A DNA stretch of 64,000 nt from Agelas oroides (lineage: Eukaryota; Porifera; Demospongiae; Agelasida; Agelasidae), in contig OX422183.1 of NCBI GenBank assembly GCA_949130485.1, forward strand, positions 26,055,316-26,119,315, given 5' to 3'. The notes under the pieces were generated by a model that ran no database searches, was not told the DNA's origin, and was given only the letters and a program-made list of their open reading frames with translations. Positions 1 through 64,000 of the stretch are shown in pieces; the first letter of the stretch is position 1; each line of letters begins with the position of its first letter. A program made the position numbers and the translations under genes.

Positions 1-390
1 CTGGTTCTACTAGGTTCATTATGCCAGCCCCCAACTTTTGTAGTTGTACTGGATTACCCTTAAGTCTACTTGGTTGTACTTGACTCTACCCAACTCTATG
101 CTATAATGCTCTACCAGGTTTAGTTGAACTCTCCTACAGTCTGCTATGTTGTACTACTAGAATCTATACAACACTCTGTATCCCACTCTACCGTAGCTTC
201 TAATGGAATCTGCCTGACTCCACTGCACACTACCGTAGCTCTACCTGATTCTAAGGGACTCTGCTTGACTCCACCTCTCTCTGCCATGGCTCTACCTGAT
301 TCTACAGGAGAATATTTGACTCCACCTCACTTCACCATGGATTTCCTGGTTCCAATCAATGCCACCCTTACTCTACATCTTTCTGGTTCT
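1..390 (+). repeat. Degenerate ~10-bp minisatellite in spacer S1
   Basis: Elements such as CTCTACCTGA, TTGACTCTAC and TTGACTCCAC recur with a period of 10-11 bp. A ~51-bp supra-unit is visible: the block beginning TCTACCTGATTCTA near 240 repeats near 291, and a weaker copy lies near 191. The same tract heads every full spacer (13793, 27375, 45441, 55918). It explains the ~90-codon open frame at 124-396, because 30 bp equals ten codons. The last bases of the preceding arrays (TTGACTCTACC) already resemble this unit. Confidence 0.6.
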
Positions 391-1240
391 ACTTGACTGT
401 TGTTATTTTGCAAAGATAGTGGTTTTGTTGCTTCTTACTTCCTTTTTTCCTACTTACATGCACTTAATCCTTACTAAAGCATCCCTGCATGTCTCAAGAA
501 GTCCTGCTAGTAGAACTAGGGGAGCATCTGCATCTAGTGAGGTTTTCTGTATTGAAGAAGTCCCAGAATCAACTTTACACTGACATGAATTCTGCACAAT
601 GTAACACGCTATTACAGCAGAAACCCTTCCCCCTGACTCACCTCAGAACCAGCCAACTCCGCCTCCACTTATCCCCAGTAACAGTCTAACCTCTTTCCAC
701 AACACGTACACTAGCTCCCAGCATGAAAAGTCCTTATCTGGATTCCTTCAATTATTCAGCCCTACCCTAGCATACATGTAATCTGGAACAAATGGCCGTC
801 ACCCTCCCCCCCTCTCCCTCTCCCTCTCCCTCAAAGATCCCTACGGATTAGGGGAAGACATAATTTGCACAGTTTTGTGAGTGTTACCTCAGCAAATGGA
901 AGCTACGATGTGCGTCATAGCAGTGTTGGCGCTCCCCCACCCGACACCCCAACCACTGCTGTGTAGCTATCTCTTGGATACACTGACAACGCAGTGGGAA
1001 TGGAGGCGATGTAGCTAGCTACACTACCTGCAAGGTTGAACTTCTTAGAAGCTAGTAGCTATAGATAGTCAAGAGTACAAAAATCATATAAGCTAGGCTA
1101 CTAGTAATCTTGATGACGTTCTGCCAAATGCATGCAAGTGAACCAAAAAAATGAGCAAAATGTTTCCCCACTAGGGTGAGGTCTTGGGGTATTGGGCTAC
1201 CACGGCACACGCAACACTACATGGCCAGAACAAGTCCCAG

Positions 1241-1495
1241 GTAACACCTGATGGCAGAGCCAGAGCCCCTCTCCTCCTTGCAGCTGGCTAGGCTGACACC
1301 CCTGGTTCCACTCCGTGTCCAGAGTCTGTGGGATGTAAGGGAGGAACAGAGCGGCCCCTAGACCATATCGAGCAGCCAACTCGCATAGCTCTGAACCTTC
1401 TAACAGCTTTGGTTATGACTGTTAGTCCCCACAGTCTCCATGTAGGACACTCCCCAACAGCTGCGCACAGTGTGGGTACTAGTAAAAGTGTTTTT
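1241..1495 (+). ncRNA. Candidate Pol III-type RNA in spacer S1 (255 nt)
   Basis: An A-box-like TGGCAGAGCCAG (1252-1263) matches TRGCNNAGYNGG at 11 of 12 positions. A B-box-like GGTTCCACTCC (1304-1314) matches GGTTCGANTCC at 10 of 11. They start 52 bp apart, as in tRNA-derived promoters. The first run of four or more Ts downstream is T5 at 1491-1495, a normal Pol III terminator, and none lies between. The start is set ~11 nt before the A box by analogy with tRNA genes. A tRNA fold is not convincing: the T stem has a mismatch, the D stem does not form, and only about four of seven acceptor pairs form. A tRNA-derived SINE head or an unknown small RNA is more likely than a tRNA. The block lies in the most conserved part of the spacer and recurs in all five full copies. 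Function unknown; chance box matches cannot be excluded. Confidence 0.38.
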
Positions 1496-1499
1496 CTCC

Positions 1500-1518
1500 T
1501 ATTTATACTGCTATAAAA
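1500..1518. promoter_or_regulatory. Two opposed TATA-like boxes in S1
   Basis: TATAAATA reads leftward on the minus strand at 1507-1500, and TATAAAA reads rightward at 1512-1518, four bases apart. Both are unchanged in all five full spacers. If active, the right-facing box would drive transcription toward the downstream C-rich array, and the left-facing one through the core toward the end of the upstream array. No other promoter element was recognised. They sit immediately after the T5 run, so an A+T-rich terminator region is an alternative reading. Confidence 0.25.
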
Positions 1519-1631
1519 TGCGTCCCTAATAATTATGGGTTTCGAAACAATGAATATCATTAACGTCTCGTTAATTACATTTCCGCCTACGCGTCCGCGC
1601 GTTCGCTTGCACCTCATTAGCCCTCGCAGTC

Positions 1632-1654
1632 GCGGAACCGGACTCTGGATCCGC
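1632..1654. repeat. GC-rich quasi-palindrome in S1
   Basis: Left arm GCGGAACCGGA (1632-1642) and right arm TCTGGATCCGC (1644-1654) flank one central C, with 9 of 11 positions complementary. The element sits in a CpG-dense patch (about 1585-1660) that contrasts with the CpG-poor array. Other spacers hold versions of it; the S4 version is closest to perfect. Confidence 0.6.
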
Positions 1655-1969
1655 GAGCTAACCAGATCCAAACGCAGTTTTGTCACTACTGGCAGGAGCC
1701 GTGTGAAGAGTCTAGATCAAAGGACAATGTTAGCTTCAGGCTAGGGTATAGCTGGAGGTAACAGCTAGCCACACGATCATGGCTGAAGGTCAACGTATGA
1801 CAGACAGTGCTGCATTGCGTCTCAGATGATGTGGTGTCTTCTGGTTTCCCATGGTGGCTCATCATCTATCAGGTACAGGGTGCACTTGCAGATTGCTCTG
1901 AAATGAACAGTCAGTAAGATATCAAGGTGATTGTGTAACCAACAAAGGCAGTGTTGTCCCATTGTGTCT

Positions 1970-2003
1970 CATGATGTCACATGGGATCTCATGTTACATG
2001 ATG
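1970..2003. repeat. Imperfect inverted repeat (hairpin) in S1
   Basis: Arms CATGATGTCACATG (1970-1983) and CATGTTACATGATG (1990-2003) are complementary at 12 of 14 positions around a 6-nt loop. It recurs in every spacer, including truncated S4. In S2 and S3 the loop side gains three bases. Role unknown. Confidence 0.55.
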
Positions 2004-2094
2004 GTTCGTGTTGTCTGATGGTTTCAAGGTTTCATGTCGAAGCACCCTGATGACCAGTGTTTTTGAAGCATATCTAGCAAAAAAAGTCACTTTA

Positions 2095-2160
2095 CCATAA
2101 CTGCCCAACCCATTTATGACGTAAATACCACACCCATTTATGACAAATGCCACACCTATT
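2095..2160 (+). repeat. 24-bp minisatellite, 2 units, S1
   Basis: The unit CCCATTTATGAC plus about 12 bp (GTAAATGCCACA-like) occurs twice. The same tract has about 2, 5, 2, 4 and 1 units in S2 to S6. It ends at CACCTATTCAAGCGATGAATG, which is constant in all copies. Confidence 0.7.
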
Positions 2161-2183
2161 CAAGCGATGAATGTCTCATTCCC

Positions 2184-2546
2184 GATTTGCCAACTGGTGC
2201 TGGTGCACCCCCACTTGACCCACAACTGCCTCTGTTACTGTCCCACTATCCATTCCGTGTTCTTTTGTTTCTGTGTCTTTCACTTTTGTCCATCTGTCCC
2301 TGTCCCTATGTCCCTGTTTGCTTCCATGTATTCCTGTCCAGGAAATTTTCACCTAATGAACATCGATTTGCCAGTTGGTGTTGGTGCACCCCCACTTGAC
2401 GCACAACTGCCTCTGTTGCTGTCCCACTATCCATTCCATGTTCTGCTTCTGTGTCTTTCACTTTGTCCGTCTGTCCCTGTCCCTACGTCCCTGTCAATGT
2501 CCCTGTCACTATCCCTGTTCCCCTGTCCCTATCCCTGTTCCCCTGT
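2184..2546 (+). repeat. Duplicated leader at the start of array A1
   Basis: A 181-bp unit beginning at GATTTGCCA (2184 and 2365) is repeated in tandem. Each unit has GGTGCACCCCCACTTGAC and a match to CAACTGCCTCTGTT, then grades into satellite. It is the transition between spacer and array. S2, S5 and S6 also have a 181-bp period, S3 has 151 bp, and S4 has only one unit. Confidence 0.75.
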
Positions 2547-5500
2547 CCCTGTTACTGTCACTATCCCTGGCCCCTGTCCCTATTCCTCTGTCCCTTTCCC
2601 TGTTCTAATCCGTCTGTCCATGTCCCTATGTCTGTCCTTCTCCCCTTGCCCCGGTACCTGTCCCTGCCCATCTTCCTCTGTCCCAGGTCTGTCTCTGATC
2701 TCGTACCGGTACCAGTCCTTGCTTCTTTGTCATCTTCCCTCTGCCTCCACTGAAGTCCTTCTGCTCCTGTTTTTATCCCTCCAGGACCATTTCTGGCCCT
2801 CTCTTCCCGTTTCCCCATTCCTGTCCCTCTGTCCCTGTCTCTCTGTCCCTGTCCCTCTGTCCCTGTCACTCTGTCCGTGTCTCACTCGCTATTCCAGTCC
2901 CTCTTTCCTTATTCTTGTCCGTCTGTTGTGTTTCTGTTGCTGTCCAAGCCCCCCTTTCCATGTCCCTTTCCGTAGATCCCCGTTTCTGTCCTCCTTTCCC
3001 TGTTCCTGTCCCTGTCTGTCTGTCACAGTCCCTGTCCTTCGGTCCATGTCCATCTGCCCTTTCTGTGTTCCTGTACCTTTCGCTGTGATTCCTTCCTGTC
3101 CCTCTCTCAGCCTGTCACTGTCCCTCTGTCCCTTTCCCTACGTCTGTCAATTGTCCCTCCATCCCTGTGTCCTTGTCCGTCTGTCCTCGCCACTATTTCT
3201 GTGTCCCTCTCCCTGTTCACCTGTCCCCCTGTCCCTGTCATCTGTTCCGATCCCTGTCCCTGTCCTCTGTTCCGATCCCTGTCCCTCTGTGCTTGTCCCC
3301 TGTCACTCTCCCTGTCGCTCTCCCTGTCCCTCTATGCTGTCCCTCTGTCCTTCTCCGTCTGTCCTTGTGCCTCTGTCCTTGTCCCTCTGTCCTTGTCCCC
3401 TGTCACTCTCCCTGTCCCCCTGTCCCTGTGCCTCTGTTCTGGTCCCGTTCCCTCTGTCCTTGTCCCCTTTCCCCCTGTCGCTGACCCTCTGTCCCTGTCC
3501 CTCTGTGCTATCCCTCTGTCCTTCTCCCTCTGTCCTTGTCCCTCTGTCCCTGTCCCTCAGTCCCTGTCCCCTGGCACTCTCCCTGTCCCCCTATCCCTCT
3601 CCCTCTGTCGTGTCCCTCAGTCCCTGTCCTTCTTTCCCTATTCCAGTCCATTTGTCCCCTTTCATGCGCCCTTGTCCATCTGTCCTTTCCCCTATTTCTG
3701 TGTATCTCTACCTGTTCCCCTGTCCCCCTGTCCCTGCCCTCCTGTCCCTGTCCCTCTGTCCCTCTCACTGTGTCCCCGTTCCTGCCTATGTTTCTATCCA
3801 CCTCCCTCTTCCTTCTCCCCACCCCTCTGTCCCTGTACATCTCTCCGTGTCCCTCTGTCCTTACCCATCTGTCACGCTGTCCCTGTTCCGGTCCTTGTCC
3901 GTCTGTCTCTGTTCTTCTTTGTGTACCTCTCCTTGTCCCTCTGTCCCTGTACCTATCTCCCTTTCTCTGTCCCTGTCCTCATCTCAATCTCGCTCTTCAT
4001 TATCCATATCCCTTTGTCCCTGTAAATCTGGCCCTGTCACTGTGTTCCTGTTCCTGTCTTTGTCCCGATCCATCTCCCTCTTCCATGTCCCCATCCCTCT
4101 GTCCTTGTCCCTCTGTCCTTGTCCCTCTGTCCCTGTCCCTCTGTCCCTGTCCCTCTATCCCTGTCCCTCTGTCCTTGTCCCTGTCCTTGTCCCTTTGTTT
4201 CTGTCTCATCTCTACTTGTCCCTATAACTCTTTCCTTATTCCAGTGCCTGCATCCTTGTGCATCTGTCCTTCCCCTATTTCTGTGTCCCTCTTCCTGTCC
4301 TCCTCTCCCACTGTCCCTGTCCCTCTGTCGCTGTCCCTGTCCATCTGTCCTTTTTCCCTGTCACTCTCACTGTACCCTTGTCCCTGTCCCTATTTGTGTC
4401 CCTCTCCGTGTCCCTCTGTCCCTGTACCTGTCTCCTTGTCCCTCTTCCTGTCCTTGTCTCTATCTCCGTCTTCCTTCTCCATATCCCTTTGTCCCTGTAC
4501 ATCTGGCACTGTCACTCTGTCCCTGTTCCAGTTTTTGTCCATGTTCATCTCCATCTTCCTTGTCCCTATCCCTCTGTCCCTGTACATCTGGCCCTGTTGC
4601 TCTCTCCCTCTTCCTGTCTTTGTCCTATCCATCCGTCCATATCCCTTTGTTCTTGTACATCTGGCCCTGTCACTCTGTCTGTGTTCCTGTCTTTGTCCTT
4701 ATCCATCTCCCTCCTCCATGTCCCCCTCCCTCTGTACCTGTCCCTCTGTCCTTGGCCATCTGTCACTCTGTCGCTGTTCCCTGTCACTCTGTCCCTGTTC
4801 CTGTCCTTGTCCGTCTATCCTTGTCCCTGTCCCTATTTGTGTTCCTCTCCCTGTCCCTCTGTCCCTGTACCTATCTCCCTGTCTCTGTCCCTCTCCTCAT
4901 CTCTATCTCACTTTTCTTTATCCATATCCTTTTTTCCCTGTACATCTCGCCGTGTCACTCTGTCCCTGTTCCTGTCTTTGTCCCTATCCATCTCCCTCTT
5001 CCTTGTTCATATCCATTTGTCCCTGTACATCTGGCCCTGTCACTCTGTTCCTGTTCCTGTCCATCTGTATCTGTCCCTGTCACTGTCCCTCTATCCCTCT
5101 CTCTGTCCCTGTGTCCCTTACAATTTTTCCATCCCTCTGTCCCTGTTGTCCTTTCTATGTCCCAGTCCCAGTCCTTGTGCCTATGTATCTCCCTCTTCCC
5201 TGTCCTTCTATCCTGGTCCCTCCGTCCCCGTTCCTTTCTATCTGTCATAGTCCCTGTTCCTTTGCTTTCATTCATTTCCTATCCCTCCTGTCATTGTCCC
5301 TGTCCCTGTCACTCTATCTCTGTTCCTGTTGCTGTCCCTCTGCAGCTGTCCTTCAACCCCTGTCCCTGTTCCTGTTGTTATCACCACCGCTCTATCCCTG
5401 TCTGTGTCACCCTTTCCCTGTTCCTGTCCCTCTCCCGGTCCGTGTCTCAGTCACTATTCCAGTCACTGTTTCCTTGTTCTTGTCCATCTGTTGTGCTTCT

Positions 5501-8500
5501 GTTCCTGTCCAAGTCCCCCTTTCCATGTCCCTTTCCGTAGATCCCCGTTTCTGTCCTCCTTTCCCTGTTCCCGTCCCTGACTGTCTGTCACAGTCCCTGT
5601 CCTTCGGTCCATGTCCATCTTCCCTTTCTCTGTTCCTGTACCTCTCGCTGTGATTCCTTCCTGTCCCTCTCTCAGCCTGTCACTGTCCCTCTGTCCCTTT
5701 CCCTACCTCTGTCAATTGTCCCTCCGTCCCTGTATCCTTGTCTGTCTGTCCTCGCCCCTATTTCTGTGTCGCTCTCCCTGTTCACCTGTCCCCCTGTCCC
5801 TGTCCTCTGTTCCGATCCCTTTCCCTCTGTCCTTGTCCCCTGTCACTCTCCCTGTCACTCTCCCTGTCCCTCTGTGCTGTCCCTCTGTCCTTCTCCCTCT
5901 GTCCTTGTCCTTCTGTCCTTGTCCCTCTGTCCTTGTCCCCTGTCACTCTCCCTGTCCCCCTGTCCCTCTCCCTCTGTTCCAGTCCCGTTCCCTCTGTCCT
6001 TGTCCCCTGTCCCCCTGTCGCTGACCCTCTGTCCCTGTCCCTCTGTGCTATCCCTCTGTCCTTCTCCCTCTGTCCTTGTCCCTCTGACCCTGTCCTTCTG
6101 TCCTTGTTCCCTGTCACTCTCCCTGTCCCACTGTCCCTGTTCCTCTGTTGTGTCCCTCAGTCCCTGTCCCCTGTCACTCTCCCTGTCCCTCTGTCCCTCT
6201 CCCTCTGTCATGTCCCTCATTCCCTGTCCTTCTTTCCTTATTCCAGTCCATTTGTCCCTGTTCATGTGTCCTTGTCTGTCTGTCCTTTCCCCTATTTCTG
6301 TGTATCTCTACCTGTTCCCCTGTCCCCCTGTCCCCCTGTCCCCCTGTCCCTGTCCCCCTGTCCCCCTGTCCCTGTCCCTCTGTCCCTCTGACTGTGTCCC
6401 TGTTCCTGCCTATGTTTCTATCCACCTCCCTCTTCGTTCTCCCCATCCCTCTGTCCCTGTACATCTCTCCCTGTCCCTCTGTCCTTATCCATCTGTCACT
6501 CTGTCCCTGTTCCAGTCCTTGTCCGTTTGTATCTGTTCCTCTTTGTGTCCCTCTCCTTGTCCCTCTGTCCCTGTACCTATCTCCCTGTCTCTGTCCTTCT
6601 CCTCATCTCTATCTCCCTTTTCTTTATTCGTATCCTTTTGCCCCTGTACATCTCGCCCTGTCACTCTGTCCCTGTTCCTGTCTTTGTCCCTATCCATCTC
6701 CCTCTTCCTTGTTCATATCCGTTTATCCCTGTAGATCTGGCCCTGTCACTCTGTTCCTGTTCCTGTCCATCTGTATCTGTCCCTGTCACTGTCCCTCTAT
6801 CCCTCTCTCTGTCCCTGTGTCCCTTTCAATTTTTCCGTCCCTCTGTCCCTCTTGTCCTGTCTATGTCCCAGTCCCAGTCCTTGTGCCTATGTATCTCCCT
6901 CTTCCCTGTCCTTCTATCCTGGTCCCTCTATCCCCGTTCCTTTCTATCTGTCATAGTCCCTGTTCCTTTGCTGTCATTCATTTCCTATCCCTTCTGTCAT
7001 TGTCCCTGTCCCTGTCACTCTATCACTCTTCCTGTTCCTGTCCCTCGGCAGCTGTCCCTGTCCTTCAACCCCTGTCCCTGTTCCTGTTGTTATCACCACT
7101 GCTCTGTCCCTGTCTGTGTCACCCTGTCACCGTTCCTGTCCCTCTCCCGGTTCCCATCCGTCTGTCCCTCTGTTTCTCTTTCCCTCTATTCCTGTCCCTA
7201 TGTCTGGCCTTGTCCCTTTCACCCGGTCTGACAATACCTGTTGCTCCCTGTCCTTGTTCCTCTCCTTGTCCCTGCCCTTGTTCCTGTTCCTGTCCCTGTC
7301 TGTGTCACTTTGTCTGTGTCACTCTGTCCGTATCCCTGTCCCTCTGTCCCTGTTTGTGTCACCCTGTTCATGTTCCTGTCCTATGTCACTGTTAATCTGT
7401 CCCTGTCGCTATGTCTGTCCTTGTTTCTCTGTCCATGTCTGACTATTCCTATCGCTGTCCCTCTGTCGTTGTTTCTCTCTCCGTGTCTGACTATTCCTGT
7501 CACTGTCCCTGTCCCTCTGTCCCTCTCTCCCTGTCCTGTCCATGTTCCTGTCCGTGTTCCTGTCCCTTTCTTCCTGTTCCTATGTCCCATTGCCTGTTTG
7601 TGTGTCCATGTCCCAGTCCATTTCCCTCTACCCCTGTCCTTCTCCCCTGGTCCCTCTGTCCCTGTCTGTCTGTTCCTGTCACTCAGTCCTCGTTCCCTGT
7701 TCCTGGGAGCTGTCTATCTGTCACAGTCCCTATCCCTCTGTCCCTGTCGATCTGGCCTTGTCTTTGTCCCTGTCCCTATTGCGGTGATTTTATTCCTGTC
7801 CCAATCGCTGTCCCAAACTACCTTTTTCTCTCTCCCTCTGTCCCTATCCCTCTGTCCCTATCCCTCTGTCCCTGTCCCTTTTCCTGTCCCTATCCTTGTC
7901 CGTCTGTCCTGTCTGTGTCACCCTGTCCCTGTTCCTGTCCCTCTTTCCATATTCTTCTCCGTCTGTTGTCCTTCTGTTCCTGTCCAAGTCCCCCTTTCCA
8001 TGTCCATTTCCGTAGATCCCCATTTCTGTCCTCCTTTCCCTGTTCCTGTCCCTGTCTGTCTGTCTCAGTTCCTGTCCTTCGGTCCATATTCATCTGTCAT
8101 GTCTCTGTACCTGTCCCTTTCGCTGTCATTCTTTCCCGTCCCTCTCTCACTCTGTCACTGTCCTTCTGTCCCTTTCCCTATGTCTGTGAATTGTCCCTCC
8201 GTCCCTGTTTACTCTATCCCTGTCCCTGTGTCCTTGTCCATCTGTCCTCACCCCTATTTCTGTGTCCCTCTCCCTGTCCCCCTGTCATTGTCCCTCTGTT
8301 CCTGTCCCTGTCCGTCTGTCCTTGTCCCCAGTCACTCTCCCTGTCCCCCTGTACTTGTCCCTCTGTCGTGTCCCTCAGTCCCTCTCCCTCTGTCTCTGTC
8401 TCATCTCTCCTGGTCCCTATACCTCTTTCCTTAATCCAGTCCCTGTGTCCCTGTCCCTATGTCCTTGTGCATCTGTCCTTCACCTACTTCTGTGTCCCTC

Positions 8501-9769
8501 TCCCTGTCCTCTTGTCACGCTGTCCCTGTCCCTTTGTTACTGTCCTCTGTCATTGTCTCTCGGTCCCTATCCCTCTGTCCTTGTCCCCTGTCACTCACCC
8601 TGTCCCCCTGTCTCTATTTGTGTCCCTCTCCATGTCCCTCTGTCCCTGTACCTGTCTCCTTGTCTCTGTCCCTGTCCTTGTCTCTATCTCACTCTTCCTT
8701 GTCCATATCCATTTGTCCCCATACATCTGGCACTGTCATCCTGTCCCTGATCCTTTCTGTGTCCATATCCATCTCCGTCTTCCTTGTCCCTATCCCTCTG
8801 TCCCTGTACATCTGGCCCTGTCACTCTGTTTCTGTTCCTGTCCATCTGTCTCTGTCCCTGTCACTGTCCCTCTATCCCTCTCTCTGTCCCTGTGTCCCTT
8901 TCAATTTATCCGTCCCTCTGTCCCTGATCTCCTGTCTATGTCCCAGTCCCAGTCCTTGTGCATATGTATCTCCCTCTTCCCTGTCCTTCTATCCTAGTCC
9001 CTCTGTCCCCATTCTTTTCTATCTGTAATAGTCCCTGTCCCTTTTCTGTCATTGATTTCCTATCCCTGTCCCAGTCCCTCTGTTCCTCAGTCTCTGTCCC
9101 TATGTGTGTCCTTCTCCCTGTCACTCTATCCATTCCCCTGTTCCTATTCCCGTCCCTTTGCAGCTGTCCCTCTCCTTCAGCCCCAGTCCCTGTTTCTGGC
9201 GTTATCACTATCACTCTGTCCCTGTCTGTGTCACCCTGTCCCCATTCCTGTCCCTTTGTCCCTTCTCCTCTGTCCCTTTCTCTGTTCCCATCCGTCTGTC
9301 CCTGTCCCTCTGTTTCTCTTTCCCTCTGTTGCTGTCACTGCGTCTGGCCCTGTCCATCTATCCCTGTTTGACTATTCCTGTCAGTCCCTGTCCTTGTTCC
9401 TCTCTTTGTCCCTGCCCTTGTTCCTGTTCCTGTCCCTGTCTGTGTCACTTTGTCTCTGTCATTCTGTCCGTGTTCCTGTCCCTTTGTTTCTGTTCCTCTG
9501 TCCCAGTCCTTGTTTTGTCCGTCCCTGTCCCGGTCCATTTCCCTCTCTCCCTGTTTCCGTCCCTGTCCTTCTGTCCTGGTCCCTCTGTCTCTATCCATCT
9601 GTTCCTGTCACTCAGTCCCTGTTGCCTATTCCTGTCTATCTGTCACGGTCCCTGTCCATCTGTCATTGTCTCTGTCCCTGTGCATTTCACTGTCCTTATT
9701 GCTGTCCCCAACTCGCTGTCCTTCTGTCCCTGTCCCTATGAGTTCCTTAAGCTTGTCCCTCTGTCCCTA

Positions 9770-9889
9770 TTAACTCTACCCCTTGTTCATAGTGCCATGG
9801 GTGCATGTGTTAAATTTGGCATGTCCAAAGTTGTTTGGTGTATAATTTATATGTATATAGGCTGCCTTAACTGTTCTGAGGGTTATTGT
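9770..9889 (+). repeat. A+T-rich insert inside satellite, copy 1
   Basis: A ~120-bp non-satellite block (TTAACTCTACCCC, then GGGTGCATGTGTTAAATTTG, then TATAATTTATATGTATATAG). It contains the small palindrome TTTGG-CATGT-CCAAA. The same block recurs at 12284, 25671 and 43799, always at the end of the ~2.5-kb module. Confidence 0.75.
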
Positions 9890-12283
9890 CCCTATCCCTG
9901 TCCCTCTGTCCCTGTCCCTATGTCTGTCCTTGTTTCTCTGTCCCTGTCTGACTATTCCTGTCGCTGTCCCTCTGTTGTTGTTTCTCTGTCAGTGTCTGAC
10001 TATTCCTGTCACTGTCCCTTTGTCCCTGTCATGTCCTGTCCCTGTGCTGTCCCTGTCGATCAGTCCCTCTGTCCCTCTCTCCCTGTCCTGTCCATGTTCC
10101 TGTCCATGTTCCTGTCCCTTTCTTGCTGTTCCTATGTCCCATTGCCTGTTTGTGTGTCCATGTCCCAGTCCATTTCCCTCCACCCCTGTCCTTCTCCCAT
10201 GGTCCCTCTGTCCCTGTCTATCTGTTCCTGTCACTCAGTCCCCGTTCCCTGTTCCTGGGAGCTGTCTATCTGTCACAGTCCCTATCCCTCTGTCCCTGTC
10301 GATCTGGCCTTGTCTTTGTCCCTGTCCCTATTGCGGTGATTTTCTTCCTATCCCTATCGCTGTCCCAAACTACCTTTTTCTCTCTCCCTCTGTCCCTATC
10401 CCTCTGTCCCTATCCCTCTGTCCCTGTCCCTTTTCCTGTCCCTATCCTTGTCCGTCTGTCCTGTCTGTGTCACCCTGTCCCTGTTCCTGTCCCTCTTTCC
10501 ATATTCTTCTCCGTCTGTTGTCCTTCTGTTCCTGTCCAAGTCCCCCTTTCCATGTCCATTTCCGTAGATCCCCATTTCTGTCCTCCTTTCCCTGTTCCTG
10601 TCCCTGTCTGTCTGTCACAGTCCCTGTCCTTCGGTCCGTGTCCATCTGTCATGTCTCTGTTGCTGTCCCTTTCGCTGTCATTCTTTACCGTCCCTCTCTC
10701 ACTCTGTCACTGTCGTTCTGTCCCTTTACCTATGTCTGCCAATTGTCCCTCCGTCCCTGTTTACTCTATCCCTCTCTCTGTGTCCTTGTCCATCTGTCCT
10801 CACCCCTATTTCTGTGTCCCTCTCCCTGTCCCCCTGTCATTGTCCCTCTGTTCCTGTCCCTGTCCCTCTGTCCTTGTCCCCAGTCACTCTCCCTGTCCCC
10901 CTGTCCTTGTCCCTCTGTCGTGTCCCTCAGTCCCTGTCCCTCTGTCTCTGTCTCATCTCTCTTGGTCCCTATACCTCTTTCCTTATTCCAGTCCCTGTGT
11001 CCCTGTCCCTATGTCCTTGTGCATCTGTCCTTCACCTACTTCTGTGTCCCTCTCCCTGTACTCTTGACACACTGTCCCTGTCCCTTTGTCACTGTCCTCT
11101 GTCCTAGTCTCTCTGTCCCTATCCCTCTGTCCTTGTCCCCTGTCACTCACCCTGTCCCCCTGTCTCTATTTGTGTCCCTCTCCATGTCCCTCTGTCCCTG
11201 TACCTGTCTCATTGTCTCTGTCCCCGTCCTTGTGTCTATCTCACTCTTCCTTGTCCATATCCATTTGTCCCCATACCTCTGGCATTGTCATCCTGTCCCT
11301 GATCCTTTCTGTGTCCATATCCATCTCCGTCTTCCTTGTCCCTATCCCTCTGTCCCTGTACATCTGGCCCTGTCACTCTGTTTCTGTTCCTGTCCATCTG
11401 TCTCTGTCCCTGTCACTGTCCCTCTATCCCTCTCTCTGTCCCTGTGTCCCTTTCAATTTATCCGTCCCTCTGTCCCTGTTCTCCTGTCTATGTCCCAGTC
11501 CCAGTCCTTGTGCCTACGTATCTCCCTCTTCCCTGTTCTTTTATCCTGGTCCCTCTGTCCCCATTCTTTTCTATCTGTAATAGTCCCTGTCCCTTTGCTG
11601 TCATTGATTTCCTATCCCTGTCCCAGTCCCTCTGTCCCTCAGTCTCTGTCCCTATGTGTGTCCTTCTCCCTGTCACTCTATCCATTCCCCTGTTCCTATT
11701 CCCGTCCCTTTGCAGCTGTCCCTCTCCTTCAGCCCCAGTCCTTGTTTCTGGCGTTATCACTATCGCTCTGTCCCTGTCTGTGTCACCCTGTACCCATTCC
11801 TGTCCCTTTGTCCCTTCTCCTCTGTCCCTTTCTCTGTTCCCATCCGTCTGTCCCTGTCCCTCTGTTTCTCTTTCCCTCTGTTGCTGTCACTGCGTCTGGC
11901 CCTGTCCCTCTATCCCTGTTTGACTATTCCTGTCAGTCCCTGTCCTTGTTCCTCTCTTTGACCCTGCCCTTGTTCCTGTTCCTGTCCCTGTCTGTGTCAC
12001 TTTGTCTCTGTCATTCTGTCCGTATTCCTGTCCCTTTGTTTCTGTTCCTCTGTCCCAGTCCTTGTTTTGTCCGTCCCTGTCCCGGTCCATTTCCCTCTCT
12101 CCCTGTTTCCGTCCCTGTCCTTCTGTCCTGGTCCCTCTGTCTCTATCCATCTGTTCCTGTCACTCAGTCCCTTTTGCTTATTCCTGTCTATCTGTCACGG
12201 TCCCTGTCCATCTGTCATTGTCTCTGTCCCTGTGCATTTCGCTGTCCTTATTGCTGTCCCCAACTCGCTGTCCCTCTGTCCCT

Positions 12284-12403
12284 ATTAACTCTACCCCTTG
12301 TTCATAGTGCCATGGGTGCATGTGTTAAATTTGGCATGTCCAAAGTTGTTTAGTGTATAATTTATATGTATATAGGCTGCCTTATCTGTTCTGAGGATTA
12401 TTG
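12284..12403 (+). repeat. A+T-rich insert inside satellite, copy 2
   Basis: A near-identical copy of the block at 9770, generated by the module duplication. It differs by a few bases (GTTTAGTG for GTTTGGTG; TTATCTG for TTAACTG). The short stretch holding CTATGAGTTCCTTAAGC just before copy 1 is missing here. Confidence 0.75.
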
Positions 12404-15001
12404 TCCCTATCCCTGTCCCTCTGTCCCTGTTTGTGTCACCCTGTTCATGTTCCTGTCCTTTGTCACTGTTCCTCTGTCCCTGTCCCTATGTCTGTCCTTG
12501 TTTCTCTGTCCCTGTCTGACTATTCCTGTCGCTGTCCCTCTGTCCTTGTTTCTCTGTGCCTGTGTGACTATCCCTGTCACAGTCCCTCTGTCCCTGTCAT
12601 ATCCTGTCCCTGTCCCTGTCCTGTCCCTGTCCTGTCCCTGTCCATGTGTCCCTCTGTCCCTGTCCTGTCCACGTTCCTGTCCCTCCTCCTGTTCCTTTCT
12701 TCCTGTTCCTATGTCCCATTGCCTGTTTGTGTGTCCATGTCCCAGTCCATTTCCCTCCATCCCTGTCCTTCTCCCCTGATCCCTCTGTCCCTGTCTATCT
12801 GTTCCTGTCACTCAGTCCCTGTTCCCTGTTCCTGGGTACTGTCTATCTGTCACAGTCCCTGTCCCTCTGTCCCTGTTGATCTGGTCTTGTCATGTCCCTG
12901 TCCCTATCGCTGTCCCAAACTACCTTTTCCTCTCTCCCTCTGTTCTTATCCCTCTGTCCCTGTCCCTTTTCCTGTCCCTATTCTTGTCCCTCTGCCCTGT
13001 CTTTGTCACCCTGTCCCTGTTCCTGTCGCTTTGTCTCTGTTTCTCCATCCCTTTCCCTGTTTCTAACTTTCTGTCTCAGTCCCTCTGTTCCTGTCCCTGT
13101 CCATTTCCCTGTCCATCTCCCTCTCTCCTTGTCCCGGATGTTGTCTCTCTATTCCTCCCTCTGTCCCTCTGTCCCTATCCATGTTCTCATATCTCTGCCC
13201 CTGTCCTTGTCCTTGTGCCTATTTGTCTCCCTCTTCCCTATTCTTCTTTCCAAGTCCCTCTGTTCCTGTTCATCTGTTCGGGCCCCTCTGTCCCTGTCCA
13301 TCTGTTCCTGTCACTCTGTCCCTGTTCCTATCTATCTGTTACAGTCGCCCTATCATTGTACCCCTGTCACTCTGTTCCTGTCCCTGTGCCCCTATTCCTG
13401 TCCCTTTCCGTCCGTCCATGTGCTGGCCTCTGTCCATATCCCTCTGTTCCTGTGACCCTCGACGTCCTTGTCCTTGTCACTATCCCTCTCTCCCTGTCCC
13501 CTTGTCCCTCTGTCCCTAACTCTTTCTCCTCTGTCCCTGTCTGTCTGTCCATCTTCCAGTTCCTCTACCTGTCCATATCCCTCTCTCCCTGTCCCTCTGT
13601 CCGTATCTCAGTCCTTATCTTACTCTCCCTGTCCCCGTCCCTGTCCCTCATTCCCTATTCATGTCCGTCTCTCCCTGTCCCTATGTCCCTTTCCCTGTCT
13701 CTCTCTCCCTGCCGCTTTCGCTCTATCCCCCTCTCCCTGTCCCTGTGTTTGTCCTTCTGTCCTTGACTCTACCCTCTCTTTCGTTGATATACCTGGTTCT
13801 ACTAGGTTCGTTATGACATCCCCCAACTTTTGTAGTTACGCTTAAATCTACTTGGTTGTACTTGACTCACCCAACTCTATGCTATAATGCTCTACCAGGT
13901 TTAGTTGAACTCTCATACAGTCTGCTACGTTGTACTACTAGAATCTATACAACACTCTGTATCCCACTCTACCGTAGCTTCTAATGGAATCTGCCTGACT
14001 CCACTACACTCTACCATAGCTCTACCTGATTCTAAGGGACTCTGCTTGACTCCACCTCTCTCTGCCATGGCTCTATCTGATTCTACAGGAGAGTATTTGA
14101 CTCCACCTCACTTCACCATGGATTTCCTGGTTCCAATCAATGCCACCCTTACTCTACATCTTTCTGGTTCTACTTGACTGTTGTTATTTTACAAAGATAG
14201 TGGTTTTGTTGCTTCTTACTTTCTTTTTTCCTACTTATATGCACTTACTCCTTACTAAAGCATCCCTGCATGTCTCAAGAAGTCATGCTAGAACTAGGGC
14301 AGACTCTGCATCTAGTGAGGTTTTTGTATTGAAGAAGTCCCACAATCAACTTTACACTGACATGAATTCTGCACAATGTAACACGCTATTCCAGCATAAA
14401 CCCTTCCCCCTGACTCACCTCAGAACCAGCCAACTCCCCCTCCAATTATCCCCAGTAACAGTCTAACCTCTTTCCACAACACGTACACTAGCTCCCAGCA
14501 TGAAGAGTCCTTATCTGGATTCCTTCAATTATTCAGCCCTACCCTAGCATGCATGTAATCAGGAACAAATGGCCGTCACCCTCCCCCCCCTTTCCACCTC
14601 CCTCAAAGATCCCTACGGATTATGGGAAGACATAATTTGCACAGTTTTGTGAGTGTTACCTCAGCAAATGGGAGCTACGATGTGCGTCGTAGCAGTGTTG
14701 GCGCTCCCCCACCCGACACCCCAACCACTGCTGTGTAGCTATCTCTTGGATACACTGACAACGCAGTGGGAATGGAGGCGATGTAGCTACACTACCTGCA
14801 ATGTTGAAGTTCTTAGAAGCTAGTATAGATAGTCAAGAGTACAAAGATCATATGAGCTAGGCAGTAATCTTGATGACATTCTGCCAAATGCATGCAACTG
14901 AACCAAAAAAAATGAGCAAAAAGTTTCCCCACTAGGGTGAGGTCTTGGGGTATTGGGCTACCACGACACACGCAACACTACATGGCCAGAACAAGTCCCA
15001 G

Positions 15002-15305
15002 GTAACACCTGATGGCAGAGCCAGAGCCCCTCTCCTCCTTGCAGCTGGCTAGGCTGACACCCCTGGTTCCACTCCGTGTCCAGAGTCTGTGGGATGTAAG
15101 GGAGGAACAGAGCGGCCCTAGACCATATCGAGCAGCCAACTCGCATAGCTCTGAACCTTCTAACAGCTTTGGTTATGACTGTTAGTCCCCACAGTCTCCA
15201 TGTAGGACACTCCCCAACAGCTGCGCACAGTGTGGGTACTAGTAAAAGTGTTGTTCTCCGATTTATACTGTTGCGCACAGTGTGGGTACTAGTAAAAGTG
15301 TTTTT
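15002..15305 (+). ncRNA. Candidate Pol III-type RNA in spacer S2 (304 nt variant)
   Basis: Same A box (15013-15024), B box (15065-15075) and T5 terminator (15301-15305) as in S1. The length differs by a 50-bp tandem duplication near the 3' end minus one deleted C in GCGGCCCTAG. In the first half of the duplication the T5 run is altered to TTGTT, so only one terminator remains and transcription would be longer. Function unknown. Confidence 0.33.
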
Positions 15306-15322
15306 CTCCTATTTATACTGCT
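15223..15322 (+). repeat. 50-bp tandem duplication specific to S2
   Basis: GCGCACAGTGTGGGTACTAG begins at 15223 and again at 15273. The left unit carries TTGTTCTCCG where the right unit and all other spacers have TTTTTCTCCT. The duplication covers the 3' end of the candidate RNA and part of the left-facing TATA-like box. Confidence 0.85.
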
Positions 15323-15328
15323 ATAAAA
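15310..15328. promoter_or_regulatory. Two opposed TATA-like boxes in S2
   Basis: Same arrangement as at 1500-1518: TATAAATA leftward (15317-15310) and TATAAAA rightward (15322-15328). The adjacent 50-bp duplication leaves a degenerate extra ATTTATACTG to the left. Confidence 0.25.
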
Positions 15329-15432
15329 TGCGTCCCTAATAATTATGGGTTTCGAAACAATGAATATCATTAACGTCTCGTTAATTACATTTCCGATTGC
15401 GCGTGTGCGCTTTCGCTTGCACCTCATTAGCC

Positions 15433-15467
15433 CTCGCGGTCGCGGAACCAGACTCGGACTCCGCGAG
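15433..15467. repeat. GC-rich inverted repeat in S2
   Basis: CTCGCGG (15433-15439) pairs perfectly with CCGCGAG (15461-15467). An inner TCGCGG competes for the same right arm. S3 (28954-28988), S5 (47053-47087) and S6 (57503-57537) have the same form; S1 and S4 have a CTCGCAG left flank instead. Confidence 0.6.
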
Positions 15468-18400
15468 CTAACCAGATCCAAACGCAGTTTTTGTCACTAC
15501 TGGCAGGAGCCGTGTGAAGGTCTGCAGTCTAGATCAAAGGACAAATGTTAGCTTCAGGCTAGGGTATAGCTGGAAGTAACAGCTAGCCACAAGATCATGG
15601 CTGAGAGTCAACGTATGTTACGTATCAGAGACAGTGCTGCATTACGTCACAGATGATGTGGTGTCTTCTGGTTTCCCATGGTGTCTCATCGTCTAGCAGG
15701 TACAGGGTGCACTTGCAGATTGCTCTGAGATGAACAGTCAGTAAGATATCAAGGTGATTGTGTAACCAACATAGGCAGTGTTGTCCCATTGTGTCTCATG
15801 ATGTCACATGGGATCTCATCATGTTACATGATGGTTCGTGTTGTCTGATGGTTTCAAGGTTTCATGTCAAAGCACCCTGATGACCAGTGTTTTTGAAGCA
15901 TATCTACCAAAACAAAGTAACTTGGCCATAAATGCCCACCCATTTATGGTGTAAATGCCACACCCATTTATGACAAATGCCACACCTATTCAAGCGATGA
16001 ATGTCTCTTTCCCGATTTGCCAACTGGTGCTGGTGCACCCCCACTTGACACATAACTGCCTCTGTTGCTGTCCCACTATCCATTCCGTGTTCTTTTGTTT
16101 CTGTGTCTTTCACTTTTGTCCATCTGTCCCTGTACCTATGTGCCTGTTTGCTTCCATGTATCCCTGTCCTGGAAATTTTCACCTAATCAACATTGATTTG
16201 CCAGCAGGTGTTGCTGCACTCCCACTTGACGCACAACTGCCTCTGTTGCTGTCCCACTATCCATTCCATGTTCTTCTGTGTCTTTCACTTTCTCCGTCTG
16301 TCCCTGTCCCTACGTCCCTGTCAATGTCCCTGTCACTATCCCTGTTCCCCTGTCCCTGTTGCTGTCACTATCCCTGGCCCGTGTCCCTATTCCTCTGTCC
16401 CTTTCCCTGTTCTAATCTGTCTGTCCATGTCCCTATGTCTGTCCTTCCCCCCTTGCCCCGGTACCTGTCCCTGCCCATCTTCCTCTGTCCCAGGTCTGTC
16501 TCTGATCTTGTACCGGTACCAGTCCTTGCTTCTTTGTCATCTTCCCTCTGCCCTCCACTGAAGTCCTTCTGCTCCTGTTTTTATCCCTCCAGGACCATTT
16601 CTGGCCCTCTCTTCCTGTTCCCCCATTCCTGTTCCTCTGTCCCTGTCTCTCTGTCCCTGTCCCTCTGTCCCTCTGTCCCTGTCACTCTGTCCATGTCTCA
16701 GTCGCTATTCCAGTCCCTCTTTCCTTATTCTTGTCCGTCTGTTGTGTTTCTGTTGCTGTCCAAGCCCCCCTTTCCATGTCCGTTTCCGTAGATCCCCGTT
16801 TCTGTCCTCCTTTCCCTGGTCCTGTCCCTGTCTGTCTGTCACAGTCCCTGTCCTTCGGTCCATGTCCATCTGCCCTTTCTCTGTTCCTGTACCTTTCGCT
16901 GTGATTCCTTCCTGTCCCTCTCTCAGCCTGTCACTGTCCCTCTGTCACTTTCCCTACATCTGTCAATTGTCCCTCCATCCCAGTGTCCTTGTCCGTCTGT
17001 CCTCGCCCCTATTTCTGTGTCCCTCTCCCTGTTCACCTGTCCCCCTGTCCCTGTCATCTGTTCCGATCCGTCCCTGTCCTCTGTTCCAATCCCTTTCCCT
17101 CTGTCCTTGTCCCCTGTCACTCTCCCTCTCGCTCTCCCTGTCCCTCTATGCTGTCCCTCTGTCCTCCCTCTGTCCTTGTCCCTCTGTCCTTGTCCCCTGT
17201 CACTCTCCCTGTCCCCCTGTCCCTGTCCCTCTGTTTCCGTCCCGTTCCTTCTGTCCTTGTCCCCTTTCCCCCTGTCGCTGACCCTCTGTCCCTGTCCCTC
17301 TGTGCTATCCCTCTGTCCTTCTCCCTCTGTCCTTGTCCCTCTGTCCCTGTCCCTCTGTCCTTGTTCCCTGTCACTCTCCCTGTCCCACTGTCCCTGTTCC
17401 TCTGTCGTGTCCCTCAGTCCCTGTCCCCTGGCACTCTCCCTGTCCCCCTATCCCTCTCCCTCTCTCGTGTCCCTCAGTCCCTGTCCTTCTTTCCCTATTC
17501 CAGTCCATTTGTCCCCTTTCATGTGTCCTTGTCCATCTGTCCTTTCCCCTATTTCTGTGTATCTCTACCTGTTCCCCTGTCCCCCTGTCCCCCTGTTCCC
17601 CTGTCCCCCTGTCCCTGTCCCTTTGTCCCTCTCACTGTGTCCCCGTTCCTGCCTATGTTTCTATCCACCTCCCTCTTCCTTCTCCCCATCCCTCTGTCCC
17701 TGTAGATCTCTCCCTGTCCCTCTGTTCCTGTCCCTGTCCCTCTGTCCTTATCCATCTGTCACGCTGTCCCTGTTCCAGTCCTTATGCGTCTGTCTCTGTT
17801 CCTCTTTGTGTACCTCACCCTCTCCCTCTGTCCCTGTACCTATCTCCCTTTCTCTGTCCCTGTCCTCATCTCAATCTCCCTCTTCATTATCCAAATCCCT
17901 TTGTCCCTGTACATCTCGCCCTGTCACTGTGTTCCTGTTCCTGTCTTTGTCCCGATCCATCTCCCTCTTCCATGTCCCCATCCCTCTGTCCTTGTCCCTC
18001 TGTCCTTATCCCTCTGTCCCTGTCCCTCTGTCCCTGTCCCTCTATCCCTGTCCCTCTGTCCTTCTCCCTGTCCTTGTCCCTGTGTTTCTGTCTCATCTCT
18101 ACTTGTCCCTATACCTCTTTCCTTATTCCAGTGCCTGCGTCCTTGTGAATCTGTCCTTCCCCTATTTCTGTGTCCCTCTCCCTGTCCTCCTGTCCCACTG
18201 TCCCTGTCCCTCTGTCCTTGTCACTCTGTCCTGTCCCTCTGTCCTTTTTCCCTGTCACTCTCACTGTACCCTTGTCCCTGTCCCTATTTGTGTCCCTCTC
18301 CATGTCCCTCTGTCCCTGTACCTGTCTCCTTGTCTCTCTTCCTGTCCTTGTCTCTATCTCCGTCTTCCTTGTCCATATCCCTTTGTCCCTGTACATCTGG

Positions 18401-18540
18401 CACTGTCACTCTGTCCCTGTTCCAGTTTTTATCCATGTTAATCTCCATCTTCCTTGTCCCTATCCCTCTGTCCCTGTACGTCTGGCCCTGTCGCTCTCTC
18501 CTTCTTCCTGTCTTTGTCCTATCCATCCGTCCATATCCCT

Positions 18541-19090
18541 TTGTTCTTGTACATCTGGCCCTGTCACTCTGTCCGTGTTCCTGTCTTTGTCCTGATCCAT
18601 CTCCCTCCTCCATGTCCCCCTCCCTCTGTACCTGTTCCTCTGTCCTTGGCCATCTGTCACTCTGTCCCTTTTCCTATCCATGTCCGTCTATCCTTGTCCC
18701 TGTCCCTATTTGTGTCCCTCTCCCTGTCCCTCTGTCCTTGTACCTATCTCCCTGTCTCTGTCCCTGTCCTCATCTCTATCTCCCTTTACCTTATCCGTAT
18801 CCCTTTGTTCTTGTACATCTGGCCCTGTCACTCTGTCCGTGTTCCTGTCTTTGTCCTTATCCATCTCCCTCCTCCATGTCCCCCTCCCTCTGTACCTGTT
18901 CCTCTGTCCTTGGCCATCTGTCACTCTGTCACTGTTCCCTGTCACTCTGTCCCTTTTCCTATCCATGTCCGTCTATCCTTGTCCCTGTCCCTATTTGTGT
19001 CCCTCTCCCTGTCCCCCTGTCCTTGTACCTATCTCCCTGTCTCTGTCCCTGTCCTCATCTCTATCTCCCTTTACCTTATCCGTATCCCTT
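18541..19090 (+). repeat. ~264/285-bp tandem duplication in A2
   Basis: TTGTTCTTGTACATCTGGCC occurs at 18541 and 18805 (offset 264). CCCTTTTCCTATCC occurs at 18666 and 18951 (offset 285). The second copy carries an extra 21 bp containing GTCACTGTTCC. A recent local expansion inside the array. Confidence 0.75.
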
Positions 19091-22000
19091 TGTCCCTGTA
19101 CATCTCGCCCTGTCACTCTGTGCCTGTTCCTGTCTTTGTCCCTATCCATCTCCCTCTTCCTTGTCCCCATCCCTCTGTCCGTGTACATCTCTACTTTTCC
19201 CTCTGTCCCTGTTCCTCTGTCCTTGTCCCTCTGTCTCTTTCCCTCTGTCCTTGTCCCTCTGTCCCTGTCCCTCTGTCCTTGTCCCCTGTCACTCTCCCTG
19301 TCCCCCTGTCCTTGTTCCTCGGTTGTGTCCCTCAGTCCCTGTCCCTCTATCTCTGTCTCATCTCTCCTTGTCCTTATACGTCTTTCCTTATTCCAGTCCC
19401 TGTGTCCCTGTCCCTATGTACTTGTGCATCTGTCCTTCACCTACTTCTGAGTCCCTCTCCCTGTCCTCCTGTGATGCTGTCCCTGTCCCTTTGTACCTGT
19501 CGCTCGGTCCCTGTCCCTGTCCCTCGGTCCCTGTCCCTGTCCTCTGTCTTTGTCTCTCTGTCCCTGTCCCTCTGTGGCACTCACCCTTTCCCCCTGTCCC
19601 TGTCCCTGTCCCTATTTGTGTCCCTCTCCATGTTCCTCTGTCCCTGTACCTCCCTCCTTGTCTCTGTCCCTGTCCTTGTCTCTATCTCCCTCTTCCTTGT
19701 CCATATACCTTTGTCTCCGTACATCTGCCACTGTAACTCTGTCTCTGATCCTGTTTGTGTCCATATCCATCTCCATCTTCCTTGTCCCTATCCCTCTGTC
19801 CTTGTCCATCTGGCCCTGTCTCTCTGTCCCTGTTCCTATCCATCTGTCTCTGTCCCTCTCACTGTCACTCTATCCCGCTCTCTGTCCCTGTGTCCCTTTC
19901 AAATTTTACATCCCTCTGTCCCCCGTTCTCCTGTCTATGTCCCAGTACCAGTCCTTGTGCCTATGTATCTCCCTCTTCCCTGTCCTTCTATCCTGGTCCC
20001 TCTGTCCCCGTTCCTTTCTATCTGTCATAGTCCCTGTCCCTTTGCTGTCATTCATTTCCTATCCCTGTCCCAGTCCCTCTGTCCCCCAGTGTCTGTCCCA
20101 ATGTGTGTCCTTGTCCCTGTCACTCCTATCACTGTTCCTGTTCCTGTCCCTCTGCAGCTGTCCCTGTCCTTCAACCCCTGTCCCTGTACCTGTTGTTATC
20201 ACCATCGGTCCGTCCCTGTCTGTATCACCCTGTCACCGTTCCTGTCCCTCTCCTGGTTCCCATTCCGTCTGTCCCTCTGTTCCTGTCCCTATGTCTGAAC
20301 TTGTCCTTCTCCCGCGGTCTGACTATTCCTGTCGGTCCCTGTCCTTGTTCCACCCTTTGTCCCTGCCCTTGTTCCTGTTCCCATCCCTGTCTGTGTCACT
20401 TTGTCTGTGTCACTCTGTCCCTGTTCCTGTGCCTTTGTGTCTGTTGCTATATGTCCCTGTCCTTGTCTCTCTGTCTCTATCCTTCTGTTCCCGTCACTCA
20501 GTCCCTGTTGCCTGTTCCTGTCTATCTGTCACAGTCCCTATCCATCTGTCATTTTCTCTGTCATTGTCTCTATCCCTGTGCATTTCAGTGTCCTTATTGC
20601 TATCCCCAACTCGCTGTCCCTCTCTCCCTGTTGATCTCCCTCTTCCTTGTTCATACCCCTTTGTCCCTATCCATCTCCCTCTTTCTTGTACCTATCCCTC
20701 TGTGTCTGTCCCTCTGTCCCTGTCCATCTGTCCTTGGCCCTCTGTCACTCTGCCCCTGTTCCTGTCCTTGTCCGTCTGTCCTTGTCCCTGTCCCTATTTC
20801 TGTCCCTCTCCCTGTCCGTCTGTCCCTGTACCTATCTCCCTGTCTCTGTCCCTCTCCTCATCTCTCCTCATCTCTATCTCCCTTTTCTTTATCCATATCC
20901 TTTTGTCCCTGTACATCTCGCCCTGTCACTCTGTCCTTGTTCCTGTCTTTGTCCCTATCCATCTCCCTCTTCCTTGTTCATATCCGTTTGTCCCTGTACA
21001 TCTGGCCCTGTCACTCTGTTCCTGTTCCTGTCCATCTTTATCTGTCCCTGTCACTGTCCCTCTATCCCTCTCTCTGTCCCTGTGTCCCTTTCAATTTTTC
21101 CATCCCTCGTCCCTGTTCTCCTGTCTATGTCCCAGTCCCAGTCTTTGTGCCTATGTATCTCCCTCTTCCCTGTCCTTCTATCCTGGTCCCTCTGTCCCCG
21201 TTCCTTTCTATCTGTCATAGTCCCTGTCCCTTTGCTGTCATTCATTTCCTATCCCTCCTGTCATTGTCCCTGTCCCTGTCACTCTATCTCTGTTCCTGTT
21301 CCTGTCCCTCTGCAGCTGTCCCTGTCCTTCAACCCCTGTCCCTGTTCCTGTTGTTATCACCATCGCTGTGTCCCTGTCTGTGTCACCCTGTGCCCGTTCC
21401 TGTCCCTCTCCCGGTCCGTGTCTCAGTCGCTATTCCAGTCCCTCTTTCCTTATTCTTGTCCGTCTGTTGTCCTTCTGTTCCTGTCCAAGTCCCCCTTTCC
21501 ATGTCCCTTTCCGTAGATCCCCGTTTCTGTCCTCCTTTCCCTATTCCTGTCCCTGTCTGTCTGTCACAGTCCCTGTCCTTCGGTCCATGTCCATCTGCCC
21601 TTTCTCTGTTCCTGTATCTTTCGCTGTGATTCCTTCCTGTCCCTCTCTCAGCCTGTCACTGTCCCTCTGTCCCTTTCCCTACCTCTGTCAATTGTCCCTC
21701 CGTCCCTGTGTCCTTGTCGTCTGTCCTCGCCCCTATTTCTGTGTCGCTCTCCCTGTTCACCTGTCCCCCTGTCCCTGTCCTCTGTTCCGATCCCTTTCCC
21801 TCTGTCCTTGTCCCCTGTCACTCTCCCTATCACTCTCCCTGTCCCTCTGTGCTGTCCCTCTGTCCTTCTCCCTCTGTCCTTGTCCTTCTGTCCTTGTCCC
21901 TCTGTCCTTGTCCCTCTGTCCTTGTCCCCTGTCACTCTCCCTGTCCCCCTGTCCCTGTCCCTCTCTTCCGGTCCCGTTCCCTCTGTCCTTGTCCCCTGTC

Positions 22001-25000
22001 CCCGTGTCGCTGACCCTCTGTCCCTGTCCCTCTGTGCTATCCCTCTGTCCTTCTCCCTCTGTCCTTGTCCCTCTGTCCCTGTCCCTCTGTCCTTGTTCCC
22101 TGTCACTCTCCCTGTCCCACTGTCCCTGCTCCTCTGTTGTGTCCCTCAGTCCCTGTCCCCTGTCACTCTCCCTGTCCCTCTGTCCCTCTCCCTCTGTCAT
22201 GTCCCTCATTCCCTGTCCTTCTTTCCTTATTCCAGTCCATTTGTCCCTGTTCATGTGTCCTTGTCTGTCTGTCCTTTCCCCTATTTCTGTGTATCTCTAC
22301 CTGTTCCCCTGTCCCCCTGTCCCCCTGTCCCTGTCTCTCTGTCCCTCTGACTGTGTCCCTGTTCCTGCCTATGTTTCTATCCACCTCCCTCTTCCTTCTC
22401 CTCATCCCTCTGTCCCTGTACATCTCTCCCTGTCCCTCTGTCCTTATCCATCTGTCACTCTGTCCCTGTTCCAGTCCTTGTCCGTCTGTATCTGTTCCTC
22501 TTTGTGTCCCTCTCCTTGTCCCTCTGTCCCTGTACCTATCTTCCTGTCTCTGTCCCTCTTCTCATCTCTATCTCCCTTTTGTTTATCCATATCCTTTTGT
22601 CCCTGTACATCTCGCCCTGTCACTCTGTCCCTGTTCCTGTCTTTGTCCCTATCCATCTCCCTCTTCCTTGTTCATATCCGTTTATCCCTGTAGATCTGGC
22701 CCTGTTACTCTCTTCATGTTCCTGTCCATCTGTATCTGTCCCTGTCACTGTCCCTCTATCCCTCTCTCTGTCCCTGTGTCCCTTTCAATTTTTCCGTCCC
22801 TCTGTCCCTGTTGTCCTGTCTATGTCCCAATCCCAGTCCTTGTGCCTATGTATCTCCCTCTTCCCTGTCCTTCTATCCTGGTCACTCTGTCCCCGTTCCT
22901 TTCTATCTGTCATAGTCCCTGTTCCTTTGCTGTCATTCATTTCCTATCCCTCCTGTCATTGTCCCTGTCCCTGTCACTCTATCCCTCTTCCTGTTCCTGT
23001 CCCTCTGCAGCTGTCCCTGTCCTTCAACCCCTGTCCCTGTTCCTGTTGTTATCACCACTGCTCTGTCCCTGTCTGTGTCACCCTGTCCCCGTTCCTGTCC
23101 CTCTCCCGATTCCCATCCGTCTGTCCCTCTGTTTCTCTTTCCCTCTATTCCTGTCCCTATGTCTGGCCTTGTCCCTTTCACCCGGTCTGACAATACCTGT
23201 CGCTCCCTGTCCTTGTTCCTCTCCTTGTCCCTGCCCTTGTTCCAGTTCCTGTCCCTGTCTGTGTCACTTTGTCTGTGTCACTCTGTCCCTGTTTGTGTAA
23301 CCCTGTTCATGTTCTTGTCCTATGTCACTGTTCGTCTGTCCCTGTCCCTATGTCTGTCCTTGTTTCTCTGTCCATGTCTGACTATTCCTGTCACTGTCCC
23401 TCTGTCCCTGTCATGTGCTGTCCCTGTCCTGTCCCTGTCCCTCTCTCCCTGTCCTGTCCATGTTCCTGTCCGTGTTCCTGTCCCTTTCTTCCTGTTCCTA
23501 TGTCCCATTGCCTGTTTGTGTGTCCATGTCCCAGTCCATTTCCCTCCACCCCTGTCCTTCTCCCCTGGTCCCTCTGTCCCTGTCTGTCTGTTCCTGTCAC
23601 TCAGTCCCCGTTCCCTGTTCCTGGGAGCTGTCTATCTGTCACAGTCCCTATCCCTCTGTCCCTGTCGATCTGGCCTTGTCTTTGTCCCTGTCCCTATTGC
23701 GGTGATTTTATTCCTGTCCCTATCGCTGTCCCAAACTACCTTTTTCTCTCTCCCTCTGTCCCTATCCCTCTGTCCCTATCCCTCTGTCCCTGTCCCTTTT
23801 CCTGTCCCTATCCTTGTCCGTCTGTCCTGTCTGTGTCACCCTGTCCCTGTTCCTGTCCCTCTTTCCATATTCTTCTCCGTCTGTTGTCCTTCTGTTCCTG
23901 TCCAAGTCCCCCTTTCCATGTCCGTTTCCGTAGATCCCCATTTCTGTCCTCCTTTCCCTGTTCCTGTCCCTGTCTGTCTGTCTCAGTTCCTGTCCTTCGG
24001 TCCATATCCATCTGTCATGTCTCTGTACCTGTCCCTTTCGCTGTCATTCTTTCCCGTCCCTCTCTCACTCTGTCACTGTCCTTCTGTCCCTTTCCCTATG
24101 TCTGTGAATTGTCCCTCCGTCCCTGTTTACTCTATCCCTGTCCCTGTGTCCTTGTCCATCTGTCCTCACCCCTATTTCTGTGTCCCTCTCCCTGTCCCCC
24201 TGTCATTGTCCCTCTGTTCCTGTCCCTGTCCGTCTGTCCTTGTCCCCAGTCACTCTCCCTGTCCCCCTGTACTTGTCCCTCTGTCGTGTCCCTCAGTCCC
24301 TCTCCCTCTGTCTCTGTCTCATCTCTCCTGGTCCCTATACCTCTTTCCTTAATCCAGTCCCTGTGTCCCTGTCCCTATGTCCTTGTGCATCTGTCCTTCA
24401 CCTACTTCTGTGTCCCTCTCCCTGTCCTCTTGTCACGCTGTCCCTGTCCCTTTGTCACTGTCCTCTGTCATTGTCTCTCGGTCCCTATCCCTCTGTCCTT
24501 GTCCCCTGTCACTCACCCTGTCCCCCTGTCTCTATTTGTGTCCCTCTCCATGTCCCTCTGTCCCTGTACCTGTCTCCTTGTCTCTCTCTCTGTCCTTGTC
24601 TCTATCTCACTCTTCCTTGTCCATATCCATTTGTCCCCATACATCTGGCACTGTCATCCTGTCCCTGATCCTTTCTGTGTCCATATCCATCTCCGTCTTC
24701 CTTGTCCCTATCCCTCTGTCCCTGTACATCTGGCCCTGTCACTCTGTTTCTGTTCCTGTCCATCTGTCTCTGTCCCTGTCACTGTCCCTCTATCCCTCTC
24801 TCTGTCCCTGTGTCCCTTTCAATTTTTCCGTCCCTCTGTCCCTGTTCTTCTGTCTATGTCCCAGTCCCAGTCCTTGTGCCTATGTACCTTCCTCTTCCCT
24901 GTCCTTCTATCCTGGTCCCTCTGTCCCCATTCTTTTCTATCTGTAATAGTCCCTGTCCCTTCGCTGTCATTCATTTCCTATCCCTGTCCCAGTCCCTCTG

Positions 25001-25670
25001 TCCCTATGTGTCCTTCACCCTGTCACTCTATCCATTCCCCTGTTCCTATTCCCGTCCCTTTGCAGAGTCCCTCTCCTTCAACCCCAGTCCCTGTTTCTGG
25101 CGTTATCACTATCGCTCTGTCCCTGTCTGTGTCACCCCTGTCCCCATTCCTGTCCCTTTGTCCCTTTGCCTCTGTCCCTTTCTCTGTTCCCATCCGTCTG
25201 TCCCTGTCCCTCTGTTTCTCTTTCCCTCTGTTGCTGTCACTGTGTCTGGCCCTGTCCCTCTATCCCTGTTTGACTATTCCTGTCGGTCCCTGTCCTTGTT
25301 CCTCTCTTTGTCCCTGCCCTTGTTCCTGTTCCTGTCCCTGTCTGTGTCACTTTGTCTCTGTCATTCTGTCCCTGTTCCTGTCCCTTTGTTTCTGTTCCTC
25401 TGTCCCAGTCCTTGTTTTGTCCGTCCCTGTCCCGGTCCATTTCCCTCTCTCCCTGTTTCTGTCCCTGTCCTTCTGTCCTGGTCCCTCTCTCTCTATCCAT
25501 CTGTTCCTGTCACTCAGTCCCTGTTGCCTATTCCTGTCTATCTATCACGGTCCCTGTCCATCTGTCATTGTCTCTGTCCCTGTGCATTTCGCTGTCCTTA
25601 TTGCTGTCCCCAACTCGCTGTCCCTCTGTCCCTGTCCCTATGAGTTCCTTAAGCTTGTCCCTCTGTCCCT

Positions 25671-25790
25671 ATTAACTCTACCCCTTGTTCATAGTGCCAT
25701 GGGTGCATGTGTTAAATTTGGCATGTCCAAAGTTGTTTGGTGTATAATTTATATGTATATAGTATGCCTTAACTGTTCTAAGGGTTCTTG
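25671..25790 (+). repeat. A+T-rich insert inside satellite, copy 3
   Basis: The same block as at 9770, with TATAGTATGCC in place of TATAGGCTGCC and a few other changes. It is preceded by the CTATGAGTTCCTTAAGC stretch. Confidence 0.75.
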
Positions 25791-28591
25791 TCCCTATCCC
25801 TGTCCCTCTGTCCCTGTTTGTGTCACCCTGTTCATGTTCCTGTCCTTTGTCACTGTTCCTCTGTCCCTGTCCCTATGTCTGTCCTTGTTTCACTGTCCCT
25901 GTCTGACTATTCCCATTCCTGTCCCTCTGTCCTTGTTTCTCTGTGCCTGTGTGACTATCCCTGTCACAGTCCCTCTGTCCCTGTCATATCCTGTTCCTGT
26001 CCTGTCCCTGTCCTGTCCCTGTCCATCTGTCCCTCTGTCCCTGTCTTGTCCACGTTCCTGTCCGTGTTCCTGTCCCTTTCTTCCTGTTCCTATGTCCGAT
26101 TGCCTGTTTGTGTGTCCATATCCCAATCCATTTCCCTCCACCCGTGTCCTTCTCCCCTGGTCCCTATGTCCCTCTCTATCTGTTCCTGTCACTCAGTCCC
26201 TGTTCCCTGTTCCTGGGTACTGTCCCACTGTCCCTGTCCTGTCCATGTTCCTGTCCCTCATCCTGTCCCTTTCTTCCTGTTCCTATGTCCCATTGCCTGT
26301 TTGTTTGTGCATGTCCCAGTCCATTTCCCTCCACCCCTGTCCTTCTCCCCTGATCCCTCTGTCCCTGTCTATCTGTTCCTGTCACTCAGTCCCTGTTCCC
26401 TGTTCCTGGGTACTGTCTATCTGTCACAGTCCCTGTCTCTCTGTCCCTGTCGATCTGGCCTTGTCTATGTCCCTGTCCCTATCGCTGTCCCAAACTACCT
26501 TTCCCTCTGTCGTTATCCCTCTGTCCCTGTCCCTTTTTGTGTCCCTATTCTTGTCCCTCTGTCCTGTCTGTGTCACCCTGTCCCTGTTCCTGTCCCTTTG
26601 TCTCTGTTTCTCCATCCCTTTCCCTGTTTCTATCTTTCTGTCTCAGTCACTGTTTGTATGTCCCTCCGTTCCTGTCCCTGTCCATTTCCCTGTCCATCTC
26701 CCTCTCTGCTTGTCCCGGATGTTGTCTCTCTATTCCTCACTCTGTCCCTCTGTCCCTATCCATGTTCTCCTATCTCTGCCCCTGTCCTTGTCCTTGTGCC
26801 TATTTGTCTCCCTCTTCTTCTTTCCAAGTCCCTCTGTGCCTGTCCATCTGTTCCTGTCACTCTGTCCCTGTTCCTATCTATCTGTTAGTCGCCCTATCAT
26901 TGTACCCCTGTCACTCTGTTCCTGTCCCTGTGCCTTTGTTCCTGTCCCTTTCCGTCTGTCCATGTGCTGGCCTCTGTCCATGTCCCTCTGTTCCTGTGAC
27001 CCTCGACGTCCTTGTCCTTGTCACTATCCCTCTCTCCCTGTCCCTGTACCTGTGCCTTTGTCCCAAACTCTTTGTCCTTGTCCCTCTGTCCCTAACTCTT
27101 TCTCCTCTGTCCCTGTCTGTCTGTCCATCTTCCAGTTCCTCTACCTGTCCATCTCCCTCTCTCCCTGTCCCTGTCCCTCTGTCCGTATCTCAGTCCCTGT
27201 CTTTCTCTCCCTGTCCCTGTCCCTGTCGCTCATTCCCTATCCATGTCCCTCTCTCCCTGTTGCTATGTACCTTTCCCTGTCTCTCTCTCCCTGCCTCTTT
27301 CGCTCTATACCCCTCTCCCTGTCCCTGTGTTTGTCGTTCTGTCCTTGACTCTACCCTCTCTTTCGTTGATATACCTGGTTCTACTAGGTTCATTATGACA
27401 TCCCCCAACTTTTGTAGTTGTACTGGAATACCGTTAAGTCTACTTCGTTGTACTTGACTCTACCCAACTCTATGCTATAATGCTCTACCAGGTTTAGTTG
27501 AACTCTCCTACAGTCTGCTACATTGTACTACTAGAATCTATACAACACTCTGTATCCCACTCTACCGCAGCTTCTAATGGAATCTGCCTGACTCCACTAC
27601 ACTCTACCATAGCTCTACCTGATTCTAAGGGACTGTGCTTGACTCCACCTCTCTCTGCCATGGCTCTATCTGATTCTACAGGAGAGTATTTGACTCCACC
27701 TCACTTCACCATGGATTTCCTAGTTCCAATCAATGCCACCCTTACTCTACATCTTTCTGGTTATTTTACAAAGATAGTGGTTTTGTTGCTTCTTACTTCC
27801 TTTTTTCCTACTTATATGCACTTACTCCTTACTAAAGCATCCCTGCATGTCTCAAGAAGTCATGCTAGTAGAACTAGGGCAGAATCTGCATCTAGTGAGG
27901 TTTTCTGTATTGAAGAAGTCCCACAATCAACTTTACACTGACATGAATTCAGCACAATGTAACACGCAATTCCAGCAGAAACCCTTCCCCCTGACTCACC
28001 TCAGAACCAGCCAACTCCCCCTCCACTTATCCCCAGTAACAGTCTAACCTCTTTCCACAACACGTACACCAGCTCCCAGCATGAAGAATCCTTATCTGGA
28101 ATCCTTCAATTATTCAGTCCTACCCTAGCATACATGTAATCTGGAACAAATGGCCATCACCTTCCCCCCTCTCCCTCTCCCTCAAAGATCCCTACGGATT
28201 AGGGGAAGACATCATTTGCACAGTTTTGTGAGTGTTACCTCAGCAAATGGGAGCTACGATGTGCGTCGTAGCAGTGTTGGCGCTCCCCCACCCGACACCC
28301 CAACCACTGCTGTGTAGCTATCTCTTGGATACACTGACAACGCAGTGGGAATGGAGGCGATGTAGCTAGCTACACTACCTGCAAGGTTGAACTTCTTAGA
28401 AGCTAGTAGCTATAGATAGTCAAGAGTACAAAAATCATATAAGCTAGGCTACTAGTAATCTTGATGACATTCTGCCAAATGCATGCAAGTGAACCAAAAA
28501 AATGAGCAAAATGTTTCCCCACTAGGGTGAGGTCTTGGGGTATTGGGCTACCACGACACACGCAACACTACATGGCCAGAACAAATCCCAG

Positions 28592-28846
28592 GTAACACCT
28601 GATGGCAGAGCCAGAGCCCCTCTCCTCCTTGCAGCTGGCTAGGCTGACACCCCTGGTTCCACTCCGTGTCCAGAGTCTGTGGGATGTAAGGGAGGAACAG
28701 AGCGGCCCCTAGACCATATCGAGCAGCCAACTCGCATAGCTCTGAACCTTCTAACAGCTTTGGTTATGACTGTTAGTCCCCACAGTCTCCATGTAGGACA
28801 CTCCCCAACAGCTGCGCACAGTGTGGGTACTAGTAAAAGTGTTTTT
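28592..28846 (+). ncRNA. Candidate Pol III-type RNA in spacer S3 (255 nt)
   Basis: A box 28603-28614, B box 28655-28665 and T5 28842-28846 have the same spacing and total length as in S1. Only a single change was noticed inside (CAAATCCC for CAAGTCCC, just upstream of the A box). Identity of both boxes and of the terminator across copies is the main support; transcription is inferred. Confidence 0.38.
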
Positions 28847-28850
28847 CTCC

Positions 28851-28869
28851 TATTTATACTGCTATAAAA
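28851..28869. promoter_or_regulatory. Two opposed TATA-like boxes in S3
   Basis: TATAAATA leftward (28858-28851) and TATAAAA rightward (28863-28869), identical to S1. Confidence 0.25.
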
Positions 28870-29444
28870 TGCGTCCCTAATAATTATGGGTTTCGAAACA
28901 ATGAATATCATTAACGTCTCGTTAATTACATTTCCGCTTGCACCTCATTAGCCCTCGCGGTCGCGGAACCAGACTCGGACTCCGCGAGCTAACCAGATCC
29001 AAACGCAGTTTTTGTCACTACTGGCAGGAGCCGTGTGAAGGTCTGCAATCTAGATCAAAGGACAAATGTTAGCTTCAGGCTAGGGTATAGCTGGAAGTAA
29101 CAGCTAGCCACATGATCATGGCTGAGAGTCAACGTATCAGAGACAGTGCTGCATTACGTCACAGATGATGTGGTGTCTTCTGGTTTCCCATGGTGTCTCA
29201 TCGTCTAGCAGGTACAGGGTGCACTTGCAGATTGCTCTGAAATGAACAGTCAGTAAGATATCAAGGTGATTGTGTAACCAACATAGGCAGTGTTGTCCCA
29301 TTGTGTCTCATGATGTCACATGGGATCTCATCATGTTACATGATGGTTCGTGTTGTCTGATGGTTTCAAGGTTTCATGTCGAACCACCCTGATGACCAGT
29401 GGTTTTGAAGCATATCTACCAGTCACTTTGCCATAACTGCCCAA

Positions 29445-29565
29445 CCCATTTTAGCCATAAATGCCCCACCCATTTATGACGTTTTGCCCACCCATTTATG
29501 ACGTAATGCCCACCGATTTACGACGTAAATGCCACACCCATTTATGACATAAATCCCACACCTAT
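29445..29565 (+). repeat. 24-bp minisatellite expanded to 5 units, S3
   Basis: Five units related to CCCATTTATGACGTAAATGC are visible, including CCCATTTTAGCC and CCGATTTACGACG variants. This is the largest number among the six spacers. Confidence 0.75.
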
Positions 29566-29655
29566 TCAAGCGATGAATGTCTCATTCCCATATTACATTA
29601 CATTTTTTAACTTGAGACTTTATGCATCTGTGGAAATTTTCACCTAATGAACATC

Positions 29656-32600
29656 GATTTGCCAACTGGTGCTGGTGCACCCCCACTTGACACAACTGCC
29701 TCTGTTGCTGTCCCACTATCCATTCCATGTTCTTCTGTTTCTGTGTCTGTCACTTTTGTCCATCTGTCCCTGTCCCTGTCCTTGAAATTTTCACCTAATG
29801 AACATCGATTTGCCACCTGGTGTTTGTGCACCCCCACTTGACGCACAACTGCCTCTGTTGCTGTCCCACTATCCATTCAATGTTCTGCTTCTGTGTCTTT
29901 CACTTTGTTCGTCTGTCCCTGTCCCTACGTCCCTGTCAATGTCCCTGTCACTATCCCTGTTCCCCTGTCCCTGTTGCTGTCACTATCGCTGGCCCCTGTC
30001 CCTATTCCTCTGTCCCTTTCCCTGTTCTAATCCGTCTGTCCCTGTCCCTTTGTCTGTCCTTCTCCCCTTGCCCCAGTACCTGTCCCTGTCCATCTTCCTC
30101 TGTCCCAGGTCTGTCTCTGATCTTGTACCGGTACCAGTCCTTGCTTCTTTGTCGTCTTCCCTTTCCCCTCCACTGTGTCTTTCTGCTCCTGTTTTTATCC
30201 CTCCAGGACCATTTCTGGCCCTCTCTTCCCGTTCCCCCATTCCTGTCCCTCTGTCCCTGTCTCTCTGTCCCTGTCCCTCTGTCCCTGTCACTCTGTCCGT
30301 GTCTCAGTCGCTATTCCAGTCCCTCTTTCCTTATTCTTGTCCGTCTGTTATGTTTCTGTTGCTGTCCAAGCCCCCCTTTCCATGTCCCTTTCCGTAGATC
30401 CCCGTTTCTGTCCTCCTTTCCCTGTTCCTGTCCCTGTCTGTCTGTCACAGTCCCTGTCCTTCGGTCCATGTCCATCTGCCCTTTCTCTGTTCCTGTACCT
30501 TTCGCTGTGATTACTTCCTGTCCCTCTCTCAGCCTGTCACTGTCCCTCTGTCCCTTTCCCTACGTCTGTCAATTGTCCCTCCGTCCCTGTGTCCTTGTCC
30601 GTCTGTCCTCACCTCTATTTCTGTGTCCCTCTCCCTGTTCACCTCTCCCCCTGTCCCTGTCCGCTGTTCTGATCCCTGTCCCTCTGTCCTTGTCCCCTGT
30701 CACTCTCCCTGTCACTCTCCCTGTCCCTCTGTGCTGTCCCTCTGTCCTTGTCCCTCTGTCCTTGTCCCTCTGTCCTTGTCCCTTGGCACTCTCCCTGTCC
30801 CCCCGTCCCTCTCCCTCTGTCGTGCCCCTCAGTCTCTGTCCTTCTTTCCCTATTCCAGTCCATTTGTCCCCTTTCATGTGTCCTTGTCCATCTGTCCTTT
30901 CCCCTATTTCTGTGTATCTCTACCTGTTCCCCTGTCCCCCTATTCCCCTCTCCCCTGTCCCTGCCCCTTTGTCGCTCTCACTGTGTCCCCGTTCCTACCT
31001 ATGTTTCTATCCACCGCGCTCTTCCTTCTCCCCATCCCTCTGTCCATGTACATCTCTCCCTGTCCCTCTGTTCCTTTCCCTGTCCCTCTGTCCTTATCCA
31101 TCTGTCACGCTGTCCCTGTTCCAGTCCTTGTCCGTCTGTCTCTGTTCCTCTTTGTGTATATACCTCTCCTTGTCCCTCTGTCCTTGTACCTATCTCCCTT
31201 TCTCTGTCCCTGTCCTCATCTCAATCTCCCTCTTCATTATCCATATCCCTTTGTCCCTGTAAATCTGGCCCTCTCACTGTGTTCCTGTTCCTGTCTTTGT
31301 CCCGATCCATCTCCCTCTTCCATGTCCCCATCCCTCTGTCCTTGTCCCTCTGTCCTTGTCCCTCTGTCCCTGTCCCTCTGTCCGTGTCCCTCTATCCCTG
31401 TCCCTCTGTCCTTGTCCCTGTCCTTGTCCCTCTGTTTCTGTCTCATCTCTACTTGTCCCTATACCTCTTTCCTTATTCCAGTGCCTGCGTCCTTGTGCAT
31501 CTGTCCTTCCCGTATATCTGTGCCCCTCTCCCTGTCCTCCTGTCCCACTGTCCCTGTCCCTCTGTCCTTTTTCCCTGTCACTCTCCCTGTACCCCTGTCC
31601 CTGCCCCTATTTGTGTCCGTCTCCATGTCCCTCTGTCCCTGTACCTGTCTCCTTGTGTCTCTTCCTGTCCTTGTCTCTATCTCCGTCTTCCTTGTCCATA
31701 TCCCTTTGTCCCTGTACATCTGGCACTGTCACTCTGTCCCTGTTCCAGTCTTTGTCCATATTCATCTGCATCTTCCTTGTCCCTATCCGTCTGTCCCTGT
31801 ACATCTGGCCCTGTCGCTCTCTCCCTCTTCCTGTCTTTGTCCTATCCATCCGTCAATATCCCTTTGTTCTTGTAGATCTGGCCCTGTCACTCTGTCCCTG
31901 TTCCTGTCTTTGTCCTTATCCATCTCCTTCCTCCATGTCCCCCTCCCTCTGTCCCTGTCCCTCTGTCCTTGACCATCTGTCACCCTGTCGCTGTTCCCTG
32001 TCACTCTGTCCCTGTTCCTCTCCTTCTCCGTCTGTCCTTGTCCCTGTCCCTATTTGTGTCCCTCTCCCTGTCCTCATCTCTATCTCCCTTTACCTTATCC
32101 GTATCCCTTTGTCCCTGTACATCTCGCCCTGTCACTCCTGTGCCTGTTCCTATCTTTGTCCCTATCCATCTCTCTCTTCCTTGTCCCCATCCCTCTGTCC
32201 CTGTACATCTCTACTTTTCCCTCTGTCCCTGTCCCTCTGACCTTGTCCCTCTGTCTCTGTCCCTTTGTCCTTGTCCCTCTGTCCCTGTCCCTCTGTCCTT
32301 GTCCCCTGTCAATCTCCCTGTCCCCCTGTCCTTGTCCCTCGGTTGTGTCCCTCAGTCCCTGTCCCTCTGTCTCATCTCTCCTTGTCCTTATACCTCTTTC
32401 CTTATTCCAGTCCCTGTGTCCCTGTCCCTATGTCCTTGTGCATCTGTCCTTCACCTACTTCTGTGTCCCTCTCCCTGTCCTCCTGTGACGCTGTCCCTGT
32501 CCCTTTGTCCCTGTCCCTCCGTCCCTGTCCCTGACCTCTGCCTTTGTCTCTCTGTCTCTGTCTCTCTGTGGCACTCTCCCTGTCCCCCTGTCCCTGTCCC

Positions 32601-35600
32601 TATTTGTTTCCCTCTCCATGTCCCTCTGTCCCTGTACCTCTCTCCTTGTCTCTGTCCCTGTCCTTGTCTCTATCTCCCTCTTCCTTGTCCATATCCCTTT
32701 GTCCCCGTACATCTGCCACTGTCACTCTGTCCCTGATCCTGTTTGTGTCCATATCCATCTCCGTCTTCTTTGTCCCTATCCCTCTGTCCCTGTCCATCTG
32801 GCCCTGTCTCTCTGTCCCTGTTCCTGTCCATCTGTCTCTGTCCCTCTCACTGTCACTCTATCCCGCTCTCTGTCCCTGTGTCCCTTTCAATTTTTTCTTC
32901 CCCTGTCCTCGTTCTCCTGTCTATGTCCCAGTCCCAGTCCTTGTCCCTATGTATCTCCCTCTTCCCTGTCCTTCTGTCCTGGTCCCTCTGTCCCAGTTCC
33001 TTTCTATCTGTCATGGTCCCTGTCCCAGCCCCTCTGTTGCCCAGTCTTTGTCCCTATGTGTGTCCTTGTCCCTGTCACTCTATCCCTGTTCCTGTTCCTG
33101 TCCCTCTGCAGCTGTCCCTGTCCTTCAACCCCTGTCCCTGTACCTGTCGTTATCACCATCGGTCTGTCCCTGTCTGTATCACCCTGTCCCTGTTCCTGTC
33201 CCTCTCCAGGTTCCCATCCGTCTGTCCCTCTGTTCCTGTCCCTATGTCTGACCTTGTCCCTCTCCCCCGGTCTGACTATTCCTGTCGGTCCCTGTCCTTG
33301 TTCCACCCTTTGTCCCTGCCCTTGTTCCTGTTCCCATCCCTGTCTGTGTCACTTTGTCTGTGTCACTCTGTCCCTGTTCCTGTGCCTTTGTTTCTGTTGC
33401 TGTATGTCCCTGCCCTTTCCCTCTGTCTCTATCCTTCTGTTCCCGTCACTCAGTCCCTGTTGCCTGTTCCTGTCTATCTGTCACAGTCCCTATCCATCTG
33501 TTATTGTCTCTGTCATTGTCTCTGTCCCTGTGCATTTCGCTGTCCTTATTGCTATCCCCAACTCGCTGTCCCTCTGTCCGTGTTCATCTCCCTCTTCCTT
33601 GTTCATACCCCTTTGTCCCTATCCATCTCCTTCTTCCTTGTACCTATCCCTCTGTCCCTGTCCCTCTGTCCCTGTCGAGTCTGTCCTTGGCCCTCTGTCA
33701 CTCTGTCACTATTCCCTGTCACTCTGTCCCTGTTCCTGTCCTTGTCCATCTGCCCTTGTCCCTGTCCCTATTTCTGTCCCTCTCCCTGTCCCTCTGTCCC
33801 TGTACCTATCTCCTTGTCTTCCTTTTCTTTATCCATATCCTTTTGTCCCTGTACATTTCGCCCTGTCACTCTGTCCCTGTTCCTGTCTTTGTCCCTATCC
33901 ATCTCCCTCTTCCTTGTTCATATCCGTTTGTCCCTGTACATCTGGCCCTGTCACTCTGTTCCTGTTCCTGTCCATCTGTCTATGTCCCAGTCCCAGTCCT
34001 TGTCCCTATGTATCTCCCTCTTCCCTGTCCTTCTATCCTGGTCCCTCTGTCCCCGTTCCTTTCTATCTGTCATAGTCCCTGTCCCTTTGCTGTCATTCAT
34101 TTCCTATCCCTCCTGTCATTGTCCCTGTCCCTGTCACTCTATCCCTCTTCCTGTTCCTGTCCCTCTGCAGCTGTCCCTGTCCTTCAACACCTGTCCCTGT
34201 TCCTGTCGTTATCACTACCGCTGTGTCCCTGTCTGTGTCACCCTGTCCCTGCTCCTGTCCCTCTCCCGGTTCCCATCCGTCTGTCCCTCTGTTTCTCTTT
34301 CCCTCTGTTCCTGTCCCTATATCTGGCCTTGTCCCTTTCCCCCGGTCTGACTATACCTGTCGCTCCTTGTCCTTGTTCACTCTCTGTCCCTATGTTCCTG
34401 TCAATGACCCTGTCACTATCCCTGTTCCCCTGTCCCTGTTCCTGTCCCTATCCCTGGCCCCTGTCGCTATTCCTCTGTCCCTTTCCCTGTTCTAATCTGT
34501 CTGTCCCTGTCCCTATGTCTGTCCTTCTCCCCTTGCCCCGGTACCTGTCCCTGTCCATCTTCCTCTGTCCCAGGTCTGTCTCTGATCTCGTACCGGCACC
34601 AGTCCTTGCTTCTTTGTCATCTTCCCTCTGCCCTCCACTGTGTCCTTCTGCGCCTGTTTCTATCCCTCCAGGACCATTTCGGCCATCTCTTCCCGTTCCC
34701 CCATTCCTGTCCCTCCGTCCCTGTCTATCTGTCCCTGTCCCTCTGTCCCTGTCACTCTGTCCGTGTCTCAGTCGCTATTCCAGTCCCTCTTTCGTTATTC
34801 TTGTCCGTCTGTTGTGCTTCTAATAATGACAATTCGATTATCAAAACCACGCATAGTACATCACGGGTGCACGTGATCAGATCTTCCAGGCTCTCTCCCC
34901 ACTTTTCGGCATGGGGAGGAGCCTGGGTACGAGGCTAGTCCTTGTCTCTATCTCCCTCTTCCTTGTCCATATCCCTTTGTCCCCGTACATCTGGCACTGT
35001 CACTCTGTCCCTGATCCTGTTTGTGTCCATATCCATCTCCGTCTTCCTTGTCCCTATCCCTCTGTCCCTGTCCATCTGGCCCTGTCTCTCTGTTCCTGTT
35101 CCTGTCCATCTGTCTCTGTCCCTCTGACAGTCACTCTATCCCTCTCTCTGTCCCTGTGTCCCTTTCAATTTTTACATCCCTCTGTCCCCGTTCTCCTGTC
35201 TATGTCCCAGTCCCAGTCCTTGTCCCTATGTATCACCCTCTTCCCTGTCCTTCTATCCTGGTCCCTCTGTCCCCGTTCCTTTCTATCTGTCATAGTCCCT
35301 GTCCCTTTGCTGTCATTCATTTCCTATCCCTGTCCCAGTCCCTCTGTCCCCCAGTCTCTGTCTCTATGTGTGTCCTTGTCCCTGTCACTCTATCCCTGTT
35401 CCTGTTCCTGTCCCTCTGCAGCTCTCCCTGTCCTTCAACCCCTGACCCTGTACCTGTGGTTATCACCGTCGGTCTGTCCCTGTCTGTATCACCCTGTCCC
35501 CGTTCCTCTCGCTCTCCCGTTCCCATCCGCCTGTCCCTCTGTTTCCCTTTCCCTCTGTTCCTGTCCCTATGTCTGACCTTGTCCCTCTCCCCCGGTCGGA

Positions 35601-36210
35601 CTATTCCTGTCGGTCCCTGTCCTTGTTCCACTCTTTGTCCCTGCCCTTGTTCCTGTTCCTATCCCTGTCTGTGTCACTTTGTCTGTGTCACTCTGTCCCT
35701 GTTCCTGTGCCTTTGTTTCTGTTGCTATATGTCCCTGTCCTTCTTTTGTCTGTCCCTCTCCTGGTCGCTCTGTCTCTATCCATCTGTTCCCGTCACTCAG
35801 TCCCTGTTGCCTGTTCCTGTCTATCTGTCACAGTCCCTGTCCATCTGTCATTGTCTCTGTCCCTGTGCATTTCGCTGTCCTTATTGCTATCCCAACTCGC
35901 TGTCCCTCTGTCCCTGTTCATCTCCCTCTTCCTTGTCCCTATCCCTCTGTCCCTGTACATCTGTCCCTGTTACTCTGTCCTTGTTCTTGTCTTTGTCCCT
36001 ATCCATCTCCCTGTCCCTTGTCCCCATCCCTCTGTGCTTGTACTCCTGAACCTGTCCCTCTGTCCTTATCCATCTGTCACTCTGTCCCTGTTCCTGTCCT
36101 TGTCCATCTGTCCTTGTCCCTGTCCCTATTTGTGTCCCTCTGTCCCTGTACCTGTCTTCCTGTCTGTGTCCCTGTCCTCGTCTCTATCTCCCTCTTCCGT
36201 CTCTATCTCT
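29656..36210 (+). repeat. Pyrimidine-rich satellite array A3 (short, rearranged)
   Basis: About 6.6 kb, the shortest complete array. The leader is duplicated with a 151-bp period (29656 and 29807), having lost about 30 bp relative to other copies. One module anchor lies at 30393. At about 34378 the sequence jumps from late-module sequence (CCTTGTTC) straight back to early-array sequence (TCAATGACCCTGTCACTATC) with no spacer. At 34821 it is interrupted by foreign sequence, then resumes in another register. The normal array end (TTGACTCTACC) is missing, and satellite passes directly into truncated spacer S4. Open frames (for example 29820-31262 and 32743-34350) are repeat artefacts. Confidence 0.9.
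34821..34938 (+). mobile_element. 118-bp foreign insert with terminal hairpin (MITE/SINE-like fragment)
   Basis: A unique block between satellite sequence, from TAATAATGACAATTC to GTACGAGGCTAG. Its right part folds into a hairpin: CAGGCTC (34887-34893) pairs with GAGCCTG (34919-34925), and inner TCCCCA (34896-34901) pairs with TGGGGA (34912-34917) around a 10-nt loop. The satellite on its two sides is not contiguous: the left side matches sequence before the GTAGATCCCC anchor, and the right side matches sequence roughly 2 kb later in a module. It is therefore not a clean insertion. The TACGAGGCTAG end resembles dispersed elements I associate with sponge or cnidarian DNA, from memory only. No coding capacity. 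Confidence 0.5.
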
Positions 36211-36851
36211 CTCTCGCAGTTGCGGAACCAGACTCTGGCTCCGCGAGCTAACCAGATCCAAACACAGCTTTTGTCACTACTGGCAGGAGCCGTGTGAAGG
36301 TCTGCAGTCTAGATCAAAGGACAAATGTTAGCTTCAGGCTAGGGTATAGCTGGAGGTAACAGCTAGACACACGATCATGGCTGAGAGTCAACGTATCAGA
36401 GACAGTGCTGCATTGCATCTCAGATGATGTGGTATCTTCTGGTTTCCCATGGTGTCTGATCATCTATCAGGTACAGGGTGCACTTGCAGATTGCTCTGAA
36501 ATGTACAGTCAGTAAGATACCAAGGTGATTGTGTAACCAACAAAGGCAGCGTTGTCCCATTGTGTCTCATGATGTCACATGGGATCTCATGTTACATGAT
36601 GGTTCGTGTTGTCTGATGGTTTCAAGGTTTCATGTCAAAGCACCCTGATGACCAGTGTTTTTGAAGCATATCTACCAAAAAACAAGTCACTTTGCCATAA
36701 CTGCCCAACCCATTTGAGCCATAAATGCCCCACCCATTTATGACATAAATGCCACACCTATTCAAGCCATGAATGTCTCATTCCCATATTACATTATGTT
36801 GTTTCACTTCAGACTTTATGCATTTGTGGAAATTTTCACCTAATGCACATC
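36211..36851 (+). repeat. Truncated spacer copy S4 (right part only)
   Basis: Homology to the other spacers begins at CTCGCAGT, equivalent to about 1623 of S1, right at the GC-rich palindrome. The minisatellite, conserved core, candidate RNA and TATA-like boxes are all missing. The remainder is intact: hairpin, two 24-bp units, 66-bp pre-array block and single leader. Shared variants (CATCTATCAGG, CCAACAAAGGCAG) group it with S1. Confidence 0.88.
36222..36244. repeat. Near-perfect palindrome at the S4 breakpoint
   Basis: Left arm GCGGAACCAGA (36222-36232) and right arm TCTGGCTCCGC (36234-36244) are complementary at 10 of 11 positions around one C. S1 keeps 9 of 11; S2, S3, S5 and S6 about 8 of 11. 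S4 therefore looks closest to the ancestral form. Confidence 0.65.
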
Positions 36852-39800
36852 GATTTGCCAGCTGGTGCTGGTGCACCCCCACTTGACACACAACTGCCTC
36901 TGTTGCTGTCCCACTATCCATTCCGTGTTCTTCTGTTTCTGCGTCTTTCACTTTGTCCGTCTGTCCCTGTCCCTATGTCCCTGTCAATGTCCCTGTCACT
37001 ATCCCTGTTCCCCAGTCCCTGTTGCTGTCACTATTCCTGGCCCCTGTCCCTATTCCTCTGTCCCTTTCCCTGTTCTAATCCGTCTGTCCTTCTCCCCTTG
37101 CCCTGGTACCTGTCCCTGTCCATCTTCCTCTGTCCCAGGTCTGTCTCTGATCTCGTACCGGTACAAGTCCTTGCTTCTTTGTCATCTTGCCTCTGCCCTC
37201 CACTGTGTCCTTCTGCTCCTGATTTTATTCCTCCAGGACCATTTCTGGCCCTCTCTTCCCGTTCCCCCATTCCTGTCCCTCTGTCCCTGTCTCTCTGTGC
37301 CTGTCCCTATGTCCCTGTCACTCTGTCCGTGTCTCAGTCGCTATTCCAGTCCCTCTTTCCTTATTCTTGTCCGTCTGTTGTGCTTCTGTTCCTGTCCAAG
37401 TCCCCCTTTCCATGTCCCTTTCTGTAGATCCCCGTTTCTGTCCTCGTTTCCCTGTTCCTGTCCCTGTCCCTGTCTGTCTGTCACAGTCCCTGTCCTTCGG
37501 TCCATGTCCATCTGCCCTTTCTCTGTTCCTGTACCTTTCGCTGTGATTCCTTCCTGTCCCTCTCTCAGCCTGTCACTGTCCCTCTGTCCCTTTCCCTACG
37601 TCTGTCAATTGTCCCTCCATCCCTGTCTCCTTGTCCGTCTGTCCTCGTCCCTATTTCTGTGTCCCTCTCCCTGTTCACCTTTCCCCCTGTCCCTGTCCTC
37701 TGTTCCGATCCCTGTCCCTCTGTCCTTGTTCCCTGTCACTCTCCCTGTCCCCCTGTCCCTGTCCCTCTGTTCCGATCCCGTTCCCTCTGTCCTTGTCCCC
37801 TGTCCCCCTGTTGCTGACCCTCTGTCCCTGTCCCTCTGTGCTATCCCTCTGTCCTTATCCCTCTGTCCTTGTTCCTCTGTCCCTGTCCCTCTGTCCTTGT
37901 TCCCTGTCACTCTCCCTGTCCCACTGTCCCTGTCCCTCTGCCGTGTCCCTCAGTCCCTGTCCCCTGTCACTCTCCCTGTCCCCGTGACCCTCTCCCTCTG
38001 TCATGTCCCTCAGTCCCTGTCCTTCTTTCCTTATTCCAGTCCATTTGTCCCTGTTCATGTGTCCTTGTCTGTCTGTCCTTTCCCCTATTTCTGTGTATCT
38101 CTACCTGTTCCCCTGTCCCCCTGTCCCCCTGTCCCTGTCCCTCTGTCCCTCTGACTGTGTCCCTGTTCCTGCCTATGTTTCTATCCACCTCCCTCTTCCT
38201 TCTCCCCATCCCTCTGTCCCTGTACATCTCTCCCTGTCCCTCTGTCCTTATCCATCTGTCACTCTGTCCCTGTTCCACCCCTTGTCCGTCTGTATCTGTT
38301 CCTCTTTGTGTCCCTCTCCTTGTCCCTCTGTCCCTGTACCTATCTCCCTTTATCTCTCCCTGTCCTCATCTCAATCTCCCTCTTCATTATCCATATCCCT
38401 TTGTCCCTGTACATCTGGCCCTGTCACTGTGTTCCTGTTCCTGTCTTTGTCCCGATCCATCTCCCTCTTCCATGTCCCCATCCCTCTGTCCTTGTCTCTC
38501 TGTCCTTGTCCCTCTGTCCCTGTCCCTCTGTCCCTGTCCCTCTATCCCTGTCCCTCTGTTCTTGTCCCTGTCCTTGTCCCTCAGTTTCTGTCTCATGTCT
38601 ACTTGTCCCTATACCTCTTTCCTTATTCCAGTGCCTGCGTCCTTGTGCATCTGTCCTTCCCCTATTTCTGTGTCCCTCTCCCTGTCCTCCTGTCCCACTG
38701 TCCTTGTCCCTGTCCTTGTCCCTCTGTCCTTGTCACTCTGTCCGTGTCCCTCTGTCCTTTTTCCCTGTCACTCTTCCTGTACCCCTGCCATGTCCGTGTT
38801 TATGTCCCTCTCCATGTCCCTCTGTCCCTGTACCTGTCTCCTTGTCTCTCTTCCTGTCCTTGTCTCTATCTCCGTCTTCCTTGTCCATATCCCTTTGTCC
38901 CTGTACATCTGGCACTGTCACTCTGTCCCAGTTGCAGTCTTTGTCCATCTTCATCTCCGTCTTCCTTGTCCCTATCCCTCTGTCCCTGTACATCTGGCCC
39001 TGTCTCTCTCTCCCTCTTCCTGTCTTTGTCCTATCCATCTGTCCATAGCCCTTTGTCCTTGTACATCTGGCCCTGTCACTCTGTCCCTGTTCCTGTCTTT
39101 GTCCTTATCCATCTCCCTCCTCCATGTCCCCATTCCTCTGTCCCTGTCCTTCTGTCCTTGGCACTCTGCCACTCTGTCGCTGTTCCCTGTCACTCTGTCC
39201 CTGTTCCTGTCCTTGTCCGTCTGTCCTTGTCCCTGTCCCTCTGTCCCTGTACCTATCCCCCTGTCTCTGTCCCTGTCCTCCTCTCTATCTCCCTTTACCT
39301 TATCCGTATCCCTTTGTCCCTGTACATCTCGCCCTGTCACTCTGTGGCTGTTCCTGTCTTTCTCCCTATCCATCTCCCTCTTCCTTGTCCCCATCCCTCT
39401 GTCCCTCTACCTCTCTACTTTTCCCTCTGTCACTGTCCCTCTGTCCTTGTCCCTCTGTCTCTGTCCCTCTGTCCTTGTCCCTCTGTCCTTGTCCCCTGTC
39501 ACTCTCCCTGTCCCCCTGTCCTTGTCCCTCGGTTGTGTCCCTCACTCCCTGTCCCTCTGTCTCTGTCTCTTCTCTCCTTGTCCCTGTACCTTTTTCCTTA
39601 TTTCAGTCCCTGTGTCCCTGTCCCTATGTCCTTGTGCATCTGTCCTTCACCTACTTCTGTGTCCCTCTCCCTGTCCTCCTGTCGCGCTGTCCCAGTCCCT
39701 TTGTCCCTGTCCCTCGGTCCCTGTCCCTGTCCTCTGTCCTTGTCTCTCTGTCCCTGTCCCTCTGTGGCACTCACCCTGTCCCCCTGTCCCTGTCCTTATT

Positions 39801-42776
39801 TGTGTCCCTCTCCATGTCCCTCTGTCCCTGCACCTGTCTCCTTGTCTCTGCCTTTGCTGTCATTCATTTCCTATCCCTGTCCCAGTCCCTCTGTCCCCCA
39901 GTCTCTGTCCCTATGTGTGTCCTTGCCCCTGTCACTCTATCCCTGTTCCTGTTCCTGCCCCTCTACAGCTGTCCCTGTCCTTCAACCCCTGACCCTGTAC
40001 CTGTCGTTATCACCATCAGTCCGTCCCTGTCTGTATCACCCTGTCCCTGTTCCTGTCCCTCTCCCGGTTCCCATCTGTGTGTCCCTCTGTTTCCCTTTCC
40101 CTCTGTTCCTGTCCCTATGTCTGACCTTATCCCTCTCCCCCGGTCTGACTATTCCTGTCGGTCCCAGTCCTTGTTCCACTCTTTGTCCCTGCCCTTGTTC
40201 CTGTTCCCATCCATGTCTGTGTCACTTTGTCTGTGTTACTCTGTCCCTGTTCCTGTGCCTTTGTTTCTGTAGCTATATGTCCCTGTCCTGGTCCCTCTGT
40301 CTCTATCCATCTGTTCCCGTCACTCAGTCCCTGTTGCCTGTTCCTGTCTATCTGTCACAGTCCCTATCCGTCTGTCATTGTCTCTGTCATTGTATCTGTC
40401 CCTGTGCATTTCGCTGTCCTTATTGCTATCCCCAACTCACTGTCCCTCTGTCGCTGTTCATCTCCCTCTTCCTTGTTCATACCCTTTTCTCCATATCAAT
40501 CTCTCTCTTTCTTGTACCTATCCCTCTGTCCCTGTCCCTCTGTCCCTGTTCCTGTCCTTATCCCTGTCCCTATTTGTGTCCCTCTCCCTGTCCCTCTGTG
40601 CCTTCACCTATCTCCCTGTCTCTGTCCCTCTCCTCATCTCTATCTCCCTTTTCCTTATCCATGTCCTTTTGTCCCTGTACATCTCACCCTGTCACTCTGT
40701 CCCTGTTCCTGTCTTTGTCCCTATCCATCTCCCTCTTCCTTGTTCATATCCGTTTGTCCCTGTACATCTGGCCCTGTCACTCTGTTCCTGTTCCTGTCCA
40801 TCTGTCTCTGTCCCTGTCACTGTCCCTCTATCCCTCTCTCTGTCCCTGTGTCCCTTTCAATTTTTCCGTCCCTCTGTCCCTGTTCTCCTGTCTATGTCCC
40901 AGTCCCAGTCCTTGTGCCTTTGTATCTCCCTCTTCCCTGCTCTTCTATCCTGGTCCCTCTGTCCCCGTTCCTTTCTATCTGTCATAGTCCCTGTCCCTTT
41001 GCTGTCATTCATTTCCCATCCCTCCTGTCATTGTCCCTGTCCCTGTCACTCTATCCCTCTTCCTGTTCCTGTCCCTCTGCAGCTGTCCCTGTCCTTCAAC
41101 CCCTGTCCCTGTTCCTGTCGTTATCACTACCGCTCTGTCCCTGTCTGTGTCACCCTGTCCCCGTTCCTGTCCCTCTCCCGGTTCCCATCCGTCTGTCCCT
41201 CTGTTTCTCTTTCCCTCTGTTCCTGTCCCTATGTCTGGCCTTGTCCCTTTCACCCAGTCTGACTATACCTTTCGCTCCCTGTCCTTGTTCCTCTCTTTGT
41301 CCCTGCCCTTGTTCCTGTTCCTGTCCCTGTCTGTGTCACTTTGTCTGTGTCACTCTGTCCGTATCCCTGTCCCTCTGTCCCTGTTTGTGTCACCCTGTTC
41401 ATGTTCCTGTCCTATGTCACTGTTCCTCTGTCCCTGTCCCTATGTCTGTCCTTGTTTCTCTGTGCCTGTCTGACTATTCCTGTCGCTGTCCCTCTGTTGT
41501 TGTTTCTCTGTCTGTGTCTGACTATTCCTGTCACTGTCCCTCTGTCCCTGTCATGTCCTGTCCCTGTCCTGTCCCTGTCCTGTCCCTGTCCATCTGTCCC
41601 TCTGTCCCTCTCTCCCTGTCCTGTCCATGTTCCTGTCCATGTTCCTCTCCCTTTCTTCCTGTTCCTATGTCCCATTGCCCCTGTTCATCTGGCCTTGTCT
41701 TTGTCCCTGTCCCTATTGCTGTGATTTTCTTCCTGTCGCTATCGTTGTCCCAAACTACCTTTTTCTCTCTCCCTCTGTCCCTATCCCTCTGTCCCTATCC
41801 CTCTATCCCTGTCCCTTTTCCTGTCCCTATCCTTGTCCGTCTGTCCTGTCTGTGTCACCCTGTCCCTGTTCCTGTCCCTCTTTCCATATTCTTCTCCGTC
41901 TGTTGTCCTTCTGTTCCTGTCCAAGTCCCCCTTTCCATGTCCATTTCCGTAGCTCCCCGTTTCTGTCCTCCTTTCCCTTTTCCTGTCCCTGTCTGTCTGT
42001 CACAGTCTCTGTCCTTCGGTCCGTGTCCATCTGTCATGTCTCTGTTCCTGTCCCTTTCGCTGTCATTCTTTCCCGTCCCTCTCTCACTCTGTCACTGTCC
42101 TTCTGTCCTTTTCCCTACGTCTGCCAATTGTCCCTCCCTCCCTCTTTTCTCTATCCCTGTCCCTGTGTCCTTGTCCATCTGTCCTCGCCCCTATTTCTGT
42201 GTCCCTCTCCCTGTCCCCCTGTCATTGTCCCTCTGTTCCTGTCCCTGTCCCTCTGTCCTTGTCCCCAGTCACTCTCCCTGTCCCCCTGTCCTTGTCTCTC
42301 TGTCGTGTCCCTCACTCCCTGTCCCTCTGTCTCTGTCTCATCTCTCTTGGTCCCTATACCTCTTTCCTTATTCCAGTCCCTGTGTCCCTGTCCCTATGTC
42401 CTTGTGCATCTGTCCTTCAACTACTTCTGTGTCCCTCTCCCTGTCCTCTTGTCACGCTGTCCCTGTCCCTTTGTCACTGTCTTCTGCCATTGTCTCTCTG
42501 TCCCTATCCTTCTGTCCTTGTCCCCCGTCACTCACCCTGTCCCCCTGTCTCTATTTGTGTCCCTCTCCATGTCCCTCTGTCCCTGTACCTGTCTCCTTGT
42601 CTCTGTCCCTGTCCTTGTCTCTATCTCACTCTTCCTTGTCCATATACATTTGTCCCCATACATCTGGCACTGTCATCCTGTCCCTGATCCTGTCTGTGTC
42701 CATATCCATATCCATCTCTGTCTTCCTTGTCCCTATCCCTCTGTCCCTGTACATCTGGCCCTGTCACTCTGTTCCT

Positions 42777-42948
42777 GTTCCTGTCCATCTGTCTCTGTCC
42801 CTCTCACTGTCCCTCTATCCCTCTCTCTGTCCCTTTGTCCCTTTCAATTTTTCCGTCCTTCTGTTCCTGTCCATCTGTCTCTGTCCCTCTCACTGTCCCT
42901 CTATCCCTCTCTCTGTCCCTTTGTCCCTTTCAATTTTTCCGTCCTTCT
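42777..42948 (+). repeat. Apparently perfect 86-bp tandem duplication in A4
   Basis: The unit starting GTTCCTGTCCATCTG at 42777 repeats at 42863 with no difference I can see, including the rarer TTTCAATTTTTCCGTCC. Perfection marks it as very recent, or as an assembly error. Confidence 0.8.
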
Positions 42949-43798
42949 GTCCCTGTTCTCCTGTCTATGTCCCAGTCCCAGTCCTTGTGCCTATGTATCT
43001 CCCTTTTCCCTGTCCTTCTATCCTGGTCCCACTGTCGCCATTCTTTTCTATCTGTAATAGTCCCTGTCCCTTTGCTGTCATTCATTTCCTATCCCTGTCC
43101 CAGTCCCTCTGTCCCTCAGTCTCTGTCCCTATGTGTGTCCTTCTCCCTGTCACTCTATCCATTCCCCTGTTCCTATTCCCGTCCCTTTTCAGCTGTCCCT
43201 CTCCTTCAGCCCCAGTCCCTGTTTCTGGCATTATCACTATCGCTCTGTCCCTGTCTGTGTCACCCTCTCCCCATTCCTGTCCCTTTGTCCCTTTTCCTCT
43301 GTCCCTTTCTCTGTTCCCATCCGTCTCTCCCTGTCCCTCTGTTTCTCTTTCCCTCTGTTGCTGTCACTGTGTCTGGCCCTGTCCCTCTATCCCTGTTTGA
43401 CTATTCCTGTCGGTCCCTGTCCTTGTTCCTCTCTTTGTCCCTGCCCTTGTTCCTGTTCGTGTCCCTGTCTGTGTCACTTTGTCTCTGTCATTCTGTCCCT
43501 GTTCCTGTCCCTTTGTTTCTGTTCCTCTGTCCCAGTCCTTGTTTTGTCCGTCCCTGTCCCGGTCCATTTCCCTCTCTCCCTGTTTCCGTCCCTGTCCTTC
43601 TGTCCTGGTCCCTCTGTCTCTATCCATCTGTTCCTGTCACTCAGTCCCTGTTGCCTATTCCTGTCTATCTATCATGGTCCCTGTCCATCTGTCATTGTCT
43701 CTGTCCCTGTGCATTTTGCTGCCCTTATTGCTGTCCCCAACTCGCTGTCCCTCTGTCCCTGTCCCTATGAGTTCCTTAAGCTTGTTCCTCTGTCCCTA

Positions 43799-43918
43799 TT
43801 AACTGTACCCCTTGTTCATAGTGCCATGGGTGCATGTGTTAAATTTGGCATGTCCAAAGTTGTTTGGTGTATAATTTATATGTATATAGGCTGCCTTAAC
43901 TGTTCTGAGGGTTATTGT
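43799..43918 (+). repeat. A+T-rich insert inside satellite, copy 4
   Basis: The same block as at 9770, with TTAACTGTACCCC at its left end. It occupies the same module-terminal position. Confidence 0.75.
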
Positions 43919-44652
43919 CCCTATCCCTGTCCCTCTGTCCCTGTTTGTGTCACCCTCTTCATGTTCCTGTCCTTCGACACTGTTCCTCTGTCCCTGTCCC
44001 TATGTCTGTCCTTGTTTCTCTGTCCCTGTCTGACTATTCCTGTCGCTGTCCCTCTGTCCTTGTTTCTCTGTGCCTGTGTGACTTCCCTGTCACAGTCCCT
44101 CTGTCCCTGACATATCCTGTCCCTGTCCTGTCCCTGTCCTGTCCCTGTCCTGTCCCTGTCCTGTCCTTCTCCATCTGTCCCTCTGTCCCAGTCCTGTCCA
44201 CATTCCTGTCCCTCTTCCTGTCCCTTCCTGTTGCTATGTCCCATTGCCTGTTTGTGTGTCCATGTCCCAGTCCATTTCCCTCCACCCCTGACCTTCTCCC
44301 CTGGTCCCTCTGTCCCTCTCTATCTGTTCCTGTCACTCAGTCCCTGTTCCCTGTTCCTGGGTACTGTCTATCTGTCACAGTCCCTGTCCCTCTGTCCCTG
44401 TCGATCTGGCCTTGTCTATGTCCCTGTCCCTATCGCTGTCCCAAACTACCTTTTCCTCTCTCCCTCTGTCTTTATCCCTCTGTCTTTATCCCTCTGTCCC
44501 TGTCCCTTTTCCTGTCCCTATTCTTGTCCCTCTGTCCTGTCTTTGTCACCCTGTCCCTGTTCCTGTCGCTTTGTCTCTGTTTCTCCATCCCTTTCCCTGT
44601 TTCTATCTTTCTGTCTCAGTCACTGTTTGTATGTCCCTCCATTCCCGTCCCT

Positions 44653-44780
44653 GTCCATTTCCCAGTCCATCTCCCTCTCTCCTTGTCCCGGATGTTGTCT
44701 CTCTATTCCTCCCTCTGTCCATTTCCCAGTCCATCTCCCTCTCTCCTTGTCCCGGATGTTGTCTCTCTATTCCTCCCTCT
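44653..44780 (+). repeat. 64-bp tandem duplication in A4
   Basis: GTCCATTTCCCAGTCC begins at 44653 and 44717. Both units include CCCGGATGTTGTCTCTC and look identical. The equivalent places in A1, A2 and A5 have one unit. Confidence 0.8.
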
Positions 44781-46670
44781 GTCCCTATCCATGTTCTCAT
44801 ATCTCTGCCCCTGTCCTCTTCCTTGTGCCTATTTGTCTCCCTCTTCCCTATCCTTCTTTCCAAGTCTCTCTGTTCCTGTTCATCTGTTCCGGCCCCTCTG
44901 TCCCTGTCCATCTGTTCCTGTCACTCTGTCCCTGTTCCTATCTATCTGTTACAGTCGCCCTATCATTGTACCCCTGTCACTCTGTTCCTGTCCCTGTGCC
45001 TTTGTTCCTGTCCTTTTCCGTCTGTCCATGTGCTGGCCTCTGTCCATGTACCTCTGTTCCTGTGACCCTCGACGTCTTTCTCCTTCTCACTATACCTCTC
45101 TCCCTGTCCCTGTACCTGTGCCTTTGTCCCAAACTCTTTGGCCTTGTCCCTCTGGTCCTAACTCTTTCTCCTCTGTCCCTGTCTGTCTGTCCATCTTCCA
45201 GTTCCTCTACCTGTCCATCTCCCTCTCTCCCTGTCCCTGTCCCTCTGTCCGTATCTCAGTCCCTGTCTTTCTCTCCCTGTCCCAGTCCCTATCCCTCATT
45301 CGCTATCCATGACCCTCTCTCCCTGTCCCTGTGTCCCTTTCCCTGTCTCTGACTCCCTGCCTCTTTCGCTCTATTCCCCTCTCCCTGTCCCTGTGTTTGT
45401 CCTTCTGTCCTTGACTCTACCCTCTCTTTCGTTGATATACCTGGTTCTACTAGGTTCATTATGACATCCCCCAACTTTTGTAGTTGTACTGGATTACCCT
45501 TAACTCTACTTGGTTGTACTTGACTCTACCCAGCTCTATACTATAATGCTCTACCAGGTTTAGTTGAACTCTGCTACAGTCTGCTACGTTGTACTACTAG
45601 AATCTATACAACACTCTGTATCCCGCTCTACCGTAGCTTCTAATGGAATCTGCCTGACCCCACTACACTCTACCGTAGCTCTACCTGATTCTAAGGGACT
45701 CTGCTTGACTCCACCTCCCTCTGCCATGGCTCTACCTGATTATACAGGAGAGTATTTGACTCCAACTCACTTCACCATGGATTTCCTGGTTCCAATCAAT
45801 GCCACCCTTACTCTACATCTTTCTAGTTCTACTTGACTGTTGTTATTTTGCAAAGATAGTGGTTTTGTTGCTTCTTACTTCCTTTTTTCCTACTTATATG
45901 CACTTACTCCTTACTAAAGCATCCCTACATGTCTCAAGAAGTCATGCTAGTAGAACTAGGGCAGAATCTACATCTAGTGAGGTTTTCTGTATTGAAGAAG
46001 TCCCACAATCAACTTTATACTGACATGAATTCTGCACAATGTAACACGCTATTACAGCAGAAACCCTTCCCCCTGACTCACCTCAGAACCAGCCAACTTC
46101 CCCTCCACTTATCCCCAGTAACAGTCTAACCTCTTTCCACAACACGTACACTAGCTCCCAGCATGAAGAGTCCTTATCTGGATTCCTTCAATTATTCAGC
46201 CCTACCCTAGCATACATGTAATCTGGAACAAATGGCCATCACCCTCCTACCCTCTCCCTCACCCTCAAAGATCCCTACGGATTAGGGGAAGACATAATTT
46301 GCACAGTTTTGTGAGTGTTACCTCAGTAAATGGGAGCTACGATGTGCATCCTAGCAGTGTTGGCGCTCCCCCACCCGACACCCCAACCACTGCTGTGTAG
46401 CTATCTCTTGGATACACTGACAACGCAGTGGGAATGGAGGCAATGTAGCTAGCTACACTACCTGCAAGGTTGAACTTCTTAGAAGCTAGTAGCTATAGAT
46501 AGTCAGGAGTACAAAAATCATATAAGCTAGGCAGTAATCTTGATGACATTCTGCCAAATGCATGCAAGTGAACCAAAAAAATGAGCAAAAAGTTTCCCCA
46601 CTAGGGTGAGGTCTTGGGGTATTGGGCTACCACGACACACGCAACACTACATGGCCAGAACAAGTCCCAG

Positions 46671-46925
46671 GTAACACCTGATGGCAGAGCCAGAGCCCCT
46701 CTCCTCCTTGCAGCTGGCTAGGCTGACACCCCTGGTTCCACTCCGTGTCCAGAGTCTGTGGGATGTAAGGGAGGAACAGAGCGGCCCCTAGACCATATCG
46801 AGCAGCCACCTCGCATAGCTCTGAACCTTCTAACAGCTTTGGTTATGACTGTTAGTCCCCACAGTCTCCAAGTAGGACACTCCCCAACAGCTGCGCACAG
46901 TGTGGGTACTAGTAAAAGTGTTTTT
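46671..46925 (+). ncRNA. Candidate Pol III-type RNA in spacer S5 (255 nt)
   Basis: A box 46682-46693, B box 46734-46744 and T5 46921-46925. Internal changes relative to S1 are few (CCACCTCG for CCAACTCG; CCAAGTAGG for CCATGTAGG), and none touches the boxes or terminator. Confidence 0.38.
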
Positions 46926-46929
46926 CTCC

Positions 46930-46948
46930 TATTTATACTGCTATAAAA
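46930..46948. promoter_or_regulatory. Two opposed TATA-like boxes in S5
   Basis: TATAAATA leftward (46937-46930) and TATAAAA rightward (46942-46948), unchanged from S1 although a nearby base differs (GCGTCGCTAAT). Confidence 0.25.
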
Positions 46949-47539
46949 TGCGTCGCTAATAATTATGGGTTTCGAAACAATGAATATCATTAACGTCTCG
47001 TTAATTACATTTCCGCTTGCGTGTGCACGCGTTCGCTTGCACCTCATTAGCCCTCGCGGTCGCGGAACCAGACTCGGACTCCGCGAGCTAACCAGATCCA
47101 AACGCAGTTTTTGTCACTACTGGCAGGAGCCGTGTGAAGGTCTGCAGTCTAGATCAAAGGACAAATGTTAGCTTCAGGCTAGGGTATAGCTGGAAGTAAC
47201 AGCTAGCCACACGATCATGGCTGCGAGTCAACGTATCAGAGACAGTGCTGCATTGCGTCTCAGATGATGTGGTGTCTTCTCGTTTCCCATGCCATGGTGT
47301 CTCATCGTCTAGCAGGTAGAGGGTGCACTTGCAGATTACTCTGAAATGAACAGTCAGTAAGATATCAAGGTGATTGTGTAACCAACATAGGCAGTGTTGT
47401 CCCATTGTGTCTCATGATGTCACATGGGATCTCATGTTACATGATGGTTCGTGTTGTCTGATGGTTTCAAGGTTTCATGTCGAAGAACCCTGATGACCTG
47501 TGTTTTTGAAGCATATCCAGCAAAAAACAAGTCACTTTG

Positions 47540-47650
47540 CCATAAATGCCCAATCCATTTGAGCCTTAAATGCCCCACCCATTTATGACGAATATGCCCC
47601 ACCCATTTGTGACCTAAATGCCACACCCATTTATGACATAAATGCCGCAC
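47540..47650 (+). repeat. 24-bp minisatellite, 4 units, S5
   Basis: Four units related to CCCATTTATGACATAAATGC. Read on the minus strand they give a repeated eight-residue HKWVGHLR-like peptide, which confirms the 24-bp period but is not evidence of coding. Confidence 0.75.
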
Positions 47651-47678
47651 CTATTCAAGCGATGAATGTCTCATTCCT

Positions 47679-50600
47679 GATTTGTCAACTGGTGCTGGTG
47701 CACCCCCACATGACACACAACTGCCTTTGTTGCTGTCCCACTATCCATTCCGTGTTCTTCTATTTCTGTGTCTTTCACTTTTGTCCATCTGTCCCTGTCC
47801 CTATGTCCCTGTCTCCTTCCATGTGTCCCGGTCCTGGAAATTTTCACCTAATGAAGATCGATTTGCCAGCTGGTGTTGGTGCACCCCCACTTGACGCACA
47901 ACTGCCTCTGTTGCTGTCCCACTATCCATTCCATGTTCTGCTTCTGTGTCTTTCACTTTGTCCGTCTGTCCCTGTTCCTACGTCCCTCTCAATGTCCTTG
48001 TCACTATCCCTGTTCCCCTGTCCCTGTTGCTGTCACTATCCCTGGCCCCTGTCCCTATTCCTCTGTCCCTTTCTCTGTTCTAATCCGTCTGTCCATGTCC
48101 CTATGTCTGTCCTTCTCCCCTTGCCCCGGTACCTGTCCCTGTCCATCTTCCTCTGTCCAAAGTCTGTCTCTGATCTCGTACCGGTACCAGTCCTTGCTTC
48201 TTTGTCATCTTCCCTCTCCCCTCCACTGTGTCCTTCTGCTCCTGTTTTTATCCCTCCAGGACCATTTCTGGCCCTCTCTTCCCGTTCCCCCATTCCTGTC
48301 CCACTGTCCCTGTCTCTCTGTCCCTGTCCCTCTGTCCCTGTCACTCTGTCCGTGTCTCAGTCGCTATTCCGGTCCCTCTTTCCTTATTCTTGTCCGTCTG
48401 TTGTGCTTCTGTTCCTGTCCAAGCCCCCATTTCCATGTCCCTTTCCATAGATCCCCGTTTCTGTCCTCCTTTCCCTGTTCCTGTCCCTGTCTGTCTGTCA
48501 GAGTCCCTGTCCTTCGGTCCATGTCCATCTGCCCTTTCTCTGTTCCTGTACCTTTCGCTGTTATTCCTTCCTGTCCCTCTCTCAGCCTGTCACTGTCCCT
48601 CTCTCCCTTTCCCTATGTCTGTCAATTGTCCATCCGTCCCTGTGTCCTTGTCCGTCTGTCCTCGCCCCTATTTCTGTCTCCTCCCTGTTCACCTGTCCCC
48701 CTGTCCCTGTCCTCTGTTCCGATCCCTGTCCCTCTGTCCTTGTCCCCTGTCACTCACCCTGTCACTCTCCCTGTCCCTCTGTGCTGTCCCTCTGTGCTTT
48801 TCCCTCTGTCCTTGTCCCTCTGTTCCGGTCCCGTTCCCTCTGTCCTTGTCCCCTGTCCCCCTGTCGCTGACCCTCTGTCCCTGTCCCTCTGTGCTATCCC
48901 TCTGTCCTTCTCCCTCTGTCCTTGTCCCTCTGTCCCTGTCCCTCTGTCGTGTCCTTCTGTCCCTGTCCACTGTCCCCTGTCCCTCTCCCTCTGTCATGTC
49001 CCTCAGTCACTGTCTTTCTTTCTCCTATTCCAGTCCATTTGTCCCTGTTCATGTGTCCTGGTCGGTCTGTCCTTTCCCCTATTTCTGAGTATTTCTACCT
49101 GATCCCCTGTCCCCCTGTCCCCCTGTCCCTGTGACTGTGTCCCTGTTCCAGTCCTTGTCCGTCTGTATCTGTTCCTCTTTGTGTCCCTCTCCTTGTCCCT
49201 CTGTCCCTGTACCTATCTCCCTTTCTCTCTCCCTGTCCTCATCTCAATCTCCCTCTTCATTATCCATATCCCTTTATCCCTGTACATCTGGCCCTGTCAC
49301 TGTGTTCCTGTTCCTGTCTTTGTCCCGATCCATCTCCCTCTTCCATGTCCCCATCCCTCTGTCCTTGTCTCTCTGTCCTTGTCCCTCTGTACCTGTCCCT
49401 CTGTCCCTGTCCCTGTCCCTCTATCCCTGTCCCTCTGTTCTTGTCCCTGTCCTTGTCCCACTGTTTCTGTCTCATCTCTACTTGTCCCTATACCTCTTTC
49501 CTTATTCCAGTGCCTGCGTCCTTGTGCATCTGTCCTTCCCCTATTTCTGTGTCCCTCTCCCTGTCCTCCTCTCCCACTGTCCCTGTCCCTCTGTCCTTGT
49601 CACTCTGTCCCTGTCCCTCTGTCCTTTTTCCCTGTCATTCTCCCTGTACCCCTGTCCCTGTCCTTGTTTGTGTCCTTCTCCGTGTCACTCTGTCCCTGTA
49701 CCTGTCTCCTTGTCTCTCTTCCTGCCCTTGTCTCTATCTCCCTCTTCCTTGTCCATATCCCTTTGTCCCTGTACATCTGGCACTGTCACTCTGTCCCTGT
49801 ACCTATCTCCCTGTCTCTGTCCCTGTCCTCCACTCTATCTCCCTTTACCTTATCCGTATCCCTTTGTCCCTGTACATCTCGCCCTGTCACTCTGTGCCTG
49901 TTCCTGTCTTTGTCCCTATCCATCTCCCTCTTCCTTTTCCCCATCCCTCTGTCCCTGTACCTCTCTACTTTTCCCTCTGTCTCTGCCCCTCTGTCCTTGT
50001 CCCTCTGTCTCTGTCCCTCTGTCCTTGTCCCTCTGTCCCTATCCCTCTGTCCCTATCCCTCTGTCCTTGTCCCCTGCCACTCTCCCTGTCCCCCTGTCCT
50101 TGTCCCTCGGTTGTGTCCCTCAGTCCCTGTCCCTCTGTCTCTGTCTCATCTCTCCTTGTCCCTATACCTCTTTCCTTATTCCAGTCCCTGTGTCCCTGTC
50201 CCTATGTCCTTGTTCATCTGTCCTTCACCTACTTCTGTGTCCCTCTGCCTGTCCTACTGTCGCGCTGTCCCAGTCCCTTTGTCCCTGTCCCTCGGTCCCT
50301 GTCCCTGTCCTCTGTCCTTGTCTCTCTGTCCCTGTCCCTCTGTGGCACTCACCCTGTCCGCCTGTCCCTGTCCCTATTTGTGTCCCTCTCCATGTCTCTC
50401 TGTCCATGTACCTGTCTCCTTGTCTCTGTCCTTGTCCTTGTCTCTATCTCCCTCTTCCTTGTCCATATCCCTTTGTCCCCGTACATCTGGCACTGTCACT
50501 CTGTCCCTGATCGTGTTTGTGTCCATATCCATCTCCGTCTTCCTTGTCCCTTTCCCTCTGTCCCTGTCCATCTGGCCCTGTCTCTCTGTCCCTGTTCCTG

Positions 50601-53600
50601 ACCATCTGTCTCTGTCCTTCTCACTATCACTCTATCCCTCTCTCTGTCCCTGTGTCACTTTCAATTTTTACATCCCTCTGTCCCCGTTGTCCTGTCTATG
50701 TCCCAGTCCAAGTCTTTGTCACTATGTATCTCCCTCTTCCCTGTCCTTCTATCCTGGTCCCTCTGTCCCCGTTCCTTTCTATCTGTCATAGTCCCTGTCC
50801 CTTTGCTGTCATTCATTTCCCATCCCTCCTGTCATTGTCCCTGTCCCTGTCACTCTATCCCTCTTCCTGTTCCTGTCCCTCTGCAGCTGTCCCTGTCCTT
50901 CAACCCCTGTCCTTGTTCCTGTCGTTATCACTACCGCTCTGTCCCTGTCTGTGTCACCCTGTCCCCGTTCCTGTCCCTCTCCCGGTTCCCATCCGTCTGT
51001 CCCTCTGTTTCTCTTTCCCTCTGTTCCAGTCCCTATGTCTGGGCTTGTCCCTTTCACCTGGCCTGACTATACCTGTCGCTCCCTGTCCTTGTTCCTCTCT
51101 TTGTCCCTGCCCTTGTTCCTGTTCCTGTCCCTGTCTGTGTCACTTTGTCTGTGTCACTCTGTCCGTATCCCTGTCCCTCTGTCCCTGTTTGTGTCACCCT
51201 GTTCATGTTCCTGTCCTATGTCACTGTTCCTCTGTCCCTGTCCCTATGTCTGTCCTTGTTTCTCTGTCCCTGTCTGACTATTCCTGTCGCTGTCCCTCTG
51301 TCGTTGTTTCTCTGTCCGTGTCTGATTATTCCTGTCACTGTCCCTGTCATGTCCTGTCCCTGTCCTGTCCCTGTCCATCTGTCCCTCTGTCCCTCTCTCC
51401 CTGTCTTGTCCCTCTCTCCCTTTCCTGTCGATGTTCCTGTCCGTGTTCCTGTCCCTTTCTTCCTGTTCCTATGTCCCATTTCCTGTTTGTGTGTCCATGT
51501 CCCAGACCATTTCCCTCCACCCCTGTCCTTCTCCCCTGGTCCCTCTGTTCTTGTCTATCTCTTGCTGTCACTCAGTCCCCGTTCCCTGTTCCTAGGAGCT
51601 GTCTATCTGTCACAGTCCCTATCCCTCTGTCCCTGTCGATCTGGCCTTGTCTTTGTCCCTGTCCCTATTGCGGTCATTCTCTTCCTGTCCCTATCGCTGT
51701 CCCAAACTACCTTTTTCTCTCTCCCTCTGTCCCTATCCCTCTGTCCCTGTCCCTTTTCCTGTCCCTATCCTTGTCCGTCTGTCCTGTCTGTGTCACCCTG
51801 TCCCTGTTCCTGTCCCTCTTTCCTTATTCTTCTCCGTCCGTTGTCCTTCTGTTCCTATCCAAGTTCCCCTTTCCATGTCCATTTCTGTAGATCCCCGTTT
51901 CTGTCCTCCTTTCCCTGTTCCTGTCCCTGTCTGTCTGTCACAGTCCCTGTCCTTCGGTCCATGTTCATCTGCCCTTTCTCTGTTCCTATACCTTTCACTG
52001 TCATACCTTCCTGTCCCTCTCTCAGCCTGTCACTGTCCCTCTGTCCCTTTCCCTACGTGTGTCAATTGTCCCTCCGTCCCTGTGTCCTTGTCTGTCTGTC
52101 CTTCCCCTATTTCTGTGTCCCTCTCCCTGTACTCCTGTCCCTGTCCCTCTGTCCCTGTCCCTCTGTCCCAGTTCCTCTGTCGCTGTCCATCTGTCCTTGT
52201 CCCCTGTCACTCTCCCTGCCCCCCTGTCCCTATTTATGTCCCTCTCCATGTCCCTCTGTCCACGTACCTGTCTCCTTGTCTGTGTCCCTCTCCTTCTCTC
52301 TAGCTCCCTCTTCCTTGTCCATATCCCTTTGTCCCTGTACATCTGGCACTGTCACTCTGTCCCTGTTCCTGTCTTGGTCCATATCCATCTCCGTCTTCCT
52401 TGTCCCCATCCCTCTGTCCCTGTACATCTGGCCCTGTCACTCTGTCCCTCTTCCTGTCTTTGTCCTATCCATCTGTTCATATCCCTTTGTCCTTGTACGT
52501 CTGGCGCTGTCACTCTGTCCCTGTTCCTGTCCTTATCCGTCTGTCCCTGTCCCTGTTCCTCTTTGTGTCCTTCTCCTTGTCCCTCTGTCCCTGTACCTAT
52601 TTGTGTCCCTCTCCTTGTCCCTCTGTCCCTGTACGTACCTATCTCCCTTTTTCTGTCCCTGTCCTCATCTCTATCTCCCTCTTCATTATCCATATCCCTT
52701 TGTCCCTGTACATCTGGCCCTGTCACTGTGTCCCTGTTCCTGTCTTTGTCCCTATCCATCTCCCTCTTCCATGTCCCCATCCCTCTGTCCTTGTCTCTCT
52801 GTCCTTGTCCCTCTGTCCCTGTCCCTCTGTCCCTGTCCCTCTATCCCTGTCCTTCTGTTCTTGTCCCTGTCCTTGTCCCTCTGTTTCTGTCTCATCTCTA
52901 CTTGTCCCTATACCTCTTTCCTTATTCCAGTGCCTGCGTCCTTGTGCATCTGTCCTTCCCCTATTTCTCTGTCCCTCTCCCTGTCCTCCTCTCCCACTGT
53001 CCATGTCCCTCTGTCCCTGTCCCTGTCCCTGTCCCTCTTTCCTTGTCATTCTGTCCCTGTCCCTCTGTCCTTTTACCCTGTCACTCTCCCTGTACCTCTG
53101 TCCCTGTTCCTGTTTGTGTCCTTCTCCGTGTCCCTCTGTCCCTGTACCTGTCTCCTTGTCTCTCTTCCTGCCCTTGTCTCTATCTCCCTCTTCCTTGTCC
53201 ATATCCCTTTGTCCCTGTACATCTGGCACTGTCACTCTGTCCCTGTACCTATCTCCCTGTCTCTGTCCCTGTCCTCCTCTCTATCTCCCTTTACCTTATC
53301 CGTATCCCTTTGTCCCTGTACATCTCGCCCTGTCACTCTGTGCCTGTTCCTGTCTTTGTCCCTATCCATCTCCCTCTTCCTTTTCCCCATCCCTCTGTCC
53401 CTGTACCTCTCTACTTTTCCCTCTGTCTCTGTCCCTCTGTCCTTGTCCCTCTGTCTCTGTCCCTCTGTCCTGGTCCCTCTGTCCCTGTCCCTCTGTCCTT
53501 GTCCCCTGTCACTCTCCCTGTCCCCCTGTCCTTGTCCCTCGGTTGTGTCCCTCAGTCCCTGTCCCTCTGTCTCTGTCTCATCTCTCCTTGTCCCTATACC

Positions 53601-55917
53601 TCTTTCCTTATTCCAGTCCCTGTGTCCCTGTCCCTATGTCTTTGTGCATCTGTCCTTCACCTACTTCTTTGTCCCTCTCCCTGTCCTACTATCGCGCTGT
53701 CCCTGTACCTTTGTCCCTGTCCTTCGGTCCCTGTCCCTGTCCTCTGTCCTTGTCTCTCTGTCCCTGTCCCCCTGTCCCTGTCCTTATTTGTGTCCCTCTC
53801 CGTGTCCCTCTGTCCCTGTACCTGTCTCCTTGTCTCTGTCCCTGTCCTTGTCTCTATCTCCCTCTTCCTTGTCCATATCCCTTTGTCCCCGTACATCTGG
53901 CACTGTCACTCTGTCCCTGATCCTGTTTGTGTCCATATCCATCTCCGTCTTCCTTGTCCCTATCCCTCTGTCCCTGTCCATCTGGCCCTGTCTCTCTGTC
54001 CCTGTTGCTGTCCATCTGTCTCGTCCCTCTCACTGTCACTCTATCCCTCTCTCTGTCCCTGTGTCCCTTTCAATTTTAACATCCCTCTGTCCCCGTTGTC
54101 CTCTCTATGTCCCAGTCCAAGTCCTTGTCACTATGTATCTCCCTCTTCCCTGTCCTTCTATCCTGGTCCCTCTGTCCTCGTTCCTTTCTATCTGTCAAAG
54201 TCCCTGGCCCTTTGCTGTCGCTCATTTCCTATCCCTGTCCCAGTCCCTCTGTCCCCCAGTCTCTGTCCCCATGTGTGTCCTTGTCCCTGTCACTCTATCC
54301 CTGTTCCATTTCCTGTCCCTCTGCAGCTGTCTCTGTCCTTCAACCCCTGACCCTATACCTGTCGTTATCACCATCGGTCCGTCCCTGTCTCTATCACCCT
54401 GTCCCCGTTCCTGTCCCTCTCCCGGTTCCATCCGTTTGTCCCTCTGTTTCCCTTTCCCTCTGTTCCTGTCCCTATGTCTGATCTTATCCCTCTCCTCCGG
54501 TCTGACTATTCCTGTCGGTCCCTGTCCTTGTTCCACTCTTTGTCCCTGCCCTTGTTCCTGTTCCCATCCATGTCTGTGTCACTTTGTCTGTGTCACTCTG
54601 TCCCTGTTCCTGTGCCTTTGTTTCTGTTGCTATATGTCCCTGTCCTTGTCCCTCTGTCTCTATCCTTCTGTTCCCGTCACTCAGTCCCTGTTGCCTGTTC
54701 CTGTCTATCTGTCACAGTCCCTATCCGTCTGTCATTGTCTCTGTCCCTATGCATTTCGCTGTCCTTATTGCTATCCCCAACTCGCTGTCCCTCTGTCCCT
54801 GTCCCTCTGTCCCTGTTCCTGTCCTTGTCCGTCTGTCCTTGTCCCTGTCCGTATTTGTGTCCCTCTCCCTGTCCCTCTGTTCCTGTACCTATCTCCCTGT
54901 CTCTGTCCCTCTCCTCATCTCTATCTCTCTTTTCTTTATCCATGTCCTTTTGTCCCTGTACATCTCGCCCTGTCACTCTGTCCCTTTTCCTGTGTTTGTC
55001 CCTATCCATCTCCCTCTTCCTTGTTCATATCCTTTTGTCCCTGTACATCTGGCCCTGTCACTCTGTTTCCTGTTCCTGTCCATCTGTCTCTGTCCCTGTT
55101 TGTATGTCCCTCCGTTCCTGTCCCTGTCCATTTCCCTGTCCATCTCCCTCTCTCCTTGTCCCGGATGTTGTCTCTCTATTCCTCCCTCTGTCCCTCTGTC
55201 CCTATCCATGTTCTCATATCTCTGCCCCTGTCCTCGTCCTTGTGCCTGTTTGTCTCCCTCTTCCCTATCCTTCTTTCCAACTCCCTCTGTTCCTGTTCAT
55301 CTGTTCCGGCCCCTCTATCCCTGTCCATCTGTTCCTGTCACTCTGTCCCTGTTCCTATCTATCTGTTACAGTCGCCCTATCATTGTACCCCTGTCACTCT
55401 GTTCCTGTCCCTTTCTGTCTGTCCATGTGCTGGCCTCTGTCCATGTCCCTCTGTTCCTGTGACCCTCGACGTCCTTGTCCTTGTCACTATCCCTCTCTCC
55501 CTGTCCCTGTACCTGTGCCTTTGTCCCAAACTCTTTGTGCTTGTCCCTCTGTCCCTAACTCTTTCTCCTCTGTCCCTGTCTGTCTGTCCATCTTCCAGTT
55601 CCTCTACCTGTCCATCTCCCTCTCTCCCTGTCCCTCTGTCCGTATCTCAGTCCCTGTCTTTCTCTCCCTGTCCCCGTCCCTGTCCCTCATTCCCTATTCA
55701 TGTCCCTCTCTCCCTGTCCCCCTGTCCGTATCTCAGTTCCTGTCTTTCTCTCCCTGTCCCCGTCCCTGTCCCTCATTCCCTATTCATGTCCCTCTCTCCC
55801 TGTCCCTATGTCCCTTTCCCTGGCTCTCTCTCACTGCCTCTTTCGCTCTATCCCCCTCTCCCTGTCCCTGTGTTTGTCCTTCTGTCCTTGACTCTACCCT
55901 CTCTTTTGTTGATACAC
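47679..55917 (+). repeat. Pyrimidine-rich satellite array A5
   Basis: About 8.2 kb. The leader is duplicated (47679 and 47860). Anchors near 48446 and 51886 are 3440 bp apart. The A+T-rich insert is absent: near 55090 the sequence jumps to the array-terminal segment (GTTTGTATGTCCCTCC), so the ~2.5-kb module end is deleted. A second contraction near 49130 joins GTGACTGTGTCCC to CAGTCCTTGTCCG. The longest open frame of the window (1598 codons, 51145-55941) runs through it from a TTG into spacer S6. It is repeat-derived and not a gene. Confidence 0.93.
55638..55809 (+). repeat. 86-bp tandem duplication at the end of A5
   Basis: GTCCGTATCTCAG begins at 55638 and 55724. The units differ by about two bases (CAGTTCCTG for CAGTCCCTG, and the join). 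Other arrays have a single unit here. Confidence 0.78.
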
Positions 55918-57140
55918 CTGGTTCTACTAGGTTCATTATGACATCCCCCAACTTTTGTAGTTGTACTGGATTACCCTTAACTCTACTTTGTTGTACTTGA
56001 CTCACCCAACTCTATGCTATAATGCTCTGCCAGGTTTAGTTGAACTCTCCTACAGTCTGCTACGTTGTACTACTAGAATCTATACAACACTCTGTATCCC
56101 ACTCTTCCGCAGCTTCTAATGGAATCTGCCTGACTCCACTACACTCTACCATAGCTCTACCTGATTCTAAGGGACTGTGCTTGACTCCACCTGTCTCTGC
56201 CATGGCTCTATCTGATTCTACAGTAAAGTATTTGACTCCACCTCACTTCACCATGGATTTCCTGGTTCCAATCAATGCCACCCTTACTCTACATCTTTGT
56301 GGTTCTACTTGACTGTTGTCATTTTGCAAAGATAATGGTTTTGTTGCTTCTTCCTTTTTTCCTACTTATATGCACTTACTCCTTACTAAAGCATCCCTGC
56401 ATGTCTCAAGAAGTCATGCTAGTACAACTAGGGCAGAATCTACATCTAGTGAGGTTTTCTGTATTGAAGAAGTCCCACAATCAACTTTACACTGACATGA
56501 ATTCTGCTCAATGTAACACACTATTACAGCAGAAATCCTTCCCCCTGACTCACCTCAGAACCAGCCAACTCCCCCTCCACTTATCCCCAGTAACAGTCTA
56601 ACCTCTTTCCACAACACGTACACTAGCTCCCAGCATGAAGAGTCCTTATCTGGATTCCTTCAATTATTCAGCCCTACCCTAGCATACATGTAATCTGGAA
56701 CAAATGGCCATCACCCTCCCACCCTCTCCCTCTCCCTCAAAGATCCCTACGGATTAGGGGAAGACATAATTTGCAGTTTTGTGAGTGTTACCTCAGCAAA
56801 TGGGAGCTACGATGTGCGTCGTAGCAGTGTTGGCGCTCCCCCACCCGACACCCCAACCACTGCTGTGTAGCTATCTCTTGGATACACTGACAACGCAGTG
56901 GGAATGGAGGCGATGTAGCTAGCTACACTACCTGCAAGGTTGAAATTCTTAGAAGCTAATAGCTATAGATAGTGAGGTGTACAAAAATCATATAAGCTAG
57001 GCAGTAATGTTGATGACATTCTGCCAAATGCATGCAAGTGAACTAAAAAAATGAGCAAAAAGTTTCCCCACTAGGGTGAGGTCTTGGGGTATTGGGCTAC
57101 CACGACACACGCAACACTACATGGCCAGAACAAGTCCCAG

Positions 57141-57395
57141 GTAACACCTGATGGCAGAGCCAGAGCCCCTCTCCTCCTTGCAGCTGGCTAGGCTGACACC
57201 CCTGGTTCCACTCCGTGTCCAGAGTCTGTGGGATGTAAGGGAGGAACAGAGCGGCCCCTAGACCATATCGAGCAGCCAACTTGCATAGCTCTGAACCTTC
57301 TAACAGCTTTGGTTATGACTGTTAGTCCCCACAGTCTCCATGTAGGACACTCCCCAACAGCTGCGCACAGTGTGGGTACTAGTAAAAGTGTTTTT
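57141..57395 (+). ncRNA. Candidate Pol III-type RNA in spacer S6 (255 nt)
   Basis: A box 57152-57163, B box 57204-57214 and T5 57391-57395. The one internal change noticed relative to S1 is CAACTTGCAT for CAACTCGCAT. Length and control elements are unchanged. Confidence 0.38.
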
Positions 57396-57399
57396 CTCC

Positions 57400-57418
57400 T
57401 ATTTATACTGCTATAAAA
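57400..57418. promoter_or_regulatory. Two opposed TATA-like boxes in S6
   Basis: TATAAATA leftward (57407-57400) and TATAAAA rightward (57412-57418), identical to S1. Confidence 0.25.
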
Positions 57419-58118
57419 TGCGTCCCTAATAATTATGGGTTTCGAAACAATGAATATCATTAACGTCTCGTTAATTACATTTCCGCTTGCACCTCATTAG
57501 CCCTCGCGGTCGCGGAACCAGACTCGGACTCCGCGAGCTAACCAGATCCAAACGCAGTTTTTGTCACTACTGCCAGGAGCCGTGTGAAGGTCTGCAGTCT
57601 AGATCAAAGGACAAATGTTAGCTTCAGGCTAGGGTATAGCTGGAAGTAACAGCTAGCCACACGATCATGGCTGCGAGTCAACGTATCAGAGACAGTGCTG
57701 CATTGCGTCTCAGATGATGTGGTGTCTTCTGGTTTCCCATGGTGTCTCATCGTCTAGCAGGTACAGGGTGCACTTGCAGATTGCTCTGAGATGAACAGTC
57801 AGTAAGATATCAAGGTGATTGTGTAACCAACATAGGCAGTGTTGTCCCATTGTGTCTCATGATGTCACATGGGATCTCATGTTACATGATAGTTCGTGTT
57901 GTCTGATGGTTTCAAGGTTTCATGTCGAAGCACCCTGAAGACCAGTGTTTTTGAAGCATATCTACCAAAAACAAAAATGTCACTTTGCCATAACTGCCCA
58001 ACCCATTTATGACATAAATGCCACACTTATTCAAGCGATGAATGTCTCATTCCCATATTACATTGCATTTTGTAACTTCTGACTTTATGCATCTTGAAAT
58101 TTTCACCTAATGAACATC

Positions 58119-61100
58119 GATTTGCCAACTGGTGCTGGTGCACCCCCACTTGACACACAACCGCCTCTGTTGCTGTCCCACTATCCATTCCGTGTTTTTC
58201 TGTTTCTGTGTCTTTCACTTTTGTCCATCTGTCCCTGTCCCTATGTCCCTGTTTGCTTCCATGTGTCCCTGTCCTGGAAATTTTCACCTAATGAACATCG
58301 ATTTGCCAGCTGGTGTTGGTACACCCCCACTTGACGCACAACTGCCTCTGTTGCTGTCCCACTATCCATTCTATGTTCTGCTTCTGTGTCTTTCACTTTG
58401 TCCATCTGTGCCTGTCCCTACGTCCCTGTCAATGTCCCTGTCACTATCCCTGTTCCCCTGTCCCTGTTGCTGTCACTATCGCTGGCCCCTGTCCCTATTC
58501 CTCTGTCCCTTTCCCTGTTCTAATCCGTCTGTCCCTGTCCCTATGTCTGTCCTTCTCCCCTTGCCCCGGTACCTGTCCCTGCCCATCTTCCTCTGTCACA
58601 GGTCTGTCTCTGATCTCGTACCAGTATCATTCTTTGCTTCTTTGTCATCTTCCCTCTCCCCTCCACTGTGTCCTTCTGCTCCTGTTTTTATCCCTCCAGG
58701 ACCATTTCTGGCCCTCTCTTCCCGTTCCCCCATTCCTGTCCCTCTGTCCCTGTCTCTCTGTCGCTGTCACTCTGTCCGTGTCTCAGTCACCATTCCATTC
58801 CTTCTTTCCTTATTCTTGTCCGTCTGGTGTGTTTCTGTTGCTGTCCAAGCCCCCATTTCCATGTCCCTTTCCGTAGATCCCCGTTTCTGTCCTCCTTTCC
58901 CTGTTCCTGTCCCTGTCTGTCTGTCACAGTCCCTGTCCTTCGGTCCATGTCCATCTGCCCTTTCTCTGTTCCTGTACCTTTCGCTGTGATTACTTCCTGT
59001 CCCTCTCTCAGCCTGTCACTGTCCCTCTGTCCCTTTCCTTACGTCTGTCAATTGTCCCTCCGTCCCTGTGTCCTTGTACGTCTGTCCTCGCCTCTATTTC
59101 TGTGTCCCTCTCCCTGTTCACCTGTCCCCCTGTCCCTGTCCTCTGTTCCGATCCCTGTCCCTCTGTCCTTGTTCCCTGTCACTCTCCCTGTCACTCTCCC
59201 TGTCCCTCTGTGCTGTCCCTCTGTCCTTGTACCTCTGTCCTTGTCCCTCTGTCCTTGTCCCTCTGTCTTTGTCCCCTATCACTCTCCCTGTCCCCCTGTC
59301 CCGTCCCTCTGTTCCGGTCCCGTTCCCTCTGTCCTTGTCCCCTGTCCCCCTGTCGCTGACTCTCTGTCCCTGTCCCTCTGTGCTATCCCTCTGTCCTTCT
59401 CCGTCTGTCCTTGTTCCCTGTCACTCTCCCTGTCCCACTGTCCCTGTCCCTCTGACGTGTCCCTCAGTCCCTCTCCCCTGGCACTCTCCCTGTCTCCCTG
59501 TCCCTCTCCCTCTGTCGTGTCCCTCAGTCCCTGTCCTTCTTTCCCTATTCCAGTCCATTTGTCCCCTTTCATGTTTCCTTGTCCATCTGTCCTTTCCCCT
59601 ATTTCTGTGTATCTCTACCTGTTCCCCTGTCCCTGTCCCTCTGTCCCTCTCACTGTGTCCCCGTTCCTGCCTATGTTTCTATCCACCTCCCTCTTCCTTC
59701 TCCCCATCCCTCTGTCCCTGTACATCTCTCCCTGTCCCTCTCTTCCTGTCCCTGTCCCTCTGTCCTTATCCATCTGTCACGCTGTCCCTGTTCCAGTCCT
59801 TGTCCGTCTGTCTCTGTTCCTCTTTGTGTACCTCTCCTTGTCCCTCTGTCCCTGTACCTATCTCCCTTTCTCTGTCCCTGTCCTCATCTCAATCTCCCTC
59901 CTCATTATCCATATCCCTTTGTCCCTGTACATATGGCCCTGTCACTGTGTCCCTGTTCCTGTCTTTGTCCCGATCCATCTCCCTCTTCCATGTCCCCATC
60001 CCTCTGTCCTTGTCTCTCTGTCCTTGTCCCTCTGTCCCTGTCCCTCTGTCCCTGTCCCTCTATCCCTGTCCCTCTGTCCTTGTCCCTGTCCTTGTCCCTC
60101 TGTTTCTGTCTCATCTCTACTTGTCCCTATACCTCTTTCCTTATTCCAGTGCCTGCGTCCTTGTGCATCTGTCCTTCCCCTATTGTGTGTCCCTCTCCCT
60201 GTCCTCCTGTCCCACTGTCCCTATCCCTCTGTCCCTGTCCCTGTTCCTCTGTCCTTGTCACTCTGTCCCTGTCCCTCTGTCCTTTTTCCCTGTCACTCTC
60301 ACTGTACCCCTTTCCCTGTCCCTATTTGTGTCCCTCTCCGTGTCCCTCTGTCCCTGTACCTGTCTCCTTGTCTCTCTTCCTGTCCTTGTTTCTATCTCCG
60401 TCTTCCTTGTCCATATCCCTTTGTCCCTGTACATCTGGCACTGTCACTCTGTCCCTGTTCCAGTCTTTGTCCATATTCATCTCCATCTTCCTTGTCCCTA
60501 TCCCTCTGTCCCTGTACATATGGCCCTGTCGCTCTCTCCCTCTTCCTGTCTTTGTCCTATCCATCTGTCCATATCACTTTCTTCTTTTACATCTGGCCTT
60601 GTCACTCTGTCCGTGTTCCTGTCTTTGTCCTTATCCATCTCCCCCTTCCTTGTACCTATCCCTCTGTCCCTGTCCCTCTGTCCTTGGCCCTCTGTCACTC
60701 TGTCGCTGTTCCCTGTCACTCTGTCCGTGTTCCTGTCCTTGTCCGTCTGTCCTTGTCCCTGTCCCTATTTGTGTCCCTCTCCCTGTTCCTCTGTCCCTGT
60801 ATCTATCTCCCTGTCTCTGTCCCTCTCCTCATCCCTATCTCCCTTTTCCTTATCCGTATCCTTTTGTCCCTGTACATCTCGCCCTGTCACTCTGTCCCTG
60901 TTCCTGTCTTTGTCCCTATCCATCTCCCTCTTCCTTGTTCATATCCGTTTGTCCCTGTACATCTGGCCCTGTCATTCTGTTCCTGTTTCTGTCCATCTGT
61001 CTCTGTCCCTGTCACTGTCCTTCTATCCCTCTCTCTGTCCCTGTGTCCCTTTCAATTTTTCCGTCCCTGTGTCCCTGTTCTCCTGTCTATGTCCCAGTCC

Positions 61101-64000
61101 CAGTCCTTGTGCCTATGTATCTCCCTCTTCCCTGTCCTTCTATCCTGGTCCCTCTGTACCCGTTCCTTTCTATCTGTCATTGTCCCTGTTCCGTTGCTGT
61201 CATTCATTTCCTATCCCTCCTGTCATTGTCCCTGTCCCTGTCACTCTATCCCTCTTCCTGTTCCTGTCCCTCTGCAGCTGTCCCTGTCCTTCAACCCCTG
61301 TCCCTGTTCCTGTCGTTATCACTACCGCTCTGTCCCTGTCTGTGTCACCCTGTCCCCGTTCCTGTCCCTCTCCTGGTTCCCATCCGTCTGTCCCTCTGTT
61401 TCTCTTTCCCTCTGTTCCTGTCCCTATGTCTGACCTTGTCCCTTTCCCCCGCTCTGAGTATACCTGTCGCTCCCTGTCCTTGTTCCTTCATCTCTTTGTC
61501 CTTGCCCTTGTTCCTGTTCCTGTCCCTGTCTGTGTCACTTTGTCTGTGTCACTGTCCGTATCCCTGTCCCTCTGTCCCTGTTTGTGTCACCCTGTTCATG
61601 CTCCTGTCCTATGTCACTGTTCCTCTGTCCCTGTCCCTATGTCTGTCCTTGTTTCTCTGTCCCTGTCTGACTATTCCTGTCGCTGTCCCTCTGTCGTTGT
61701 TTCTCTGTCCGTGTCTGACTATTCCTGTCACTGTCTCTCTGTCCCTTTCATGTCCTGTCCCTGTCCTGTCCCTGTCCTGTCCCTGTCCATCTGTCCCTCT
61801 GTCTCTCTCTCCCTGCCCTGTCCATGTTCCTGTCCGTGTTTCTGTCCCTTTCTTCCTGTTCCTATGTCCCATTACCTGTTTGTGTGTCCATGTCCCAGTC
61901 CATTTCCCTCCACCCCTGTCCTTCTCCCCTGGTCCCTCTGTCCCTGTCTATCTGTTCCTGTCACTCAGTCCCCGTTCCGTGTTCCTGGCAGCAGTCTATC
62001 TGTCACAGTCCCTATCCCTCTGTCCCTGCTGATCTGGCCTTGTGTTTGTCCCTGTCCCTATTGCTGTCATTTTCTTCCTGTCCCTATCGCTGTCCCAAAC
62101 TACCTTTTTCTCTCTCCCTCTGTCCCTATCCCTCTGTCCCTGTCCCTCTGTCCCTGTCCCTGTCCCTTTTCCTGTCCCTATCCTTGTCCGTCTGTCCTGT
62201 CTGTGTCACCCTGTCCCTGTTCCTGTCCCTCTTTCCTTATTCTTCTCCGTCCGCTGTCCTTCTGTTCCTGTCCAAGTCCCCCTTTCCATGTCCATTTCCG
62301 TAGATCCCCATTTCTGTCCTCCTTTCCCTGTCCCGGTCCCTGTCTGTCTGTCACAATCTCTGTCTTTCGGTCCGTGTCCATCTGTCATGTCTCTGTTCCT
62401 GTCCCTTTCGCTGTCATTCTTTCCCGTCCCTCTCTCACTCTGTCACTGTCCTTCTGTCCCATTCCCTACGTCTGCCAATTGTCCCTCCGTCCCTGTTTAC
62501 TCTATCCCTGTCCCTGTGTCCTTGTCCATCTGTCCTCGCCCCTATTTCTGTGTCCCTCTCCCTGTCCCCCTGTCATTGTCCCTCTGTTCCTGTCCCTGTC
62601 CCTCTGTCCTTGTCCCCAGTCACTCTCCCTGTCTCCCTGTCCTTGTCCCTCAGTCGTGTCCCTCAGTCCCTGTCCCTCTGTCTCTGTCTCATCTCTCCTG
62701 GTCCGTATACCTCTTTCCTTATTCCAGTCCCTGTGTCCCTGTCCCTATGTTCTTGTGCATCTGTCGTTCACCTACTTCTGTGTCCCTCTCCCTGTCCTCC
62801 TGTGACGCTGTCCCTGTCCCTTTGTCACTGCCCTGTCCCTTTGTCACTGTCCTGTCCTTGTCTCTCTGTCCCTATCCCTCTGTCCTTGTCCCCTGTCACT
62901 CACCCTGTCCCCCTGTCTCTATTTGTGTCCCTCTACATGTCCCTCTGTCCCTGTACCTGTCTCCTTGTCTCTGTCCCTGTCCTTGTCTCTATCTCACTCT
63001 TCCTTGTCCATATCCATTTGTCCCCATACATCTAGCACTGTCATCCTGTCCCTGTTCCTGTCTGTGTCCATATCCATCTCCGTCTTCCTTGTCCCTATCC
63101 CTCTGTCCCTATCTGGCCCTGTCACTCTGTTCCTGTTCCTGTCCATCTGTCTCTGTCCCTGTCACTGTCCCTCTATCCCTCCCTCTGTCCCTGTTCTCCT
63201 GTCTATGTCCCAGTCCCAGTCCTTGTGCCTATGTATCTCCCTCTTCCCTGTCCTTCTATCCTGGTCCCTCTGTCCCCATTCTTTTTTATCTGTAATAGTC
63301 CCTGTCCCTTTGCTGTCATTCATTTCCTATCCCTGTCCCAGTCCCTCTGTCCCTCAGTCTCTGTCCCTATGTGTGTCCTTCTCCCTGTCACTCTATCCAT
63401 TCCCCTGTTCCTATTCCCGTCCCTTTTCAGCTGTCCCTCTCCTTCAGCCCCAGTCCCTGTTTCTGGCGTTATAACTATCGCTCTGTCCCTATCTGTGTCA
63501 CCCTGTCCCCATTCCTGTCCCTTTGTCCCTTTTCCTCTGTCCCTTTCTCTGTTCCCATCCGTCTGTCCCTGTCCCTCTGTTTCTCTTTCCCTCTATTGCT
63601 GTCACTGTGTCTGGGCCTGTCCCTCTATCCCTGTTTGACTATTCCTGTCGGTCCCTGTCCTTGTTCCTCTCTTTGTCCCTGCCCTTGTTCCTGTTCCTGT
63701 CCCTGTCTGTGTCACTTTGTCTCTGTCATTATGTCCCTGTTCCTGTCCTTTTGTTTCTGTTCCTCTGTCCCAGTCCTTGTTTTGTCCGTCCCTGTCCCGG
63801 TCCATTTCCCTCTCTCCCTGTTTCCGTCCCTGTCCTTCTATCCTGGTCCCTCTGTCTCTATCCATCTGTTCCTGTCACTCAGTGCCTGTTGCCTATTCCT
63901 GTCTATCTATCATGGTCCCTGTCCATCTGTCATTGTCTCTGTCCCTGTGCATTTTGCTGTCCTTATTGCTGTCCCCAACTCGCTGTCCCTGTGTCCCAGT
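58119..64000 (+). repeat. Pyrimidine-rich satellite array A6 (continues past window)
   Basis: At least 5.9 kb. The leader is duplicated with a 181-bp period (58119 and 58300). Anchors at 58872 and 62299 are 3427 bp apart, almost the A5 spacing of 3440, so A5 and A6 share an arrangement. The window ends at CCCAACTCGCTG, just before the point where the A+T-rich insert begins in other arrays. Frames of 1245 codons (59068-62805) and 921 codons (58668-61433) overlap in different registers and are artefacts. Confidence 0.92.

What the first reader, a model, noticed from the sequence alone, without database searches (positions are those of the whole stretch)
1241..1495. Possible Pol III RNA gene in every full spacer of a macrosatellite
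A box (11/12), B box (10/11) 52 bp apart, no intervening T4, and a T5 terminator define a 255-nt unit in S1, S3, S5 and S6 and 304 nt in S2. The boxes and terminator are identical in all five copies. I could not match it to any RNA family I know. A tRNA-derived SINE frozen in the repeat is the simplest alternative; a functional satellite-linked small RNA is the exciting one.
Basis: partly seen in the sequence, partly recalled or inferred. Interest (0 to 1): 0.7.

Follow-up and report, generated by a model that had tools for sequence, protein, structure and literature searches.

The report
Tandem U6-promoter small RNA genes
A repeated block in what looks like a sponge genome probably encodes an unidentified small RNA of about 320 letters, read from the strand opposite to the one first proposed and switched on by the same kind of promoter as the splicing RNA U6; it matters because dozens of near-identical copies suggest that the animal uses a lot of an RNA that matches no catalogued family.

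Summary
A better signal lies on the other strand. The genome's own U6 gene carries AAACCCATACTTAYTTC, CACTATAAATA and TTACTAGT at -65, -33 and -8. The same trio, at identical spacing, sits on the minus strand at the block's edge: PSE 1542-1526, TATA 1510-1500, TTACTAGT 1485-1478. 44 of 45 aligned array copies score 31-32 of 36; 200 shuffled spacers reach 24. The RNase P RNA gene, not used to define the motif, has the same promoter. I infer a Pol III type-3 gene of about 321 nt, 1477 to 1157 on the minus strand, in 42-47 tandem copies over 0.58 Mb. Positions 1241-1495 are about five times less variable between copies than the rest of the spacer. No Rfam match rises above noise; RNase P lies elsewhere; 7SK was not found; MRP could not be searched. 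Outside the array most copies have lost parts of either promoter. Mitochondrial gene order suggests a sponge. Transcription is untested.

The parts
1157..1477 (-). Inferred Pol III transcript in unit S1, about 321 nt; +1 near 1477, 3' end at the T4 1160-1157
   Evidence: Start set by U6 spacing, end by minus-strand T runs; low variation 1241-1495
1478..1542 (-). U6-type promoter of S1: PSE 1542-1526 (14/17), TATA 1510-1500 (10/11), TTACTAGT 1485-1478 (8/8)
1551..1564 (-). Word GTTAATGATATTCA shared with the U6 upstream region (-116 in U6, -87 here); possible distal element
   Evidence: longest shared word 14; 200 mono-shuffles reach at most 11
1145..1160 (-). Terminator region: T4 at 1160-1157 and T7 at 1151-1145
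   Evidence: a T4+ run there in 41 of 41 scorable copies, anchor word not found in 4 more
14918..15287 (-). Same gene in S2, with a 50-bp duplication of its start region
   Evidence: promoter at 15352; duplication; ends by offset from S1
15288..15352 (-). U6-type promoter of S2
28508..28828 (-). Same gene in S3
   Evidence: promoter at 28893; ends by offset from S1
28829..28893 (-). U6-type promoter of S3
46587..46907 (-). Same gene in S5
   Evidence: promoter at 46972; ends by offset from S1
46908..46972 (-). U6-type promoter of S5
57057..57377 (-). Same gene in S6
   Evidence: promoter at 57442; ends by offset from S1
57378..57442 (-). U6-type promoter of S6
1252..1314 (+).

Best explanation
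Each full spacer carries a gene on the minus strand for an RNA of about 321 nt. By analogy with U6 (recalled mechanism), SNAPc-like and TBP-containing factors would bind the PSE (1542-1526) and TATA box (1510-1500), Pol III would start near 1477 just after TTACTAGT and stop in the T runs at 1160-1145. The tandem array would raise the dose of the RNA, as other tandem small-RNA genes do; copies outside it look mostly truncated or decayed. Shown: promoter words and spacing, T runs, copy number, low variation. Inferred: transcription, Pol III, exact ends, function, and that the A and B boxes are coincidental.
For: U6 (C18:1529636, 117 bits) and a partial U6 copy share PSE, TATA and start words; the same trio on the window's minus strand scores 32 of 36 with the same spacings, 32 and 25. 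Array copies: 34 of 45 score 32, 10 score 31, 1 scores 27; both spacings exact in 42 of 45; best of 200 mono-shuffled spacers 24. Genome-wide CCCATANTTAN{14,24}TATAAATA: 57 matches against 1 for the reversed control; 42 lie in the array, all minus; 11 of the 15 others have the exact U6 spacing. The RNase P RNA gene (C7, E 3.4e-46), not used to define the motif, has it: 30 of 36, same spacings. A T4+ run at the end in 41 of 41 scorable copies. Variation 1241-1495 0.0076 against 0.035 and 0.037 on the two sides; without CpG sites 0.0061 against 0.026 and 0.030; shared variants 0.021 against 0.10 and 0.15 per site. Ten aligned sequences fold better on the RNA strand than 100 of 100 column shuffles. 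L085 has lost the B box but keeps promoter (31 of 36) and a constrained core against L086 (8 of 185 against 157 of 908 differences in flanks).
Against: No transcript data. L082-L084 keep the core (L083/L084 0 of 194, L082/L083 3 of 194 differences) without a recognisable promoter. L074/L075 and L076/L077 show no core constraint. The 3' part of the RNA is less constrained (1161-1240: 0.023) and the terminator A-runs vary (0.043). Single sequences fold no better than shuffles (1165-1490: z -0.3 minus, +0.9 plus). The column-shuffle test does not keep dinucleotides, and the plus strand also does fairly well (2 of 100, or 4 of 100 without L080). The motif was read from two U6 loci. Low variation may partly be gene conversion.
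Confidence: 0.86

Rival explanations
1. One reading: plus-strand Pol III type-2 gene with internal A and B boxes and T5 terminator (255 nt).
For: Boxes and T5 in 5 of 5 window copies; in 45 array copies T5 in 45, A in 43 and B in 43; 3 of 2000 shuffles. In outside copies the A box is kept slightly better than the average 12-mer of the core (0.63 against 0.58).
Against: All three kept in 1 of 16 outside copies; B deleted in 3. 69% of the core's 11-mers are kept more often than the B box in outside copies (31% in the array). Conservation starts about 75 nt before its start. The T5 is also explained as the stretch between TATA and start on the other strand.
Confidence: 0.05
2. Pol II small nuclear RNA gene: the same PSE used by Pol II on the minus strand.
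For: Type 3 promoters can drive either polymerase (PMC9841428, passages).
Against: TATA at U6 and RNase P spacing and T4 runs at the end argue for Pol III. U2 genes of this genome, a needed comparison, were not obtained.
Confidence: 0.05
3. A DNA element (insulator, conversion hotspot or satellite promoter) with no RNA product.
For: Conserved noncoding block in a satellite; no single-sequence fold signal; L082-L084 stay similar in the core without a promoter.
Against: Does not predict a U6-type promoter at one edge and T runs at the other.
Confidence: 0.04
4. Variant of the best explanation: the RNA is a known family too diverged for Rfam, such as 7SK or RNase MRP (overlaps with the best explanation, so confidences do not add up to one).
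For: Length and promoter fit (recalled); [quoted passage not shown] a GARAR match at RNA position 205.
Against: No GATC for 7SK (motif recalled); RF00100 finds nothing in the genome (19 of 4775 candidates scored, control silent). RF00030 in the genome did not complete.
Confidence: 0.25

Closest known systems
U6 snRNA and RNase P RNA genes (Pol III type 3) of the same genome
   Same: PSE, TATA and start words with the same spacing
   Different: No Rfam match of the RNA to either family; 42-47 tandem copies against 4 U6 matches (best candidates only) plus one more U6-like locus by promoter, and 1 RNase P match
Human U2 snRNA (RNU2) tandem array
   Same: Small nuclear RNA gene in a tandem array (PMC9138887, abstract start in listing; unit details recalled)
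   Different: U2 is made by Pol II and is shorter (recalled); this RNA matches no family
Human 1q23.3 tRNA macrosatellite (PMC4041453; abstract and outline)
   Same: Pol III genes in 7.3-kb tandem units, 9-43 per allele
   Different: tRNA genes and CTCF there; no tRNA here
7SK RNA
   Same: Pol III type 3, about 330 nt (recalled)
   Different: No GATC motif, no Rfam match

Membership tests
Pol III type-3 (U6-class) gene | PSE of the species at about -65 | tested here: met
   14/17 in S1; the four words listed for 45 copies match 13 or 14 of 17
Pol III type-3 (U6-class) gene | TATA box at U6 spacing | tested here: met
   CAGTATAAATA in 43 of 45, close variants in 2; PSE-TATA spacing 32 in 45 of 45
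Pol III type-3 (U6-class) gene | T4+ terminator | tested here: met
   41 of 41 scorable of 45; 8 of 10 rows of the alignment with relatives, counted by eye
Pol III type-3 (U6-class) gene | Pol III occupancy and transcript | not testable with these tools
   no RNA or ChIP data
Pol III type-2 (A/B box) gene | A and B boxes kept across copies | tested here: not met
   array 43 and 43 of 45, but A, B and T4 together in 1 of 16 outside copies; B deleted in L074, L075, L085
tRNA-derived SINE | tRNA-like head and many copies in unlike flanks | tested here: not met
   no tRNA; 16 outside copies by two patterns, most of 13 with shared flanks; target-site duplications not tested
7SK RNA | GATC-bearing 5' hairpin; Rfam match | tested here: not met
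   no GATC (motif recalled); no match
RNase P RNA | Rfam match | tested here: not met
   none in the block; the genome's one match is on C7
RNase MRP RNA | Rfam match; absence elsewhere | tested here: inconclusive
   no match in the block; genome search did not complete
Telomerase RNA | template of more than one TTAGGG repeat | tested here: not met
   longest stretch 6 nt in S1; TTAGGG telomere assumed

The most novel reading that the evidence does not exclude
An undescribed animal Pol III RNA of about 320 nt, amplified to some 45 tandem genes inside a macrosatellite in a sponge, with more copies than were found for U6 or RNase P RNA in the same genome; either a sponge-specific RNA or the sponge form of 7SK.
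Probability: 0.55. Interest if true: 0.78.

Novelty: new variant of a known kind. Interest (0 to 1): 0.64.

Why it matters
From general knowledge, type-3 Pol III genes are few and usually of low copy number, and little is catalogued for early animals. A 0.58-Mb array of one would show that a satellite can serve as a dosage array for a small RNA, and gives a ready probe (45 nearly identical genes) for an unknown RNP. The species-specific PSE and TATA found here also allow the other Pol III type-3 genes of this genome to be listed.

Tried and rejected
Considered and dropped: plus-strand Pol III gene; SINE; protein-coding exon (copies differ by indels of 1, 4, 6, 8 and 10 nt); splice-site reading of 1241-1335 (supposed exon and intron equally conserved); long open frames in the CTGTCC repeats (frames overlap); single-sequence RNA stability (one of 16 windows, minus 1310-1460, reached z -2.85). 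Bacterial promoter and terminator scan not informative. The U6 promoter was also sought upstream of 1241 on the plus strand and is not there (best PSE 9/17).

Literature: listings of searches showed nothing on a sponge macrosatellite RNA; species not identified (no abstract shown gives 259 Mb).

Left untested: 18S (RF01960), U2 (RF00004), 7SL (RF00017) and MRP (RF00030) in the genome, because the machine did not answer. Aligned array copies are 45 of at least 47; L033 and L034 (tandem duplicates of L032) were dropped only. One search stopped with an error and was redone, where three of nine pairs gave no aligned sites. L087-L089 are too short to show the promoter. One search's strict test saw T4+ in 40 and all three marks in 36 of 45 array copies; one search shows the T5 itself in 45.

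Full report
What was claimed. The letters are as described in 5 of 5 full spacers, and the combination is rare in shuffled spacer (3 of 2000). Rfam finds nothing in the window at its curated thresholds and only noise in the block (two matches, best E 2.1) or in the relative L086 (four matches, best E 0.64). There is no tRNA.

Where it lies. The window is part of contig C1 of a 259-Mb assembly in 141 contigs. The spacer repeats on C1 from about 25.75 to 26.33 Mb. Mitochondrial COX1 is split by a stretch with a LAGLIDADG-like frame, reads TGA as Trp, and sits in the order nad6-nad3-trnR-nad4L-cox1-trnS-trnA-trnC-nad1 (genes named by eye); from memory this order is close to that of demosponges. 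CpG is depleted in most of the unit (o/e 0.24-0.34; 0.64-0.66 in the part after the block), which fits a methylated sponge genome (recalled). A COX1 match without TGA on C107 suggests bacterial contigs in the assembly.

Conservation. I aligned 45 array copies: the 40 plus 5 seen only. Mean pairwise difference in 1241-1495 is 0.0075 against 0.037 in the rest of 601-2160; the lowest 245-nt window outside is 0.0275. Without CpG sites and two duplicate copies it is 0.0061 against 0.026 and 0.030, and shared variants are five to seven times rarer. So something is kept here.

Copies outside the array. Two patterns from the block found 59 and 63 places, with 0 in each reversed control; 46 and 47 lie in the array, 13 and 16 outside. 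In the 13 compared, 25-nt bins from 1166 to 1490 differ from S1 at 0.009-0.070 per site, except 1191-1215 (0.101), against 0.064-0.179 in 991-1165 and 0.12-0.19 in 1491-1590; 941-990 is low again. The conserved stretch thus begins well upstream of the A box. The B box is deleted in three copies and missing with the whole 5' half in L088 and L089; A, B and T4 are all kept in 1 of 16. This weakens the A/B-box gene, though outside copies often lack the other promoter too (below).

The promoter. The genome's U6 gene and a partial U6 copy share three words upstream. Scanning for them gave no good match upstream of 1241 on the plus strand but a 14/17 PSE and a 10/11 TATA on the minus strand, 32 nt apart as in U6, followed by TTACTAGT at the U6 distance. 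34 of 45 copies score 32 of 36, 10 score 31, 1 scores 27; both spacings equal those of U6 in 42; shuffles reach 24. In the 64-kb window there are five full-scoring sites, one per full spacer, all minus, plus two weaker overlapping ones in S2's duplication. A 14-nt word GTTAATGATATTCA is shared further upstream (shuffles reach 11). Genome-wide the PSE-TATA pattern has 57 matches against 1 in the control: 42 in the array and 15 elsewhere, 11 of these with exact U6 spacing. Among the 11 are three U6 loci, the relative L085, a further relative L093 that keeps promoter and only the first part of the RNA, and three copies of another locus on C3, of which I fetched two: both hold a hairpin RNA of about 75 nt, and one gives a weak nematode sbRNA match (E 0.67). 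As an independent check, the RNase P RNA gene (E 3.4e-46), not used to define the motif, has AAACCCATACTCAATAG and CACTATAAATA at the same spacing and the GGAGAAAA that follows TATA in the array.

The gene. Counting from U6, the start is near 1477 on the minus strand and the RNA runs to a T4 at 1160-1157, backed by a T7 at 1151-1145: 321 nt. T4 or longer is present in 41 of 41 scorable copies. The conserved stretch is then transcript plus promoter, and the plus-strand T5 is the A-run between TATA and start. On an alignment of ten sequences the consensus fold beats 100 of 100 column shuffles on the RNA strand (z -3.5) and 98 of 100 on the other (z -1.75); without L080 100 and 96 of 100. Single sequences are unremarkable.

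Doubts. No transcription was tested. The promoter scores 29 or more in only 3 of 13 outside copies long enough to show it. Pair comparisons are mixed: core below flanks in L085/L086 (8 of 185 against 157 of 908; both with promoter, L085 without B box), L083/L086, L082/L083 and L083/L084, although L082-L084 lack a recognisable promoter; no constraint in L076/L077 (15 of 157 against 130 of 1709), and a faster core in L074/L075 (4 of 140 against 17 of 1985). The 3' 80 nt vary more (0.023) and so do the A-runs (0.043). Gene conversion may add to the low variation. What decides for me is the match in words and spacing to U6 and RNase P, not the outside copies.

Identity. No match to U6, RNase P (found on C7) or tRNA; no telomerase template beyond 6 nt. 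7SK lacks support (no GATC; no RF00100 match, where the control was silent too). MRP stayed untested in the genome. MRP and 7SK are reported as difficult or impossible to detect in invertebrates (PMC2770079, passages), so a diverged member is possible. Taking PSE and TATA from Pol III genes of the same species follows PMC4287351 (passages), which used U6 and 7SK promoters and reports a sponge RNase P RNA gene with typical Pol III signals. PMC9841428 (passages) notes that type 3 promoters can drive Pol II or III.

Verdict.

Noticed in passing
window 941-988: A second well-kept stretch of the spacer (array variation 0-0.024 per 8-nt bin, mostly near 0.006; 0.014-0.031 in the 3-5 outside copies that reach it), with no promoter found beside it.
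   Followed up: partly
L094, L095 (C3:3609584, 3816921; a third, not fetched, at 3672462): About 75-nt hairpin RNA behind the same U6-type promoter; weak nematode sbRNA match on L095, so a possible Y RNA/sbRNA.
   Followed up: partly
L096, L097, L098 (C8:3184998, C17:1879190, C20:6023771): Three further loci with the exact U6-type promoter spacing and unidentified products.
   Followed up: no
L083 234-580 (similar frame in L082): Weak Death-domain match (E 0.074, below Pfam's cut-off) beside copies on C17.
   Followed up: partly
window 2300-13790 and the like: Strand-biased CTGTCC repeats leave plus-strand frames of up to 1624 codons open in the window, overlapping in different frames; looks like composition, not coding.
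   Followed up: partly
window 15222-15320: S2 has a 50-bp tandem duplication that doubles the gene's TATA/start region.
   Followed up: partly
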